Positions 1 through 56,418 of a stretch of 56,418 nt of DNA are shown piece by piece. A program made the translations under genes and the position numbers. Location of the stretch: positions 1 to 56,418 of IMG/VR virus record IMGVR_UViG_3300049595_000896; one strand, given 5' to 3'. Numbering within the stretch: position 1 is the first letter of the stretch; every line of letters starts with the position of its first letter. The notes under the pieces are model-generated. The model saw only the letters and a list, made by a program, of their open reading frames with translations. It made no database searches and was not told the origin of the DNA. Source of the DNA: a virus.

Positions 1-127
1 TCCAGCGGAATCGTTCGCCTCAGAAAAGGGCCAGATGGCCCTTCTCAAGGCGGCTCAGCTCATAGCGATGGAGACAGAGGTCAAAAACCTCTTCCGCGCT
101 CTGGTCGAGCCACGGGTTGGTTTCCCG
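1..127. repeat. Left copy of 127-bp terminal direct repeat
   Basis: Bases 1-127 are identical to 56292-56418. The repeat lies inside a coding sequence that stays in frame across the join, so the molecule is circular or circularly permuted and the repeat is an assembly overlap. A length of exactly 127 matches a commonly used assembler k-mer, which argues against a biological packaging repeat. Confidence 0.95.
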
Positions 128-247
128 ATCAACGTCAGCCTGAAAGGGCTGAAAGCGGACGGGACCGGGTCAATCGGGTTCATCAAAGCGGCCCCGAGGA
201 AAGACCCTGAAGCCAAGCCTAAGGCCGAGCCGAAGGTGACCTTCTAA
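1..247 (+). CDS. Small basic phage protein, 3' part (gene starts at 56224)
   Basis: This is the C-terminal part of a 104-residue protein whose ATG lies at 56224, behind an AAGGAG ribosome site. Reading 56224-56291 and then 1-247 gives one uninterrupted frame. The N-terminus is Lys-rich (MAKAKRVKSVKLS) and the C-terminus is a Pro/Lys/Glu tail. I do not recognise the family. It is the first gene after the second of two similar promoters (56067) and is followed by a strong hairpin and the small gene at 317, so it is probably expressed early. An internal ATG at 35 exists, but the upstream start is better supported by its ribosome site and the continuous frame. Confidence 0.8.
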   Translation, partial: PAESFASEKGQMALLKAAQLIAMETEVKNLFRALVEPRVGFPINVSLKGLKADGTGSIGFIKAAPRKDPEAKPKAEPKVTF

Positions 248-264
248 CCTAGCCTGAAGACTAA

Positions 265-293
265 GCGGATCCGGGATAACCTCCCGGGTCCGC
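265..293 (+). other. Strong intergenic RNA hairpin
   Basis: GCGGATCCGGGA (265-276) pairs with TCCCGGGTCCGC (282-293), giving 12 pairs with one G-U wobble and a TAACC loop. It sits between two co-directional small genes. No U-run follows, so it is not a standard intrinsic terminator. RNA processing, transcript stabilisation or attenuation are possible roles. Confidence 0.7.
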
Positions 294-316
294 CCTTCAC
301 AAAAAAGGAGAACCAA

Positions 317-529
317 ATGGATTACCAAGTGGAATATTCCTACCCCGACTCCCCTACGGTCTGGCATCGCTGGAGTTACTATCAGGACCAGAAAGCAGCC
401 GAAAGCGCTGTCAGGCAGGCGAGGAAGGAGGACCTGAAGATTCAGGTCCAACGGACATGGCGCGCACGCAAGCGGCCACGGGTCGGCATCGCCGACTGGC
501 TGTTCGAAGAGCGCCGGATGAAACTCTGA
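317..529 (+). CDS. Small conserved phage protein, paralog of the gene at 55680
   Basis: The product is a 70-residue protein with a good AAGGAG ribosome site 6 nt before the ATG. Its C-terminus, GIADWLFEERRMKL, is almost the same as GIADWLVEDRRLKL in the 67-residue protein at 55680-55883. Both start with a short Tyr/Trp-rich segment containing a WSY motif and have a basic stretch before the shared motif. Both are followed by nearly identical terminators. Function is unknown; the small size and position behind an early-type promoter fit an early host-interaction gene, but that is inference. Confidence 0.8.
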   Translation: MDYQVEYSYPDSPTVWHRWSYYQDQKAAESAVRQARKEDLKIQVQRTWRARKRPRVGIADWLFEERRMKL

Positions 530-544
530 ACCACCAAGACTCAA

Positions 545-571
545 GGCCCCGGGAAACCGGGGTCTTTTTTT
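545..571 (+). terminator. Intrinsic terminator with GAAA tetraloop
   Basis: GGCCCCGG (545-552), GAAA loop, CCGGGGTC (557-564), followed by seven T. It closes the small gene ending at 529. The same stem and loop recur at 55901-55931. Confidence 0.9.
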
Positions 572-646
572 GTTTGTGTTTTTGTAGTTGTACCACAGGG
601 CCGGGGGGTTATAGCTCGCGACTAACGTGCGCGTAACTCGTACTAA

Positions 647-1322
647 TGTAAAGTATATAGTATAGTGTAAAGTATGTAAAGTTATAGCCCTAGAAACTTT
701 AATCTATTTCGCCTAACTTTAATCTATCTCGGGGCTTTACGCCATAACTTTAATTTAGATCGTAGACTTTACACGATTAATGTAAAGATCCACGGAAAGC
801 TGAGGAAAACCAAGGCTATATATATAGTTAAGTTAATAATATAATATAAATAAGGTAAAAAAGGTACGATTTTTTACTAAGGTTCATACCATTTTTGCGA
901 ATTCCCCTACACTTTACAGGGGCTATACCCCCTAATCCCACCCCCATGGCCTCTGACCCCCACATTATCTCAAAAAACCTACCTTATTTAGATTGTTGGC
1001 CATAACCCATTGATTCCACATCACTTTTTTGATCTATTAAAGTTACCTCGTCACGATATTTTTGCCTCGTCCCCTAGATTATATGTAAAGTTAAGCGAAT
1101 TAATTCGGTATGTTCTGGTTTTGTCCCTATATTTTTTCGTGTTACATGCAACAACACTGCATGTAAACGCGTTTTATACAGTCGTTTGAGACTGTAAAGT
1201 GATAATTGTTTCAATGTAATGTTAAGTTGTAAACTTACCTCCCGTCCCCTTTACACGCTACGCTTAACACATGACGCTAGCCTGTGGCGCTTATGTACAG
1301 TTATCAAGAAATAAACTTTACA
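647..1322. repeat. Iteron-like TGTAAAGT repeat cluster
   Basis: Exact TGTAAAGT occurs at 647, 666, 675, 1084 and 1193, and its complement ACTTTACA at 766, 911 and 1315. One-mismatch copies are TGTAAAGA at 781 and CCTTTACA at 1248. A further exact copy lies at 55442-55449, just beyond the join. By chance an 8-mer should appear only one or two times in the whole genome on both strands. A second family, (T/A)AACTTTAATCTAT, occurs at 694-707 and 714-727, with a variant at 745-760 and an inverted variant at 1032-1045. Confidence 0.85.
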
Positions 1323-1394
1323 TTCCCGGGGTGCGACATTCTGCCACATTGCATCCTGTCCCGGTCTGTGGCAGCATCTTGGGGTCGGGGCGAA

Positions 1395-1427
1395 TTGCGT
1401 CCAGATTTAAGTTCTTATAGAACTTAA
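1395..1427 (+). promoter_or_regulatory. Palindromic operator overlapping a weak promoter
   Basis: TTAAGTTCT (1407-1415), TAT, AGAACTTAA (1419-1427) is a perfect 9-bp inverted repeat 36 nt before the ATG at 1464. A weak promoter can be drawn over it: TTGCGT (1395-1400), 17 nt, TAGAAC (1418-1423). The palindrome would then cover the -10 box, as a repressor site often does. The palindrome is certain; the promoter match is modest. The XRE-like protein at 13881 is one possible ligand. Confidence 0.5.
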
Positions 1428-1463
1428 CATTAACCAGTGAATGCCCTATGGCAGGAGGTTCCT

Positions 1464-1784
1464 ATGTCTAACTTATCGTTCGTTATGCGTCATGGCATCG
1501 ACCCTGTAAGGGTTACGCCCAACGTGTCTATTACACCCTTGGCCGAAGGCGGCTTCGCCGTGGCCTATATCGCGCCTGCTAACAGCATCGCTCCGTCTCC
1601 CCCTGAGTACGCCTATACTCTGGACGAAGCTGTCTCCGTAGCGCGGACTATGGACTATAGCCTGCGTGTATTCAACCAGCAGTGTGAGGAGGCTGACCGT
1701 AAGGGCCGTCGTCAGCCGCGCTCTTATGGGCGCAGGTTCAGGACTGCCAAGGCCGCTTTCGCCTACTCTGGCCCTACGTTTTAG
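1464..1784 (+). CDS. Hypothetical early protein
   Basis: The product has 106 residues and starts at ATG 1464, 5 nt after an AGGAGG site; the in-frame GTG at 1437 lies upstream of that site and is unlikely to be used. It is the first gene after the AT-rich control region and its palindrome. The C-terminal third is rich in Arg and Lys (RKGRRQPRSYGRRFR), which could favour nucleic-acid contact. No known family is recognised. Its stop codon is part of the ribosome site of the next gene, so the two are probably co-translated. Confidence 0.7.
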   Translation: MSNLSFVMRHGIDPVRVTPNVSITPLAEGGFAVAYIAPANSIAPSPPEYAYTLDEAVSVARTMDYSLRVFNQQCEEADRKGRRQPRSYGRRFRTAKAAFAYSGPTF

Positions 1785-1793
1785 GAGGACGCT

Positions 1794-2012
1794 GTGAATA
1801 CGGACGCGATAGCTGAGTATGAAAAACTACATGCAAAAGCCGATGCTTTCTGGATTGTATACGCTTATGAAGACGATCCTGTTCTCGAGGAGCTATATAT
1901 CACGCACATTGATGCGGTGTATGCGAAACTGGAAGAGTTACTTTCAAAAATGACCGACGAAGAATTGCAGTATATATCGCGCAAGGAAAACTGGGCCGCC
2001 TACGCCGACTAA
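1794..2012 (+). CDS. Small acidic hypothetical protein
   Basis: The product has 72 residues, starting at GTG 1794 with AGGAGG 5 nt upstream; that site overlaps the stop of the preceding gene. It is acidic, Tyr-rich and predicted helical (YEKLHAKADAFW, AKLEELLSKM). No family is recognised. It is part of the same short transcription unit as 1464-1784, and two hairpins follow it. Confidence 0.65.
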   Translation: MNTDAIAEYEKLHAKADAFWIVYAYEDDPVLEELYITHIDAVYAKLEELLSKMTDEELQYISRKENWAAYAD

Positions 2013-2031
2013 TATTAAAGAACGAAACCTA

Positions 2032-2069
2032 GGGGCTTCGGCCCCGATGGTCGTGGCGTTATGCGCCAC
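2032..2069 (+). other. Two adjacent hairpins without U-run
   Basis: GGGGC-TTCG-GCCCC (2032-2045), a stable UUCG tetraloop hairpin, is followed by GTGGCG-TTATG-CGCCAC (2053-2069). Neither is followed by a T-run. They separate the 1464-2012 gene pair from the gene at 2110 and may act in RNA processing or as weak terminators. Confidence 0.6.
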
Positions 2070-2109
2070 CTGACGAGTTCAGTTAACATCCATACAGTAA
2101 GGAGAACCT

Positions 2110-2301
2110 ATGCGGCTCTATATGCTGCGCTACGCCTCTGGTCGCGCCTATCGCACGGCTAATGGGGAGTATGTTTACTTCAATTCCAAGGACGAGGCCA
2201 AGCGTCAGAGGGACGCGCTTAACCGCGCTGTCACTGGCGAGAAGGCTGTCGTCAGCCTTGGACCGGACCATAAACGCTGGCGCTCAGGCCGCACGGCCTG
2301 A
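2110..2301 (+). CDS. Small basic hypothetical protein
   Basis: The product has 63 residues, with ATG 2110 preceded by AAGGAG at 6 nt spacing. It is basic with many Arg/Lys and Tyr (RYASGRAYRTANGEYVYF), then a helical KDEAKRQRDALNRAV segment. It has the look of a small phage nucleic-acid or host-factor binding protein, but no family is recognised. It directly precedes the MoxR operon. Confidence 0.65.
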   Translation: MRLYMLRYASGRAYRTANGEYVYFNSKDEAKRQRDALNRAVTGEKAVVSLGPDHKRWRSGRTA

Positions 2302-2350
2302 CTGCCGCCCTGTTCGATACACTCTGGACATAATGAAGGAGATAACAACT

Positions 2351-3463
2351 ATGCATGCTTCACTTCTCTCGCAGACCCTTCAGGCTCTGCATAAAATTAA
2401 TCGCTCACTGTGCATCGAAGGGCCACCCGGTGGTGGCAAAACCAGCGTGGTGCGTCAGACTGCGCGCCTTATGGCGGGGTGCACTAACGACAGCGTTCAC
2501 CCTGACGAGCACATGGTCGGTTCGATCACGGTCTACACGGGCCAGACGCAGGCGTTTGGGTACAGTGAGGTCCACCTGCCGACCAAGACTGTCGATGACT
2601 TCGGCATACCGGACATGCTTAACAAGGGTGAGACTATCGCCTACCGCCTGTTCGAGTGGTTCCCTGCTATACACCGCACGGATATCCCTGAGCGTGGCAT
2701 ACTGTGCTTCGACGACCGTAACCAAGCGAGCGCTGACATCCAGAAGGTTCTGGCCAATATCATTCAGGCTAGGACGCTGCATGGCGTCATGCTTAAGCCC
2801 GGCTGGCAGGTGGTCTCTACGGGTAACAGGCAGTCGGACAGGGCGGGTGCTGGCCGTGTGCTCAGCCACCTGCGTAACCGCGAGTCTGTGGTCAACTTCG
2901 AGACGAGCCTCAAGGACTGGATCGCCTATGCTGAGGGTGCTGGGGTGCACCCTTACGTTGTGAGTTTCCTGCGGTTCAGGCCGGATCTGCTGCATGCCTT
3001 TGACCCTGACAAGCCCGCCTCGCCTACCCCTAGGTCATGGGCTGAGGGCGTTGCGCCTCTTATCGGCGTAGTGCCTGACGATGCTGAGCACGAGTTGTTC
3101 TGCGGCGCTGTAGGCGATGGCGCTGCGGCTGAGTTCGTGGGGTTCCTGCGTATCGCTAGGAGCCTGACTAGCCCGGACGTTATCCTCAAGGACCCTGACA
3201 ACTCGCCTATCCCCACTGACACGGCTACGCTCTACGCCCTTACGGGTGCGCTTGCTCACCGTGTGGTCAAGGCTCCGACCCTCCCTGACGCGCAGGTTAT
3301 GGCTTCGGCTGTGCTGCGTTACGTGACGCGCTTTGCGTCGATGGGTCGTGCTGAGTTCGGCGTCATTGCTGTATCCAGCATGCTTAAGCGCAGTGATCTC
3401 AAGGCTGCGTCCTTCCCCGGCCTGCCTGAGTTCTTCATGAAGAACCAGTCGGTCATGTTCTGA
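2351..3463 (+). CDS. MoxR-type AAA+ ATPase
   Basis: The product has 370 residues. ATG 2351 is chosen because AAGGAG lies 9 nt upstream; a longer in-frame extension would overlap the gene at 2110. Walker A is GPPGGGKTS (residues 24-32), Walker B ends in FDD (D121, D122), a sensor-1 STGN lies at 156-159, and a PTPRSW segment follows. This is the MoxR branch of AAA+ ATPases, which usually act as chaperone-like remodelers with a VWA-domain partner. Such a partner is encoded two genes downstream (4380-5528), with a DUF3150-like protein between. The role in a phage is not established; options are remodeling of a host or phage complex during replication or takeover. Confidence 0.9.
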   Translation: MHASLLSQTLQALHKINRSLCIEGPPGGGKTSVVRQTARLMAGCTNDSVHPDEHMVGSITVYTGQTQAFGYSEVHLPTKTVDDFGIPDMLNKGETIAYRLFEWFPAIHRTDIPERGILCFDDRNQASADIQKVLANIIQARTLHGVMLKPGWQVVSTGNRQSDRAGAGRVLSHLRNRESVVNFETSLKDWIAYAEGAGVHPYVVSFLRFRPDLLHAFDPDKPASPTPRSWAEGVAPLIGVVPDDAEHELFCGAVGDGAAAEFVGFLRIARSLTSPDVILKDPDNSPIPTDTATLYALTGALAHRVVKAPTLPDAQVMASAVLRYVTRFASMGRAEFGVIAVSSMLKRSDLKAASFPGLPEFFMKNQSVMF

Positions 3464-3492
3464 TACACACATTTAACAGAGTGGAGATACCT

Positions 3493-4380
3493 ATGAAACT
3501 CAATGACAGGGCGTTGCTTGTGACGCTTAAGATCAGCCAGTGGGCTGGACGTAAGCACGATAAGCAGGTGACCAAGCAGGTCGCCAGTCAGCATGCAGCT
3601 GACACGAGCGTTGGCCGGTTCAACAAGTCGCTGCTGCCCGCTACAGGTTACCTCGAAGACGTGCACGCTATGACGTCCGCCATCCGCCAGATGGTCTACC
3701 AGAACACTATGGCGTGGGGCTCAGTCGACGGCACGAGACTGCTTCCTGTGGGCAATTATCTGGCGTTTACTGCTACGTTCAGGCGCATGCTTACGGAGCG
3801 GGAGGCTGCTGTCGAGCGCTTCCTGTCTGCTTATCCCCGCCTCAAGGAGGAGGCTAAACTCTTCCTGCCTAACGGGCTCTACAAGGAGGACGATTACCCT
3901 GACGTGGACACACTGCGGGGTAAGTTTGCGTGCTCTGTGGAGATGGGTCCGGTTCCTACCGATGACTTCAGGGTGCAGCTTGGCGATGCTGAGCTTGCAC
4001 AGATTAAGGCTGACGTTGTCGCACGTACTGAGGCCAGCATGAGGGACGCCATGCGTGAGGTCTGGCAACGGCTCTATGACCGGGTCAAGCACATGGCTGA
4101 CAAGCTGCAGGCCATCGACGACACAGCGGACGTTGAGGGCAGGGGCAAGGCGCGGCTGCACGAGAGCACTATAGAAAACATACGTGAGATATGTGAGCTA
4201 CTGCCCCGGCTTAATATTACCAACGACCCTGACCTTGAGGCCATGCGCCAGCGTGTGGCTGACTCGTTGGGCACAGTTGAGACTGACGCGCTCAAGGCCG
4301 ACCCACTATTCCGCGAGCGCACTAAGACTGAAGCGCAGTCTATCATGGACGCGATGGCTACTTTCATGGGAGGCGTGTAA
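3493..4380 (+). CDS. DUF3150-like protein of the MoxR/VWA operon
   Basis: The product has 295 residues. ATG 3493 follows a GGAG site by 6 nt, which is better than the GTG at 3481. The N-terminal segment LVTLKISQWAGRKHD resembles the start of DUF3150 proteins, which are found beside MoxR and VWA genes in phages and mobile elements; the assignment is from memory of the family. The remainder is predicted largely helical. The stop overlaps the next start (TAATG), so it is translationally coupled to the VWA protein. It is probably the third component of that complex. Confidence 0.6.
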   Translation: MKLNDRALLVTLKISQWAGRKHDKQVTKQVASQHAADTSVGRFNKSLLPATGYLEDVHAMTSAIRQMVYQNTMAWGSVDGTRLLPVGNYLAFTATFRRMLTEREAAVERFLSAYPRLKEEAKLFLPNGLYKEDDYPDVDTLRGKFACSVEMGPVPTDDFRVQLGDAELAQIKADVVARTEASMRDAMREVWQRLYDRVKHMADKLQAIDDTADVEGRGKARLHESTIENIREICELLPRLNITNDPDLEAMRQRVADSLGTVETDALKADPLFRERTKTEAQSIMDAMATFMGGV

Positions 4381-5528
4381 TGACTAGCAGGAAGCCCAAG
4401 CGTATCACTCAGTCCGAGTTTGACACACTCATAAGCCGCACACGTAGTGTCCTGACACTGGAGCACCCCTTCTTTGGGGTGCTTTCCTTTGGCATGGAGC
4501 ACGTGCTGGACGACACTATTAACCCGCCTACTGCGTGCGTTGATGGCATGACTGTCAGCTATCACCCGGAGTTCGTCGCGTCCCTCACTAAGGACGAGAT
4601 GTTGTTCCTAGTCGCGCATGAGTGCATGCACCCCATGCTTGACCATATCGGACGCATGACAGGCCGGGAGCCTAAGCGTTGGAATATCGCCTGTGATATA
4701 GTTGTTAACCACTATCTCAAGCAGGACAATATCGGTCGTATGCCTGAGTGTGGCATCACTGACCCCGCGCTATTCGCCAAGGGTCAGGGTGTGGTTGAGG
4801 TTATATACAACTTGCTTGAGTCAAACGAGGGTCAGGGGCAGGGTCAGTCCACCCCTAGCCACGACCAGATGGACGCCATGCAGGAGGCTGACGCCTCTGA
4901 AGGGCAGGTTCAGAGCAAATGGAAGCCCCTTGTTATGCAGGCTCAGGCTGCTGCAAAGCAGGCTGGCAAGCTATCGGGTGCGCTAGAGCGTCTGGTCAAG
5001 CAGGCTGTCGTGTCGCCTCCTAACTGGCGTCAGATCATGGCTGAGTGGATGTCACGTAGTGCGATGGGTGACCAGCGCACATGGTCGCGTCCGTCCAGAC
5101 GCATGGCTGCTGCGGGTATGTATAGACCAGCCACCTACAGTGAGGCTATCGGCGAGCTAGTTATAGCAGTCGACTGTTCAGGGTCAGTCAGTCCTGAGTT
5201 GCTCGACAAGTTCATGGCGCATGTGCGTGCGCTATGCGAGGACATCCAGCCTAAGCGTATACATATTGCGTACTTCCACCACACAGTGTTCCGCGTCGAC
5301 AGTTACGAGAACGCGGACGATATGGTCATCAACATAACCGAGTCGGGAGGGACGGCGTTCTCGCCTATCTTCCGGCGGGTTGACGCGGACGGCATAGACC
5401 CCGTGTGCTGCGTCGTCCTGACTGACCTTGAGTGCAGCGACTATGGTCCTCAGCCGGGCTACCCCGTGCTGTGGGCGTCTACAACTGACGCCAAGGCCCC
5501 TTGGGGCCGCACTATCCGCATCGACTAA
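4380..5528 (+). CDS. Putative metallopeptidase with VWA-like domain (DUF2201 type)
   Basis: The product has 382 residues. The N-terminal half carries HECMHPMLDH (H80, E81, H84, H89), an HExxH zinc-peptidase signature. The C-terminal half carries a VWA-like fold with a MIDAS-type DCSGS (265-269) and a later TDLE segment. This two-domain layout is that of the DUF2201 family (putative metallopeptidase plus VWA-like). The middle is Gln-rich and probably a linker. It starts within the stop of the DUF3150-like gene (TAATG). VWA proteins normally present substrates to MoxR ATPases, so 2351-5528 probably encodes one machine. Whether the zinc site is active is unknown. Confidence 0.85.
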   Translation: MTSRKPKRITQSEFDTLISRTRSVLTLEHPFFGVLSFGMEHVLDDTINPPTACVDGMTVSYHPEFVASLTKDEMLFLVAHECMHPMLDHIGRMTGREPKRWNIACDIVVNHYLKQDNIGRMPECGITDPALFAKGQGVVEVIYNLLESNEGQGQGQSTPSHDQMDAMQEADASEGQVQSKWKPLVMQAQAAAKQAGKLSGALERLVKQAVVSPPNWRQIMAEWMSRSAMGDQRTWSRPSRRMAAAGMYRPATYSEAIGELVIAVDCSGSVSPELLDKFMAHVRALCEDIQPKRIHIAYFHHTVFRVDSYENADDMVINITESGGTAFSPIFRRVDADGIDPVCCVVLTDLECSDYGPQPGYPVLWASTTDAKAPWGRTIRID

Positions 5529-5551
5529 TCACACACAAAGGAGACTGACAC

Positions 5552-6286
5552 ATGGCTATTGTTCGTATGACTGAGCTGGTTATCGAGAGCATGTCGCGTA
5601 ACCTTGTCCAGCTGCGTAAACCTGAACTCGCCGTGCTTGAGGCTGCGCGTCCCATGAAGGCGTTCGCAGATCTGTATAACTGGATGGTGCCTGACACCCT
5701 CAAGGCGCAGCTGGATCAGTTACCCCCGCGGTATCGTCCGGCGATGATTGATAAGATACATATCAGGTTCGCCGGCACGAGTGTTGTTACTTTCATCACT
5801 GCTTCTGAGATTAACGGGTATAATCAGAGGGAGCCGGCTAAGACGGTCTATGCGCTTCTATCTCCCGGCCACCAGAGTATTATCAGGTCGGGTCAACCCG
5901 TTGTTCTTGGTAATATATCCCTCAGCCAAGACGCGATGGAGTTCAAAGCCCTTGGTGAGATAACGGAGATCCACGAGAGCATACGTGACGCATACTGTGC
6001 AGCGAGGGCGTATGCTGATAAAATAGTAGAGTACAATGCAGAAACGCGGCGGCATATTGCTACGCTGCAGAACTACCTGCAGAACCAGCCTTCACTCAAC
6101 AAGGCTGTGGCTAACATGCCTGCTATCAGGGCGTTCATCAACCCTAACCACCTCGACAAGATGGCTGAACGGGTTGAGCGTGCGCCTCGTAAGACGTCCG
6201 AACCCAAGGCTAAACAGCTGCCAGCGACGCCTGCTGACAGCGCCATGACTGAGCTTGTCATGGTCGCCGCTCAGACACGGGTCTAA
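5552..6286 (+). CDS. Hypothetical protein following the MoxR/VWA operon
   Basis: The product has 244 residues, with ATG 5552 after AAAGGAG. The N-terminal half mixes strands and helices; a helical stretch (about 140-195) is followed by a charged, probably disordered tail with KAKQLPATPADS. No family is recognised. The gap to the VWA gene is only 23 nt, so it probably shares that transcript and may be an accessory part of the same system. Confidence 0.7.
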   Translation: MAIVRMTELVIESMSRNLVQLRKPELAVLEAARPMKAFADLYNWMVPDTLKAQLDQLPPRYRPAMIDKIHIRFAGTSVVTFITASEINGYNQREPAKTVYALLSPGHQSIIRSGQPVVLGNISLSQDAMEFKALGEITEIHESIRDAYCAARAYADKIVEYNAETRRHIATLQNYLQNQPSLNKAVANMPAIRAFINPNHLDKMAERVERAPRKTSEPKAKQLPATPADSAMTELVMVAAQTRV

Positions 6287-6289
6287 CCC

Positions 6290-6481
6290 GTGACCAAGCG
6301 CTGCGTAGGGTGCACGTTCTTCTCCGCTGAGAAAAAGATTGACAACCTGTGGAGAGGGCAGTGTACCTTAAGGCGGGCTCAAGTAACAGAAGCGACCGTT
6401 GCGTGCCTTCATTGGTTGCGTAACGGCGCTTCTTCTCGCGCCCGATCAGAAGTGTGGGATAAACTTTACGGAGACGATTAG
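6290..6481 (+). CDS. Small cysteine-containing protein
   Basis: The product has 63 residues, starting at GTG 6290, 3 nt after the previous stop, with no strong ribosome site; it is probably translated by coupling. Four cysteines (CVGC near the N-terminus, C25, C39) could bind one zinc ion. No family is recognised. The small gap on each side supports it being a real gene in the operon, but the start is uncertain. Confidence 0.5.
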   Translation: MTKRCVGCTFFSAEKKIDNLWRGQCTLRRAQVTEATVACLHWLRNGASSRARSEVWDKLYGDD

Positions 6482-6483
6482 GT

Positions 6484-6990
6484 ATGGTTGCGTCTGGCCC
6501 GATCATTCAACAAGCTATGACACGGGTCAGACGATCCTTCCCTTACTTTACAGACGATATGCTCAGGCTAAAGGACCGGTCCAAGCGGACGGTCATACCA
6601 CGTCAATACATGTGGTATCTATTGAGATTATACGGGCGAAGTTATCCTTGGATCGCTCGCAACACCGGAGGGTGGGACCACACGACTATTATGTGGGGCG
6701 TCAAGGCGCATGTGCGTGCGATGCAGAACCCTGAGAGCAGCCTCTATAAAACAGGTGTCAGATTGCAGAACACTACAGGTTTACTGGAAGAGATTGAGCG
6801 GCTGGAGCGTGAGATTAAACAACTCAGCGACACAGCGGAGGACATGCAGCGTCAGCGTCTGGCGTTGGTATATCAACTTAATGATCTGAGGGAGAAAGCT
6901 TATGGATTATCGAGTGAAGAACCGTCTCGCAGACAAACTCATGAGGGCGTTGATCGCGCTCATGCACCATCGCACCAACCCAAAGGCTAG
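6484..6990 (+). CDS. DnaA domain IV-like DNA-binding protein with coiled coil
   Basis: The product has 168 residues. Residues 34-80 match the C-terminal DNA-binding domain of the initiator DnaA: a PRQ segment (39-41), a helix-turn-helix, and GGWDHTTIM (62-70), equivalent to the DnaA signature GGRDHTTV. There is no AAA+ ATPase domain, so it cannot be a complete initiator. Residues about 97-140 form a Leu/Glu/Arg-rich coiled coil, suggesting a dimer. It could bind DnaA-box-like sites, recruit or compete with host DnaA, or act at the phage origin; it lies just before the DNA polymerase gene. Its last 89 nt overlap the next gene in another frame. Confidence 0.8.
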   Translation: MVASGPIIQQAMTRVRRSFPYFTDDMLRLKDRSKRTVIPRQYMWYLLRLYGRSYPWIARNTGGWDHTTIMWGVKAHVRAMQNPESSLYKTGVRLQNTTGLLEEIERLEREIKQLSDTAEDMQRQRLALVYQLNDLREKAYGLSSEEPSRRQTHEGVDRAHAPSHQPKG

Positions 6991-7249
6991 AGTTACGCTT
7001 GCGTACAGGATGTGGGCTGTAACGGACAATGACTGCCGGCTGTCTCTGCTGGACCCGCCTGCTTATAGCTGGGCCGCTGGTATCGTGGGCTTTATACAGG
7101 CTATCCTTTACGTAGAAAAGAAACCGGCCCGCACCGGAGGGCTATGCCAGTGCTGCAAGCGAGCCAGTCAGCATACGCAGTATGCGCTGGCCATGTACGC
7201 CCGGGCTAGGTTCGGTCAGCGTGCACCGATCTACTCGGTCATGGCGTGA
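6902..7249 (+). CDS. Hypothetical protein with CxxC motif
   Basis: The product has 115 residues, with ATG 6902 preceded by GGGAG at 7 nt. It starts inside the DnaA-like gene and overlaps it by 89 nt in a different frame, which is long for this genome. It is basic, with a helical N-terminus, a small hydrophobic centre (SWAAGIVGFIQAILYV) and a CQCC cluster near residue 84. No family is recognised. If the overlap seems excessive, a later start is possible, but the ribosome site supports this one. Confidence 0.6.
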   Translation: MDYRVKNRLADKLMRALIALMHHRTNPKARVTLAYRMWAVTDNDCRLSLLDPPAYSWAAGIVGFIQAILYVEKKPARTGGLCQCCKRASQHTQYALAMYARARFGQRAPIYSVMA

Positions 7250-7264
7250 GGAAGGCGATAGATA

Positions 7265-9133
7265 ATGGACATAGTTACCATAGACTTCGAGACCTACTAC
7301 GACAAGACATATAGTTTATCGAAGATGACGACGGAGAGTTATATCCGTGACCCTCGGTTCGAGATCATCGGGGTTGGGGTTAAGATAAACAACTACGCCA
7401 CAGACTGGTATAGCGGGGAGAACTTCGGGCGCGTACTCACTGGGCTTGACTACTCCGACAAGGCCATACTCGCACACAACGCTGCGTTCGACGGGGCTAT
7501 TCTGTCGTGGAAGTTTGGAATAAAACCAAAGCTCTGGCTGGATACTCTGTCCATGGCCCGGGCTAAGGTCGGACTTATCCAGAGCATATCGCTGGCGAAC
7601 CTCGTCAATGCGTTCGGGTTAGGGGCCAAGGGTGTGGAGGTTGTGAACGCACTGGGTAAACGCCGCGCTGAGTTTACACCCAACGAACTGTCCAAGTATG
7701 GCGATTACTGCATCAACGACGTCGAGCTTACGTACAAGCTGTTCAAGGTACTGGCCAAGGACTACCCCGCCAGTGAACTCGCCGCCATCGACGCAGCCCT
7801 AAGGCTATACACTGAGCCGGTCATTGAACTGGACAGGGAGAGGCTGGCCACGCACCTCAGCACGGTTAGGGACCACAAGGCTAACCTCCTGTCGATGCTC
7901 GCAGAACAGGGCGTTACGCAGGAAGATCTCATGTCTAACCAGAAGCTGGCGCACCTGCTGCTGGATCTGGGCGTCGAGCCGCCGACCAAGGTCAGCCCCA
8001 CTACAAACGAGAACACGTTCGCCTTCAGCAAGACAGACCTAGAGTTTACTGACTTGCTCAACCATGAGAACCTGACTGTGCAGAACGTCGTGGCTGCAAG
8101 GCTTGGCGTTAAGAGCACGCTCGACGAGACCAGAACCGAAGCGCTGCTCGGGGTGCAGGAGCGTGGCCCCCTGCCTGTTATGCTGCACTACTATGGCGCA
8201 CACACAGGGCGGTTCTCTGGTGGCGACAAGCTGAACATGCAGAACCTGCCACGTAAGGGTGCTATCAGGCGGGCTATGCGTGCACCGGAGGGACATGTCT
8301 TTGGTGTGGTGGACAGCTCACAGATAGAAGCGCGGGTGCTGGCATGGCTGGCCAGTGAGGACGCCATCGTCGATGCGTTCCGTAACAAGCGGGATGTGTA
8401 CAGCGAGTTCGCGTCTAAACTTTACGACCGACCAATCACCAAGGCGGACGAGACGGAGAGGTTCCTAGGCAAGGTCTGCATCCTTGGTCTGGGGTACGGG
8501 CTCGGATGGGTCAAGCTGCAACTTATCCTTGCGTCTGGGGCGATGGGCAAGAAGATCAACCTGTCCAAAGAACAGTGCCAGCGCATTGTAAATAAGTACC
8601 GTGAGACTAACCACCGTATCGCAGGGCTATGGTGGCAGGCGGGGAAAGCACTGGAGATGTTGGATCGTAACCAGTCCTTCGTGCTCGCCAATAAATTTGT
8701 TTGCGAAGATAAATCTATACGCTTGCCGAACGGCATGTCTTTACAATACCCTCTGCTGCGCCACACCAAGAACGGGTTTGGCTACTGCGCTATGCCCAAC
8801 GCATTCAAGGCAATCATGAATGCAAGGCTGGCCGGCGAAGACATGGACGACCAACCGTGGAAGTACATCTACGGAGGGAAGGTCATTGAGAACCTTGTGC
8901 AGGCGCTGGCTACCATAATCATCAAGGAACAATGGATACGCATCAACGCCAGCAAAAAGTACAAGGTTGTCATGCAGGTGCACGACGAACTCGTTGCGAT
9001 TATACCAGAGAAGGAAGCAAAAGAAGGACTTGCATATATGATGGATATTATGTCAACGCCCCCTGCATGGGCGGCGGATCTGCCTGTAGCGTGTGAAGGT
9101 GCAACTGCTAAGTATTATGGAGACGCTAAGTGA
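7265..9133 (+). CDS. Family A DNA polymerase with 3'-5' exonuclease
   Basis: The product has 622 residues and synthesises phage DNA. The N-terminal exonuclease has DFETYYD (D7, E9), HNAAFD and YCINDVELTYK motifs. In the polymerase, motif A is DSSQIEAR (D350), motif B is RFLGKVCILGLGYG (R399, K403) and motif C is HDE (573-575). The residue at the position of E. coli Pol I Phe762 is Leu407. In viral family A polymerases this position is Phe, Tyr or Leu, and Leu has been linked in the literature to slower or more temperate replication styles. There is no 5'-3' nuclease domain. The GTGA overlap with the next gene suggests coupling. Confidence 0.97.
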   Translation: MDIVTIDFETYYDKTYSLSKMTTESYIRDPRFEIIGVGVKINNYATDWYSGENFGRVLTGLDYSDKAILAHNAAFDGAILSWKFGIKPKLWLDTLSMARAKVGLIQSISLANLVNAFGLGAKGVEVVNALGKRRAEFTPNELSKYGDYCINDVELTYKLFKVLAKDYPASELAAIDAALRLYTEPVIELDRERLATHLSTVRDHKANLLSMLAEQGVTQEDLMSNQKLAHLLLDLGVEPPTKVSPTTNENTFAFSKTDLEFTDLLNHENLTVQNVVAARLGVKSTLDETRTEALLGVQERGPLPVMLHYYGAHTGRFSGGDKLNMQNLPRKGAIRRAMRAPEGHVFGVVDSSQIEARVLAWLASEDAIVDAFRNKRDVYSEFASKLYDRPITKADETERFLGKVCILGLGYGLGWVKLQLILASGAMGKKINLSKEQCQRIVNKYRETNHRIAGLWWQAGKALEMLDRNQSFVLANKFVCEDKSIRLPNGMSLQYPLLRHTKNGFGYCAMPNAFKAIMNARLAGEDMDDQPWKYIYGGKVIENLVQALATIIIKEQWIRINASKKYKVVMQVHDELVAIIPEKEAKEGLAYMMDIMSTPPAWAADLPVACEGATAKYYGDAK

Positions 9134-9384
9134 CAGACGAAGAAGTAGATAATGTTATCAACGTAGACTTTGATCGGCGCTCTCAGGTTAAAGAAGTTCT
9201 CACTAGCGCATACGCATACGTGTCCGAAGCAAAAAGCATAGGGGACGTGGTGCTCGTGGTTACTACAGGGGATTCAGTCGCGTTGTTTTCTACAAAGATA
9301 AAGTACCCTGAAGTCTTTGCATACCTGATGGAATTTCTCAAAGATAAGATACTGGAAGAGGGGATCTTCGATGACTACAACTAG
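9130..9384 (+). CDS. Small acidic hypothetical protein
   Basis: The product has 84 residues. The start GTG (9130) overlaps the polymerase stop as GTGA, so translation probably depends on the polymerase. It is acidic (EEVDNVINVDFD; C-terminal LEEGIFDDYN) with a strand-rich centre (DVVLVVTTGDSVALF). No family is recognised. Confidence 0.65.
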   Translation: MTDEEVDNVINVDFDRRSQVKEVLTSAYAYVSEAKSIGDVVLVVTTGDSVALFSTKIKYPEVFAYLMEFLKDKILEEGIFDDYN

Positions 9385-9589
9385 AGATAAACTCGAACTC
9401 GAAGCTGACAAAGCATGGGAAGAGTGGGAGATAGCGGAACGCTGGTGGCTTGAGTCAGGAGGTATATATACAGCATCCGTTGCAGAAGAAAACGCTTGGA
9501 ACAATTATCTCCGGGCGGTCAACAAGTTGAACACTTTCATAGGGGAGCAGAACGCCAAGCACCAAGTGCGTATAACAGAGAACGGATGA
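9371..9589 (+). CDS. Small helical hypothetical protein
   Basis: The product has 72 residues, with ATG 9371 inside the end of the previous gene (14-nt overlap). It is rich in Glu, Lys and Trp (DKAWEEWEIAERWW) and predicted mainly alpha-helical, possibly a small coiled coil. No family is recognised; position suggests co-expression with the replication genes. Confidence 0.6.
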   Translation: MTTTRDKLELEADKAWEEWEIAERWWLESGGIYTASVAEENAWNNYLRAVNKLNTFIGEQNAKHQVRITENG

Positions 9590-9592
9590 GCT

Positions 9593-10258
9593 ATGACCAC
9601 ACTCGAAACACTGGCGCATTCGTATTCATCCCTCAAGCTTTTTGATAACTGCCCTAAAAGATACTACCACGAACGAATATCCCGGGAGGTAAGACAAGAG
9701 ACCGGGGAGGCGCAACTGCACGGCGAGCGCGTGCATAAAGCCTTGGAAAAGAAACTACTTAAAGAGGAGGAACTGCCACCAGATCTGGATAAATTCACGA
9801 CTGTATGCGATAAACTCATTAACTCTAGCGGAGAACTTCTACCAGAGAACAAACTTGCATTGAATAAAAATTTCTTGCCCACATCTTGGATGGGCGACGA
9901 CACGTGGCTTCGATGTCAGATCGATGTATTAGTTGTTGACAATTCGAAAGCTACCGTACTAGACTGGAAGACTGGCAAAAGACGACCCGACCCTTTTCAA
10001 CTTCTAGTAGCAGCCGTAATGGTGTTCGCTCACTGGGAGAATATAGAAAACATAGACGCCGGGTTTTTCTGGTTGCCAGATAAGAAGATCGATCCGTATA
10101 ACTACAAGCGGAGCGAGTACGAACAACTAGTTAGAACTATTAAACTTAAAACCAACAGAGTGGAAGAAGCATTCGTGCATGATGTATGGCCCGCAAAACC
10201 AAGTGGGCTCTGTAAATCCTGCCCGTGCAGATCTTTCTGCCTGTATGCAAGGAAATAA
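9593..10258 (+). CDS. PD-(D/E)XK nuclease, Cas4/RecB-like, with Fe-S cluster
   Basis: The product has 221 residues. The RecB-family nuclease core is visible: a GE..H segment (GERVHKALEKK), D111 in QIDVL, and D124-W-K126 (DWKTGK). One N-terminal cysteine (C20, in FDNCPKRYY) and a C-terminal group (C207, C210, C216, plus C212) fit the four-cysteine iron-sulfur clasp of Cas4/AddB proteins. These enzymes degrade DNA ends or act in recombination. It sits among polymerase, helicase and other nuclease genes, so a recombination or DNA-processing role is likely. There is no CRISPR context here. Confidence 0.9.
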   Translation: MTTLETLAHSYSSLKLFDNCPKRYYHERISREVRQETGEAQLHGERVHKALEKKLLKEEELPPDLDKFTTVCDKLINSSGELLPENKLALNKNFLPTSWMGDDTWLRCQIDVLVVDNSKATVLDWKTGKRRPDPFQLLVAAVMVFAHWENIENIDAGFFWLPDKKIDPYNYKRSEYEQLVRTIKLKTNRVEEAFVHDVWPAKPSGLCKSCPCRSFCLYARK

Positions 10259-10260
10259 AA

Positions 10261-10608
10261 ATGGATATCGAGACACTATACTCAGAACTTAAAATGGCTA
10301 CGAACGAACTTAAATTCGCTCAGCTTCAACGGGAAAGCTTAGATAAACAAGTACACGCAGCCGAAAAGAAAGTGCGGGATCTTGTCAACCAGCTGGCCAA
10401 AGCATCAGGAGTAACTGCGGGGAACAACTCCAAGGTAGCCCGCGCTTCCTACAGTGCAGCTGACGACGAGACGCTCAAGCAAATGTGGGAAGCTAACAAA
10501 ACCGCTCGGGAGATAGCTCTCGCACTGGGCAAAAAGTCGTCTAGTGTAAACTCCCGTATCGCCAGACTTGGACTGAGCCGCAGACCCCGGTCTAAGGAAC
10601 AGGCATGA
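10261..10608 (+). CDS. Coiled-coil protein with GcrA/Myb-like HTH
   Basis: The product has 115 residues. ATG 10261 is chosen: AGGAAA precedes it, and an upstream extension would lie inside the nuclease gene. Residues about 1-50 form a charged coiled coil. Residues about 68-110 (DDETLKQMWEANKTAREIALALGK, then SSVNSRIARLGLS) look like the helix-turn-helix of GcrA/SANT-type DNA-binding domains. It could regulate transcription or tether the neighbouring nucleases to DNA. The next gene overlaps it as ATGA. Confidence 0.7.
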   Translation: MDIETLYSELKMATNELKFAQLQRESLDKQVHAAEKKVRDLVNQLAKASGVTAGNNSKVARASYSAADDETLKQMWEANKTAREIALALGKKSSSVNSRIARLGLSRRPRSKEQA

Positions 10609-10937
10609 GCCGATCAACTCCCGAAAACCGCGTAAAGAAGCTACTGGATACAATGCTCAAGACTGAGCGCGTCTGGTTCTTCGCGCCGCAAGCGGGTCCG
10701 TACGGGCATGCTGGCATACCTGACAGGGTTGCGTGTGTTTTCGGGAGGTTTGTCGGGATAGAATGTAAAGCGGACAAGAGCAAGAAGCCGACCGCCTTAC
10801 AGGAACTCTGCGCTAAACGCATACACGACGCAGGCGGCGCATGGTTCCTAGTCTATGATGAAGAGACCATAGAAAAAGTGCGGGAGTTTATCCATGATTG
10901 TCGTCGAGCCAGCCAAAGCGTTAGCTCTGAAACTTAA
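10605..10937 (+). CDS. VRR-NUC domain nuclease
   Basis: The product has 110 residues. The whole protein is a single VRR-NUC domain: GIPDRVACVFGRFVGIECKA gives the D40...E53-x-K55 catalytic set, followed by PTALQELC and a GA(W) segment. Stand-alone VRR-NUC proteins are common in phages and are thought to act on branched or structured DNA. It begins by ATGA overlap with the HTH gene and overlaps the helicase start by 44 nt, so the three are a tight unit. Confidence 0.9.
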   Translation: MSRSTPENRVKKLLDTMLKTERVWFFAPQAGPYGHAGIPDRVACVFGRFVGIECKADKSKKPTALQELCAKRIHDAGGAWFLVYDEETIEKVREFIHDCRRASQSVSSET

Positions 10938-12447
10938 CAACCCGGGACGAGTATTATCTACCATACCAACAGCAAGACTGCTGCATAAAGACGGGATAGA
11001 CCTGACGATTGTCCCGCATAAACTTGATGAAGTCAAAGTACTAAGAAACCTAGGCATCAGAGCCCCATCCCCAATACTTTACTACTACAACTGGCCCGGG
11101 CGCTTCAAACCCTACGAACACCAGCGCAAGACTGCTGAGTTCCTGACCCTGCATAAGCGTGCGCTTGTGCTCAACGAGATTGGCACAGGCAAATCTATCA
11201 GCGCACTGTGGGCTGCTGACTACCTGATGACACGCAACGAGATCCGTAAGGTTCTTATTGTGTCTCCCTTGTCCACACTTGAGCGGGTGTGGGGTGATGC
11301 TATCTTTACCGAACTTGTTCACCGTAAAGCGGTGACGTTGCACGGCACTTCCGAGCGCCGCATGAAGCTGCTCAAAGCTGACGCAGACTTCTACATCGTC
11401 AACCATGATGGGTTCCAGATCATAGCCGATGCTGCGCATGGTATGTTTGATCTTGTCATTGTCGACGAGGCCGCAGTGCTGCGTAACCCGGGGACCAAGA
11501 AGTTCAAGGCGTTCAGGCGGTGGCTGCAGGAGAACCCACAGACGTGGGCGTGGCTCATGACGGGGACGCCTACACCCAACGAACCTACTGATGCATGGGC
11601 GCTGGCCCGCCTGATCGACAGCCCTATGTGTAACATGCCTTACACAGCATTCAGAGAGAAGGTTATGCAGAGGGTGGGTCCATACCGCATGGTCCCTCGC
11701 CCCGAAGCTACCGAGATTGCAAGCCAGATGTTGCAGCCAAGCGTGCGGTTCACCCGTGACGAGTGCTTCGACCTGCCCGAAACAGTTATACAAACTCGTA
11801 AAGTTAGCTTGACGAGCGAGCAGGAGAAGCACTATAAGAGCATGATGAAGACGCTGATGGCAGACTTGGCAGGAGGGCAGATCACTGCTGCGAACGACGC
11901 AGTCAAGGCGTTGAAACTAATACAGATATGTTGTGGCGTAGCCTACGGAGAAGACGGCAAGCACATCCATCTGGACTGTGCGCCTAGGGTCAACGCAGTC
12001 AAGGAGTTGATCGAAGAGGTCGGGGATAAAGTCATTATCTTTGTGCCCTTAACAGGCACGTTACGTATGTTAGAGGAGGAACTCGGCAAGCACTATACTG
12101 TGGGCGTGGTCAATGGGGAGGTGCCAAGTTCCAAGCGGGACGTGATCTTCCATAACTTCCAGAACCACAAGGACCCACACATACTTATCGCCCACCCCGC
12201 CACCATGGCGCACGGGCTGACACTGACTGCGGCGCGGACCATCATCTGGTATGGGCCGATCAACAGCAACGAGACTTATGTCCAAGCATGCGGGAGGATC
12301 GAACGTATAGGCAAGAAGTATACATCCAACATCATACACATAGAGGCCACAGAACTAGAACACCGGATGTACGAAAGACTTAAGAACAAGCAGAGCGTGC
12401 AGGGTGTCCTACTGGATCTCATACAGCAACAAAGGGGTGCGATATGA
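10894..12447 (+). CDS. SNF2-family DNA helicase/translocase
   Basis: The product has 517 residues. Superfamily 2 motifs in order: YEHQ, motif I NEIGTGKS (K100), motif Ia region IVSPLSTLERVW, motif II DEAA (D191, E192), motif III MTGTP, and motif VI QACGRIERIGK (Q464, R468, R471). The length is normal for compact phage SNF2-like helicases. Together with the VRR-NUC and Cas4-like nucleases it suggests a recombination or fork-remodelling module. It overlaps the VRR-NUC gene by 44 nt and the next gene by ATGA. Confidence 0.95.
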   Translation: MIVVEPAKALALKLNNPGRVLSTIPTARLLHKDGIDLTIVPHKLDEVKVLRNLGIRAPSPILYYYNWPGRFKPYEHQRKTAEFLTLHKRALVLNEIGTGKSISALWAADYLMTRNEIRKVLIVSPLSTLERVWGDAIFTELVHRKAVTLHGTSERRMKLLKADADFYIVNHDGFQIIADAAHGMFDLVIVDEAAVLRNPGTKKFKAFRRWLQENPQTWAWLMTGTPTPNEPTDAWALARLIDSPMCNMPYTAFREKVMQRVGPYRMVPRPEATEIASQMLQPSVRFTRDECFDLPETVIQTRKVSLTSEQEKHYKSMMKTLMADLAGGQITAANDAVKALKLIQICCGVAYGEDGKHIHLDCAPRVNAVKELIEEVGDKVIIFVPLTGTLRMLEEELGKHYTVGVVNGEVPSSKRDVIFHNFQNHKDPHILIAHPATMAHGLTLTAARTIIWYGPINSNETYVQACGRIERIGKKYTSNIIHIEATELEHRMYERLKNKQSVQGVLLDLIQQQRGAI

Positions 12448-12839
12448 CATTGACAGTTGATGGCGTCATTGAGGGGTACCTCAAACTGCGCGCCAAGAAG
12501 CAGGCCATAGAGGCCGAAACAAAAGAAAGACTATCTGTTATAGAAGCTAACATGGATAAACTTGAAGCATGGCTGAAACTTAAGGCGGAAGAGACAGGAG
12601 TAACCAGCTTCAAGACAGACAACGGCACAGCTTTCCTGACCACAGTCGACTTCGCCAACGTGGCAGACTGGGACGCCGTGCTTGCACATATCAAAACTAA
12701 CGGAGCCTACGACATGCTGGAGAAGCGTGTCAGCAAGATGGCAGTGCGTGCGTACATCGAGATGCACCGCGCCGTTCCTCCCGGAATTAACTACGGTACG
12801 AAACTAGAAGTAAGCGTCCGCAAACCTGCGGCATCATGA
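12444..12839 (+). CDS. Conserved phage coiled-coil protein of the recombination block
   Basis: The product has 131 residues, starting by ATGA overlap after AAAGGGG. An N-terminal coiled coil (about 1-50) is followed by a small mixed domain with ETGVTSFKTDNGTAF and LEKRVSKMAVRAYIE segments, ending in a VPPGINY motif. Proteins of this pattern, loosely like phage Gp157-type proteins, are often found next to ssDNA-binding or recombination genes. Function is unknown. Confidence 0.65.
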   Translation: MTLTVDGVIEGYLKLRAKKQAIEAETKERLSVIEANMDKLEAWLKLKAEETGVTSFKTDNGTAFLTTVDFANVADWDAVLAHIKTNGAYDMLEKRVSKMAVRAYIEMHRAVPPGINYGTKLEVSVRKPAAS

Positions 12840-12853
12840 CAGAAAGGCATAAC

Positions 12854-13888
12854 ATGACCAATCTTATTCCGGCTAACGTCAACATCCCCGCCCATCTGGC
12901 CAACAGGATCGGCGCACCCTCATCCCTGAGCAAGGCGCTGAGCGGTGGCATCGGTGGCAGCACAGACATCATCCCCAAGATCAGTATCAAAGGCTCGCGG
13001 TTCCGCATTGTGGAAGGCAAGACCGAGACTGTACTGAACACGTTGACTCTTGATGTCATCATCGTGGGTGCTAACCCCCGCCTGTCCAAGACCTACTACG
13101 CTGCACAGTGGTCGCCTGAGAGCGAGCCTGCCTCGCCTGACTGCTGGTCCATGGACGGCATCCGTCCTCATCCTGACGCAGCTAACCCGCAGCATGACAT
13201 GTGTCAGGGCTGCCCCCAGAATGCATGGGGCTCGAAGGTGACTGCACAGGGCAAGGAGATCAAAGCCTGCTCTGACAAGAAGCGTCTCGCTGTGGTCGCA
13301 GCGGATGACCCCGGTGGTCCGGTCTACCTGCTGGAAGTTACACCGGCTGCGTTGCAGGGACTGGGCAAGTACCAGAAGGAACTGTCATCCCGTGGCATTC
13401 CTGTAGAGATCGTGCGTACAGTGGTTGGCTTTGATACGGACGCCAGTTTCCCCAAGCTTAACTTCAAGTTTGGCGGGTTCATCAACGAAGAAGCGCAGAA
13501 CCTGACTGCTCCTCTTCTGGATAGCGAGGAGGTAATGAATGTCACAGGACAAGCCGAAGGGTCAACGCATCAGGACGCAGGACTTCCCAGCCCGGCCCCG
13601 GTCCTTCCTGCTCCCCCGCCTCCGCCGCCCCCGCCTCCGCCGCCCGCACCCGCTCAAGCTAAGAGAGGATTTGCTTCTCAGGCCAGTGTGCTGGCTCCTC
13701 CTGCCAATCTTTCTGTGGTTCGCCCTAGTCCAGCTAGCACTGGCGATAGCGGCAATAGTGATGGTGGGGTTGGCGCTGCTGTAAAACGCGGGCGTCCGGC
13801 CAAGGTCGCGACCCCTGAGCCTCAGGCCAGTTCGTCTCTGGTTGATGATATCACATCTCTGCTGGCGGGGATGGCGAGCGATGACTAA
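12854..13888 (+). CDS. Putative ssDNA-binding protein with zinc-finger and acidic tail
   Basis: The product has 344 residues from ATG 12854, which has AAAGG at 6 nt; ATG 12836 overlaps the previous stop (ATGA) but has no ribosome site. The N-terminal region is strand-rich. Four cysteines (CWSMDG, CQGC, CSDKKR) could bind zinc. A run of prolines around residue 255 leads into a disordered region, and the protein ends DDITSLLAGMASDD, an acidic tip like that of SSB proteins. Position between helicase and primase genes supports an SSB role; homology alone does not prove it. The next gene overlaps by 8 nt. Confidence 0.6.
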   Translation: MTNLIPANVNIPAHLANRIGAPSSLSKALSGGIGGSTDIIPKISIKGSRFRIVEGKTETVLNTLTLDVIIVGANPRLSKTYYAAQWSPESEPASPDCWSMDGIRPHPDAANPQHDMCQGCPQNAWGSKVTAQGKEIKACSDKKRLAVVAADDPGGPVYLLEVTPAALQGLGKYQKELSSRGIPVEIVRTVVGFDTDASFPKLNFKFGGFINEEAQNLTAPLLDSEEVMNVTGQAEGSTHQDAGLPSPAPVLPAPPPPPPPPPPPAPAQAKRGFASQASVLAPPANLSVVRPSPASTGDSGNSDGGVGAAVKRGRPAKVATPEPQASSSLVDDITSLLAGMASDD

Positions 13889-14165
13889 GTTCGAGCACGC
13901 TCCTGTCGACTTCAATAAAGTAGAAAGCTTGCGCAGGCATATGCTTCTCAACACTTCGGATATGGCGAAGCTGCTGGGAGTAAGCCGGGTGACTTACTAC
14001 AACTGGGTCAGAGGGAAACCTGTCAGGAAAAACAATGTGATACAGGTGAAGAACACTCTTCGTGGTCTTCTCAATGTGATGACTACTCACAGCTGGCCAC
14101 AGCCACACGTGATAGCCATGGAGCCTAATCAAAGGCTCGAAAAGTTACTTGAGCTTCTTAAATAA
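13881..14165 (+). CDS. XRE/Cro-like helix-turn-helix regulator
   Basis: The product has 94 residues; ATG 13881 overlaps the previous stop by 8 nt. Residues about 25-45 (TSDMAKLLGVSRVTYYNWVRG) form a classic Cro/CI-type helix-turn-helix, followed by a helical tail. It is the only clear repressor-like protein in the genome. It may act on the palindrome at 1407-1427 or on the hairpin sequence directly downstream at 14177-14201; both are speculation. Confidence 0.8.
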   Translation: MTKFEHAPVDFNKVESLRRHMLLNTSDMAKLLGVSRVTYYNWVRGKPVRKNNVIQVKNTLRGLLNVMTTHSWPQPHVIAMEPNQRLEKLLELLK

Positions 14166-14176
14166 CTCAGCTTACT

Positions 14177-14201
14177 GTGCGAGGGGTAGCACCCCTCGCA
14201 C
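14177..14201 (+). promoter_or_regulatory. Perfect inverted repeat before the PrimPol-helicase gene
   Basis: GTGCGAGGGG (14177-14186), TAGCA, CCCCTCGCAC (14192-14201): ten perfect pairs with a 5-nt loop, directly before the AAAGGG ribosome site of the gene at 14216. No T-run follows, so it is not a classical terminator. It could be an operator for the upstream XRE-like protein or an RNA element controlling primase translation. Confidence 0.75.
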
Positions 14202-14215
14202 GAAAGGGCTCGCAA

Positions 14216-17080
14216 ATGGACACGCTGGAGTTCTTCCGGCGAGTTCTTCCGTCTTCTGGGTATTACTGTGCCTTCAATGTGGACAACAGGCAGCACGGTT
14301 TTTTCTCAACAGTCGAAGAACTGGCTAGCATCTCCGTTCGCATGGACGAGATGGGGAGAAATACCTACTACGCGATATCATCTTTTATAGAAAAGAAGGG
14401 GAGGAAGCAAGCAAATGTCAAAGCAACCAAGGTCATCGCCCTCGATGTAGATGTCGGCAAGTACGACGCAGCCGGGGAGCTACGCAATAGTTATGCCACG
14501 TTGCAGGATGCAGGCGTAGCTGTCGCCCAGTTCATAACCAAGACAGGACTGCCAGATCCGCTGATGGTGTTCAGCGGCAATGGTCTGCACATGTACTGGG
14601 TAATGACACGCGACCTGACGCCCGAGGAGTGGCAGCCTCTGGCGTCTGCGCTCAAGATACTCGCCGCAAGGCATATCATAATCGACCCGGCAGTGACAGA
14701 GGACAGCGCCCGTGTGCTGCGTGCTGTCGGCATAACCAACAGGAACAGCGGCAAGAAGGCTCAGTTATTACGCGATGCGTCAGACGTCGACCCACTCGAC
14801 TTCGCCCGGGCTCTCGGCGCTTCAGGTGTAGCCCCCCCACCGCAGGCACAACCGTCCCGCAAGACTACACTACTGGATAACTTGGCTGTAAAGACTGACC
14901 ACCCGCTGGGTGTTGCGTCCGTCATCATGTCCAAATGCCAGCAGGTTAAGGACGCAGTCTCTAAACCAGAGAGCGTGCCCGAGCCCCTGTGGTATGCTCT
15001 TATAGGCGTGGCGGCGCACTGCGAGAACCCCGAACAGACAGCCATAGAGTGGAGCAAGGGGCACCCCGAGTTCTCTCATGTGGAGACTCTGCGTAAGCTG
15101 GAGCAGTGGAAGAAGAACGCCACCGGCCCGACACTCTGCACCAAGTTCGAGAGCGAGAACCCTGACGGATGTAAAAGTTGCAGGCTGAAGGGGCGTATCG
15201 CATCGCCTGTCCATACAGGGCAGACCTATAAAGAAGTTGACCAGAGCGCAGCACCCGACCCCATAGCGCAGGCAGTCCCGCTTCCCAAGCCGTTCAAGCG
15301 CACGGCGCAGGGCATCAAGATGGTTATCGACGGCGTCGACACAGACGTATGTAGCTTCGACATCTACCCTACAAGCTATGGCAAGGACGAGATGCTGGGC
15401 TATGAAGTTGCGCGGTTTATGTGGGACAGATCCCATGTAGGATGGCAACCGCTTGTACTCAGGCAGGCGCTACTGACTGATGGGCACAGGGAGTTTGCTA
15501 CTGCACTGGCGGATCAGGGTATTATATTCCAGCACAAGAAGCTGACAGAAAGTTTCCAGTATATGCTGCGGTCCTATCTAGATAGCTTAAAGAAAACTAC
15601 CCGTATGACGAACCTGTATTCGTCAATGGGCTGGAAAGAAGACTTCTCCCAGTTTGTCATGGGCGACTCTGTAATACGTCTTGACGAGAGTGGGTCCGCA
15701 CAGGAAGAGCAGATCACTTTATCTGCACCCATGCAACGCCAAGGCTCTGAGTTGTGGGAGACCAAGGGCAGCCTTAAGGCGCAGGTGGACGGGCTCGCAG
15801 TACTCGAACGCGCAGATATGCCATGGCACATGTTCGCCATAGGCGTCATGCTAAGCGCCCCGCTCTACGAGTTCACCGGTCTCAAGGGGCTGACTGTCTC
15901 GCTCAACGGACCCACTGGCGGCGGCAAAACCCTGACGCAGTTGTGGGGCCAGAGCCTTTGGGGCAACCCGGACAAGCTGCACTTCACTTCTAAGTTCACA
16001 ATCAACGCGCTGTTTAACCGTATGTCGCTCTACCGCAACATGCCGATGACTGTAGACGAAGCGACTATGATGAACCCCAAAGACATAGGGGACTTCCTGT
16101 ACTCAGTCACGCAGGGCGCAGACAAGATCCGCCTTAACCGCAACACTGAAGAGCGCGACAGCAAGCCTTACTTCATACCTGTTGTACTCAGTACCAACAC
16201 AAGCATCGCATCGATGCTGATCTCTGCGGGCTCAGAGACAGAAGCCCAGATGGCCAGACTATTGGAGATAAACATACCATCGCATCCGCTGTTCTCCCGG
16301 GACAGCAACGCAGGCAAGATGATCTACAACCATATACATAATAACTACGGACACATAGGCCGGGCGTTTGTGTCCAAGCTGCTGGAGCTAGGACCGCAGT
16401 CCCTCAAGGACATGATTAACCGGCACTATGATCTGTTCAAAAAGAAATACAAAGCCAGCTTTGGCGGGCAGGAGAGATACTGGGAGGCGGCGGTTGTGCT
16501 TGCCGACATGGCCTTCCACCTTGCCCACAGCTGGGGCCTTGTGCCGTTCAAGTACGAACGCTGCATAGAGTGGATGCTCATACAACTGGGAGCGATACGC
16601 AAGGCTGTGGCCGACATCAAGCGCGACACGTTTGACCTGATCTCCGAGTACGTCAACGACCATGCGTCTGTGCTTGTGACCGTTATGCATACAGCAGGGA
16701 TGAAGCCGCAGGCAGACCACCTGCGCATGCCCCGGGAGGACATACGTATAAGGCTGGACCTCTACAGGAAGTCGCTTAACGACAGGTTCGACAAGGGTAC
16801 CATGCTCATGGACCGCGTCCACTTCCGTCGTTGGCTCGCAGAGAAGCGGTACGATTACCGTACTGTACTGCAGGACCTCAACGCTGAGAATGTCATTGCC
16901 AGTCCGAAGAGTGGCAAGGCTTATCTTGGCAAAGACACAGTCGCCAAGACTGCACAGACCTACGTTATAGGAGTGAACCTCAACCATCCGCGCCTTGTCG
17001 GTATCATCGACGACACCGAAGCATCCATCATGGACCTGACGCTAGGTCAGCTTCACTCTGTGCCTTCGTCAAGTCCGTAG
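14216..17080 (+). CDS. PrimPol-helicase fusion (replicative primase/helicase)
   Basis: The product has 954 residues from ATG 14216, preceded by AAAGGG. The N-terminal archaeo-eukaryotic-type primase domain has LDVDVG (D77, D79), SGNGLHMYW (H125) and a VTEDSARVLRAVG segment. A cysteine-containing linker (CTKFESENPDGCKSC) follows. The C-terminal half is a DUF927-like ATPase with Walker A GPTGGGKT (K571) and Walker B VDEAT (D614, E615). It should prime and unwind DNA for the family A polymerase. Its last 28 nt overlap the end of the opposite-strand polyvalent gene. Confidence 0.9.
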   Translation: MDTLEFFRRVLPSSGYYCAFNVDNRQHGFFSTVEELASISVRMDEMGRNTYYAISSFIEKKGRKQANVKATKVIALDVDVGKYDAAGELRNSYATLQDAGVAVAQFITKTGLPDPLMVFSGNGLHMYWVMTRDLTPEEWQPLASALKILAARHIIIDPAVTEDSARVLRAVGITNRNSGKKAQLLRDASDVDPLDFARALGASGVAPPPQAQPSRKTTLLDNLAVKTDHPLGVASVIMSKCQQVKDAVSKPESVPEPLWYALIGVAAHCENPEQTAIEWSKGHPEFSHVETLRKLEQWKKNATGPTLCTKFESENPDGCKSCRLKGRIASPVHTGQTYKEVDQSAAPDPIAQAVPLPKPFKRTAQGIKMVIDGVDTDVCSFDIYPTSYGKDEMLGYEVARFMWDRSHVGWQPLVLRQALLTDGHREFATALADQGIIFQHKKLTESFQYMLRSYLDSLKKTTRMTNLYSSMGWKEDFSQFVMGDSVIRLDESGSAQEEQITLSAPMQRQGSELWETKGSLKAQVDGLAVLERADMPWHMFAIGVMLSAPLYEFTGLKGLTVSLNGPTGGGKTLTQLWGQSLWGNPDKLHFTSKFTINALFNRMSLYRNMPMTVDEATMMNPKDIGDFLYSVTQGADKIRLNRNTEERDSKPYFIPVVLSTNTSIASMLISAGSETEAQMARLLEINIPSHPLFSRDSNAGKMIYNHIHNNYGHIGRAFVSKLLELGPQSLKDMINRHYDLFKKKYKASFGGQERYWEAAVVLADMAFHLAHSWGLVPFKYERCIEWMLIQLGAIRKAVADIKRDTFDLISEYVNDHASVLVTVMHTAGMKPQADHLRMPREDIRIRLDLYRKSLNDRFDKGTMLMDRVHFRRWLAEKRYDYRTVLQDLNAENVIASPKSGKAYLGKDTVAKTAQTYVIGVNLNHPRLVGIIDDTEASIMDLTLGQLHSVPSSSP

Positions 17081-20000
17081 ATGTTTATCAGGTCTTCGAC
17101 CATACCCTTGGAAGCCTCGGGGGCGACCTTGAGATAACGTGCGGCGGCGGGTGTCGCAGCCTCCTTGGCTGACTTGATTGCGTTCCTCTCGAAGTCACGG
17201 ATGAAGAACTCCGTGCCTCTGGCTCCCTCGTTGAACCTGCGTACATCCTCCAGAGTTTCGCGCATACGGGCATAGTCTTTCTTGAGGTAAGCCTGCACGT
17301 ATCTGGAACGGAAGTCGGCTTTGAGTGCCTTGGCGTAGTCTGCTGCATATGTGCTAAGCCGGATCGCTGTGTTGCTATTCGCTGCTTCTGTTGGATAGAA
17401 GCCAAGCATGCGGCCAATGATGACCGTCATTGAGACATCGTTTGAAACGACCCTACCTTTCGCGTCCGTTATACGTCCGTCACTGAGATAGGTAAGTCCA
17501 TCCGCGAACCCTTTGATGCCAGACGATGGAGCGTTACGCAGGATCTCGGGCAAGGTAGCTTTCTCATACCCAACACCCAGTTGAGCAGCCCCCCAGTGCG
17601 CCAGCTGGAAGCTTGTATCAAGCGTACCGTACATGGCGGAGAAGACAGGACCAGCAAGCTCCATAAGTTCGCGGCCAGTGTCTGCGCCTGCGCGGGCTAT
17701 GCCCATTGCAGGGACGGGGGCCCCCATGCCTGTCTTGCTTGCGATATCCAGCCCAGCAAGGTTGGCGAGCCCGTTCATACCAACTGCACCAAGCCCCGGT
17801 GCTATTCCTTCCAGCATTTCCAGAGCCGCAGCTTCAATGCTGCCGAGCGGGATATCAAAGAACTGCGCAAGCGTGTCGATAAGATCAAACAAGTTCTCTG
17901 CAAACGGAAGACCTTTGAACCCAGCCAGTATCAGCACAGCCGCGAGATAATACATCTTCCCTTTGAGGGGCAGGGCGGCAACCATCTGCACCGTTATGAC
18001 CACGATCATCTTGTACATAAAGATGAACTGCGTGAAGTGGTTACGGAAAAGTTCCGGTCTGTTGTAAAGGCTGTAGTCGCCGTTAGTTTTATCGACTGCT
18101 GTTCCAGCCTGCCTGTAGACATCCTTGAACGCCTCGCTCTGGAGAAGCGCCAGTTTATTCTTTGCGGTAAATTCGGCTTCAGGTATTCCAGCAGCAACAG
18201 CGCGTTTTCTATACAGTCTATACGCTGCAAGAGCGGTTGCTCTGCGGCTGAGCTGCTCAGTATAAGTGAACATACCCATCCAAACTTTTTCGGCTTTAGC
18301 TTGGATGTTTGACTTGACGCCACCGCGTGCGGTCTGAAGAAGCGTGTTGGTCAGCGCCGGCTGGAGGTTGCCTTCTTCTGTTTGGTTGAGAAGGAACACA
18401 GCTTCATCAAACGTAAGTCCGTATTTGCCGTACTCATTTTTGTCGATCATCTGGCGCAGGGACTCTGCGTCATTGAAGACAAAATCCCTCAGCTGGTTCA
18501 GAGCTTGGATAACTTCCTGAGACGCCGCAGTCAGGCCGAACCCACCACCGTAACCACGCTGGGCGTTATGAGTGCCAAGGTACGGGATGACGTTGAATAC
18601 GATAGTTACGAGGTTGAGCAGGGCAGACGAGAAATTCATACCCAGTTGCAGCAGGACTGCAAAGTTCTTGAGCGGAGCCGCCGTCTCTGTCAGGAACCCC
18701 TGTGTGCTGTCTATGATATTAGTAGACTGCGCGTAGAAGGTAAGCAGTCTCTTGGCTTCGTCCCGATACCGCTCACCATATCCTTTGGTCTCTAGTTTCT
18801 CATTGCCGATCTTGATTATCTCGGGAGCGTTGGGCTTCCTGTCCGCCATGTGTACATAGCGGTAAGCATATTCAGCATAACGCTGAGCCGCAATTGTTAC
18901 CAGTGCTTGGTTGCCACTCGCCTTTGCGTCTTCTAGTTCCCGCTCCAGTCGCTTGAGCAGTTCCCTGTCGCCCCTCCAGTTCTTGTCGTTGGACATGATC
19001 TCGTCGGTGCGGAACGAGTACCGGTTCTTGGATGCAACATGTGCCCCGGTCTGCGTGTCAATACTCACGCTCTGTATAATATCCGGGTCCCAGCCAACCG
19101 TACCAGAACGCAGAAGAACGCGGCGGATGGCGTCTTCCATACCCGTCAGCGCCTGTATGACGTTGACTTGCTCCTGTGCAGTGAGGTTGACGTTGATCTT
19201 GGTCAGCGCCCGCAGGAAGTCGCTGAAGTCTATGGCATGACCAAGCGGCGGGTTCTTGGCCGTCTCGGATGTAGTGACACGGAACTTCACCGTTACAGAT
19301 TTCTCTGAGTAGTTATCCCGAGCATAGTCATCAGTCGGGAGCAGGAACTCCCGGTTCTCAAAAACAGACAGCCGGGAAGCAATCATGGTTGCTTCGTCTT
19401 CGTCCGCCGCCATGTAGAACGGAAGTTGTGACCTGATGCCATCACCAATAGTAACGACCCTGCCTGTGTCAGGATCGTACGCTTCCAGCCTGACATTCCA
19501 TTTGCCCCTGCGCAGCAGCGGCACGTAACCCATACCAATAGTGCGCTTGGCGTTCTGTTCCGCCAGTACCAATGTCTGCTCTTCAGCAGCCAAGTTGGTG
19601 AAGATAGGTTTGATGAACCCTATCTGATGACTTTTTGTGATCCCAAGCTGGTTCATCTCGGGAATCTTGTCGACGATATGTTTGAACGCAGGATCTTTAT
19701 AGTATTTGGCAGCAGGCGTATCCGCTGTGCCTTCCGCCCAGTCCTTGACCTTAGCCTTGTCATGCAAGGCCATCATCACTTCGACAACAAACTCCATACC
19801 CCTGCCGATAGTCTTGGCGGTGGGCAGTGAAACAACTTCGAGTTTGCCCTTGTCGTTCTCGGCGAGATGGATAAGCTCCATGTACTTGTCGCGCAGATCG
19901 TAGAAGAACTTGAGCTGGTCCGGGGTCAACGGCGCTTTGGACGCCGTCTGTATCCTTGCGAACTTGTCGTTAGTTTCTTTTATGAGTTCGAGATACCGCT

Positions 20001-23000
20001 CGTACTTGGACTGAAGTATGTCCTTGGTCTTCTCCTGCTCGACTGCAAGCAGTTCGTTGAAGATAATCCATTCCTTGCTATCTTCAGTAAGGCCCGGTAT
20101 CGCCTGCATTTTGAGAGCGGTCTGCGGTACTTTAAGCTGAGCAGCTTCCGCAGAGACATTTACCTCAAAGCCCTTCTTGAACATCTCTATGTCAGGCTTG
20201 GCCATGCCAAGGACTTCGTCCAAGTTCTTTGTGTTGAACACGAAGAAGCCTTGAGAGATGTCCCCTATCTCCCCGATCTTGTCGAGCTTACCCTGCTCTG
20301 CTTTATCCGTAAGACGGTTCTGCCTGTAGAGCGTGAAGAACGCCGCCATCTTGCCGGCCAGCAGCCGCTGTTCGTTCGTGGCGAACGCCGCAGACTGAGT
20401 CTTCTTTGTAAGGTTGTTGTACTTCTGAAGAAGCCGCTGCGTAAAGGACGACTGCTCTTTGAATAGATTATATAGCTCATTAATACCTTGGCTAAGGTCC
20501 CCGATACTGTCGAGAGACTGGACTTTTTCCAGTATCTTGGACGTCCCTTTCCCAAGGAAGCGCAACAGCTGGCGACTGGACGTGACCGCAGCAGAGGCCG
20601 AGCGGGGCAAGCGTTTGGACAGCGTGTTGTCCGCAGCCACTTCCGTCTTGAGATCCACAGCCCCAGCGATGGCAGCCGAGACGGAGCTAGGCTGTGGGCT
20701 AGCAGAAAAGCGACCAATAACAGCCTCAGTCGCCAGTTTCCGCATGTTCTGCTCAAGTATAGCCGGGCTGATGAATGTCGTGTCGCCGGTCCTGAGATAG
20801 CGTCCGGCTTGCCTTATGAAATAGCGCGCTGTCTCATCGCCGAACTTAATGCCGATCTTGTTGAGCGCATCCTTGATGGCATTCCACACTCTGAACAGTA
20901 TGTTGTTGTCGAGTTCTGCTGCATAGTCGCTTAGCACTTCTTCCGCAGCTTCTATCAGGTTCATGTTGAACCCGGCAGGCATTTTCGTGGCTTCGTAGAA
21001 ATTCTTATTCTTCGCAGTCAGGAACGCATCGCGAGCCTTGTCAGTAAAGTCTTTGTATATGGCTGCGTGACGCAGGACTTTTCTTTGGAAGCTCTGGTTT
21101 TCGTTAAGCAGTTTAAACAGAACGTCATTAAGTTCCTTGTCTGTCATGATTGAACGCAAGCCGAAGTGGCCCAGCGTTTCATGGGCCAGAACAAACTTCA
21201 GTTCCTGCTCTGTCTTTATCTGGTCCGTGAGGATGATGATCTCGTTGCCAAACGAGTATCCAGCAAAGGGCGTCGTGGCGAACGCGCCATCGGTACGCGC
21301 CGCATCAGCGCGCCTGTAGAGATCCGGGTTGGCGCGACGGAGAGCTTCGAGGTTCTTGTATACGTGGGCTGTTGGTTTGACATGCAGTTTGGCAAGGATT
21401 TTATTGACCGTATTTTTGGACTTGATCCAGTCAACAGCGGTCTTGATCTCACGTCCATCCGTGCGGATGAAACTTCCTTTGCTTGCGTTGGCTATTGCTT
21501 TTTCGAGCGCTTTGTATTCAAGCTTCCCATCTTTTTGCTGGAAAGAACTAAGCGGGCTTCCTAGGAACGATTCGCCTCCATCGATAGCAGGATCATAACT
21601 ATCTATCGCATCGTTTATATAATCTTTTACTGCGTTTGATCTTTTACTACCAGTTAGCTCTGGCATTACAGAACTGTTGTACTGAATCTCCAGAGCGCGG
21701 GCGAGAAAATCTATCGCACGTTTTGGTTTGCCAGACGTTAGATCTATAGTATCATCCTGCACCGGTTGGTTTTCAGGATCAGCCGGTCGTACTTTGGACG
21801 CTTCTTCGCTTACCCCAGCAGCTACACCACTTTTTTTATCTGCTTCAGGTATGTTTGTTACTCTTATACCTTCGCGTATGCCCGCCAGAAGTCCGTGCAA
21901 TTTAGCATACGTATACCAAGGACGTTCCCGTCCCTTAAATTTCCCCGTGTTAGCCCGGGCTTGTATAGATTCTCTTGCTGGCGCATTGAGCTTAATTAAG
22001 AATGCTGCGTTGAACAACTTGCGCTGTTGTTCGTTTAGTATCAGAGTATTCAGCCGATCAATAACAGCTTCTCTCTCAGCTTTCTTTTTGTCGGTAGCGT
22101 CCCAAGTTGTATCGAAGAACGCAGCGTCTACAATCTTCAGCGCGGCATTAGCAAACTGCTCGCTACCCGCTATCGTGGCGGTAAGTGTTGGGTTAGTGGC
22201 GTGTGCAACAAGCGCTTCTTGCGCCTGCTCTAAAGTCTTGATCTGTCGAACAGGCGCTTCTTTGGGAACCCCTTGATCCTTAGCGGGTCCTGTTTCGGCG
22301 GCGCCCTTTCGGGCAGCTGGCCCGGCTCGCCTTCCGCCAGCAGTTGCTCCAGCAGCTGCGGGTTGTTCTGCTCCAGCCACCGGCGCTGGGCCTCGCTCTT
22401 TAGGGACAAGGGCTGCCTCTCTCTTTCTAAACGCGGCGTATTCATTTTTTAATTGGCTGACAAGTTCTTCAAACTCTTGTTTCAAGACATTAGTGTCTTC
22501 ACCAGCGCTGGCGCGGGCTGCAAGATTTTCCAAGTCTGTCTTGAGTTTCTTAAGCGTATTGGAGACCGCGTATTTTCTATTGCCGACAGCTGCTATGACA
22601 TTTTGCGCAATGCTACGGATAGCAGCCGCAGGGTTTTTATCAAACAGGCGGACAGCTTTATCAGAATCCTCAATGGCGAATTGCAGTCGTTCATTTATAG
22701 CTAGTACGGACGTTTGATATTCTACATAACGCAGCCCTGCTTCTCGTCCGACTCTGACAGCGCCATCGTTTTCATCTACTGCGGCACCCTTAGGTTTTTC
22801 CTTTAGTGCTTCTCCCTTAGGCGCAGCAGCTTCAGGCGCAGCAGGTTTAGCCGCAGCTTCTTTACGAATCTTGGTTACCCCTCCACCGCCACCACCGGGA
22901 GGATTAGGATCGATGTCTTGCGATGCTGCAAATTGATCGAGCATACCGGCAAGCGCATCATAACTACTAAGTATTTCTTTTATAACCTTATTATAGGCAG

Positions 23001-25902
23001 GAAGTTGCATGCCATTATTTTTAAAGTCGCTTACTAGATCATAGAGTTTGCTAGTAGGTAATAGATATTCACGTAATCTATATTCAGCGCTTCCAATCTT
23101 ACGCTCGCTAAGCTTAAAAATTTCTCGCTCATAATCGGTTAGCGTTTTATCATTTTCCAGTATATTAAATAGGTTCTGGCTTAAAGAACTAGAATGATTT
23201 ATTATGGCTTCTAAAGCCGTCATAACATTGTTTACTTTTGTTTTTACAGTTTTTTTCCTAAAATTTATTTTCTTTTTAATAATTGCGCCTTTAATTAGTT
23301 CACGTTCTTTATTGCCTTCTGCTATATATTTACGAAGAACAGAATTTACACCAGTCTCCCACGAGAGTTTTGCTTTTGGATCTGTTTCGCTGGTAACTCT
23401 TTTCATGAGATACGCGAGCGGATTTTTTTGATAATTTGGTGTACGTACAATATCTTCTTCAAGAAAGTCTTCGTAAGTCAGATCGGGCTCTTGCTCCCGT
23501 GCTTTTAGATATGCTTCATAAGACGCATTAGATTGAGCCGCCGCTTCAGGCGCAGCAGCTTCAGGCGCAGCAGCTTCAGGCGCAGCAGCTTCAGGCGCAG
23601 CAGCTTCAGGCGCAGGTCGCCGACGCGATCTACCGCGAGCTTTTATTTCTTCTGCACCCGGCGCGGTAGGTTGAACTTCAGGTGTAGGTTCAGGTGCAGC
23701 AGGAGGCGGTTCATCCACACCCCGACGCCCGCGCCGAAGAATGTAAGGACTAACTCGGGGCGGTGCACCGGCAGGAGTACCGAATGGTTGCTGGTAGCTG
23801 AACATATCCAGCTGTCCGCCCCTGAGCGAGCTAGGAATAGGAGGGGATACGGGCGGCGCAGGAGCAACGGGTGTAGCAGGAGCTTGTCCGAGCCCCTCTG
23901 GAGTAAACATCTCCATCTGTACGGGAGCAGCGGGAGCAGCGGGAGCAGCGGGAGCAACGGTGGGTACACCGGTTATATCAAATCCAGATCCCGGCTGACG
24001 CAATCCAGCGGCAGGACGTGGGAAGTTATCAGGGCCGAACGGAGGACCGAGGTCCAGTTCGCGCTGGACGCTGTAATCGACAGGCGGCGCAATAGGCGCA
24101 GTAGGCGCAACAGTTGCAGCAGGAGTTCCAACTTCTAACTGAGTCAGAAGATTTCTAAGGTCCTGAGGTGATTGGATTTCACCCCGGTCAAATGCTTGTT
24201 TTATAATGTTCCATTTAGGCTCTTTTTTGAACGCGGAGCTTTTATTGGGCCCATTAGTTAACGTGTCATACCAACCTTTGTAAAAGTTTTCCGATATTGC
24301 TTGCCCCATACCCCCAAACATATCGGAAATACCGGCACCCCTGCCCCTGCCTCTACGCGCAGCAGGTGGCTGGTTAAACAGATCTAGTTGTTCTGGTCCT
24401 GTGCGGGGTGCAGCAGGAGCCTGCCCAAGATCTGTCTCGGGGAACAACTCCATTTGTCCCGGCTTAGTTCCGAAAGCGTCTGCTGAGAAAAGTTCCCCCT
24501 GTGTGCCGGCAGGTGCAGGCAGCAGTAACGGAGCAGCAGGCGCAGCTTCTGGCGCAGCAGGAGTTTCTTGTTGCGTAGTTGACTTAAGTAGATCGACTTT
24601 CTGAAGCGCGTTGATTCCGCCGCCCGCAATGCCACCAAACGCAGCGCCTGCAGCAAACGAGTTTATCAGACGCTTGGCGTACTCATCGGAGTAGTCGGCG
24701 CCGGCAACCTGTTCGCCAGCCGCCATGAGGATAGCTTCCTGACCACCTTCGGTCGCGCCACCGCCCAATCCACCGATGGCAACACCTGACGCAACGCGCC
24801 GCCGCATAGACGGTTTTGTAGCTACAGAAGCAGGGTTGAGGATTTTGCTAAACGCAAAGAACTCGGGCAGCGCTTCAAGCGCGCCGTATGGCAAGCCGTA
24901 AGCCAGAGCAGCCATCTTGGCGTCTACATCATTTGCATCAACACCCTGCTGGCGCAGTTCGTTGTACACATCCGACGCGCCGATCCGGTAACTGTTGACC
25001 GCGCTAGCCGCCAAGGCGCCGTAATACCCGGCTTTTCCTTTAACTACAGGCGCAAGCGCATTCATCGTTGCAGTATCGCCCAATTTCTTGGCAGCTTGAT
25101 ACTTTGCGACATCCTCGGCAAAAGCTTTTTTGGCTTCCTTGGACAGAAGCTGCTTTGCCGTAGCCCTTGCACCAATACCTATCCCAGCACCAACACCACC
25201 AGTCGCAAGTGATTCAATGATGGACGGAGTGAATTGTCCGAGGGTAGCAACAAGAAACTCGCCTACGTCCCCAATGTCCTGAATACCGGTAAACTCTCTT
25301 TGAAACGGAGCCAGTTGCTCAATACGCTGTTGCGCACCCTGAACAATATCAGATCCGAGTTTCTCAGCCCCCACCAATTGCAGGCCGGACCCCACCAACT
25401 GCATAGATCCTTGCACGCCGAGGTCTACGTTCCGCCCAAATAAATCAAAAATCCCCGGTTCTTTGATAGTTTTCAGTAGGGCGTTATATCCATCTTCGCT
25501 TAGCGGCACCCAGTCTTGCACTTCATCGCGTGGCAACGGAGTAGGCGGACGGTTAAGATACTGTTCAGATTCAAGTGCGCTGGCAAAATCATCCTTGCCA
25601 AAGACAAAGCCGTTGACGCCTACCTTTCCAGTCGACGGACTATACCCAAGCTGCGGACCATAAGGGATTTGATAGGCAGGTTGTTCTTCCACAGGTGTAT
25701 CGTAACTCTGCCTGAGGTTCTGCAACTCAAGCCGCGCATTTCCAACTTGCTGACGCAATCCAACCAATGGATCAACTGGCGAAGGGGCAAGACCCCCCAA
25801 CCCGCCGCGAGCCTCAGGCGCTTGCACCCTAGCTGGTACGAAAATGTCTTTAAGTTTCTGGTCGAGTGTAGGGGTGGGTGGGTACCTGCCGGGAGGAAGC
25901 AT
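17053..25902 (-). CDS. Giant polyvalent virion protein with metallopeptidase motif
   Basis: The product has 2949 residues, about 16 percent of the genome. The ATG (25902) directly follows the TAA of the ejection protein upstream. The N-terminus has long Gly/Ala-rich helical, membrane-like segments (about 200-430), then Pro/Ala-rich low complexity with EAAAP repeats (near 760-790), an AT-rich lysine-rich insert (about 790-985), and a zinc-peptidase-like HETLGHFGLR (H1574, E1575, H1579) in the middle. Late hydrophobic segments lie near 2430 and 2625-2660, with a helical C-terminus. This is the layout of large polyvalent proteins, which are packaged and injected with phage DNA and carry several effector or protection domains. 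Position after a transglycosylase ejection protein supports injection. Confidence 0.85.
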   Translation of the reverse strand: MLPPGRYPPTPTLDQKLKDIFVPARVQAPEARGGLGGLAPSPVDPLVGLRQQVGNARLELQNLRQSYDTPVEEQPAYQIPYGPQLGYSPSTGKVGVNGFVFGKDDFASALESEQYLNRPPTPLPRDEVQDWVPLSEDGYNALLKTIKEPGIFDLFGRNVDLGVQGSMQLVGSGLQLVGAEKLGSDIVQGAQQRIEQLAPFQREFTGIQDIGDVGEFLVATLGQFTPSIIESLATGGVGAGIGIGARATAKQLLSKEAKKAFAEDVAKYQAAKKLGDTATMNALAPVVKGKAGYYGALAASAVNSYRIGASDVYNELRQQGVDANDVDAKMAALAYGLPYGALEALPEFFAFSKILNPASVATKPSMRRRVASGVAIGGLGGGATEGGQEAILMAAGEQVAGADYSDEYAKRLINSFAAGAAFGGIAGGGINALQKVDLLKSTTQQETPAAPEAAPAAPLLLPAPAGTQGELFSADAFGTKPGQMELFPETDLGQAPAAPRTGPEQLDLFNQPPAARRGRGRGAGISDMFGGMGQAISENFYKGWYDTLTNGPNKSSAFKKEPKWNIIKQAFDRGEIQSPQDLRNLLTQLEVGTPAATVAPTAPIAPPVDYSVQRELDLGPPFGPDNFPRPAAGLRQPGSGFDITGVPTVAPAAPAAPAAPVQMEMFTPEGLGQAPATPVAPAPPVSPPIPSSLRGGQLDMFSYQQPFGTPAGAPPRVSPYILRRGRRGVDEPPPAAPEPTPEVQPTAPGAEEIKARGRSRRRPAPEAAAPEAAAPEAAAPEAAAPEAAAQSNASYEAYLKAREQEPDLTYEDFLEEDIVRTPNYQKNPLAYLMKRVTSETDPKAKLSWETGVNSVLRKYIAEGNKERELIKGAIIKKKINFRKKTVKTKVNNVMTALEAIINHSSSLSQNLFNILENDKTLTDYEREIFKLSERKIGSAEYRLREYLLPTSKLYDLVSDFKNNGMQLPAYNKVIKEILSSYDALAGMLDQFAASQDIDPNPPGGGGGGVTKIRKEAAAKPAAPEAAAPKGEALKEKPKGAAVDENDGAVRVGREAGLRYVEYQTSVLAINERLQFAIEDSDKAVRLFDKNPAAAIRSIAQNVIAAVGNRKYAVSNTLKKLKTDLENLAARASAGEDTNVLKQEFEELVSQLKNEYAAFRKREAALVPKERGPAPVAGAEQPAAAGATAGGRRAGPAARKGAAETGPAKDQGVPKEAPVRQIKTLEQAQEALVAHATNPTLTATIAGSEQFANAALKIVDAAFFDTTWDATDKKKAEREAVIDRLNTLILNEQQRKLFNAAFLIKLNAPARESIQARANTGKFKGRERPWYTYAKLHGLLAGIREGIRVTNIPEADKKSGVAAGVSEEASKVRPADPENQPVQDDTIDLTSGKPKRAIDFLARALEIQYNSSVMPELTGSKRSNAVKDYINDAIDSYDPAIDGGESFLGSPLSSFQQKDGKLEYKALEKAIANASKGSFIRTDGREIKTAVDWIKSKNTVNKILAKLHVKPTAHVYKNLEALRRANPDLYRRADAARTDGAFATTPFAGYSFGNEIIILTDQIKTEQELKFVLAHETLGHFGLRSIMTDKELNDVLFKLLNENQSFQRKVLRHAAIYKDFTDKARDAFLTAKNKNFYEATKMPAGFNMNLIEAAEEVLSDYAAELDNNILFRVWNAIKDALNKIGIKFGDETARYFIRQAGRYLRTGDTTFISPAILEQNMRKLATEAVIGRFSASPQPSSVSAAIAGAVDLKTEVAADNTLSKRLPRSASAAVTSSRQLLRFLGKGTSKILEKVQSLDSIGDLSQGINELYNLFKEQSSFTQRLLQKYNNLTKKTQSAAFATNEQRLLAGKMAAFFTLYRQNRLTDKAEQGKLDKIGEIGDISQGFFVFNTKNLDEVLGMAKPDIEMFKKGFEVNVSAEAAQLKVPQTALKMQAIPGLTEDSKEWIIFNELLAVEQEKTKDILQSKYERYLELIKETNDKFARIQTASKAPLTPDQLKFFYDLRDKYMELIHLAENDKGKLEVVSLPTAKTIGRGMEFVVEVMMALHDKAKVKDWAEGTADTPAAKYYKDPAFKHIVDKIPEMNQLGITKSHQIGFIKPIFTNLAAEEQTLVLAEQNAKRTIGMGYVPLLRRGKWNVRLEAYDPDTGRVVTIGDGIRSQLPFYMAADEDEATMIASRLSVFENREFLLPTDDYARDNYSEKSVTVKFRVTTSETAKNPPLGHAIDFSDFLRALTKINVNLTAQEQVNVIQALTGMEDAIRRVLLRSGTVGWDPDIIQSVSIDTQTGAHVASKNRYSFRTDEIMSNDKNWRGDRELLKRLERELEDAKASGNQALVTIAAQRYAEYAYRYVHMADRKPNAPEIIKIGNEKLETKGYGERYRDEAKRLLTFYAQSTNIIDSTQGFLTETAAPLKNFAVLLQLGMNFSSALLNLVTIVFNVIPYLGTHNAQRGYGGGFGLTAASQEVIQALNQLRDFVFNDAESLRQMIDKNEYGKYGLTFDEAVFLLNQTEEGNLQPALTNTLLQTARGGVKSNIQAKAEKVWMGMFTYTEQLSRRATALAAYRLYRKRAVAAGIPEAEFTAKNKLALLQSEAFKDVYRQAGTAVDKTNGDYSLYNRPELFRNHFTQFIFMYKMIVVITVQMVAALPLKGKMYYLAAVLILAGFKGLPFAENLFDLIDTLAQFFDIPLGSIEAAALEMLEGIAPGLGAVGMNGLANLAGLDIASKTGMGAPVPAMGIARAGADTGRELMELAGPVFSAMYGTLDTSFQLAHWGAAQLGVGYEKATLPEILRNAPSSGIKGFADGLTYLSDGRITDAKGRVVSNDVSMTVIIGRMLGFYPTEAANSNTAIRLSTYAADYAKALKADFRSRYVQAYLKKDYARMRETLEDVRRFNEGARGTEFFIRDFERNAIKSAKEAATPAAARYLKVAPEASKGMVEDLINIYGLDEGTE
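23543..23617 (-). repeat. 15-bp tandem repeats encoding EAAAP units
   Basis: The unit GCTTCAGGCGCAGCA (plus strand) is repeated in tandem at 23543, 23558, 23573 and 23588, with a fifth partial copy to about 23615. On the minus strand it encodes Glu-Ala-Ala-Ala-Pro units, a rigid linker inside the polyvalent protein. Near-identical copies suggest recent slippage expansion, so copy number may vary. A smaller 9-bp GGGAGCAGC repeat lies near 23930-23960. Confidence 0.9.
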
Positions 25903-27963
25903 TTACTGAGGTACTCCCGGCATAAGCGATGCGCCCATAATTTGTACTAGCTTGACCGGACCACTTAGCGTGCCGCTTTGGTCTCGGCTTTGTGTTACTT
26001 GGTAAAAATTGTTTCCGATAATAGCAAGCGTAACCGACTGTCCGGAAGCGTCGTATCCGTTATAGAATTTTGGCTCTACGGTTTTTTTGCCTGCTGCTTG
26101 AGCGGCAAGTTTGGCAGTATCCATTGCCTGAGCGTACGAGTAATCACCTTTGAGCTGTTCCTTAAGAGCGTCAACTTGGCCTTGCACCAAAATTTCTTGA
26201 AGCTTGAATCCGCTCTGAGCTTCCAGTTCCGCCAGTTTTGAGGCGAGCGTGATTTGCGTTTCTGCCTGTTTCTTCTGTGTCTCAGTAACTGCAGCAGCAA
26301 ACCCGGAATCAAAAGCCATACGACCTTTGTAGATAATATCTTGTTTTGTAAGTCCTTGATTTGTGACTCTACCGTTTACAACCTCGTTGTAAAGACCGTC
26401 CGATCTAGGTTGCAACTGATAGTATCCGGGTTCTTGGCCATACATTATGGACATTACAGATGAAAAACGACCTGTACTTGTTGGATCAACAGCAAGATCC
26501 CCAAGGCTTGCCAGACCTTGTACCAGTACAAGTTGGTTATCGATCTCTCTGATCTGCGCAATAAGTTGCGAACGGACGCCCGGTATCCCAAGGCTTTGCG
26601 CTTCGTTTGCCTGCCGCACAAGTTCTTGACGGTCTGCAACCAGACGGTTCAGCGTGTTCCCGACGATAGGAAGCGCCGCTGTATAATCCCTGTCTTGCGC
26701 CTGCTCCGCAGGTGGTAGTATCGCGTTGGACGCTGCAGTTTGTGGAACGCCTAGTTGCGCTCCAGTGCCAGTGGCTTGTCTGGCATAATTTCTATTTACT
26801 CTGTCTATATAGCCCTGTGTTTCTTTTGGAAGATCTTCTGTCTTAGCGCCTTTGCTGATCCATTCTTCTGCAAACGCAGGACCTGCGTTATAAGCAACCA
26901 GTGCATGCGTAGGGTCTTTAAACTTTTGCAGCATGGCGGCGAGGTATTCAACACCAACTCGCTCGCGTTCTGCATCGCTATCGTTTTGCGCAGGGCGGAT
27001 TCCAAACCCGGGGTCTTTCAAGGTAGCAGGCATAACTTGCATACGCCCGACAGCGCCCTTCGGGCTTACAGCTTCAGGGTTTCCAGCGGACTCAGCCATC
27101 ATTACGGCTTGCGCAAAATTTGAAAATTGCCCGGCAGGTTGGTCAGCTATAAACTTAGGAACCGGAGCAAGCGCTCTTGCTGCAGCAGAAGGAGTACCGG
27201 CTGGAGTGACAGGGGCAGAAGAAAATGCGGCAGGCGGCAATCCTGCGAGTTGAGCATTTAATCTGGCTAACACGTCTGACTGGTAGGAAAAATCTTTTTT
27301 AAGTTTATCTATTCTAGCTAAAAGTTTCTGCCGTTCTTGCGCAGACATTAGCGACGAAGTTGCTTGCGCCCCGCCCAAAGCCCCTCCGCTGTAAGTCGGC
27401 CAGCCCTTCCGGACATAGTCGGTGTTTCTATTTATCTGACTGGATAGACTTTTAATTTCAGCGTCGATGTTTTTTAGTGTATTTTCTAATTCTGTTTTAG
27501 TCTTTAAAGCAACTGCTCGGTCAAACCGAATCCCTCCCTCGGGTCTAAAACTTGCTCCGACTCCTGATCCGGTAGCAGCAGACGCAGCAGACGTTACATA
27601 CGCCGCACCTTGACCTAATACATCTGCGTTTAAACCGGCGAACGGAACTACAGGAGCAGCGGCAGCAGGAGCGGCAGCAGGAGCAACGACAGGAGCAGGG
27701 GCAGCCTTGCGCGCTTGATAAGCAGACATCAAAGTTCCTTCGATGCCTAAAGTAGGCGCAGTCGTCGGTGCAACCAGTTGAGGCGTAGTTGGTATGGCCA
27801 AGTTGCTTTCAGCAACTTCTTTCGCATAGGCAACCCGACGAGCTTCCTGCTCGTCCGCAAAACGCTGCTGGTTGCGCATGCTTTCAAGCGCCGCCGCTTC
27901 CCCTTGGTTTACAGCACCCGGCCCAGCACCAAGACTACGGACAAAAAACCCGCCGATGCTCAT
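25903..27963 (-). CDS. Ejection protein with lytic transglycosylase domain
   Basis: The product has 686 residues. A soluble lytic transglycosylase domain is clear: AESAGNP (catalytic Glu291), GAVGRMQVMP, and AYNAGP. The N-terminal part is Pro/Ala-rich with a coiled coil (about 150-230); the C-terminal part is mainly helical. Such virion proteins enter the envelope at infection and open the peptidoglycan for DNA ejection. It lies between two other internal-virion-type genes, and its TAA stop directly abuts the ATG of the polyvalent protein. Confidence 0.9.
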   Translation of the reverse strand: MSIGGFFVRSLGAGPGAVNQGEAAALESMRNQQRFADEQEARRVAYAKEVAESNLAIPTTPQLVAPTTAPTLGIEGTLMSAYQARKAAPAPVVAPAAAPAAAAPVVPFAGLNADVLGQGAAYVTSAASAATGSGVGASFRPEGGIRFDRAVALKTKTELENTLKNIDAEIKSLSSQINRNTDYVRKGWPTYSGGALGGAQATSSLMSAQERQKLLARIDKLKKDFSYQSDVLARLNAQLAGLPPAAFSSAPVTPAGTPSAAARALAPVPKFIADQPAGQFSNFAQAVMMAESAGNPEAVSPKGAVGRMQVMPATLKDPGFGIRPAQNDSDAERERVGVEYLAAMLQKFKDPTHALVAYNAGPAFAEEWISKGAKTEDLPKETQGYIDRVNRNYARQATGTGAQLGVPQTAASNAILPPAEQAQDRDYTAALPIVGNTLNRLVADRQELVRQANEAQSLGIPGVRSQLIAQIREIDNQLVLVQGLASLGDLAVDPTSTGRFSSVMSIMYGQEPGYYQLQPRSDGLYNEVVNGRVTNQGLTKQDIIYKGRMAFDSGFAAAVTETQKKQAETQITLASKLAELEAQSGFKLQEILVQGQVDALKEQLKGDYSYAQAMDTAKLAAQAAGKKTVEPKFYNGYDASGQSVTLAIIGNNFYQVTQSRDQSGTLSGPVKLVQIMGASLMPGVPQ

Positions 27964-27967
27964 GAGA

Positions 27968-29131
27968 TTATCCCTGTCCCGGGGTAGTCTTAAACGAACC
28001 GAAGCCGCCTTGCGGAGGAGGATTATTTCCAGTAACGGGCCGCCTAGGCGGTCTTCTAAACTGAGGGGTCGTCAGTCTTGTGGTCCAATCAGAGAATGTT
28101 TGTGTTAGTCCAGCTTGTTGCTGGTCTGCGCGCTGTCTGTACGGTTCATACATATTAAGTAATTGTCCGGCTGCGCCTTCAGGTGCAGTTTTAGGTAGCG
28201 CATTAAGCCCAGCTTGCCGCAGGTTTGCCTGATACTGCTGTCCGGAAAGTAGGCCCTGCCCATAGGCTCCAGCCATATTGCGGCTAACGCCAAGGTTAAT
28301 CCGCCGTTCCTCAGCTGACAATCCTTCTGGGCGCATCTGGCCAAAACGCTCAGCATAGTTTTCTGCAGCTTGCTTCTTCATCGCTTCGCCACGAAGTTGC
28401 TGGGCTTGTGCCGCTTCCTGTGCAAAATATTGCGGGTTGAAGTAGTTTGACTGACCAATCAGATCCTGAGCTGTTTTAAGTTGCAGATCAAAAAGCTGTT
28501 TGTTCTGCTGCTGTATGGACTGAAGTTCATCTTTCCGCATCTCAACAAGCTGGCGCTCGTAATCAGACAGCCCCGCCATTGGGTCTGCTGTCATAGCCCC
28601 TGAAACCAGCATGGCCCCAGCGCGAAGGGTGATATCTGCTAGCGCCTCCGGATTAGTTACAGCCTCGGCTATCTTTGTTGGAGTTTGTGCAAGAGCCGCC
28701 ATAAACTTTTCGCCAAAGCTTGGTTCCGGCCATCCGGGGAGAGACGCCGGGTTTTTCGACGCAAGTTCTCGTCCTATCTGCCCTATCATACCAGAGCTAG
28801 ACATAGATCCACTCAGCGTTGGGCTTGTTCCTCCTACGTTTAGTCCGGCTCCTCCCGCGCTTGCACCTGCACCTGCACCTGCACCGGTTCCTCCGCCTAT
28901 CATAGGCGCTCCGCTAAGCCCTGCGTTCAGGCCTGAGGCGATACCCCCAAACAACGCGCCTTGCGCTACGTTGCCTCCTGTAAGTGCAGCATTGGCTGCC
29001 CCAAGACCCGCACCAACTGCAGCAGACCCCAGCCACCCAGACATCCCGAGCGCACCTGCGATAGGGCCAGCAACAAAAGGTATTGCAATGGAAGCTACAA
29101 AGCCGAGAACTTTCTTGACGCCTTTAGACAT
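27968..29131 (-). CDS. Putative internal virion/ejection protein, Gly/Ala-rich
   Basis: The product has 387 residues. The first 100 residues are hydrophobic and Gly/Ala-rich (IAIPFVAGPIAGALG, then GAGAGAGASAG), suggesting membrane insertion. A long helical, Gln-rich region follows (RKDELQSIQQQNKQLFDLQ), with a Pro-rich tail. Size and position, just before the transglycosylase and polyvalent proteins, fit the first ejection protein of podoviruses. It overlaps the acetyltransferase-like gene by 8 nt. Confidence 0.65.
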   Translation of the reverse strand: MSKGVKKVLGFVASIAIPFVAGPIAGALGMSGWLGSAAVGAGLGAANAALTGGNVAQGALFGGIASGLNAGLSGAPMIGGGTGAGAGAGASAGGAGLNVGGTSPTLSGSMSSSGMIGQIGRELASKNPASLPGWPEPSFGEKFMAALAQTPTKIAEAVTNPEALADITLRAGAMLVSGAMTADPMAGLSDYERQLVEMRKDELQSIQQQNKQLFDLQLKTAQDLIGQSNYFNPQYFAQEAAQAQQLRGEAMKKQAAENYAERFGQMRPEGLSAEERRINLGVSRNMAGAYGQGLLSGQQYQANLRQAGLNALPKTAPEGAAGQLLNMYEPYRQRADQQQAGLTQTFSDWTTRLTTPQFRRPPRRPVTGNNPPPQGGFGSFKTTPGQG

Positions 29132-29561
29132 TACTCACCTGTAAATCCATTCTGACGTAGGTGCAGGACTTGTTGAACCCGAACTTTTTGAGGTAGATAT
29201 TAGCAAGTCTTTGGTTAGCATACGTGTCAAGAAACGTAGCGCCATTGGCGCAGAGCCAGTCAAGGATGGGCTGCCAGAAGTAGGCTTTGACTTTCATAAG
29301 GTTCCGCCCTCCCATCCCGAGTATTTCCGCCCCTTTATTACCGTTTACTTCACAGAACCTCAACGCAACTGTACAGACTACCCTGTCTTTTTCCATAGCC
29401 GCAAAGATACCACACATTCCTGTTTGCGCTAGTAGATATATCTGAGTAGCAGTAGCATCAGCGTGTACAATTTCATTACTGGCGCAGGATGCGTCGTATA
29501 TACTTTCCAGCTGGGGCCACAGTTCTGTGACCTGTTCAGCTGTTAGAAGATGAAGGTCCAT
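29124..29561 (-). CDS. GNAT-like acetyltransferase-fold protein
   Basis: The product has 145 residues. The pattern MDLHLLTAEQVTELWPQLE, a central GMGGRNLMKVK segment and C-terminal ANQRLANIYLKKFGF match GNAT-fold proteins often encoded beside internal virion genes in podoviruses (the gp13-like place in T7-type phages). A catalytic function is not certain; it may be an assembly factor. It overlaps both neighbours slightly (8 and 26 nt). Confidence 0.75.
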   Translation of the reverse strand: MDLHLLTAEQVTELWPQLESIYDASCASNEIVHADATATQIYLLAQTGMCGIFAAMEKDRVVCTVALRFCEVNGNKGAEILGMGGRNLMKVKAYFWQPILDWLCANGATFLDTYANQRLANIYLKKFGFNKSCTYVRMDLQVSNV

Positions 29562-30312
29562 TATCTTTCCCGATCATTTTGTCGAAGAAGTCCGTACCCT
29601 TTCTGCGGACCACCTCTGCCGGGATAACATACTCACCTTCATGTGCAATAATAGGCACGCTGCCGTCCTTGTTTTTGCTAGTCTGCGGGAGGGCCCCGCC
29701 CATCCGCATTGAGGCCACCGGGGGCTGCATAGCCGCCTGCGGCATAGGAGCCTGAGGCATACCCCCTTGAGGCTGCATAGCCCCACCCTGCGATACAGTC
29801 TGCGCCGCCCGCGCCGCAAGAAGGATAGCAAAAACAAGACCTTGGTCATATTGTTGCGGGAGGTCTTGTTCTGTAGCGATGCCCTGCTGAATGGCGAACT
29901 GCCTGATCTGCGGATACATCTGAGGGTTCTGCGCAGCCACCTTGGCAAGCTGCGTCATCATGTTCAGTTCCTGCGGCGTAAGCTCCCCAGACTGAAGCCC
30001 AGACATAATGGCCTGCTGTATCTGCTGCACCTGCTGCGGATGGTTCTGAGCGAACCTCTGGATCTCCACGTCCATAGCTTGAGCGGACACAGGTGCAGCA
30101 GGCTGCCCCGCAGGAGCGAGACCGCCTTGCGGTCTGATAGGCATACCGCCCGGACCCACCATACCGCCTTCCTGATAAGTAGGCAGGATACCAAGTTGGC
30201 GCAGTTCCTGCATCCCCCGCTGGGTTGCCTCATCCACTGGCTGCTGGATGGGCATGGCCATCAGCTTTTGCAGGTTCGGCGGGAGGTCCAGTGATTCATT
30301 CATACGAGCCAC
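29536..30312 (-). CDS. Virion-associated protein, Gln/Pro/Met-rich
   Basis: The product has 258 residues, rich in Gln, Pro and Met, with PQGGMPQAPMPQA repeats. The C-terminal segment ending IPAEVVRRKGTDFFDKMI is a conserved pattern in many phage structural genes of this neighbourhood. It lies between the nozzle genes and the internal virion genes, so a tail or internal virion role is likely; exact function is unknown. Confidence 0.65.
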   Translation of the reverse strand: MARMNESLDLPPNLQKLMAMPIQQPVDEATQRGMQELRQLGILPTYQEGGMVGPGGMPIRPQGGLAPAGQPAAPVSAQAMDVEIQRFAQNHPQQVQQIQQAIMSGLQSGELTPQELNMMTQLAKVAAQNPQMYPQIRQFAIQQGIATEQDLPQQYDQGLVFAILLAARAAQTVSQGGAMQPQGGMPQAPMPQAAMQPPVASMRMGGALPQTSKNKDGSVPIIAHEGEYVIPAEVVRRKGTDFFDKMIGKDNGPSSSNS

Positions 30313-30321
30313 GATTTACTC

Positions 30322-30669
30322 CTAGACCTTCAGCTGTTGAATAAGTGCATTGAGTGTAGCCCGTATATTAGCTACATCATTTGCGAGTTTTTGTACATCA
30401 GATATAAGTCTGCCGAAATCTTCCAGCCCTGCTACTTGTGTACCACTAATAACAAACCCTGCACCTGTGGCGGATACCCGCGTCATTGTCTGATCAGGGG
30501 CCGTCCCTACGACAACCTGCCCTCTTACAAGCGCCCGGCTTGCGCGATCAGACTCACCCCGTGAACCTATGAGAAGCTCCACGTTCTCCTTCAGGGCCCC
30601 TAGGATCTGCACTTCCGTAGGAGTGATATTGGACTGGGGCAGGGCAGGTATAGCAGAGAAGCGCGCCAT
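30322..30669 (-). CDS. Small tail-associated protein
   Basis: The product has 115 residues. The ATG (30669) overlaps the nozzle stop as TGATG; a GTG one codon upstream is also possible. A short Pro-containing N-terminus leads to a strand-rich middle (RGQVVVGTAPDQTMTRV) and a helical C-terminal coiled coil (LISDVQKLANDVANIRATL). Coupling to the nozzle gene suggests a tail component. No named family is recognised. Confidence 0.6.
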   Translation of the reverse strand: MARFSAIPALPQSNITPTEVQILGALKENVELLIGSRGESDRASRALVRGQVVVGTAPDQTMTRVSATGAGFVISGTQVAGLEDFGRLISDVQKLANDVANIRATLNALIQQLKV

Positions 30670-33110
30670 CACACCCTCATCAGGCTAGTAGGCGTGTCGC
30701 CTACTTGTATGGACCGTACCCGCACATTACCGGTGACACTGAACTCAAACGTGTCGCTGCGGTACCCAGTGGGCAGTCGGAATATATTACTGTCGTTCAA
30801 AGTTGTTGTAAACAAAAGGGATTTGTCCACCCACATATTGAATGTAATCTGGTCCGCGTTGTTCCAAAGTTGTGTGTTTGATTCCCAGTTCGTAAGTGTA
30901 GTGTCCCACACAGAGGTCAGGTTAGTGTAATCTGCGATGACCCGGGCTGCGCCAAAGTTAGTGTAGTCAGCCAATTTGATTACTTTAGACTTCCACTGCA
31001 TAGTAGTAAATGGTTGTTGCAGGCTGTCCCACTCATAGATGGAAGACGCCCCTGCCTGTGTATAATACAATCTTCCGGTAATGTTGTCATACCACGCGGA
31101 CGAGAACGCATAATCAGTATCAACAAAGAATACATTTCTGTCTTCTACCTGCAGAATAAAAGACTTACTTGCCGCCCCTTTTGTGTAGCTCGCAAAATAT
31201 GCATCGCCATAGTAAACAGCTTGTACAGAACTAGGATCAACCGCAGTGTTCCAAGTATCTTGAGAATGTACCTGCCGGGTAACGAGCGTAAGTCCGCCGC
31301 CTGAATACAGAGCGAGCCCATCGTGAGTGGAGTAGACAACGCCATACCCCATATTGACTATGCTTCTGGCGTTAAGGCATGGATACAAAACGTCCATGCG
31401 CGTAAGACCCAGAGTGTCCGGGTTCGAACCGTCCAGAATATAAGGCCATGCATCCGTGAGGATAAGCAGTCGCCCGCTTAGCGTCTCAAGCCCAACTATG
31501 TTGTAGTCTATGGTACGGGCGTACTTGACTGGCCATGCATGCGGTTTAGTAGGTTCAGATATATACAACGTCTTGTTTACAAACCCAACAAGCATGCCGT
31601 TGTTAAACGCTTTGAGCCCCGTGAGACCGGCAGGCGGCGGGTCGTAGTCGTCAGTAGTCAACGACGTCAGAAGAAGCGACGAATCAAAGTTGTCCGTGAA
31701 CGTATAGTTGCTATCGCCCCAGTATTGCGGAGTGGATGTACCCGGAGTTTGGGATACATCATGGAACATTGTAGCGCCGCTATCTGCCTGCGATGCACGG
31801 TCAGTCCCAGTCTGTGAATAGCTGAATGTGTAATCATTAGTTACGGCGGTAACCGTACCTGTAGATATGTTGAAGTCCCCGGCTGGCGCGGTTGCTGGCG
31901 TGGACCCGGTTATCCTGAACTTCGCCCCTACGTAAAGTTCGTGTGGGAACTGTGTTGTTACAGTGCATACGTTCGACGTCCGGGATACAGTTATGACACG
32001 GTTAGGAAACCACAATGTGGTAAGCTTGAAATACTCGGACTCGTTGCCTGCCGTTATGGTACGGTAAAGGTTGACCCCACGTACGAAGTTAGTTCCAGAC
32101 GGTTTTGCTGTAGGTAGATTGGTTATAGTCGCAGTTTCGCCTTCTATGATATACAGATCCGCAGACGGGTCAGACGCGATTGACTCCTCACCCCACGGCG
32201 TAATCCATGTATAAACATACGTCCTTAGCTCTTGCGCCCCGGACAACGTTACCCGGCCTGTCGCAGCAGTGGATGTGATCTCGGGTCCCACGCTAAAGAA
32301 CGTAAATGTAGTCGCGCCAGTTACTGTAATAGTAACATTCGATGCGTTCAGATCGACCCCGGCTATTGAAACCGTGCCGCTATCGTTGCCGATATAATAC
32401 GCCGGTACATCAAAAGCATTAACCCCGGTTACGTTCGCTACATAAGTACCACTAACCGCTTGACCTCCAGTAAAACTAAGGTCCACCAGCGAGCCATTAT
32501 CCAAGCCATGAGCAGTCATGGTAATGAAAATTGTGTCGCCTACTTTACTCCACGTACCTGTTTTATCGCCGTACCCGGTAACGCTGACTGTACTGCCGGT
32601 ACGCAATTCGTGGTTAGTCGATGTCGTTACGGTAACTATATTGGTGCTACTACGACTGATGCTGCTAATTACACGTTCGGTATAAGCAGATTTTGTAGCT
32701 GTGACTTTTGTGGTCGGTAGCGGCAGGCCAAGGTCGTAATACCCTACGGGGAAAGGCTCACTGCCAGTCGTGGCGAGATCGTAGTTGCTGACTTTGGGAG
32801 CGCCATCACCCGTATAATAGAACCGCTGGTCGTTACTAGCGGTGTCGGGAAGCGCTACAATGTCGACGTTTGTAGTCCACGAAAGCCAGCGAAGCGCGCC
32901 CGTACTTGGGTTACGTAATGCATACAGCGTCTTGGTAGTTGTCGCGCCTCGTTCCGTACTGTCTACAACAACGGGGGTAGGGTACGGGATAAGATCCCCT
33001 GAATATAGCTTGCAGTTTGCTGCGACTTGCGCCGCTGTCGCCGGAAGAAGCTCCGGAGATACCCTTGGCATAGTGCCTAGGAAACCTGCTATTTTCAGAG
33101 GATCTGCCAT
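30669..33110 (-). CDS. Tail nozzle / stabilisation protein
   Basis: The product has 813 residues. The N-terminus (IAGFLGTMPRVSPELLP) and the motif DQRFYYTGDGAPKVSNYDL are characteristic of the nozzle proteins of podovirus tails (T7 gp12 and P22 gp10-like stabilisation proteins). Two similar strand-rich inserts, with INVTVT-like runs near 140-270 and 380-430, look like beta domains placed in the propeller. It forms the distal tube through which DNA leaves. Confidence 0.8.
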   Translation of the reverse strand: MADPLKIAGFLGTMPRVSPELLPATAAQVAANCKLYSGDLIPYPTPVVVDSTERGATTTKTLYALRNPSTGALRWLSWTTNVDIVALPDTASNDQRFYYTGDGAPKVSNYDLATTGSEPFPVGYYDLGLPLPTTKVTATKSAYTERVISSISRSSTNIVTVTTSTNHELRTGSTVSVTGYGDKTGTWSKVGDTIFITMTAHGLDNGSLVDLSFTGGQAVSGTYVANVTGVNAFDVPAYYIGNDSGTVSIAGVDLNASNVTITVTGATTFTFFSVGPEITSTAATGRVTLSGAQELRTYVYTWITPWGEESIASDPSADLYIIEGETATITNLPTAKPSGTNFVRGVNLYRTITAGNESEYFKLTTLWFPNRVITVSRTSNVCTVTTQFPHELYVGAKFRITGSTPATAPAGDFNISTGTVTAVTNDYTFSYSQTGTDRASQADSGATMFHDVSQTPGTSTPQYWGDSNYTFTDNFDSSLLLTSLTTDDYDPPPAGLTGLKAFNNGMLVGFVNKTLYISEPTKPHAWPVKYARTIDYNIVGLETLSGRLLILTDAWPYILDGSNPDTLGLTRMDVLYPCLNARSIVNMGYGVVYSTHDGLALYSGGGLTLVTRQVHSQDTWNTAVDPSSVQAVYYGDAYFASYTKGAASKSFILQVEDRNVFFVDTDYAFSSAWYDNITGRLYYTQAGASSIYEWDSLQQPFTTMQWKSKVIKLADYTNFGAARVIADYTNLTSVWDTTLTNWESNTQLWNNADQITFNMWVDKSLLFTTTLNDSNIFRLPTGYRSDTFEFSVTGNVRVRSIQVGDTPTSLMRV

Positions 33111-33113
33111 CGA

Positions 33114-33227
33114 TTACTTTTTCTTCATGCATTTGCCTGCGGCTTTGCATTTCGCAGGGTTCGGGCATCCGGCGCATGGCTTGAATACCATACCGCCTTT
33201 TTTGTAGGGCATAGGTTTGCTTTTCAT
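33114..33227 (-). CDS. Tiny cysteine/lysine-rich protein (37 aa)
   Basis: The product has 37 residues, starting at ATG 33227 after AGAGG at 7 nt, with a start overlapping the Rz1 stop (ATGA), and ending 3 nt before the nozzle ATG. It contains FKPCAGCPNPAKCKAAGKCMKKK, four cysteines in a short basic segment that could bind zinc. Tight packing and good ribosome site make it likely to be real. Function is unknown. Confidence 0.7.
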   Translation of the reverse strand: MKSKPMPYKKGGMVFKPCAGCPNPAKCKAAGKCMKKK

Positions 33228-33511
33228 GGTAGATCCTCTGTACTTCCCCCACACAACTTCTGATAAGTCTCGTTCATAGACACTACGTCTTTTAGAAACT
33301 GGTTATCGTTTGCAACCAACCAGTTAATAGTATCCTCTTTATTAAAATACGCAGGCTCGAACACTTCACAAAAACTAATTGGGTTTGGAGTCTGGGGGTG
33401 CGGATGTACGCAGCCAGCGGTTAGCGATAACAGCGAGATAGTCGTCAGAAGCAGCATCAACCTCTGCATCCACTTCTTTCTTAACCTCTTTGACTTCGCG
33501 GGCAGCTTCAT
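33224..33511 (-). CDS. Rz1: Rz1-like outer-membrane spanin lipoprotein
   Basis: The product has 95 residues. Basic start, hydrophobic segment and lipobox LTAGC (C34), then Pro-rich HPHPQTPNP and a conserved FCEVFEPAYF...NETYQKLC pattern seen in Rz1/LysC-type lysis proteins. GAGGAG lies about 9 nt before the ATG. It overlaps the Rz-like gene by 137 nt in another frame, a typical spanin arrangement. It should pair with Rz to fuse inner and outer membranes at lysis, which implies a Gram-negative host. Confidence 0.85.
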   Translation of the reverse strand: MKLPAKSKRLRKKWMQRLMLLLTTISLLSLTAGCVHPHPQTPNPISFCEVFEPAYFNKEDTINWLVANDNQFLKDVVSMNETYQKLCGGSTEDLP

Positions 33512-33644
33512 TTTTTTCTCTCTCCTCGGCTATGATCTCTTCTTTTTTGCCGGATGCCTTACCTGTCTTAAATATAAATATAGCAGAAAGAACGCCGAAA
33601 AGAGCGGTTATAATTGTAATCACTATATCGGATGGGATGTTCAC
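33375..33644 (-). CDS. Rz: Rz-like inner-membrane spanin
   Basis: The product has 89 residues. One N-terminal membrane segment (IVITIITALFGVLSAIFIF) is followed by a long charged coiled coil (EEIIAEEREKNEAAREVKEV). This is the usual form of i-spanins. It overlaps the holin-like gene by ATGA and the Rz1-like gene out of frame. Confidence 0.85.
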   Translation of the reverse strand: MNIPSDIVITIITALFGVLSAIFIFKTGKASGKKEEIIAEEREKNEAAREVKEVKKEVDAEVDAASDDYLAVIANRWLRTSAPPDSKPN

Positions 33645-33859
33645 TTGAACGCCCCGCGAAGGCCGATACCTACGAGACCCATGTTAACGAGCGCAGCTGC
33701 ACTAAGTCCGGGGAACAGACTTTCCACCATACCAGAAAGCCAGTCCATGCCGGGTACTGCGGTAGCAAACGCGAGTGCAAGACCTGCAAACAGCGGAAAC
33801 ACGGAAGCCCACCAAGTAAGCGACTTAGGCTTGACGTATTTGGATACAGCGTCTTTCAT
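33641..33859 (-). CDS. Putative holin
   Basis: The product has 72 residues with two hydrophobic segments: WWASVFPLFAGLALAFATA and AAALVNMGLVGIGLRGAF. A Lys-rich N-terminus precedes them. Size, topology and position between endolysin and spanin genes fit a class II holin. It overlaps the Rz start by ATGA. Confidence 0.75.
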   Translation of the reverse strand: MKDAVSKYVKPKSLTWWASVFPLFAGLALAFATAVPGMDWLSGMVESLFPGLSAAALVNMGLVGIGLRGAFK

Positions 33860-33868
33860 ATAACTCTC

Positions 33869-34252
33869 CTATTTGTAATGCTTACGATCTAGCTCGAAGT
33901 GCGGGCCGTCTTTGAACGTCCGCCAGTCACCGCCCCAGACAATAGGCACATTAAGTTCAGCGGCTGCTTGCTTTATAGCAGGTGCTATCAACCTGAACAA
34001 CTCCCAGTCCCAACGCACTTTTCCGTCCAGCATAGGGGCTATATCCACTGCGTGACCTGTCAGATGCCGGGAGTTCATCGTCTTGGACGCTCCTGCCTTG
34101 ACGAGATCTGCCTGCCGTTCTTTGGTGCGCAGCCCCTCGGTGATTGTGAAGTCGATGGGAGAAAGCTCCAGCCCGCGCTCCATAACCTTGACCAGATCGG
34201 GGTGCACGCCCTTCAGATTGTTGAGACTACGCATGCCAAACTGAAAAGTCAT
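33869..34252 (-). CDS. Endolysin, M15-type L-Ala-D-Glu peptidase
   Basis: The product has 127 residues. The zinc-peptidase motif SRHLTGHAVD gives H63 and D70, and DGPHFEL gives D115 and H118; this is the VanY/M15_4 pattern of small phage endopeptidases that cut the peptide stem of peptidoglycan. There is no signal peptide, so it needs the adjacent holin to leave the cytoplasm. Confidence 0.92.
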   Translation of the reverse strand: MTFQFGMRSLNNLKGVHPDLVKVMERGLELSPIDFTITEGLRTKERQADLVKAGASKTMNSRHLTGHAVDIAPMLDGKVRWDWELFRLIAPAIKQAAAELNVPIVWGGDWRTFKDGPHFELDRKHYK

Positions 34253-34491
34253 TTGCGTAATGCTTCTTCTATGGAATCAAGTTTGTTAAAAACTGCGCGG
34301 ATCATGTCCCGTATTTCGGTAAGCTCGCGTTCGTGCGCTGTCTTCCTTTCCGCAGCTTCGGCTTTTAAAACCGCAAGATCTGTGTGGTGATCTTGTTGTC
34401 GCTTGTATATAAGCCACACAAACGCGGCGACGGGGGCGACAACCCACTTCATAATTGTTTCGACAAAAGACGCCGCGCTGTCCATAGTCAT
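34249..34491 (-). CDS. Small membrane protein with coiled coil near endolysin
   Basis: The product has 80 residues. One membrane segment (WVVAPVAAFVWLIY) near the N-terminus is followed by a charged coiled coil. It overlaps the endolysin start by ATGA. It resembles small one-span lysis proteins such as pinholins or antiholins, but could also be another membrane accessory. Confidence 0.55.
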   Translation of the reverse strand: MTMDSAASFVETIMKWVVAPVAAFVWLIYKRQQDHHTDLAVLKAEAAERKTAHERELTEIRDMIRAVFNKLDSIEEALRK

Positions 34492-34715
34492 CCCTCAGGA
34501 GGTTGTGGGATAGGTTGTACAGGTATTGGTGGTATGGAAGCCGGGACGGCTGCAGTTGCCATGCTCTGCCAGTACCCGCAAATATTGTAGATGTTTTTAG
34601 CTTCTGCGGCAATCTGAATATGGTGCGAATCAACAGGAGAAACTTTCGTGATCTCCTGTGCTATGGTCCGCACTTCGTCAAGATTGGTAATCAAATCGGC
34701 AAGTAGATTATCCAT
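34488..34715 (-). CDS. Hypothetical protein upstream of lysis genes
   Basis: The product has 75 residues; the stop overlaps the next start by ATGA. It has an acidic helical N-terminus (LLADLITNLDEVRTIAQEI) and a Pro-rich tail (IPPIPVQPIPQPPEG). No membrane segment, no family recognised. It is coupled to the lysis cassette. Confidence 0.6.
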   Translation of the reverse strand: MDNLLADLITNLDEVRTIAQEITKVSPVDSHHIQIAAEAKNIYNICGYWQSMATAAVPASIPPIPVQPIPQPPEG

Positions 34716-34773
34716 AGGAAGGCTCCTTTTTATAATGTTGAATAGTCAGCAGTTCTTCAAGAGTGGGCTTCAC
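34708..34773 (-). CDS. Possible 21-aa micro-gene
   Basis: GTG 34773 is preceded by a strong AGGAGG at 5-6 nt and gives a 21-residue peptide (KPTLEELLTIQHYKKEPSYG after the initiator) whose end overlaps the next gene by 8 nt. The ribosome site has no other purpose in this 68-nt gap. It may be a leader peptide coupling expression of 34488-34715. Short length keeps confidence low. Confidence 0.4.
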   Translation of the reverse strand: MKPTLEELLTIQHYKKEPSYG

Positions 34774-34783
34774 GATAACCCTC

Positions 34784-35251
34784 CTAATGGTTTGTTACGC
34801 CGACATTGCCCGCATGTTCACGCCGCAACTTTGGAGACAGGCCTTTTAACCCTTGCCCGTTCTGTTCAATCCAATTCTGAAACAGGCGCGCAACAGACAG
34901 CGCCAATAATCCCGGCTGCAGGTTTTCTCGCTGCAACAGATCATTGATGATGAACCGGGTCTCCGGCCCTGCACTGTCCATGATGTGCCGTGCGTAGAAG
35001 CCCTGTACGCGCTGCTTCCGCCTTGTTTCGTAATCCTTGACCGCCACAATCCCGCGGGCTGACCATGTCGGTTTCCAGTCCGCCATTTTGATCAAATCGG
35101 CCCGTAGCTTATCTTCTCTGGCTTCCTTTGCCGGACCCGCCGGAAGTGCATCAAGCGATGCTTTCTCACGCGATGCCCAGATACGGATAGCGCAATTTGC
35201 CGGCCTTCCTGCCGCATCGTGATCCGCGATGATCGTATCAAGAACCGTCAT
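34784..35251 (-). CDS. Hypothetical protein at the end of the fibre module
   Basis: The product has 155 residues. It is helical, rich in Ala, Arg and Lys, without signal peptide or membrane segment. The start overlaps the previous stop as TGATG. It is directly after the fibre-associated genes and before the lysis genes. No family is recognised; fibre chaperone or lysis-timing roles are both possible. Confidence 0.55.
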   Translation of the reverse strand: MTVLDTIIADHDAAGRPANCAIRIWASREKASLDALPAGPAKEAREDKLRADLIKMADWKPTWSARGIVAVKDYETRRKQRVQGFYARHIMDSAGPETRFIINDLLQRENLQPGLLALSVARLFQNWIEQNGQGLKGLSPKLRREHAGNVGVTNH

Positions 35252-35973
35252 CAGTAATTGCTCACGTCAATAACAAGGACTATCTGCGCCTCTTCTCCGC
35301 TGATCAGTCCACAGCTGAAATCATCTCCCCGGTACTGATCAAACCAGAGCACAGGTGAAGCATTAGTAGTCAGCGCAGTTCCGTTCAGCTTGAAGCCGCC
35401 AATGTAGTATTGCTGACTGCACTCGTCTGGCGTTGGAATTTTCGGGTCTCCGATCACGCTGGAGGATGACGCATAGCGGCCTGGCCTGACGGTCACGACT
35501 GCGTATGTCTTGCCACTCGCCAGCGTCGTGGATTTATTCCCATCGGCAATGGTCGTCGTGATCTGGTTCGTCGGCTTGAAAGCGCCCCGCGTGGCGGTGA
35601 ATTGCAGCTCGCCCGACGAATTGTAGACCTCAAACCCGACCGTCCCGCTGGTCGTCGGGACGTCAAAAACGTAATAGGTGAAATCCACGTCTGCATCGGA
35701 AAAAACGCGGAAGGTGTAGGTGCTGCCGCTGATATTGACCGCGCCTATAATCAGCCACTGCGTCGTATTTCCATTCAGAGCAATGACCGGGTTCGTGGCC
35801 GAAGAGACGACAATGTCGTAATACCAGTAAGCTTTTGTTCCGTTATAGAGCGTCCCGCTTGAGACCTGCGTCATAGACGTGACGCTTGTCTTGCTGATCA
35901 GCTGGATATTCTTGTACGTGTCGTCTATCTGCAAGACGCCGTTGTCGTTTGTGACCTGCATTCCTACCGGCAT
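35251..35973 (-). CDS. Fibre-associated, strand-rich protein
   Basis: The product has 240 residues. The start MPVGMQVTNDNGVLQID resembles that of the next upstream gene (MPQGLQIWDASGNLIFD), so the two may be paralogs at their N-termini. Strand-rich with many Ser/Thr; last segment contains DDFSCGLISGEEAQIVLVIDV. Proteins of this kind lie at fibre tips or help fibres assemble. It is probably part of host-range determination. Confidence 0.6.
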   Translation of the reverse strand: MPVGMQVTNDNGVLQIDDTYKNIQLISKTSVTSMTQVSSGTLYNGTKAYWYYDIVVSSATNPVIALNGNTTQWLIIGAVNISGSTYTFRVFSDADVDFTYYVFDVPTTSGTVGFEVYNSSGELQFTATRGAFKPTNQITTTIADGNKSTTLASGKTYAVVTVRPGRYASSSSVIGDPKIPTPDECSQQYYIGGFKLNGTALTTNASPVLWFDQYRGDDFSCGLISGEEAQIVLVIDVSNY

Positions 35974-36272
35974 CAGTAAACCCCGTAAATTATGCGGATG
36001 GCGTCAAAAGCCTGCCAGCTGATGTTCGCACCCGATACGGTGTAAGTGACGGTGTCAAAATCCAGAATTGTAGGCGGATCTCCAAGCGTCATTGAAAACG
36101 GCGCGATATACCAGACCGTGGCTCCGGTGTCGTAGCCCGGCACAGTAATCGTCCCGCTACTGGGACTCGGACCAACAGTCTGCGCGCCAGTCTGGCGCCC
36201 GATGGATGACGAAGTGTCAAATATCAAGTTACCGGATGCGTCCCATATCTGAAGTCCTTGGGGCATTACCAA
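35973..36272 (-). CDS. Small fibre-tip/assembly-like protein
   Basis: The product has 99 residues, from ATG 36270-36272, overlapping the fibre gene by 7 nt. N-terminal QGLQIWDASGNLIFDTSSS, strand-rich throughout, C-terminal AIRIIYGVY. The pattern is common in small genes after tail fibre genes. The exact role is unknown. Confidence 0.6.
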   Translation of the reverse strand: MVMPQGLQIWDASGNLIFDTSSSIGRQTGAQTVGPSPSSGTITVPGYDTGATVWYIAPFSMTLGDPPTILDFDTVTYTVSGANISWQAFDAIRIIYGVY

Positions 36273-39200
36273 ATCCCCATTCGGACGCGCAGACGCGTTG
36301 CGTCGTAGACTTCAACAACAGAGTTAGATATTACAATTCTCGCACCTGATGTGCCCGATTGAATTGTGATGCCGCCTGACCCTATATTCAGCGTGCCTAC
36401 GTTTGCAGATTTGATCTTTACGTTTCCGCCCGTCACCTCGAACGGGGCAACGTCAGTAGAACCGTTGAATATCTGAAAAGTATCCGCTGTGAATTTGACG
36501 CTGCTGGTGGTTCCATTGCTCAGCAGCTTCATGCTCGCTATGCGGCCATTGGCATCGACAGTCACACCGTAGGAAGCGGTCAGCTTGCCATCTACAGTAG
36601 CGATGGCAGAGGCGTTGGTGGTGACGCCGGCTTGAAGACTGTTTGAAGATCCTTCTGTCGTGTACGCTGTTGCTACTGACCCGCGTTCCAGTTTTATATA
36701 GTTAAACACTACGTCTTGGTAGCTACCAGACGCAGCCCATTCGCGTTGAAAAACGACCCGTCTACGTACGTATTCGCCGCCGCTTGTCAGAGAGGTTGTT
36801 GTCGAGAATCTTGGGCCGTAACTGTTTAACAGTACATACGGACTAGCATGGATTAGGGTTCCCGATGAATTGAAGAGTTCAATCCGCATCATCGTTCTGT
36901 CGCCCGATACGCCAGTCCCTCCATAGCCTGTCGCAGAAAGTGTATATTGCTGGTTAGTATCTATGTAAGCCGTTGCGCTGTCTTCAAGGTCGTAATAATA
37001 CCACTCCGTTACTGCAGCCCCAGAGGCACGCGCTTTGTAGTAAAACAAACCCCCGAGAGGTTCCCAATTACCCACTCCTATGCCCCCACCCCAACCGGAG
37101 GGAAGTGTGGTAGATAAAGGCTGCGGGTGCGGAAACCGATTGGAGTTGACGTTTACTCTGGCCGTTAGCGTTGTAATCAACGACGTGTTTGCGCTATCGG
37201 CAGTTGCTCTTGCTTCCGCTTCTGTACGTATAGCTGCCTCGGCTATAGTGGACGGGGCAAACATGGCCTCGAACCAATATATGCCAGCGGCCTGAACAGA
37301 TCCAAATCCGTCCCAACCGTTCATCAAAATCATTTCGGCACGGTAAGCATTAGCCGGCGCTGTAAGTTCTTTTTCGTAACGCACAACTCTGTCGGGGTCT
37401 GCGCCTGTTGTTCCATCCGTTCGAGGTGTATTTACAAATGGAATGTTTGTAGCGGAGATATACACACCAGCGTCAGTGAACCATGCAATATATATTCCAG
37501 CGGTTGCAAGCGTACCGCTAGCCCGGGCCACCTGCGCCCCAACCTTATATTTCGACCCCGGAGAAATTCCTCCGAGAATAGTCTGTGCTATTCCGCAATT
37601 TGCACCTGCATTTGCCGTCATATACAGTATGTTGCCCGCCATCCCATACGGCGCAGCTACATGTTGTATAGTTGGCGGTGTCGCAGCCCATAAATACCAG
37701 CCGGACGGTATCGTTCCAGACGTAAACGGTATACGGAAAAACGGGTTTTTAAGTAGCGAGCCGTTGGCATCGGCTCCATCGACGCGAGCCGTAAGCACTG
37801 TATCTGCCGCTGCTCGTGCGCTTGTCTCATTGGCGATGGCGGTAGCGTTATTTGTGATCTGCGCCTGCAGCCCTGTGCCCGGCGTGTTAATCAAGTCAAG
37901 AGCTGTGCGGCCTTCAATCTCGGCCTGCGATGCCGGCCTTATAGCCACTCGGTGGAATGTAATGTCATTGGCGCTTGCTATATTGCCAAGGCCGTTCCAA
38001 TGGGCCATGGCATAAATGAAACTAGTATTAACTCCCGCAGTCGTTACGTTTATCAGTTTGCGGAATTTATAAAGTCTCCCAACAACTCCGTTTCCGGGGG
38101 CTGCACCGGTAGTATCAAGATCGCTAGCAAAGCTCATATTTACACTGCCTTGCAGTCCGTCCACCCCCCAGTTTAAGTGCCCGCCAGCCCCAGAAAAGGT
38201 CCCTGAGTTAAGCGTCACGTCATACTCTAAAACATGCCATCCTTGCGTAACCCTACCACCAACATATTGTTGGAGCCCCCGGTTGAGATTAGCTGTGCCT
38301 GCGATCCTGTATGCGTAGACTTTTGGTGCAATACCTGCGACGCGGTAGCCTGTTTCCCCTCCCTCCCAAGTACTCCAATCATCTGGAACGCCTGTTGTAT
38401 TGGTATATGTTGTGAATGTCGGGTTGCTGTTGATCGCCAAGTCAGACCCGGCCACTCGCGCTGTCAGTGTTGTAGTTGTTGTCGTAAGTGCACTGTCCGC
38501 CGCCGCTCTTGCGTTTGCTTCGGTCGTAATGGCAGCGAACGTACCCGGATCAACAGACCTCTCATACGGACTCAACGCCGTCTGCGAACTGGACACTTTG
38601 CGCAGATATGGTTCGGTTATCTGATATTCGTTGGTCGCAGCAGATGCATAAGCAATTACGTTAAGAGCTACCCGTTCGGCTAAAACGGGCGCTGTAACAA
38701 ACCCGCCAGATCTGGCGTTGTTTGTCATACCATTTACGACTGTAGAAGAAGTTATATAATTTCCTGAAGCATCGTACCAGTCCGCCATCAGACTAGCGCT
38801 GCTACAGTTGGTAAACGAAACATAGGCTGACAATTCCAGTCTTTGCCCGACGCTGCATGGCGTTGCATACGTGTAGCCGACGCCAAGGTTAGACTGATGA
38901 CCAACCGTCATTCCTGTGTTCTGCCGACGGAGAAATCTTTTGCCCGCACTCGTGACAACTGACTTGGAGGCCAAAGAACCAGACTGCGTGTACAGGTTGG
39001 TCCACACCGCATCGATGTTGTCGAAATTACTATCAGGGCAGGCGTTTGCTCCGAACGCCAATCCAGTACCAAAACTTGCGGACAGGTTGGTAATCGACGT
39101 TGCGTTCGCCTGATCTCCGTCCGAAACAGTTTGTTGGAGAGTTGTTATCGTAGCATTTGTAGTTGCTATATCTGTAATTTCTTCGATTAAAAATTCACGT

Positions 39201-40930
39201 ACTTCAATTACGCCGCCAGCCCCACCGGATCTAGCCATTCCAAAACGAATGCGCCAATACGCACTGTTAGAACTAACAGCTGTGCAGGTATAAATAATGC
39301 CAAAATTAACTACACCATCTGCTTCTACAAACGGGCTTTTAATCGAAACCCGTGAACCATCGGGAGCAGATGTCCAATCAGAAGACGGATCGGTATGAAC
39401 AAAACTTGCGTTCATGCCGTTTATATAAAACGCACCTGTAAGTGTTCCTCCTCCGGTGGCATTAGAGAACACCTTGGCTGAAACGCGAGCGCGATACTTC
39501 CTGCCTACAACAGGTTGAAACACTGCCTTCGGTTGGAGGTAGCTATCGCCGGCAGACAAAGACACCCGAGCAACGCGCCCAACAGCAGCTACGTCGGTGT
39601 AGGTATACGCAGCAGGCGGATCTGCTACTGTTGTAGGAGACCCTCCAAACGCTGTAGTCCAGAACAACCCGTCCGCCACAAAATCAGAAACGGTATAGGC
39701 TACGCCGCCCTGCTTGGCATAATTTGCTGAAAGCGTGGCGCTTGAAGCAGCCGCTGCTCTGTATCCGTCAGCAAGAACTGAGGAATTATTTGCTGCGTCG
39801 GCAAAGCTTGATGCCGCATCCCTGTACCCCAGCGCGTCATTTCTATATATGAGCGCGTCGTCCCGGTACCCCTGCGCTGTGGTGGCAAACCCCTGAGAAG
39901 CTGTAGCAGACGCCCCTGCAGCACTCGCCGATGTAGCCGCCTGAGACGCTGATGTAGATGCCGCCGAAGCGCTCGACGAAGCTCCGCTGGCAGACCCGCT
40001 TGCCGCAAACTCACTTGCCGCCGCTGCTATAGCAGATATGTTTGCGGCAGACGCAGATCCTGCTGCGTTACTCGCCGACTGCGAAGACTGTGACGCAGAG
40101 GTTGAGGCAGAAGACGCCGACGCGCTTGCAGCGTTAGCAGACCCTAAAGCACCAGAAGCTGACCCGGCTGCGTTAAACGCACTCGACGCTGCGGTCGTAG
40201 CAGATATCTGAGCGGCAGACGCAGATCCTGCTGCGTTACTTGCCGACTGCGAAGACTGTGTGGCTGAAGTAGAAGCGTTTCCTGCAGATATACTTGCAGC
40301 GTTAGCAGACCCCAATGCGCTATCTGCCGAACCGGCAGCGCTAGATGCGCTGTTTGCCGCCGTACCAGAGGATATAGACGCAGCAGACGCAGACCCTGCT
40401 GCGTTACTCGCCGACTGCGAAGCTTGGTTTGCAAACGTACTAGCCTGCCCGGCGCTAGCAGACGCGGCCTGAAAACTTGACGCTGCATTTGTCTCAGATG
40501 TAAGCGCTGCTTGCGCAGAAGACCCCGCAGCGGTTGCGCTTGTACTTGCACTTGCGGCAGATCCTGCTGCTGCCTGCGCTGCTGCCTGCGCCGCTTCTAC
40601 GTTAGATGTTACGTCCACCTCGCCAATGGCGTCTTTGATGGACTTGGCTGTCACCCGCAGTTCTACTTTAGCGCCAACTGGAAACGCGATGGCAGTAGTA
40701 TCTTCCTGTGCCCGAACAACGCTGAGGTTGTCGTTCATTCGGTAAGTAACTTTAACAATTTCCATCGCGTCACCCTGCGTGGCAGAGGTCAGCGTGGCAT
40801 AGAAGTATTGAAGCGGTTCAAGAAACGGGAACTTAAGACCATCGTTCAGACGCAAACGAAGAACCGTGTCGCCAGCGCTTGCAGCAACAGCTAAGTACCC
40901 GACGACATTGTTCTTCAATACAATGGTCAT
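36266..40930 (-). CDS. Long tail fibre with Ala/Ser repeat shaft and J-like C-terminus
   Basis: The product has 1554 residues. Residues 1-100 form a virion-attachment domain that is paralogous to the separate 108-residue gene at 40938. Residues about 105-350 are an Ala/Ser/Gly-rich repeat (SQSASNAAGSASAA units), probably a trimeric coiled-coil shaft, followed by a YRDDAL...YRDA segment. Several strand-rich carbohydrate-binding-like regions follow. The last 120 residues (ASYGVTVDANGRIASMKL, then VGTLNIGSGGITI) resemble the C-terminal part of lambda gpJ-type tail tip proteins. It is the best candidate receptor-binding fibre. This mixture of podovirus-type base and siphovirus-type tip suggests domain shuffling. 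Confidence 0.75.
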   Translation of the reverse strand: MTIVLKNNVVGYLAVAASAGDTVLRLRLNDGLKFPFLEPLQYFYATLTSATQGDAMEIVKVTYRMNDNLSVVRAQEDTTAIAFPVGAKVELRVTAKSIKDAIGEVDVTSNVEAAQAAAQAAAGSAASASTSATAAGSSAQAALTSETNAASSFQAASASAGQASTFANQASQSASNAAGSASAASISSGTAANSASSAAGSADSALGSANAASISAGNASTSATQSSQSASNAAGSASAAQISATTAASSAFNAAGSASGALGSANAASASASSASTSASQSSQSASNAAGSASAANISAIAAAASEFAASGSASGASSSASAASTSASQAATSASAAGASATASQGFATTAQGYRDDALIYRNDALGYRDAASSFADAANNSSVLADGYRAAAASSATLSANYAKQGGVAYTVSDFVADGLFWTTAFGGSPTTVADPPAAYTYTDVAAVGRVARVSLSAGDSYLQPKAVFQPVVGRKYRARVSAKVFSNATGGGTLTGAFYINGMNASFVHTDPSSDWTSAPDGSRVSIKSPFVEADGVVNFGIIYTCTAVSSNSAYWRIRFGMARSGGAGGVIEVREFLIEEITDIATTNATITTLQQTVSDGDQANATSITNLSASFGTGLAFGANACPDSNFDNIDAVWTNLYTQSGSLASKSVVTSAGKRFLRRQNTGMTVGHQSNLGVGYTYATPCSVGQRLELSAYVSFTNCSSASLMADWYDASGNYITSSTVVNGMTNNARSGGFVTAPVLAERVALNVIAYASAATNEYQITEPYLRKVSSSQTALSPYERSVDPGTFAAITTEANARAAADSALTTTTTTLTARVAGSDLAINSNPTFTTYTNTTGVPDDWSTWEGGETGYRVAGIAPKVYAYRIAGTANLNRGLQQYVGGRVTQGWHVLEYDVTLNSGTFSGAGGHLNWGVDGLQGSVNMSFASDLDTTGAAPGNGVVGRLYKFRKLINVTTAGVNTSFIYAMAHWNGLGNIASANDITFHRVAIRPASQAEIEGRTALDLINTPGTGLQAQITNNATAIANETSARAAADTVLTARVDGADANGSLLKNPFFRIPFTSGTIPSGWYLWAATPPTIQHVAAPYGMAGNILYMTANAGANCGIAQTILGGISPGSKYKVGAQVARASGTLATAGIYIAWFTDAGVYISATNIPFVNTPRTDGTTGADPDRVVRYEKELTAPANAYRAEMILMNGWDGFGSVQAAGIYWFEAMFAPSTIAEAAIRTEAEARATADSANTSLITTLTARVNVNSNRFPHPQPLSTTLPSGWGGGIGVGNWEPLGGLFYYKARASGAAVTEWYYYDLEDSATAYIDTNQQYTLSATGYGGTGVSGDRTMMRIELFNSSGTLIHASPYVLLNSYGPRFSTTTSLTSGGEYVRRRVVFQREWAASGSYQDVVFNYIKLERGSVATAYTTEGSSNSLQAGVTTNASAIATVDGKLTASYGVTVDANGRIASMKLLSNGTTSSVKFTADTFQIFNGSTDVAPFEVTGGNVKIKSANVGTLNIGSGGITIQSGTSGARIVISNSVVEVYDATRLRVRMGIW
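39880..40610 (-). repeat. Ala/Ser-rich degenerate repeat array in fibre shaft
   Basis: A degenerate DNA repeat encodes SQSASNAAGSASAA-type units at least four times with GCAGACGCAGA-like sequence blocks. It forms the fibre shaft and may allow length variation by recombination. Confidence 0.75.
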
Positions 40931-40937
40931 GGCGACC

Positions 40938-41264
40938 CTAGAGCAACAAGAAGTTCAGGTCGTCTACAATGCTCTGCAAGTTTTGAACTGTTACACGAAG
41001 CGCAATCTGACTATTGCGAGGAAACAAAAGCGCTAGTGTTCCTTCTTGCGCCCGTACAACAGTCAGCACATCGCCTGATCTGGCGGTAACTTTTACAACT
41101 TCATAATCATTTTCTACACTTGCAATTGTAGCATAAAAATAATCGCCTGCTGTAAGAGACGGGAACACACTTCCGGTGTTGGCTGCTACAGTTATCTCTG
41201 TAGCAGAGGATTCAACTACGTTTGGTATAGTCGTAGAGGCATTATTCTTAAGCTTAACGACCAT
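40938..41264 (-). CDS. Stand-alone fibre base paralog
   Basis: The product has 108 residues. Shared with residues 1-100 of the fibre: LKNN at the start, DYFYAT / QYFYAT, EVVKVT / EIVKVT, VVRAQE, and ALRVTVQ / ELRVTAK. It therefore is a copy of the attachment domain without shaft. It lies 7 nt before the fibre gene and could cap unused fibre sites or act as an adaptor for alternative fibres. Confidence 0.75.
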   Translation of the reverse strand: MVVKLKNNASTTIPNVVESSATEITVAANTGSVFPSLTAGDYFYATIASVENDYEVVKVTARSGDVLTVVRAQEGTLALLFPRNSQIALRVTVQNLQSIVDDLNFLLL

Positions 41265-41271
41265 GTGTCAC

Positions 41272-42039
41272 CTAAAACGGTTGCATTCTTGCGGCCATAG
41301 ACCCGCGAACATTCCCCATATTCGACCGCGCTCTTCGCTCAGACAAATGGAAGCTATACTGTCTGGCATGATACGACGCCAAGTCTCTATCCATCCAAGG
41401 CACGTTAGGGAGAACTAGCAAGTGCTGAAGTGCGCCGTGAACAATAACATCCTCAAGTTCGTTGAAGGCGACTTCGTCCATACCCGTAGCGGTGCGTTTT
41501 GGCTTTAGTGCATAGAACATACGCACGCTATATCGTTCATCGCCATTAGGTAGCGGCAACACGATGTACTTATCTGGCGTAACCTGACAAATTGTGTCTG
41601 GAGTTCCTGACTTCGCCACAATCTCAGGTGGCAAAACAAACCCTGAGTTCTCGTTAAAAAGCGCTTCGTTATACTCAAAAGAGTTAAACGTGCCCGGGGG
41701 CGTCAAGCTCCAGACTACGCTGGGGTCTTCCCCGCTATAAAGGTCCGCCCACTCAGGATGTGCTTGCAGCGCTTGCTCAAGGGTACGTTGCTTAAGCGGC
41801 TTATCATTCATCAATACACCAAAGACTGCGTGCACATCCGCAGTAACTGGTTTGTAGTAAGTGTATTCGTGAACCCCGGGAAGAAGAAAAAACTTAGGTT
41901 GTTCATAACGCCATGCGAGCGTTCTCTCGCATACTCGTATAGCAGCGTCTCTTATATATTCCAAAAGTGTTTGTTGCGGGCAGCCGGGCACGCTCGTATT
42001 TACTTTTGGGACTAGCGAAAGGAACGTGCGGTCTACCAT
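41272..42039 (-). CDS. Virion adaptor-like structural protein
   Basis: The product has 255 residues. The start LLEYIRDAAIRVCERTLAWRY and the strand-rich middle (FFLLPGVHEYTYY, TPDKYIVLPLPNG) recall podovirus tail adaptor proteins; it is placed directly after the gp11/DUF6682-like gene. Probably part of the head-tail joint. The exact family cannot be confirmed by eye. Confidence 0.6.
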   Translation of the reverse strand: MVDRTFLSLVPKVNTSVPGCPQQTLLEYIRDAAIRVCERTLAWRYEQPKFFLLPGVHEYTYYKPVTADVHAVFGVLMNDKPLKQRTLEQALQAHPEWADLYSGEDPSVVWSLTPPGTFNSFEYNEALFNENSGFVLPPEIVAKSGTPDTICQVTPDKYIVLPLPNGDERYSVRMFYALKPKRTATGMDEVAFNELEDVIVHGALQHLLVLPNVPWMDRDLASYHARQYSFHLSERRARSNMGNVRGSMAARMQPF

Positions 42040-42041
42040 TT

Positions 42042-42674
42042 TTACACCTGAACTGCGCCGCTCTCAACATCAGAAATAACGCGGGACCCAAGAGAAGCCC
42101 CCATACTTTCAATAAATGCGTTGTAAAATAGCTTAGCACGTTCACTGTTTACGTGTTCGTTATCCACTGATTCGGCTAGGTAAACTGTTCCGTCAACTAC
42201 TATAGGGAAAAACGAATCAGGTATAAGGGTAATTGTTTGGTTTATTGTGTATGTCTGTGGGGCTTGTACGTATTCGCCAACAAGAGTTATACCTGCAGCC
42301 GGTCTCGGATAAAGAAAATACCGCGTAGGATTACGTTGATGGCGCATGAAATTTACAGGCGTTCCAGCGGCTTCGGACACCCACCCCGGATACATCTGGT
42401 CCAGAGTTTCACGATTGGCCTCGGTAACCGCGTTGCCGTTAGTAACTTGAAATATCTCTACTAATCGAACAGCATCCGCTGGGAGAGACTGCAATACACT
42501 TCCGGCTGTAGTTGAAATTGTTCCTATGTAAGAAAACGCATCAGGTCGAAACGTAACAATCTTCTTGAGAGTTTGGTTAACAAACCCCAACAGAACAGTA
42601 TCGCTATACCGGTACGGCAGGCGCGTATCCTGAATGATGTTACGTACTTCGCCTATAACTTCTGCGGGTGTCAC
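42042..42674 (-). CDS. Head-tail adaptor (tail tubular A / DUF6682-like)
   Basis: The product has 210 residues. MTPAEVIGEVRNIIQDTRLPYRYSD, LLGFVNQTLKKIV and a C-terminal segment with AKLFYNAFIES match the podovirus adaptor family (T7 gp11-like, DUF6682). It would form the ring between portal and nozzle. ATGA-type overlap with the preceding gene. Confidence 0.8.
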   Translation of the reverse strand: MTPAEVIGEVRNIIQDTRLPYRYSDTVLLGFVNQTLKKIVTFRPDAFSYIGTISTTAGSVLQSLPADAVRLVEIFQVTNGNAVTEANRETLDQMYPGWVSEAAGTPVNFMRHQRNPTRYFLYPRPAAGITLVGEYVQAPQTYTINQTITLIPDSFFPIVVDGTVYLAESVDNEHVNSERAKLFYNAFIESMGASLGSRVISDVESGAVQV

Positions 42675-42925
42675 TTAGGCCATCCTCTTGCGGCAGCAGC
42701 CGCCAGTTCCGGAGGCGTCTCAGGTCCTTCGGGCTCTGGCGTAGACAGTTCAATAGGCTTTCGACCTTTGCGTTTTGTGACCGCGACCTCAAGAATTGCC
42801 GGCGGAATAAAACGCTCTGGATAGGCTTCCTGCTCTGTAACCTCATAGCACAGAGGGTTATTGGCTAGGATTGGGTCCCACTCAAAGATCCACCCATCTT
42901 TGCGGCTTTTAAGATATCTGGTCAC
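42671..42925 (-). CDS. Small virion-region hypothetical protein
   Basis: The product has 84 residues. Contains a basic start (MTRYLKSRKDGWIFEW) and a Pro/Glu-rich tail (STPEPEGPETPPELAAAAARG). It overlaps neighbours by 4 nt at both ends, so it is firmly within the operon. No function recognised. Confidence 0.65.
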   Translation of the reverse strand: MTRYLKSRKDGWIFEWDPILANNPLCYEVTEQEAYPERFIPPAILEVAVTKRKGRKPIELSTPEPEGPETPPELAAAAARGWPK

Positions 42926-43095
42926 CTTCTGGGTCCTTTTTTACTGTCTGCTTCGCTTAGTGCAATAGCAATTGCTTGTTTGCGGCTAGTTACAACCGGA
43001 GCTTTTTTTGGTCCCTTTGGGTCAACCCCGCCGTGCAAAGTACCAGCTTTGAACTCCCGCATAACCTTTGCTATTTTCTTCTGTCGTTTGTCCAT
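42922..43095 (-). CDS. Small basic protein, DUF6496-like
   Basis: The product has 57 residues from ATG 43095. Basic, with KKIAKVMREFKAGTLHGG and SRKQAIAIALSEA, the pattern of small DUF6496-type proteins found in phages and bacteria. An in-frame extension upstream would overlap the previous gene almost entirely and is unlikely. Function is unknown. Confidence 0.7.
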   Translation of the reverse strand: MDKRQKKIAKVMREFKAGTLHGGVDPKGPKKAPVVTSRKQAIAIALSEADSKKGPRR

Positions 43096-43096
43096 A

Positions 43097-43330
43097 TTAT
43101 TTTCTCTTGCCGCTTGGGGATACCGGCCATGATTGACGACTTGGTCCTGTTTTTCTACGCGCCATCGCTCGTTTTTCTTCCGCAGACAGTCTTGCGGCTG
43201 CAGCCTTGGGTCGGCAGGCGGGGTATGCACGCGAAGATTTCTCGGACCCGGAGCGCCCGCACTCCTTACCGGTCTTCACATCGACCCATTCCTCGCCGAA
43301 CCACTTACCAAGACCGCCTTTAGTTGCCAC
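43097..43330 (-). CDS. Small basic virion-region protein
   Basis: The product has 77 residues starting at GTG 43330. MATKGGLGKWFGEEWVDVKTG and ACRPKAAAARLSAEEKRAMARRK form a pattern frequently seen in phage gene neighbourhoods with other basic small proteins. It overlaps the preceding gene by 11 nt. Function is unknown; DNA binding in the capsid is possible from its charge. Confidence 0.7.
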   Translation of the reverse strand: MATKGGLGKWFGEEWVDVKTGKECGRSGSEKSSRAYPACRPKAAAARLSAEEKRAMARRKTGPSRQSWPVSPSGKRK

Positions 43331-43496
43331 GTTTTGCTACCCTGTTATCGGCCCCTGACCAAGTGCCACCGCGCTTCTTGTACTCTTTCGCCGCCCATGC
43401 GTTGGCGTAGGCAGACGGAAACACGTCGAACTTACGTCTGGCTTCTGCCTGTACTCTCGACCATAACGCCTTATCGTTGGGTATGGACTTACTCAT
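43320..43496 (-). CDS. Small basic protein (58 aa)
   Basis: The product has 58 residues from ATG 43496 to TAA 43320: ALWSRVQAEARRKFDVFPSAYAN and EYKKRGGTWSGADNRVAKRGN. The pattern of a short helix followed by SAYANAWAAKEYKKRGG is common in small phage genes of this group. Basic. Overlaps the next gene by 11 nt. Function is unknown. Confidence 0.75.
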   Translation of the reverse strand: MSKSIPNDKALWSRVQAEARRKFDVFPSAYANAWAAKEYKKRGGTWSGADNRVAKRGN

Positions 43497-43503
43497 ACTA
43501 TGT

Positions 43504-43779
43504 TTACCACTTAACTTTATCGGCCCAGTACGCGGCGCTTGACGGTCCCTTGGCTATGTTCCTCGAATGCCGGGCCTTGAACGACTCCCGTTTTTTCTTC
43601 ATGCGGTCAGATTCGCCGGCCTTGGGTTTTCCCGCAGTCTCTGCTCCCTGCTCGCCAAAACGTATAACACGCTCCTTGCCATCATAACAGGCTTTGACGA
43701 CGTGCGATTTAGTAGGGTGGCCGGGGGTTCTTCTAGGCTTGTTGCAAGCCATGCTTCCCTTGTCTACTCTGTTGGCCAT
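43504..43779 (-). CDS. Small basic protein with CNKPRRTP motif
   Basis: The product has 91 residues. CNKPRRTPGHPTKSHVVKAC, then EERVIRFGEQGA-like (here KERVIRFGEQGAETAGKP) and RHSRNIAKGPSSAAYWADKVKW, a conserved phage small-protein pattern. The start overlaps the preceding stop as TAATG. It is one of a run of four basic small genes whose role is unknown. Confidence 0.75.
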   Translation of the reverse strand: MANRVDKGSMACNKPRRTPGHPTKSHVVKACYDGKERVIRFGEQGAETAGKPKAGESDRMKKKRESFKARHSRNIAKGPSSAAYWADKVKW

Positions 43780-44810
43780 TAGGCTATAACTCCTTTAATC
43801 ACCGCAAACGAAAGTACAGGGCTTTCAGATCCTATAGAGTTATTATCCATATTGCCGACCGATATAATACACGATCCGGCAGTCACTTCTACAACTTGCG
43901 TATGATAATACTTGCGCGTGCCCGCTGCGGCTCCGGATTTTATACATACCACAACTATGTCATTCGCACCGATGGTGCTGTTAGTCAAAACAAACTCATC
44001 TGCTTCGTGGCCAGATATGCCTGAAGCAACCAAAGTAATCTGGCCGCATATCTTGTTAAGCGTAACGCCCGTTGTGCGACTTGTAAGTTGCGTAACTGTC
44101 CCACCTGCGCCGGTAGTATAACCTAAATTTTGAGTAGCCAAAACGTCGGTGCCGGTCACGGATGCTGGAGTAGAAGCTCCTAATGTAGTACCGTTTATAC
44201 TCCCGCCTGTAAAAGCTACTTTAGTTGAAACAATGCTTCCTGTGCCTTTTGGCGACAGCACGATATCGACGTTTGTATCAGATCCCCCAGCCGAGATTCC
44301 GTTGGTCGTAATCGTAAGGTTGGTAGCTGCATTAGAAGTCGCGAACGACGTAGACCCTATAAGCGTGAGCCCGGTAAATGATCCGGTGAACGTCACGCCG
44401 GAAATAGACCCTCCGGTAATGGCTATGTTATTGGCGTCTTGCGTGGATATTGTACCAAGCCCGAGATTGGTCCTTGCCCCTGAAGCGGTCGAAGCGCCCG
44501 TACCTCCATCCAGAATAGCAAGGTCAGTGATACCGCTTATCGTGCCTGCCGAGATAGCAACCTTTGATATAACTACAGAACCGGTACCATTTGGCGTCAG
44601 TGTCAGATTGCCGTCTGTGTCGAGGATGGAAATGGTGTTCCCGTCGAGCCGCATATTATCGACTTCAATATGCGTCGTAGCGACTTTAAGCGCCGTGCCC
44701 GTCCCGGTGCCGCTGTAAACAACTTTTGCAGACGTTGTAGGTCCTGCATCAATATGCAAAAGTTGGTTATAAGAAGACGCAATCGTAGAACCTGTAAGGT
44801 TAACCGCCAT
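43779..44810 (-). CDS. Fibre-like structural protein with repeats
   Basis: The product has 343 residues. Ser/Thr/Gly-rich and strand-rich, with GGTGASTASGARTNLGLGT, a repeated motif of phage tail and head fibre shafts, and two copies of LTPNGTGSVVISK-like units (LSPKGTGSIVSTK). Location between capsid and adaptor genes suggests a head-attached or auxiliary fibre. C-terminus is a small beta domain. Confidence 0.65.
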   Translation of the reverse strand: MAVNLTGSTIASSYNQLLHIDAGPTTSAKVVYSGTGTGTALKVATTHIEVDNMRLDGNTISILDTDGNLTLTPNGTGSVVISKVAISAGTISGITDLAILDGGTGASTASGARTNLGLGTISTQDANNIAITGGSISGVTFTGSFTGLTLIGSTSFATSNAATNLTITTNGISAGGSDTNVDIVLSPKGTGSIVSTKVAFTGGSINGTTLGASTPASVTGTDVLATQNLGYTTGAGGTVTQLTSRTTGVTLNKICGQITLVASGISGHEADEFVLTNSTIGANDIVVVCIKSGAAAGTRKYYHTQVVEVTAGSCIISVGNMDNNSIGSESPVLSFAVIKGVIA

Positions 44811-44821
44811 CTGTCAGGTCC

Positions 44822-45178
44822 TTATTTAGCCGCCCAGCCCGTATTACCAGCGCCGCTTTCTTTTACATAAAGAGTTGTATTCGCCCCGCCGTCAGTTCTG
44901 AGAAACAGCGTACCAACCGAAGCAGTCACTGCACCCTCTGGCGTGCCGGACCCCCAGCGAATGCGCCCTGCGAGCGCATCTACAGCTGTTGGAATTGTTG
45001 TAGCTGATATGCTGCCAGTAGGGGTATACGGCAGATCTCCTACCAAACCTGTAGCAAGTTGAGAGCGTGAAATGCGTTTAGTCGTATTTGCACTTGTGTC
45101 AAAGATAACCAAGTCGTCGTCGTTAGCGGTATTTGCCCCGCTAACTGCCGTCAATTGCGGTATACGACTTCCCGGCAT
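44822..45178 (-). CDS. Head or tail fibre-attachment protein
   Basis: The product has 118 residues with AGGAG 6 nt before the ATG. The N-terminal IPQLTAVSGANTANDDDLVIFDTS and C-terminal AVTASVGTLFLRTDGG...GWAAK are widespread in phage fibre-base proteins. Probably a small trimeric attachment protein for the fibre-like gene next to it. Confidence 0.65.
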   Translation of the reverse strand: MPGSRIPQLTAVSGANTANDDDLVIFDTSANTTKRISRSQLATGLVGDLPYTPTGSISATTIPTAVDALAGRIRWGSGTPEGAVTASVGTLFLRTDGGANTTLYVKESGAGNTGWAAK

Positions 45179-45195
45179 TTCACGCTCCTAACCTA

Positions 45196-45597
45196 TTAGC
45201 TGGCCATAATAACCCAGTTCGTGCCGTCAGACACGAGCAGAGCCCAGTTACCAGCAGTGTTGGTAACAATAGCCGTACCTGCAGTGTTGGAGTTAGCAGG
45301 GACAACGTTAGACGAAGCAGAGTTAACCGCCTGCGCCTGAATGGTCTTAATGACCAGAATACGCCCCGTCCATGACGCCGCAGCCGGAAGCGTGACGGTG
45401 CACGCCGATCCGGATTTGTTGTTGACAAGGAAAGTTTCCGTATCAGCAACAGTGAAATCTGCCGTCTTTACGACCGGAGCAGTCGACTCAAGAGCGCCGT
45501 TAAACTGCGTAACCCCGCTAACAGTAAGCGAATTAAATGTCGCGGTACCGCTAGTAATCGTTACGTTGTCTTGGGCGATGCCTGTATAGACACCCAT
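45196..45597 (-). CDS. Capsid-associated beta protein
   Basis: The product has 133 residues. Strand-rich with DTETFLVNNKSGSACTVTLP and a final GNWALLVSDGTNWVIMAS, a pattern of small decoration or fibre proteins. It lies between two other small surface-type genes downstream of the major capsid gene. No assigned family. Confidence 0.6.
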   Translation of the reverse strand: MGVYTGIAQDNVTITSGTATFNSLTVSGVTQFNGALESTAPVVKTADFTVADTETFLVNNKSGSACTVTLPAAASWTGRILVIKTIQAQAVNSASSNVVPANSNTAGTAIVTNTAGNWALLVSDGTNWVIMAS

Positions 45598-45608
45598 GAA
45601 ACTACTCC

Positions 45609-46064
45609 TTAAGCGTTAGTGTTAACGACCACTGCAAACGCTTCCACAACACAATCGGTCGGGACCGCAGTGTTAATAAGAAGGTCGATGGTGTCAGCCG
45701 AGGCGACAACCGAAGGATTGGCGAGGTCCGCCGCCTTCAGTCCGAGCGAGTTCGACGCGGCATCGTTGGCATAAGCGTTAGCCGCGTACGGCGTGCCGCC
45801 AGTGAAGCCGAGGTCAAACGTAGCCGTCGTATTAGTCGACTCGACCTTGGTTACAACAAGACCAGCCGAGAGCACGACGGACCCAGCAGGAAGAGAAATA
45901 ACCTGCAGCGTGTCCGCAGCAGCAAGCGCCGTAGCGCCAGCCGCCGTACGTGCGGCGACGATCTTGGCGAAGTCAAGCTCAACAGTGAACTTGGAAATGC
46001 CGTGACCGTCCGGGTACGCAGCCGAGCCTTTGTTGAAGCCCAGCGAATCAGTATAAGCAGCCAT
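45609..46064 (-). CDS. Putative capsid decoration protein
   Basis: The product has 151 residues, directly after the major capsid gene in the reading direction. Ala-rich and strand-rich with PAGSVVLSAGLVVTKVEST and ATFDLGFTGG, a jelly-roll-like pattern of minor or decoration proteins. Position and size support the call. Confidence 0.65.
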   Translation of the reverse strand: MAAYTDSLGFNKGSAAYPDGHGISKFTVELDFAKIVAARTAAGATALAAADTLQVISLPAGSVVLSAGLVVTKVESTNTTATFDLGFTGGTPYAANAYANDAASNSLGLKAADLANPSVVASADTIDLLINTAVPTDCVVEAFAVVVNTNA

Positions 46065-46102
46065 ATCAGTATCCTTTCAAATCTGAAGCTACAACGCGAT
46101 GC

Positions 46103-47032
46103 TTACGACAGAGTGACGACCGCTTGAGCGAGCGCTTCACCCTTGACAACTTTGTAGCCGTAAACCTGAAGGCCACGAACGATATTGCCGAAGGTAGATT
46201 CCGAACGGATGGTCTCCATCTCCGTCATCTGAGATGCGAAGGTAAAGCCCATTTTGTGTCCGGCAATAAGATTAAACTTACCGCCAGTATCGACTTTCAG
46301 ATTGTGGGATACGTAGAGCGTAAACCGATCAATCATACCAAGTCGGCCATTGCGGAGCGGAGTGACCCCGTCGCCGCTGAGCGATGCATCCTTGAGTTCC
46401 GACTTCTTGATAAGACCAGCCATCTTGGCCGGGATAACAAGGAAGCGGCCCGTCTCCGGAGCGTTGGCTTCGTCAAGAACCGTGCCCATATCGACGATAA
46501 GATCGACGACCGGGACCGTACCACCGGCTCCATCCTTGGTCACAGCACGCGGCGAAGCCGTGGTGCCGAGGTTAAAGGAGGCCGTCTGCTCACCCGCCGT
46601 CGCGCCCTTGTTGGTAGCAGCGATATCCGGCAGGAGGTCCGTCAGAACGCGCTGGTCGATCTTGATCTTAAGACGCTCAGAGGCGTCCTTGGACCAAGTG
46701 TCCATCAGCTTGATATCCGACTGGATGCGATCAACATCGTCTTCGACGCAGGCAAAGTACTCGCCTTTGTCAATGACAAGCTGGATCTTCGGCTTGTCGG
46801 GGTTCTCAACCGTCAGCGTCTGCCCTTTGACGTAATCACGGATCGTGATTTCCGGCGTCGTGCGGATGTTGACGGTGTCGCCCATGCGGCGAATCTCGCC
46901 CTCATAGTCGGTGTTTGAAATAGCCGAGAGGACGGTAGCGTCGTAGAAGTTTTCAATAAGTTTGCCAGACCAGATCTCGGGGATAAAATTACCCGAATAA
47001 TTGGGCCGACCGGGGGAAACTGGATATGCCAT
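46103..47032 (-). CDS. Major capsid protein
   Basis: The product has 309 residues. The start YPVSPGRPNYSGNFIPEIWSG and the middle KGEYFACVEDDVDRIQSD are typical of a large group of podovirus and siphovirus major capsid proteins. It lies directly after the scaffold gene and before decoration genes, with an AAGGAG-type site. It should form the HK97-fold shell. Confidence 0.88.
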   Translation of the reverse strand: MAYPVSPGRPNYSGNFIPEIWSGKLIENFYDATVLSAISNTDYEGEIRRMGDTVNIRTTPEITIRDYVKGQTLTVENPDKPKIQLVIDKGEYFACVEDDVDRIQSDIKLMDTWSKDASERLKIKIDQRVLTDLLPDIAATNKGATAGEQTASFNLGTTASPRAVTKDGAGGTVPVVDLIVDMGTVLDEANAPETGRFLVIPAKMAGLIKKSELKDASLSGDGVTPLRNGRLGMIDRFTLYVSHNLKVDTGGKFNLIAGHKMGFTFASQMTEMETIRSESTFGNIVRGLQVYGYKVVKGEALAQAVVTLS

Positions 47033-47052
47033 TTTTCAACTCCTTGATCTAA

Positions 47053-48033
47053 TTAAGCAGCGACAATGCGACCTTCCCGCTGTGCAGCGAAGATGTCGCG
47101 TTCGATTCGGTCGCGTTCCTGCTCCTTGCCCCTGTACTTTCCAGACTTAACATCATTGAAAAACCTTCTGATGTCTTCTGTAGAGTATGTGGCGCTGTTA
47201 GTATTTACAGGCGCTGCCGTCTTTCCTCTTCCGGGAGCAACCTGTTTTTCCAACTGAGAAGCCTGAACCTTCCGATTGGGTTGAGCAACTGACGACTCTG
47301 AAGTACCAGACCAACTATTAAAGAAGTTAGCTACACGGCGGGCATCCAGATTACGCTGTGCGTCTTCAAGATAGACCTGACGTGTAAGCCCTGTAAGCGG
47401 ATCTACTTCCAGCAACCATTCCCTGAAATCAGGACTTTCGTTGATAGTAGCCCACTGGGGCGCATACGAAGTCAATTCCGTCCAGAACTGCTGTTCGCGA
47501 GACTGAGCGTGATTAGCGGCAATCTGCTCCACACGTGGGACCACGGAGGTTTGCATCTGCCGTATAAGCTTCTCAAGTTCTGCGATACGGGCCTGCGCTG
47601 CAGCCGCTTCTTCCCTACTTACCCGACGCATAACGTCGATTGACTCGCCATACTCCTCGATATCTTTGTCAGTAATAAGCTTACTGGGTGATTCGGGAGC
47701 CGGCTGCTGCGTAGAAAAAGAAGCCATCAGCTGCTCAAGGTTAGAAATTTTGGCTTGCAACTCTTTATTTTGAGCGTGCAAACGTGGAACTTCTGCGTTG
47801 TACATCCCTTGCAGTGTACGGTATTTTTGTTCGAATGACTCTCCTTGTTGGGTGCCTGCCCGAGTTTGCTCGTTTTGGACAGGCTGTTTTGCAGTTTCCG
47901 TCACACTGTCGGCTTCAGGAGTTGCCTCTTCCGAAGATGCAGCCTGAGTCTCCTCTGGCGTCTCTTGGTTAAGTTCCAAATACAACTGCTGTACAGCCTC
48001 AGACTGTTTGCGAACCTGCTCTGGTAGTGCCAC
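47053..48033 (-). CDS. Scaffolding protein
   Basis: The product has 326 residues. Acidic, low-complexity N-terminus (ETPEETQAASSEEATPEAD), coiled coils in the centre (YNAEVPRLHAQNKELQAKISNLEQL), and a helical C-terminus with DIRRFFNDVKSGKYRG. The composition and place between portal and capsid genes fit a scaffold. Confidence 0.85.
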   Translation of the reverse strand: MALPEQVRKQSEAVQQLYLELNQETPEETQAASSEEATPEADSVTETAKQPVQNEQTRAGTQQGESFEQKYRTLQGMYNAEVPRLHAQNKELQAKISNLEQLMASFSTQQPAPESPSKLITDKDIEEYGESIDVMRRVSREEAAAAQARIAELEKLIRQMQTSVVPRVEQIAANHAQSREQQFWTELTSYAPQWATINESPDFREWLLEVDPLTGLTRQVYLEDAQRNLDARRVANFFNSWSGTSESSVAQPNRKVQASQLEKQVAPGRGKTAAPVNTNSATYSTEDIRRFFNDVKSGKYRGKEQERDRIERDIFAAQREGRIVAA

Positions 48034-48060
48034 GTTGAACGCTCCTATCGGTGTGCGTAA

Positions 48061-48291
48061 TTAAACGGCTGCCTGTTTTGGCTTTGCCGCAAGATCAGGG
48101 GCATCTTTTGCGAGACGTGTAATCTCGCTTAAAACTTGACAGCGCCCCTGTGCAACTGTCACGTTTTGTCCACTATATGGTAAAGCTTCTAATTCTAAAA
48201 GCCTCCACTCGTTTAACCATGTAAACAATTGTGGATACTGCAATGTTGCAGCAGCCAATGCTTTTACAACGTCTGGGTCTGGGCGTTTCAT
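48061..48291 (-). CDS. Small conserved protein between portal and scaffold
   Basis: The product has 76 residues. PDPDVVKALAAATLQYPQLFTWLNEW is a recurring pattern in small genes at this location in podoviruses. Start overlaps the portal stop as ATGA. Function is unknown, probably head assembly. Confidence 0.7.
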   Translation of the reverse strand: MKRPDPDVVKALAAATLQYPQLFTWLNEWRLLELEALPYSGQNVTVAQGRCQVLSEITRLAKDAPDLAAKPKQAAV

Positions 48292-50336
48292 GAACCCGCT
48301 CCAGTTACCCTATTACTGACGACATTACCCTCCATACCCCCCATGGTCTGACCACCGGGCTGGATAGGAGCGGGCGCAGAAGGCTGCTGCATGGAGGCTG
48401 ACTGCGCTGCAATACGCGCTTTGTGGGCTTCTTTCTCCCGGGACGGGACAACTTCGTCCACGGGCATCTGTAGCCCCTTGGCCACCTCACGCAGCAGGGC
48501 TGCGCGTCCGTCTTTCCCAATGATCTCAATATCAAACTGGTTGGCTGTAGCGTTCAGGAACTCTATGCGCCTTACATTTACAGTCTCTTTAACCGCCAGA
48601 TTGACCGCACCCATCGGCACAATCTCTGCATCGCCCTTAATAGCCTCGTCCTCGTCGTATCTCATATTGTATATAAACTGACGACGCACCATCGGCTTAA
48701 CAATGTCATGGTCTATGTGCATTACGACCTGTCGTATGCCCTTGCCGGCTGACCCCATAAGCATGGACAGGCCGGAAGCTGTGCGTCCCGCCCCTTGCAC
48801 GTTCAAATCACCATAAACATACGCCGGAATGCCGGAATGATCGTCCGCCATACGGCTAAACCGCTCGTAAACGGCCATAAGTGTCTGGGCATTGTCGTTT
48901 GGCTGGTTAAATCTGACCGCAGGGGCGCTTGACCCGAGCGGATCGTTGGTTACCTGCCAGATTTTCCACGGATGGATCTGTGTAATGTCTTCATTTGGCG
49001 GAATACGCTCCAGATTGACCTCAACTTGGGGTCCGGACGCTATACCCATGTTGTTTACAAGGGCTCTGGCCGCTGCATTACACACGGATTGGATGTCTTT
49101 GAGGATTTCCGGGATAGATTTCCCCCAAAACGCACCCGGAACCTTGATAAATGAGGTCTTTGCGTAGGGTTTTTCGCCAAGTGGATCGTAATTCAGCACT
49201 GCCTTGAGCACATAATTGCCCGACATCCACACATTTGCGTCGTATTCCTTGGCTTCGTCGGGTACGTCTTCCTCTGGCATACCCCATTCACGCAGCATCT
49301 TGCCGCTAACCTTGCCCCAGAACTCCAAAACATCGAAAGTTTCGGTCGGAGACCGGTAAGAATAGAACTTTCTCTCCAGATCGTTCTTTACAAGCTCGAC
49401 ATCTTCGTTGATCCAGCTTGAAACATTGCCGATTTCAAGCACTTTTCGTATGGCTTCGTCATCGTAACCGGGTACGCCGATAAGGTCGGCCAGATCCATG
49501 CGGCTGAGCGGATGGTGCTCAAACAAATAACCTTCATTTATATGGGTTATCTTAGGCTCCGGATAGATACGGAACGGATCGACCCGTTCGTACTCAGGCG
49601 CAAGACGCTCTGAAGGCTCTGCAACAGTCGCTCCGAAGCTGTCCTTGGACCAGCTGAGCACGCGCTGCCGCCTGACAATAGGTCCTTTGACAAACGCGCA
49701 GGGGAAAGTCGCAAGATCTGTGATAAAGTCGTTGAACGCATCAGCCCACCCGCCCTGCGCAAACTGATCGTCTATCTTGATCTTCATGCTGTCGGCGCGA
49801 TTGTGAGCCTCCTGAAGCAAGCGGAACCTGAAGTCCTGCGCTACTACTTCACGTAGCTGTTCAACCTGCGCCGGAGACGGAGCCATACCGTCTGTCTGGA
49901 TTATACCCAAGATCTCTTTTGCAAGTTCTTCCTGAATAGCCGCTTCTTTAGTAGGGTCAATTGAGGGTATAGGCGTCGGTTTAAGATCCCACGGAGGCGA
50001 GCCCGTATCCATGAGGATGTCGCGCAGCCAGCTTTCAGCTGCGCGGCACTTAACCTCCGTCAGCATCATGAAGATATCTGACCCACCAACCGCATTAATC
50101 TGCTTGCGTTTAGAGGCGTCGTACTCTCCGTTACGCTGTCTCATACTATCGAGCATGATGTACTCGATAGGTTTCTTGGCTTCTTTTGCCGCATCCCAGC
50201 ATCGGCGAAGATACGCAGCGAGGCCAAGTATTATCGGGTTATTCTGCCGTTCTGCCAGATCGCGCTCGATAGCCTCTTTTTCCGCAGCTGTAAGAGCTAC
50301 GTTGTTGACCACCCGAAGCATCGTCATGTCGGCCAT
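48288..50336 (-). CDS. Portal protein (head-tail connector)
   Basis: The product has 682 residues, a normal length for podovirus portals. Contains YDASKRKQINAVGGSDIFMM, KAVLNYDPLGEKPYAKTSF and a long helical part. The C-terminal QPSAPAPIQPGGQT tail is likely disordered. Next to scaffold and capsid genes. A candidate promoter lies just before the start (50368-50396). Confidence 0.9.
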   Translation of the reverse strand: MADMTMLRVVNNVALTAAEKEAIERDLAERQNNPIILGLAAYLRRCWDAAKEAKKPIEYIMLDSMRQRNGEYDASKRKQINAVGGSDIFMMLTEVKCRAAESWLRDILMDTGSPPWDLKPTPIPSIDPTKEAAIQEELAKEILGIIQTDGMAPSPAQVEQLREVVAQDFRFRLLQEAHNRADSMKIKIDDQFAQGGWADAFNDFITDLATFPCAFVKGPIVRRQRVLSWSKDSFGATVAEPSERLAPEYERVDPFRIYPEPKITHINEGYLFEHHPLSRMDLADLIGVPGYDDEAIRKVLEIGNVSSWINEDVELVKNDLERKFYSYRSPTETFDVLEFWGKVSGKMLREWGMPEEDVPDEAKEYDANVWMSGNYVLKAVLNYDPLGEKPYAKTSFIKVPGAFWGKSIPEILKDIQSVCNAAARALVNNMGIASGPQVEVNLERIPPNEDITQIHPWKIWQVTNDPLGSSAPAVRFNQPNDNAQTLMAVYERFSRMADDHSGIPAYVYGDLNVQGAGRTASGLSMLMGSAGKGIRQVVMHIDHDIVKPMVRRQFIYNMRYDEDEAIKGDAEIVPMGAVNLAVKETVNVRRIEFLNATANQFDIEIIGKDGRAALLREVAKGLQMPVDEVVPSREKEAHKARIAAQSASMQQPSAPAPIQPGGQTMGGMEGNVVSNRVTGAGS

Positions 50337-50367
50337 TTATCTATCTCTTAAATGGTATCGAGTATAT

Positions 50368-50396
50368 AATTTACACTAAAAAAGATAAAATTACAA
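50368..50396 (-). promoter_or_regulatory. Candidate late promoter before portal
   Basis: On the minus strand TTGTAA (50396-50391) and TAAATT (50373-50368) are separated by 17 nt in an AT-rich gap, each matching sigma70 boxes at four of six bases. It would drive the portal and head genes. Modest match, so low confidence. Confidence 0.35.
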
Positions 50397-50399
50397 TCC

Positions 50400-51539
50400 T
50401 TAAAGTCTGTAAAAATCTTTTCTCCAAGTAGTCATCCGCCTGAGCCGCAACAGTTTTCTCCACTCTATGGTGCTTTCGGATGGGTTCAATGTAGGCCTTG
50501 TTATTGTAACAGCGCCTGTTGAAACGCCTGTAGCTGTTAAAGCATGCCGCTGTGTGACAGTCGCCGTCCCAACCGTTGGCGCACCCGTTGATGCGCTAGC
50601 TGCCGCGAGATTGTCTTGGTTTGATTCCGCAGTTAAAGTCGTTGTGCCGACAGTCGGCGCACCCGTCGCAACACTTGTGGCTGTTAAAGTATGCAGCTGT
50701 GTAAGCGCGGCTGTCCCAACCGTTGGCGCACCCGTCGCAACACCTGTAGCTGTAAGGACATGCAGCTGTGCAAGCGTTGAGGTGCCGACAGTCGGTGCAC
50801 CCGTCGCAATACCTGTAGCTGTTAAAACATGCCGCTGCGTAAGTGTACTCGTACCAACAGTCGGTGCACCTGTCGCAATACCTGTAGCTGTTAAAGCATC
50901 AGCAGACGCAACCGGCTCAACCGCAATTGTAGCAGCGACCCATCCGTCGGATGCTGAAACCGTAAAAGTGCCGGGGTTTTCGGAACTGGCGGCGTTGGTA
51001 CGGTAGCTTGAGCTTATGCCGCAACCCGCTGCGTTGTCGGCCTCATCATAAATACCGTTTGTGGTGTAGTTGGTCGGGAATGTAACCGGATCTGCGGAGT
51101 TGCCGTTAGTACTCAGCCCGACGAGCCACAGGGTATCGGCGCTGCCCCACGCGGGAGACAGGTTTGGAGGATCTGGGGTTGTGCTGCTGCCTGCGGCAGT
51201 TGCAGCCTGAACGCTGTCCCAACCCGTAATTCGGTAAATATGCCAAGTGAAACGTTCAGCGACGCTGGTTGTAATGCCGAGGACTTTGCTATCTTCCGTC
51301 CCGTCAGCAGTTTTATAGTATGCAACCAGTTTGTTGAGCGTAGTCTGATTTGCAGCGAATAGTTCTGTCCACGTTCCGGCTGTTGAATTATCCCACGTGT
51401 AAGTCGGGTTACCGTCGCTGGACAGCAGAATAAGTATCAGATCGCCGTTGTTGATCGTCGCCGGCAGGGTGATGTTAAAGCTGCTGACGTTTGCAAGCTG
51501 CACCGCCCGCGTGACTGACTGGACGGTCGGGAAGGCCAC
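50400..51539 (-). CDS. Virion surface-like protein with 23-residue repeats
   Basis: The product has 379 residues from GTG 51539, which has AAAGGG 6 nt upstream; a TTG at 51557 is less likely. The N-terminal 210 residues are strand-rich (jelly-roll-like, with ERFTWHIYRITGWDSVQ). Then five copies of a TGAPTVGT repeat, 23 residues apart in the main, with a sixth degenerate one, and a basic C-terminal tip (EWRKLLRLRRMTTWRKDFYRL). It may be an adhesin-like decoration. Its location between terminase and portal is unusual for a fibre. Confidence 0.65.
   Translation of the reverse strand: MAFPTVQSVTRAVQLANVSSFNITLPATINNGDLILILLSSDGNPTYTWDNSTAGTWTELFAANQTTLNKLVAYYKTADGTEDSKVLGITTSVAERFTWHIYRITGWDSVQAATAAGSSTTPDPPNLSPAWGSADTLWLVGLSTNGNSADPVTFPTNYTTNGIYDEADNAAGCGISSSYRTNAASSENPGTFTVSASDGWVAATIAVEPVASADALTATGIATGAPTVGTSTLTQRHVLTATGIATGAPTVGTSTLAQLHVLTATGVATGAPTVGTAALTQLHTLTATSVATGAPTVGTTTLTAESNQDNLAAASASTGAPTVGTATVTQRHALTATGVSTGAVTITRPTLNPSESTIEWRKLLRLRRMTTWRKDFYRL
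50495..50905 (-). repeat. 69-bp tandem repeats encoding TGAPTVGT units
   Basis: Plus-strand blocks containing CCAACCGTTGGCGCACC / ACAGTCGGTGCACC recur at about 69-bp steps between 50495 and 50905. Five good copies and one degenerate copy; one unit is a few codons longer. Coding for a repeated surface domain, not a CRISPR array. Confidence 0.85.
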
Positions 51540-51540
51540 A

Positions 51541-51825
51541 TCAGACCCTTTCCACAACCAGTGCGTTTGTATCAGTCACCGATACGCTAATAACGTCCCG
51601 CTGCCCGCTCCACACCTGACGCAAAGTTAGAAGAGCAGCGCCGTCATCAAGGTGCCCCGGCACAGCAACCACGATAAGTTCTTCCGGTCCCGGTTCAGAG
51701 GGGCCCGGCACAAAATCAGGTTCGGTCAGCTGAGCTTGTGCAATTTCTTCCGGCGTCATTGCTGGCGCTGCGGATCGCCGCGAGACCACGCTAGCTAGCT
51801 TGTACACAACCCATGTCTCGGCCAT
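51541..51825 (-). CDS. Hypothetical protein in post-terminase cassette
   Basis: The product has 94 residues with a Pro/Glu-rich middle (EPDFVPGPSEPGPEE) and a strand-rich C-terminus. Overlaps the previous stop by one base. No family is recognised; likely co-expressed with its virion-associated neighbours. Confidence 0.55.
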   Translation of the reverse strand: MAETWVVYKLASVVSRRSAAPAMTPEEIAQAQLTEPDFVPGPSEPGPEELIVVAVPGHLDDGAALLTLRQVWSGQRDVISVSVTDTNALVVERV

Positions 51826-52193
51826 TACACCGCATCCGGCACGCCAACGTCAAACGCCGTCAGAGAAAAAGTGTTGCCGCTGGTGACAGATTGCGATGAC
51901 GTCAAAGAGCCGGTGGCAAGCAGCCGCTCATTTGCATGATCCGCAAGGGCCCAATGCGTTGCTGTCCCTGTTGAATTAACAGTGCCGTCAGTGATTGCTG
52001 AAATAGTGGTCTTGCGCCCGCCGCCTGTCCGATCGCTAACGGCCCCCATCGTGGGACTGGTTTTCGTCCCAAGATTGTAAGTTGAGCTGGCCTGTGCCCA
52101 CGTTGTCGCTTCCTGCGACGTGATGAAAAGACGTGTAGCTTCCCGCACTTTCTCCACGAGACCGTCGAGTGCGTAGTCTGCAATGAATGGCAT
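51825..52193 (-). CDS. Conserved phage virion-associated protein
   Basis: The product has 122 residues. MPFIADYALDGLVEKVREATRL, then SQEATTWAQASSTYNLG and SGNTFSLTAFDVGVPDAV, a pattern common among small phage structural genes. Strand-rich C-terminal half. Probably a head or tail decoration component. Confidence 0.65.
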   Translation of the reverse strand: MPFIADYALDGLVEKVREATRLFITSQEATTWAQASSTYNLGTKTSPTMGAVSDRTGGGRKTTISAITDGTVNSTGTATHWALADHANERLLATGSLTSSQSVTSGNTFSLTAFDVGVPDAV

Positions 52194-52205
52194 CGAACAT
52201 CCTCG

Positions 52206-52808
52206 TTAATCTGATAAAAGCGTGCGTAATTGACTAAGCCTGTCTTCGCGTTTAGTCATAGCTTCTTCGCGTTTAGTCATAGCTTTTTGCTCAGCTGCAA
52301 GTTTGGTTGCGGCTTCGTCAATTGCAATTTTTTCGGATGCCATAGCTTCTTTTTCCGAAGCTATCTCTGCGAGAACTTTGATAATTTTTTGCTCACGCGA
52401 AACTACATCAGCTAGTCTGTTATCGACGTGAGATCTTGCAACTTTTAGTTTTGCCTGTTCTTCTTCTATACTAGTTTTCTGATTGTTTAGTTTTGTTTCT
52501 GCTGCTTTAATAGATGCTTCTTTTTTATTTAACGCCTGAATTTTAGTTTCTAAATTAGCAATCTGAATAGCAAGCGCTTCTGTTTTTGCAAACGCCTCCG
52601 CCCGCACGGTATCAAGCCTTTCCGCCTCAGCTTTCATGGCGGCTCGCGCTTTATCGACTGCGTCCTGCTCTGCACGAAGTTTACCGACAACATCCTGCGC
52701 CCGCTCTGTGTCAGCGAGTGCGGCAAAAGCAGATAGCATATCGCCCAAAGCGCTACTTTGTACCGCTCCCTGCGCCCGTCTAGCGTTATTGAATATCCGC
52801 TGTGTCAT
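52206..52808 (-). CDS. Coiled-coil protein of post-terminase cassette
   Basis: The product has 200 residues. From about residue 40 onward it is an almost unbroken charged coiled coil, with MTKREEAMTKRED near the end. It could be a shaft, a tail-length or assembly protein. No family is recognised. Confidence 0.65.
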   Translation of the reverse strand: MTQRIFNNARRAQGAVQSSALGDMLSAFAALADTERAQDVVGKLRAEQDAVDKARAAMKAEAERLDTVRAEAFAKTEALAIQIANLETKIQALNKKEASIKAAETKLNNQKTSIEEEQAKLKVARSHVDNRLADVVSREQKIIKVLAEIASEKEAMASEKIAIDEAATKLAAEQKAMTKREEAMTKREDRLSQLRTLLSD

Positions 52809-52812
52809 TATT

Positions 52813-53163
52813 TTATCCTCGTAGAACCAGAATAATATCTACTGAGAACCCAACCCCGCCTGAAAAATTGGGCTTAAAATAAGCAGCCGCAAGAGACAGT
52901 TCGTAGATTGCGCTTGATGTTGTTTCGATCAGGTTACCAACCGGATCGTACGCCGGGAACCACGAAACAGCGTCGTTACTCTGCAAGAGCGATACAGTGG
53001 CCCCACCAAACGTACCGCTAATCTGCACGCAACCGGCAAACCCGTATTGCCCCTGTACGAGGAACGGAGCGAGCGTATCGCTAGGAGTAACCCCCCGCCA
53101 AACAACTGTAGGGACGCCGTCGTACGAGCCCGTTCGCTCAATCGTAGGGGTTATGACACCCAT
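52813..53163 (-). CDS. Small virion-associated protein
   Basis: The product has 116 residues with GGGAGG 5 nt before the ATG. Strand-rich: TPTIERTGSYDGVPTVVWRGVT, ATVSLLQSNDAVSWFPAYDP. The pattern is found in small head or tail decoration proteins. It is first in the cassette downstream of a hairpin and a candidate promoter. Confidence 0.65.
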   Translation of the reverse strand: MGVITPTIERTGSYDGVPTVVWRGVTPSDTLAPFLVQGQYGFAGCVQISGTFGGATVSLLQSNDAVSWFPAYDPVGNLIETTSSAIYELSLAAAYFKPNFSGGVGFSVDIILVLRG

Positions 53164-53191
53164 GCATGCCTCCCGCTATCTACACGTACAC

Positions 53192-53218
53192 ACTATACGA
53201 GTTGTATCTCGCGTGCAA
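53192..53218 (-). promoter_or_regulatory. Candidate promoter before post-terminase cassette
   Basis: On the minus strand TTGCAC (53218-53213) and TATAGT (53197-53192) with a 15-nt spacer. The -10 match is good, the -35 fair, the spacer short. It lies 29 nt before the ATG at 53163, downstream of a terminator-like hairpin. Confidence 0.3.
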
Positions 53219-53228
53219 GTAGAAAATC

Positions 53229-53260
53229 TCCCCCTGCCGAGGAAGCTGGCAGCAGGGGGA
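53229..53260 (-). terminator. Terminator-like hairpin after large terminase
   Basis: TCCCCCTGC (53229-53237) pairs with GCAGGGGGA (53252-53260) across a 14-nt loop; on the minus strand it is followed by a T-rich stretch (GATTTTCT). Further inverted repeats GGTCTC/GAGACC (53263-53275) and ATGCCGG/CCGGCAT (about 53279-53304) lie upstream in transcription direction. Confidence 0.55.
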
Positions 53261-53342
53261 GCAGGTCTCCGAGACCACATGCCGGTAGGGGGGACAGGCC
53301 GGCATACTCTGTGTTAACACACCCGCACCCTCTCCGCAAGCC

Positions 53343-54725
53343 CTATGTCCACCCGGCAGTCGAGACTTGCCGCACCTCCCTCGCCCGGGGCATAAACCCT
53401 CCGTCGCTTATAGATGATATATGCAACATAAGGTACTGCAGCGCCTCCGCCACGTGAGAGTGCTTGTTCTTGTCGATGGCCTCGTTCTTGTGATGGTAGC
53501 GGTACCCACCCATCATGGCTGCTTTAAGCTGGGTGCACCTAGGGTCAACCAAGAACGCAGCGTCCCCGTCAACCTGCCGCATGAGGTACTCGTCCACAGC
53601 GTTTATCCTCGCGGAGATACTGTTAGTCCTAGCGGGTATGACCTTGAGCCCCTCAGCCTTGATGATGTCCACCGCACTGCGCTCGTCCGTCTGCGCCCTC
53701 TGCACCCCGGCAGGGTCAGTGACGACCAAGACAGGCGACCCCGGGAACCTCTCGTAAAGGAGCGGCCTGAGCACCGACCTCACGAACCTCTGCACCCCCA
53801 TGTCGAAGCTCACCGCCTCAGCAAGCACAAGCGCCCTGCCCCTAGGATCAAGCTGCCCCACCACAGCCGCAGGCGTCAGACCCAAGTCCATCCCTACGAC
53901 AATAGGTCGCACCCCATTGGAGATATGGCGCATGTTGGATCTGGCCATGTGGTAGTCTGGCCTGAAGTACTTGTACACAGGCTTGCCCGCAGAGCTAAGC
54001 CCATACTCTCCATCAATGTAAACCCTTATGTACTCCTCAGACCGCCCGGTCGTATCATAGTACCCCTCAGGCAGGTTATCTATGTTCTCCGCCAAGGGCG
54101 ACCGGCCAGACGGCTGCTTGAACACCTCCCACCGGTTATTGTTAGGCGACACCCCATCCTTGGGGTCCAAGTGCTCCATCTGGTAGTACCACCACGTCTC
54201 CATGGTGGGAGGGTTAGTGTCCGCCCACATGCCATGCCACGTAGGCCCGCCGTCCTTGGCCGAAGGGAAGCGCCCAACACGTTTAGACATTGCATCGACA
54301 ATGTCCGGATGAATGTCCCTGCACTCGTTGAACCAAGCAAAGGTCAACTCCAGTGAGTTGAGGTTAGCCACGTCGTCGGCGTCATCCAGCGCCCTGAACA
54401 TGACCTCACACTCGACGTCCCCCAGCTTGAGGAAATAGGTCTTGGTGGTGCGCATGAAGTGCCCACACACCCCATCAGGGAACCAGTCAAGCCAAGTCTT
54501 GATCGTCGTGTCAGTCAGCTGGCGGACAGTCTCACGCACCACGGCGCACCGCGACCGCCTCTTGCCCCTAGCGTCAGGAGCCTGCATGCTGGCCCTGCGT
54601 ATAATCTCGAAGCAGCAGGTCACACTCTTGCCGCTGCCCACGGGGCCCATCAGCACGCGCATCTTGGCGTCGGACAGCATGAACTTGCGGCCAGTAGGCG
54701 GAGGCGTGAAATCAATCGGTTCCAT
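53343..54725 (-). CDS. terL: Terminase large subunit
   Basis: The product has 460 residues. The ATPase has Walker A GPVGSGKS (27-34) and Walker B TFAWFNE. The nuclease has GMDLG, VVTDPAG and a final HSHVAEALQYL segment. The length and motifs are those of a complete packaging motor. It starts inside the end of the small gene 54712-54885 (14-nt overlap). Confidence 0.95.
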   Translation of the reverse strand: MEPIDFTPPPTGRKFMLSDAKMRVLMGPVGSGKSVTCCFEIIRRASMQAPDARGKRRSRCAVVRETVRQLTDTTIKTWLDWFPDGVCGHFMRTTKTYFLKLGDVECEVMFRALDDADDVANLNSLELTFAWFNECRDIHPDIVDAMSKRVGRFPSAKDGGPTWHGMWADTNPPTMETWWYYQMEHLDPKDGVSPNNNRWEVFKQPSGRSPLAENIDNLPEGYYDTTGRSEEYIRVYIDGEYGLSSAGKPVYKYFRPDYHMARSNMRHISNGVRPIVVGMDLGLTPAAVVGQLDPRGRALVLAEAVSFDMGVQRFVRSVLRPLLYERFPGSPVLVVTDPAGVQRAQTDERSAVDIIKAEGLKVIPARTNSISARINAVDEYLMRQVDGDAAFLVDPRCTQLKAAMMGGYRYHHKNEAIDKNKHSHVAEALQYLMLHISSISDGGFMPRAREVRQVSTAGWT

Positions 54726-54885
54726 TGGGGGCCATAGATTTCTGCGGGAGCCTGATAACCCTTATACGTCTAGGGGATCTACGAGTACCTTTAATAACTT
54801 TAGTTAGATAAGATTCTTTATCAAGTTTAAGTTGTTCGACATATGCTTCGTACTCCACTATGGACACGAAGTCTTTCTCAGACAT
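54712..54885 (-). CDS. Small protein between terminase subunits
   Basis: The product has 57 residues from ATG 54885, which overlaps the small terminase stop by 8 nt; a longer start at 54927 would overlap it by 50 nt and has no ribosome site. Helical acidic N-terminus (EKDFVSIVEYEAYVEQLKLDK), strongly basic C-terminus (RRSPRRIRVIRLPQK). Maybe a packaging accessory; function is unknown. Confidence 0.6.
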   Translation of the reverse strand: MSEKDFVSIVEYEAYVEQLKLDKESYLTKVIKGTRRSPRRIRVIRLPQKSMAPNGTD

Positions 54886-55360
54886 CTTCCAGCGCCCAGC
54901 CAGAGGAACTTGGCGGGCTAGGCGCATTGTCTATGATCGTCATGGGCAGGTCCTGCCCACCTAGGTTGATGCTGATACGCACCCCTCCAGACCCAGCCTC
55001 GCCTGTATCTCCCTTGGGCTCCAGTCCGCCCCACTTGACCGTAGACTTGATAAGGTCCGCTTTTACAGCCGGGGAGACCGAGGGGTCGTGGATAAGCAGC
55101 CAAGATGTGGTGAGCAGTTCTTCGGCCTGAGCGCGGGCTTTGAGGCGGAACGTCATGCCCTTGGATACGATCTCTTCCCTGTAACTCTCCACGCGCTTGA
55201 GGAACACAGGGTCAGCGTTGAACGTCAGTAGATCCGCAGGGGCCATGGAGTGGCGCTTAAGTATGTCAGCCACGGGCTCCCCGCTGCCTTCCAGACAGAG
55301 GGCTATGTCAAACGCAAGGCGGTCTGACCACTTGGTGTGGAGGATTGCTGATCTATCCAT
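54878..55360 (-). CDS. terS: Terminase small subunit
   Basis: The product has 160 residues. KWSDRLAFDIALCLEGSGEPVADILKRH and a helical middle match small terminases of related podoviruses; the C-terminal tail is Gly/Pro/Ser-rich. It precedes the large subunit in the operon and would select phage DNA for packaging. Confidence 0.8.
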   Translation of the reverse strand: MDRSAILHTKWSDRLAFDIALCLEGSGEPVADILKRHSMAPADLLTFNADPVFLKRVESYREEIVSKGMTFRLKARAQAEELLTTSWLLIHDPSVSPAVKADLIKSTVKWGGLEPKGDTGEAGSGGVRISINLGGQDLPMTIIDNAPSPPSSSGWALEDV

Positions 55361-55594
55361 GCGTTAAGGATAGCGGGGTTTAAGAAACCGTCAAGAGGCA
55401 AGTGGCTGGGGTAGGGAGGGGGTAGGAGCAGGGGTGAGTAAACTTTACATTTTGGATTTTTGGGTTGTGTTTTGTGCGGTTTACCATGTTGGGGGGAGGC
55501 TAGAACTCACCGTCCGACTGCCCCCCACCCTCTCGCCTCATGCACAAGCGCTGCCGAGCACGTTATGGCTTAGAAACTCGAACAAAACATGCGC
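55361..55594. other. Intergenic region between divergent arms
   Basis: This gap separates terS (minus) and the first plus-strand cassette. It holds one copy of the ACTTTACA repeat (55442-55449) like those in the control region at 647-1322, and a G-rich purine stretch. I see no gene and no convincing minus-strand promoter here, although one must serve the terminase genes. Confidence 0.5.
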
Positions 55595-55623
55595 TTGACA
55601 AATCGAATTAGATATGCCATTGT
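55595..55623 (+). promoter_or_regulatory. Sigma70-like promoter A
   Basis: TTGACA (55595-55600), 17 nt, CATTGT (55618-55623) with an extended TG (55615-55616). Spacer starts AATCGAATT, identical to promoter B at 56067. It lies about 57 nt before the ATG at 55680, with a GGGG/CCCC hairpin and the element GATGTTTGACAT (55655-55666) in the leader. Confidence 0.65.
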
Positions 55624-55679
55624 TGATTTGTCGATGGGGATACCCCCCTCGGCAGATGTTTGACATGAAAGGTTACGCG

Positions 55680-55883
55680 ATGAAATACGTCGTGGGTTAC
55701 GTCGACGCCGACGGCCAGTGGGTTACGTGGTCCTACTGTGATGTCGAGACGATGGCGCTAGTGCTCGAAGCCTGCATGGTGAAAGACCTAGAGGTTGGCC
55801 TGATGCGGACTTGGGAAATACGAGAGCGACCCAAGCGCGGAATAGCTGACTGGCTGGTAGAAGACCGCCGGCTGAAACTCTAG
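55680..55883 (+). CDS. Small conserved phage protein, paralog of 317-529
   Basis: The product has 67 residues. ATG 55680 is preceded by AAAGG at 7 nt; an upstream ATG at 55614 lies inside promoter A and is rejected. N-terminal KYVVGYVDADGQWVTWSY and C-terminal ERPKRGIADWLVEDRRLKL mirror the protein at 317. Acidic middle. Function is unknown; early expression from promoter A is expected. Confidence 0.8.
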   Translation: MKYVVGYVDADGQWVTWSYCDVETMALVLEACMVKDLEVGLMRTWEIRERPKRGIADWLVEDRRLKL

Positions 55884-55900
55884 ACCTAGACTGAGACTGA

Positions 55901-55931
55901 GAGGCCCCGGGAAACCGGGGTCTCTTTTTTT
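55901..55931 (+). terminator. Intrinsic terminator with GAAA tetraloop
   Basis: GAGGCCCCGG-GAAA-CCGGGGTCTC (55901-55924) followed by seven T. Same core as the terminator at 545-571. Both are followed by a T-rich tract and then GGCCGGGGGGTTA, so the duplication extends beyond the hairpin. Confidence 0.9.
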
Positions 55932-56066
55932 GTCTGTTTTTCTTTTGTGTAAGTAGTCTCATGTGGCCGGGGGGTTAGAGATCGACGCCCGCCAAACGGT
56001 CGACGGACGCCACGGGCACGCCCGCTTTCGGTCACGTTATAGCTCGCTTTTCGCGTTTTTACCCGA
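55932..56066. other. Spacer between the two early cassettes
   Basis: No gene is visible. It holds GGCCGGGGGGTTAGAG (from about 55965), also found after the other terminator near 599, and a GTTATAGCTCGC copy (56036) that matches 609-620. It marks the boundary of the duplicated cassette. Confidence 0.55.
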
Positions 56067-56095
56067 TTGACAAATCGAATTGGATGTGCTTTAGT
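56067..56095 (+). promoter_or_regulatory. Sigma70-like promoter B
   Basis: TTGACA (56067-56072), 17 nt, TTTAGT (56090-56095) with extended TG (56087-56088). The spacer is nearly identical to that of promoter A. The leader holds a hairpin CGGTTGG/CCAACCG (56103-56109, 56118-56124) and the same GATGTTTGACAT (56132-56143). It drives the gene at 56224 and, across the join, the gene at 317. Confidence 0.7.
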
Positions 56096-56179
56096 CGGTT
56101 CACGGTTGGAGACGAACCCAACCGGCCTACCGATGTTTGACATCGCAAACGCGAGCCGGGCGCATTCCCGGCATTCTGA

Positions 56180-56206
56180 GGGCCGGACCCCGCGTGGGCC
56201 GGACCC
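56180..56206 (+). repeat. 11-bp direct repeat in leader B
   Basis: GGGCCGGACCC occurs at 56180-56190 and 56196-56206, 5 nt apart, just before the AAGGAG ribosome site of the gene at 56224. Each unit is itself partly palindromic. It may bind a regulator or fold in the mRNA leader. Confidence 0.7.
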
Positions 56207-56223
56207 TGTGAAGGAGAACTAGC

Positions 56224-56418
56224 ATGGCGAAAGCCAAAAGGGTTAAGAGCGTTAAACTTTCTGCCGCTGAAGCTTCCACGTGGACCAACATTCCAGCGGA
56301 ATCGTTCGCCTCAGAAAAGGGCCAGATGGCCCTTCTCAAGGCGGCTCAGCTCATAGCGATGGAGACAGAGGTCAAAAACCTCTTCCGCGCTCTGGTCGAG
56401 CCACGGGTTGGTTTCCCG
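56224..56418 (+). CDS. Small basic phage protein, 5' part (continues at window start)
   Basis: ATG 56224 has AAGGAG at about 7 nt. The frame continues through the terminal repeat and ends at 247, giving 104 residues. The Lys-rich start MAKAKRVKSVKLSAAEAS suggests nucleic-acid or membrane contact, but no family is recognised. See the 1-247 entry. Confidence 0.8.
   Translation, partial: MAKAKRVKSVKLSAAEASTWTNIPAESFASEKGQMALLKAAQLIAMETEVKNLFRALVEPRVGFP
56292..56418. repeat. Right copy of 127-bp terminal direct repeat
   Basis: Identical to bases 1-127. Removing one copy gives a closed circle of 56,291 bp with the small gene intact. Confidence 0.95.

Follow-up and report, generated by a model that had tools for sequence, protein, structure and literature searches.

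The AT-rich gap of 0.9 kb that stands ahead of the replication module of an uncultured tailed phage with a circular map is almost certainly a conserved compound control region in the broad sense, and its sequence points to an origin of replication to which the early promoter region is fused, a reading to which we give a probability of about 0.6. Since dozens of related phages repeat the layout, the gap is most likely the start site of DNA copying and the place where the early genes are switched on. Rather than being alternatives, the origin and the early control region appear to coincide in a single piece of DNA. The sequence-only reading had offered an origin or a master control region; the control region stands, but the cumulative GC skew that it proposed as a check gives the origin no support. 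The skew minimum lies at 55,040, about 2 kb from the repeat array, and coincides with the switch in gene direction. Because skew follows gene orientation, it is no evidence for an origin.

Genome setting and the A-box array

The window, that is, the whole stretch of DNA analyzed here, is IMG/VR record IMGVR_UViG_3300049595_000896 (56,418 nt). It carries an exact direct repeat of 127 bp at both ends (1-127 and 56292-56418), an assembly sign of a circular genome. Since these terminal repeats are identical and a contig (L090) with 100% identity over 4825 bases runs across the record-end junction, the genome is circular, with a circle of 56,291 bp. Rightward early and replication genes (ATPase, HNH, family-A DNA polymerase, exonuclease, helicase, and DUF927 primase-helicase) extend from about 1.4 to 17 kb and leftward virion genes from 17 to 55 kb, with the terminase at the far end. 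The first rightward early gene (1464-1784, + strand) encodes a protein of 106 aa with no family, and the AAA ATPase (phrog_1297; 2351-3463, + strand) is the syntenic anchor that was used to locate the region in relatives. Elsewhere, a leftward protein of 2949 aa (17053-25902) has a C-terminal match only, to phrog_11358 (unknown function), and the product of 12836-13888, a conserved protein with invariant cysteines present in 51 loci, is at a guess the single-strand DNA-binding protein (SSB) of the phage.

The first 12 kb has no nucleotide-level match among phage records, and searches of these records for both near and distant nucleotide similarity brought up none that is truly related to the gap. 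The best full-length polymerase matches among cultured phages were Rhizobium phage RHph_TM3_14A (37%) and Pseudomonas phages such as KPP25 (35%). Bacterial genomes were scanned as well; the relatives that turned up were all distant or fragmentary and lacked the array, and so they point to no host. The gap has 39% GC against 52.6% for the genome and holds no long open reading frame from 529 to 1437/1464 except an antisense one ending at 596, which agrees with its earlier description as non-coding and AT-rich. A search of positions 1-2400 for RNA families found none.

Eight exact TGTAAAGT/ACTTTACA words, here called A boxes, lie within 676 bp (647-1322). Five are on the + strand, reading TGTAAAGT, at 647-654, 666-673, 675-682, 1084-1091, and 1193-1200, and three are on the − strand, reading ACTTTACA, at 766-773, 911-918, and 1315-1322; the count thus reproduces the eight copies in both orientations that had been read from the letters. 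The whole window holds 10 copies on both strands, unevenly distributed, where 1.5 are expected, as had been estimated (one or two by chance), and where the largest count in 100 shuffles was 4. In 2000 dinucleotide shuffles of the region, this word never exceeded two copies, and any 8-mer at all reached six copies in just one. The two copies outside the array lie at 6545, inside the gene of a DnaA-domain protein, and at 55442; the former had been overlooked.

The array resembles an iteron region in being a cluster of repeats above chance in non-coding DNA with an AT-rich unwinding element adjoining it (816-875). Direct repeats at regular helical spacing were not found among the A boxes, which show no preferred distance and stand in both orientations. 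The label iteron-rich is therefore only loose: it suits the abundance of the repeats but not the spacing of the A boxes, which differs from that of the 9-bp tandem B repeats of relatives described below. Regular pairing of A boxes was rejected, the gapless palindrome ACTTTACATGTAAAGT being only modestly in excess (6 pairs in 4 phages). Canonical DnaA boxes (TTWTNCACA) are absent from the array and not enriched in relatives (9 against 6.9), contrary to what a DnaA-dependent oriC would show.

Further elements are arranged around the boxes. A terminator-like hairpin with a T-run (543-566, + strand) closes the upstream operon of small genes and forms the left boundary of the region; by eye, a terminator followed by a G-rich element stands at the equivalent position in L010, L017, L121, and L148. 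At the left edge, element D (591-621, + strand; consensus CCATACGTCGGGGGGTTATAGCTCGC) is a single oriented element that scores 23.1 bits and is the sole match of at least 15 bits in the genome. Three AACTTTAATCTA/AACTTTAATTTA repeats at 695, 715, and 746 (695-762, + strand) are half A box and half B box. By nearest-neighbor energies, 816-875 is the weakest 60-bp duplex genome-wide and thus a candidate unwinding core; the weakest windows of 100, 150, and 300 bp, which start at 816, 744, and 634, also all fall in the array. To the right follow a degenerate B box (985-1001, − strand; TATTTAGATTGTTGGCC on the + strand) and the only copy in the window of motif C of the relatives (1003-1015, − strand), an exact match, AATCAATGGGTTA, to the IHF consensus WATCAANNNNTTR. 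A candidate early promoter, TTGCAT-N17-CAGCAT (1349-1377, + strand), lies inside a conserved inverted repeat, CTGCCACA...TGTGGCAG. Its hexamers are poor matches, weak by sequence, and a promoter scan reported no site on the + strand. A second early promoter candidate, TTGACA-N17-CATTGT, occurs at 55595-55623 with the inverted repeat GACAAATC...GATTTGTC.

The copy at 55442 had been taken to place the boxes on both flanks of the early cassettes. It is real, but as the genome is circular it lies just about 1.5 kb left of the array, in a separate element F (55442-55503, + strand; A box plus GGATTTTTGGGTTGTGTTTTGTGCGGTTTACCATGTTGGGGGG) that adjoins the terminase genes. In relatives, this strongly conserved element of about 60 bp (55 loci, 46 distinct) stands between the terminase genes on one side and the first rightward gene on the other; usually it has an A box, which may face either way, and then TTTTTGGGTCTTGTTATGAGAGGTTTACTTATATGGGGGG. 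It is possibly a packaging site or a late promoter, and its A box is as compatible with a transcription regulator as with an initiator. The G-rich tail of element F resembles element D, and the small gene, terminator, and D-type element are duplicated at 55614-55984 and 317-621 (BLAST match, 77.6% identical).

Conservation of the layout in related phages

Relatives, mostly metagenome contigs, were found through the ATPase anchor at 111 loci, which reduce to 65 when redundancy in the region is removed. Regions were chosen by lowest GC near the ATPase, which favors AT-rich motifs, and the shuffles used for comparison retain that composition. Since many motifs were tried, the strength of the case lies in enrichment over independent loci and in conserved order, not in single matches in the window. 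The word ACTTTACA occurs in 41 of the 65 regions, where chance would give 4.5, and its copies number 136 against 4.7 expected; ACTTGACA occurs in 37 of 65, where chance would give 3.1. The site of ACTTTACA in these phages is the AT-rich gap preceding the early genes, and box words stand at this syntenic place even in relatives whose DNA polymerases are about 53 to 57% identical. Conservation in relatives, on which the sequence-only reading had staked its proposal, was thus borne out.

L089 is the closest relative (ATPase 84% identical, about 78% in DNA), and its sequence can be aligned to the region. All three AACTTTAATCTA-type repeats are present in it, together with an almost identical AT block near 818-880 that overlaps the core and an identical TTTAGATTGTTGG box. 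It also keeps the IHF-consensus site and the inverted repeat with the promoter, which at the homologous place reads TGGACA-N17-CAGTCT. Exact A boxes stand at homologous places for only two to three of the eight: those at 666 and 1084 are kept, and that at 766 has one mismatch. This indicates that what is preserved is the class of word, with turnover of the individual copies.

Weight matrices built from the relatives' regions gave five elements, A to E. Element A is AACTT[T/G]ACA, and element B, approximately AAC[A/T]ATCTAA, is repeated in tandem at exactly 9 bp (43 pairs). Element C is YAANNNNTTGATW, which we take to be the reverse complement of the IHF consensus WATCAANNNNTTR. In 48 regions selected for holding an A box, 47 exact IHF-consensus sites were found in 34, against 4.2 ± 2.2 in shuffles (largest, 10), so that a conserved IHF consensus, as looked for in an IHF-assisted origin, is present in the region. 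Element D has 48 sites in 44 regions, nearly all single and on the + strand. Element E is promoter-like and precedes the first gene; its model was refined from one seed site and its consensus is rough, and the promoter claim therefore rests on a spacing test. In the usual order, the terminator is followed by D and the scattered A boxes; next come tandem pairs of B on either side of an AT core, those on one side inverted so as to face those on the other, and finally C, E, and the first gene.

In the spacing test, CTTGAC[AG] on the strand facing the early genes was followed by NANNNT at a spacer of 17 in 29 of 80 cases, other spacers giving 2 to 8, and the relatives' promoter pattern is TTGAC[AG]-N17-NANNNT. 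For ACTTTACA, no peak of distance to NANNNT was seen. Some ACTTGACA copies are thus −35 hexamers; the ACTTTACA words belong to a different kind of element.

Candidate box-binding proteins and competing readings

From these data we infer that the gap acts as an origin, that IHF binds it, that the promoter of the window is active, and which protein binds the boxes. A phage DNA-binding protein, most likely an XRE-like helix-turn-helix (HTH) protein, would bind the scattered ACTTTACA boxes, and host IHF would bend the DNA at 1003-1015, next to the B box. This would strain the AT-rich core at about 816-875, which would open and allow the DUF927 primase-helicase and the family-A polymerase to be loaded. 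A sigma70-type promoter at the right end would start the rightward early operon. Since the −35 of the relatives is part of an A-like box, ACTTGACA, the box-binding protein could couple early transcription to replication.

The XRE-like protein (94 aa; 13881-14165, + strand) is encoded between the genes of the SSB-like protein and the DUF927 primase-helicase. It has BLAST matches in 23 loci, the window included, and strong scores in 17 of 40 records in a further search, and it is found in every box-carrying phage checked whose record holds replication genes. Among box-carrying records longer than 45 kb, G009 alone lacks the gene, and it is uninformative because it is a fragment ending in the helicase. 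The structural model (pLDDT 90) resembles the lambda-type repressor HTH proteins P22 c2 and 434 (best Foldseek E value, 0.05). A box and XRE-like protein follow one clade, so their association is no proof of binding, and this protein as binder of the A boxes is a candidate that we hold to be possible, short of probable. In several more distant phages, an HTH gene also lies between the SSB-like and primase genes. L085 has other repeats in the gap, and L056 has an array, of the word AATTATCC, but no HTH gene at that place. An unrelated small protein replaces the HTH protein between the SSB-like and DUF927 genes there (L056, 16240-16540; also in L060, L058, and L055).

The second candidate is the DnaA domain-IV-like protein (6484-6990, + strand), with the A box at 6545 inside its gene; its DnaA-like label withstood a profile search (PF08299, 39.9 bits against a cut-off of 31.5). 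Were it the phage initiator, the ACTTTACA words would be its modified DnaA boxes. It retains GGxDHTT, presumably the motif typical of the recognition helix in DnaA. TNNACA is common to the ACTTTACA words and the DnaA box TTATNCACA, both kinds of box are irregularly placed and face either way, and the protein was also detected in the box-carrying L021 and L022. Its distribution nevertheless makes this reading improbable: it was detected in 5 of 20 records, profile searches did not find it in the box-carrying G001, G003, and G011 (L010, L018, and L037), and its BLAST match came from L089 only. The XRE-like protein is accordingly the better candidate binder than this patchily present one. Far less probable still is that the ACTTTACA words are merely the −35 hexamers (TTTACA) of many sigma70 promoters. 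TTTACA and TTGACA are both −35 like, and the promoter scan gave three weak leftward matches with TTTACA at −35. Yet promoter-like sites are just as numerous in the region as expected by chance, and ACTTTACA keeps no preferred distance to NANNNT where CTTGAC[AG] in relatives peaks sharply at 17 bp; with no −10 hexamer peak at about 17 bp, a sigma70 promoter array was rejected.

A more serious contender, although an unlikely one, is transcriptional control only, with the origin elsewhere. The boxes would then serve as operators through which a phage regulator, such as the XRE-like protein in the role of a repressor or an early-late switch, controls both the early promoter (1349-1377) and the divergent region (55.4 to 55.6 kb). 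The overlap of A-like boxes with the early-promoter −35 in many relatives, the retention of an A box in element F, and the resemblance of the XRE-like model to the P22 c2 and 434 repressors, at weak E values, are all consistent with it. However, eight boxes over 700 bp, a melting core that is the minimum of the genome, and adjoining IHF sites exceed the needs of a promoter, as do the 9-bp tandem B repeats in inverted pairs of the relatives, and the other weakest 300-bp stretch of the genome (23014) is inside the 2949-aa gene. We therefore retain an origin fused to the early promoter region as the preferred reading.

Comparison with known origins

IHF sites are present in the origins of E. coli, pSC101, R6K, and P1 (PMC4980987). 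With the iteron origins of the plasmids pSC101, R6K, and P1 (PMC4980987), the gap shares a compact non-coding AT-rich core, repeated short boxes of the initiator type, and an IHF site, and on paper the array would work like such IHF-using origins (PMC4980987). In contrast to those iterons, the phage boxes are 8- to 9-mers with irregular spacing and both orientations, no Rep-type initiator was seen among the phage genes examined, and canonical DnaA boxes are not enriched. Scattered bidirectional 9-mers, a weak duplex core, and an IHF site are likewise shared with bacterial oriC, whose 13-mers in the unwinding element have a counterpart in the tandem AT-rich short repeats of the phage relatives. 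The box AACTT[T/G]ACA, however, is not a DnaA box, and the phage differs in its replisome of family-A polymerase and DUF927 primase-helicase and in the link to an early phage promoter.

A lambda-type ori is also a phage origin with clade-specific short repeats adjoining replication genes. The iterons of the lambda O protein are regular and lie inside the O gene, whereas here the repeats precede the entire early operon. Pseudomonas phage KPP25 and Rhizobium phage RHph_TM3_14A share the AT-rich gap ahead of the early genes and the ATPase, but their box sequences differ and neither has a ACTTTACA array. The gap of RHph_TM3_14A keeps TAACCCATTGATT (IHF consensus), and that of KPP25 is non-coding with other repeats.

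These comparisons leave room for a bolder and rather doubtful proposal, an undescribed class of origin in a large group of uncultured phages, in which tandem 9-mers in inverted arrangement would frame an AT core bent by IHF, and a small XRE-like HTH protein would both fire the origin and control the early promoter. Scaffold and place would stay in distant branches while the box varies: ACTTTACA here, TGTGTCA in L085, AATTATCC in L056, and AATGTTCT in L078.

For phages known mainly as metagenome contigs, a group that has no close match among the phage records searched, the analysis provides a candidate origin and specifies both its sites and a candidate protein to bind them. If the reading is true, origin and early promoter would be joined in one complex bent by a host factor, with a box sequence that is exchangeable between branches, and the layout would offer a sequence signature for finding origins in related contigs.

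Follow-up and report, generated by a model that had tools for sequence, protein, structure and literature searches.

Our analyses of a viral DNA sequence of 56,418 nucleotides (positions 1 to 56,418 of IMG/VR record IMGVR_UViG_3300049595_000896; hereafter the window) have identified a cassette of consecutive genes that probably represents a conserved gene block for an ATP-powered protein-remodelling and cutting machine. The gene content, order, motifs, conservation, distribution and genomic context of this cassette were determined directly, and we propose, with a probability of roughly 45%, that its products form a chaperone-peptidase machine, driven by ATP, that acts at an early stage on host proteins or on proteins linked to replication. 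The core pair of this cassette (viz. MoxR and metallopeptidase-VWA) is already known in many phages, its function being unproven. New here are a third subunit (DUF3150), a 63 amino acid (aa) gene, an Nmad5-like fourth gene, the presence of the MoxR-DUF3150-VWA triad on plasmids and bacterial contigs, and its placement among replication or plasmid genes. The first-pass annotation, made from the letters of the window, had presented the four genes from MoxR onward as the best candidate for an undescribed functional system; this holds for the extended cassette and its sharing with plasmids, of which we found no description in the literature consulted, but not for the core pair, which is known from phage N4 (gp24/gp25) and from jumbo phages. 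The four consecutive open reading frames and their coordinates were confirmed, and the features of the region are as follows:

2110..2301, + strand: 63 aa small protein, encoded by the conserved gene that opens the cassette (HMM of the upstream ORF of relatives)
2351..3463, + strand: predicted MoxR-clade AAA+ ATPase, 370 aa (PF07728, phrog_1297, motifs)
3493..4380, + strand: DUF3150-like helical protein, 295 aa, proposed adaptor subunit (family conservation, HMM)
4378..4382, + strand: TAATG stop/start overlap, translational coupling of the DUF3150-like gene to the VWA gene (sequence)
4380..5528, + strand: predicted DUF2201 protein, 382 aa, with an N-terminal HExxH metallopeptidase domain and a C-terminal VWA-like domain with MIDAS (PF13203, PF09967)
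5552..6286, + strand: gene 4, 244 aa, putative divergent member of an Nmad5-like family (family HMM, hhalign)
7265..9133, + strand: PolA-type DNA polymerase, a conserved downstream neighbour that is context and not part of the machine (phrog_17, E 7e-88)

The ATPase gene, which starts at ATG 2351 behind the ribosome-binding site AAGGAG and stops at 3463, encodes a protein that matches the dynein-related Pfam family AAA_5 (PF07728; 29.3 bits against a cut-off of 22), phrog_1297 (E 7e-56) and, at the profile level, midasin (E 1e-14). It carries a Walker A motif (GPPGGGKT), a Walker B motif (FDDR), the sensor-1 asparagine and conserved arginines at R177 and R228, so that a finger arginine is present, and these features together with the AAA_5 match assign it, as judged from sequence, to the MoxR clade of AAA+ proteins. 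The Walker B motif has D122 at the position where glutamate is usual; this replacement is found in all phage triads and may slow ATP hydrolysis, which counts against the proposed machine. The residue is not a strict marker for the presence of DUF3150, as aspartate occurs in 0/8 pairs that lack DUF3150 but glutamate occurs in eight triads, and the tree leaves the polarity of the change unsettled. The ATPase also has a distant match of the CobS type (phrog_249, E 0.0025), cobS/cobT calls exist in roseophages (PMC11288001), and marine podophages carry similar gene pairs annotated in this way, which would agree with an auxiliary metabolic cobalt chelatase. However, phrog_1297 outscores this match by over 50 orders of magnitude and the partner protein belongs with DUF2201 rather than CobT; the family assignments largely refute the cobaltochelatase reading, which we regard as hardly credible.

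The second gene of the triad probably starts at ATG 3493 (ribosome-binding site GGAG) rather than at GTG 3481. Its product reaches PF11348 (DUF3150) with E 0.075, under the Pfam cut-off, and its best-scoring family member, a relative on a Cupriavidus plasmid, reaches E 1.1e-4 (22.1 of the required 24.9 bits); PF11348 is matched by 8 of the 21 aligned members, and NCBI labels the plasmid homologues, including the Cupriavidus relative, as DUF3150. A single DUF3150-like family spans all 51 eligible phage relatives and the plasmids (HMM E 1e-65 to 1e-95). An AlphaFold2 model of the window protein (pLDDT 84, pTM 0.52) gave a best E of about 0.5 in a Foldseek search of the PDB, and structural kinship suggested by its C-terminal helical bundle (VIA-align Z up to 11) was set aside, the arrangement being a common one. 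A genome scan with the broad DUF3150 alignment gave nothing usable because its conserved stretches are too few.

The translational coupling of this gene to the next, put forward in the first-pass annotation, is borne out by the sequence: the ATG at 4380 overlaps the preceding stop codon within TAATG, a Shine-Dalgarno-like GGGAGG lies inside the upstream gene, and similarly tight spacing or overlap is seen in most relatives that lack an inserted gene. Its product matches PF13203 (E 1e-38, 133.8 bits) and PF09967 (E 1e-23, 80.9 bits), both above cut-off, and the earlier domain calls for this protein and for MoxR were upheld, as was the operon. Residues H80, E81, H84 and D106, and the MIDAS residues D265, S267, S269, T325 and D349, are invariant in 83 of 83 phage homologues, and the protein is assigned on this basis to the DUF2201 metallopeptidase-VWA family, with intact HExxH and MIDAS motifs. 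Its profile bears a weak resemblance to MJ1213, a small protein in the PDB (E 0.025). PHROG 1314 labels it an HNH endonuclease, a label that was rejected, as a Pfam scan at E 10 returns the DUF2201 domains and no HNH family; the MoxR/metallopeptidase-VWA pair, found in over 500 records of sequenced phages, is mostly annotated there as "HNH endonuclease" or "hypothetical".

A MoxR protein, a peptidase-fused vWA protein and a third conserved protein also make up the three-part logic of the VMAP and iSTAND conflict systems (PMC7159879, PMC12839542), and on this analogy the phage could be using the cassette against competitors, as a resident system for conflict or superinfection. In VMAP systems, the defining feature of the MoxR protein is an N-terminal stretch ahead of the AAA+ domain that bears the motifs WxhapG and PsWRxa (PMC7159879), but the P-loop of the window protein occupies residues 24-31 and the 23 residues before it are too few for such a region. 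In addition, the third gene is DUF3150-like, no VMAP, iSTAND, PADLOC or Pfam STAND match was found, and the cassette is without a variable effector, which makes this explanation improbable.

All three triad genes are present in 51/51 IMG/VR relatives whose sequence extends 4.5 kb or more upstream of the VWA gene; their order is constant in 73 of 74 relatives, they lie on one strand in every relative, and the Walker, HExxH and MIDAS residues are invariant across the phage set. This co-occurrence exceeds chance, and the lack of co-occurrence in related phages that had been named as grounds for abandoning the idea of a system is not what the survey found. The distances of MoxR, DUF3150 and VWA remain correlated after the contribution of PolA is removed (partial r 0.61-0.75, n=38, permutation p 0.001), and the partial correlations are smaller with the helicase subset (n=31; DUF3150-VWA r 0.29); physical linkage could be the source of these correlations.

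Gene 4 (start ATG 5552, ribosome-binding site AAAGGAG) was earlier described as an unknown gene, and by itself it indeed gave no match by tblastn in phages, in Pfam, in PHROGs or in the IMG/VR scan. An independent HMM of the family does, however, match it (25.7 bits, E 3.6e-6, where the best reversed decoy scored 12.5 bits), and hhalign relates it at 97% to the gene that relatives carry in its position, a profile homology that rules out an unrelated orphan. A member of this family lies near VWA in 71/82 loci, and gene 4 is, by profile comparison, best regarded as a divergent member of a conserved Nmad5-like family and not a random neighbour. The Nmad5 profile (PF18757) is matched by 24 of the 48 family members (best E 1.7e-5) and not by gene 4 itself, whose structural neighbours in BFVD include Nmad5-named proteins (probability up to 0.91, though with TM about 0.35); Foldseek against the PDB gave a best E of about 0.5, and VIA-align comparison of the family gave Z of at most 4.1. 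The proteins gp38 and gp41 of N4 and gp062 of Erwinia S6 were searched as homologues and not supported, and Vibrio phi 1 SBVP1_0064, a genuine Nmad5 protein (E 5e-11), scores just 11 bits with the gene 4 family. No family member was found in any genome contig. At the other end of the cassette, the 63 aa gene, overlooked in the first-pass annotation, scores 67 bits with the HMM of the upstream ORF of relatives, and such a gene is directly upstream of MoxR, usually within a few nucleotides, in 55 of the 69 loci in which over 250 nt precede that gene. The 63 aa protein and gene 4 may represent lineage-specific partners of the machine.

The cassette lies in the early, + strand arm of the genome, with the structural genes on the opposite strand. 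PolA follows it in all 43 relatives whose sequence continues for 6.5 kb or more downstream of VWA, and a helicase in 39/39; phage gene order is inherited in blocks, however, and PolA adjacency within one lineage therefore counts as one observation in favour of a replication role, not 43. Elsewhere the triad adjoins PolA, RecB, VRR-NUC and SNF2 in a Rhizobium phage and a toprim primase on a Rhodovastum plasmid, and it is found near a beta clamp and ligase in a Brucella prophage, with RecT and primase in Dechloromonas, with SSB, ParB and ligase in Niastella, and with primase in a WWE3 contig. Across plasmids and bacterial contigs of several phyla, 68 of the 79 DUF3150 loci carry the triad. The context is not purely replicative, which weakens the proposed role: in Burkholderiales its neighbours include VirB4/VirB11-like genes of type IV secretion (39 loci) and also PRTRC genes.

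Plasmids make no virions, and they carry the triad as phages do. For jumbo phages of group 2.2, which have the MoxR and metallopeptidase-vWA pair, a virion assembly role has been proposed (Iyer et al., 2021; PMC7824862), with the machine serving as chaperone and maturation peptidase for structural proteins, and in ATV the MoxR protein p618, which binds the VWA protein p892, has been connected with development of the tail (PMC4124505). Nevertheless, the cassette belongs to the early/replication arm and the structural genes lie on the other strand, N4 gp24/25 are transcribed in the middle phase (PMC4193335), and plasmids and non-viral contexts also harbour the triad. Because the triad sits with replication or plasmid genes, virion assembly is disfavoured as its general role, and in view of its extra partners, DNA-copying gene neighbours and sharing with conjugative plasmids the cassette is unlikely to serve virion assembly alone; we give this explanation a low probability.

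The sharing of the triad by phages and conjugative plasmids, its early or leading location and its proximity to type IV secretion genes on Burkholderiales elements are also consistent with counter-defence or host take-over, in which the machine, once the DNA has just entered, would dismantle or cut a defence complex or a regulator of the host, for phages and plasmids alike, and cleavage of host proteins has been suggested for zincin peptidases in phages (PMC7824862). Anti-defence genes tend to be patchy, however, and the cassette is present in every long relative, and gp24/gp25 are listed as core genes in N4-like phages (PMC4193335, PMC7650795); no PADLOC-related partner was found, and we consider this possibility unlikely, if less so than those above. 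The searched text of the CRISPRi-ART paper holds no entry for the cassette genes.

For the proposed chaperone-peptidase machine, family membership indicates that MoxR, DUF3150 and VWA very probably form a complex, in which the MoxR AAA+ ring would cooperate with the VWA protein, and the DUF3150-like helical protein, made just ahead of VWA by coupled translation, would be a dedicated adaptor from ring to VWA subunit. ATP-dependent remodelling is likely on the same grounds, the MIDAS site holding a client or partner by one of its acidic residues, and proteolysis is somewhat favoured, the HExxH zinc domain presumably cutting the client or a released segment. Expressed from the early, replication arm, the machine would act in the establishment and replication of the phage (or plasmid) genome, where its task would most likely be to remodel or clear away a phage or host protein that is bound to DNA or linked to replication, rather than to build virions; that the target is linked to replication or establishment is suggested by context, and we put it forward tentatively, at just short of even odds. 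A broader and more doubtful generalization is that MoxR-DUF3150-(HExxH-VWA) constitutes a mobile-element chaperone-peptidase system of phages, conjugative plasmids and integrated elements in several bacterial phyla, with lineage-specific partners and the general job of remodelling replication or establishment complexes, not virion assembly. The third conserved subunit and the plasmid carriage turn attention away from virion assembly and towards a function that mobile DNA elements have in common, which becomes testable in N4 and E. coli K-12.

Several known systems share parts of this architecture. E. coli RavA-ViaA and eukaryotic midasin likewise combine a MoxR/midasin-type AAA+ protein with a MIDAS-bearing VWA partner, but have other accessory domains and partners without an HExxH domain. 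The ATV pair p618/p892 resembles the cassette in joining a virus-encoded MoxR ATPase with a VWA partner, which stimulates the MoxR ATPase (PMC4124505), and differs in that no metallopeptidase domain is reported and the pair is tied to virion tails. The jumbo-phage pair (Iyer et al., 2021) has the same domain architecture and pairing; that paper describes the pair only, to which the cassette adds the DUF3150 third subunit, the replication arm and plasmid carriage. N4 gp24 (AAA+) and gp25 (vWFA, DUF2201), of the Schitoviridae, are homologous to the ATPase and the metallopeptidase-VWA protein (HMM E 1e-44 and 9e-55) and are likewise adjacent genes in a middle/replication region, but their Walker B motif has DE where the cassette has DD, no DUF3150 gene was found between or beside them in the stretch examined, and no close homologue of gene 4 was found. 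The triads on Burkholderiales, Variovorax and Rhodovastum plasmids adjoin type IV secretion/PRTRC genes instead of PolA, and no gene 4 family member was found with them, but they consist of three homologous proteins encoded in the same order as in the cassette.

The window spans 56,418 bases and comes from IMG/VR as a virus record. Its genome is podophage-like: early genes occupy the + strand as far as ~17 kb, and the structural genes are encoded on the - strand. The four genes claimed by the first-pass annotation are real and lie at 2351-6286; its gene list lacked the 63-aa gene that precedes MoxR, and the true start of its DUF3150 gene is probably ATG 3493. The cassette reads as follows:

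2110-2301, + strand, conserved 63-aa gene preceding MoxR
2351-3463, + strand, MoxR, good ribosome-binding site
3493-4380, + strand, DUF3150-like, good ribosome-binding site
4380-5528, + strand, metallopeptidase-VWA, good ribosome-binding site; its start is overlapped by the DUF3150 stop (TAATG)
5552-6286, + strand, gene 4, good ribosome-binding site

Between the cassette and the DNA polymerase gene PolA lies a 168-aa protein (6484-6990) that combines a helix-turn-helix of DnaA domain IV (PF08299, E 4e-10) with a coiled-coil tail, possibly an origin-binding protein. A 967-aa primase-helicase-like protein (14177-17080, +) has a C-terminal part similar to Staphylococcus pathogenicity island replication helicases (PDB 8tch, 5dgk), and a 2949-aa ORF (17053-25902, -), with no relative by sequence in PDB, sits where the early and structural arms meet.

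The cassette is real and strongly conserved. In the IMG/VR loci collected by the VWA protein (80) or the DUF3150 protein (5), the co-occurrence expected in related phages is borne out: among loci of sufficient length, MoxR and DUF3150 lie upstream of VWA in 51/51, PolA downstream in 43/43 and a helicase downstream in 39/39. The order MoxR-DUF3150-VWA is kept in 73/74 loci, all genes share one strand, and some relatives carry at least one extra gene within the cassette. These counts represent retention and not independent assembly, since the loci come from one related phage set whose triads form a single clade in the MoxR tree (support 89/97). The MoxR, DUF3150 and VWA distances are still correlated once PolA is removed, a correlation that linkage could also cause.

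The active sites are similarly conserved. All phage VWA proteins (83/83) keep HExxH, D106 as candidate third ligand and every MIDAS residue without change; in phage MoxR, Walker A is intact in 68 of 69 rows (the remaining row is truncated at that point), and Walker B D121 and the sensor-1 N are invariant. D occupies the Walker B glutamate position in 69/69 phage triads and 63/72 plasmid or genome triads, and E does so in 8/8 MoxR-VWA pairs without DUF3150. PHROG 1314 names the DUF2201 metallopeptidase-VWA family (window 4380-5528; phage records H2 and H5; L088, 6165-7307) 'HNH endonuclease'. Many phage records, N4 gp25 among them, carry this label; a Pfam scan of the window's VWA protein shows no HNH domain.

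Gene 4 has no match by tblastn in phages, Pfam, PHROGs or an IMG/VR scan. A ~225-aa gene (MATVRFS...) lies downstream of VWA in 71/82 loci, and an HMM of this family, built without the window sequence, gives 25.7 bits for gene 4 and 41 bits for a close relative of it in locus L002 (best of 6,312 reversed decoys, 12.5 bits; hhalign 97%). Pfam Nmad5 matches half of this family (best E 1.7e-5), and structural neighbours of the gene-4 model include BFVD structures named Nmad5. As no hypermodification pathway was found among annotated window genes, we label gene 4 only Nmad5-like.

A tblastn search of 50,697 phage records gives 622 with the VWA protein and 523 with the ATPase, but only 3 with DUF3150, each of them a cyanophage of the same type. 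The full triad is present on plasmids of Burkholderia, Paraburkholderia, Cupriavidus, Caballeronia, Variovorax, Simplicispira and Rhodovastum. On Synechocystis pSYSA and Thermus pTHEOS01 there is just the MoxR-VWA pair. A genome scan for DUF3150 gave 79 loci, of which 68 have MoxR as well as VWA close by (among them loci of Pseudomonadota, Bacteroidota, Cloacimonadota, Armatimonadota, Acidobacteriota, WWE3 and a planctomycete); the other 11 comprise five cut by contig ends and six distant planctomycete-type homologues adjoining a different AAA+ gene. In place of MoxR and VWA, these six (L175-L180) have a ~500-aa putative AAA+-like gene, a small protein that looks ubiquitin-like and a putative E1/ThiF-like gene, as named from their sequences. 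An actinobacterium MAG contig (L112) probably belongs to a phage like that of the window, since its MoxR (613 bits) and VWA (660 bits) score as high as the phage set.

PolA and a helicase follow the cassette in the window's lineage, and PolA recurs as a neighbour in a Rhizobium phage. Elsewhere the neighbours are RecT and primase (Dechloromonas), SSB, ParB and ligase (Niastella) or a toprim primase (Rhodovastum plasmid). A Brucella pecoris contig has a DUF3150-MoxR-VWA set within a prophage that also encodes terminase gpA, a DNA ligase and the beta clamp of DNA polymerase III; Burkholderiales triads have T4SS and PRTRC genes instead. A plasmid triad between PRTRC and VirB11/VirB4-type conjugation genes (L092 and other Burkholderiales) is a recurrent layout in large mobile elements of this order. 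The feature common to all of these contexts is mobile DNA, not virions.

From this context (PolA, helicase, other replication or T4SS/PRTRC neighbours) we infer the target of the cassette; its probable mechanism follows that of known MoxR-VWA couples, where the AAA+ ring changes the conformation of a client bound to VWA (PMC7159879). By analogy, the phage ring would remodel a client bound by the VWA protein, and remodelling may finish in client cleavage by the predicted activity of its zinc-peptidase domain, whose signature is intact. DUF3150 is the obvious candidate for an adaptor, because it is helical, VWA-coupled, kept with both partners and found beside another AAA+ in planctomycetes.

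A MoxR/metallopeptidase-VWA pair was described in jumbo phages and proposed to act in virion assembly and peptide processing (Iyer et al. 2021, PMC7824862). Three observations disfavour virion assembly as a general function: the triad occurs on plasmids, the cassette lies among early genes, and N4 gp24/gp25 show middle expression (PMC4193335). In the literature searched, mostly outside subscription journals, we found no paper on DUF3150 and no description of the MoxR-DUF3150-VWA triad. Hence, the proposal of an undescribed functional system holds in part: the core MoxR-VWA pair is already known (Iyer et al. 2021; N4 gp24/gp25), while the extension of the cassette and its distribution are apparently new; N4 has a two-gene form where the window has the triad.
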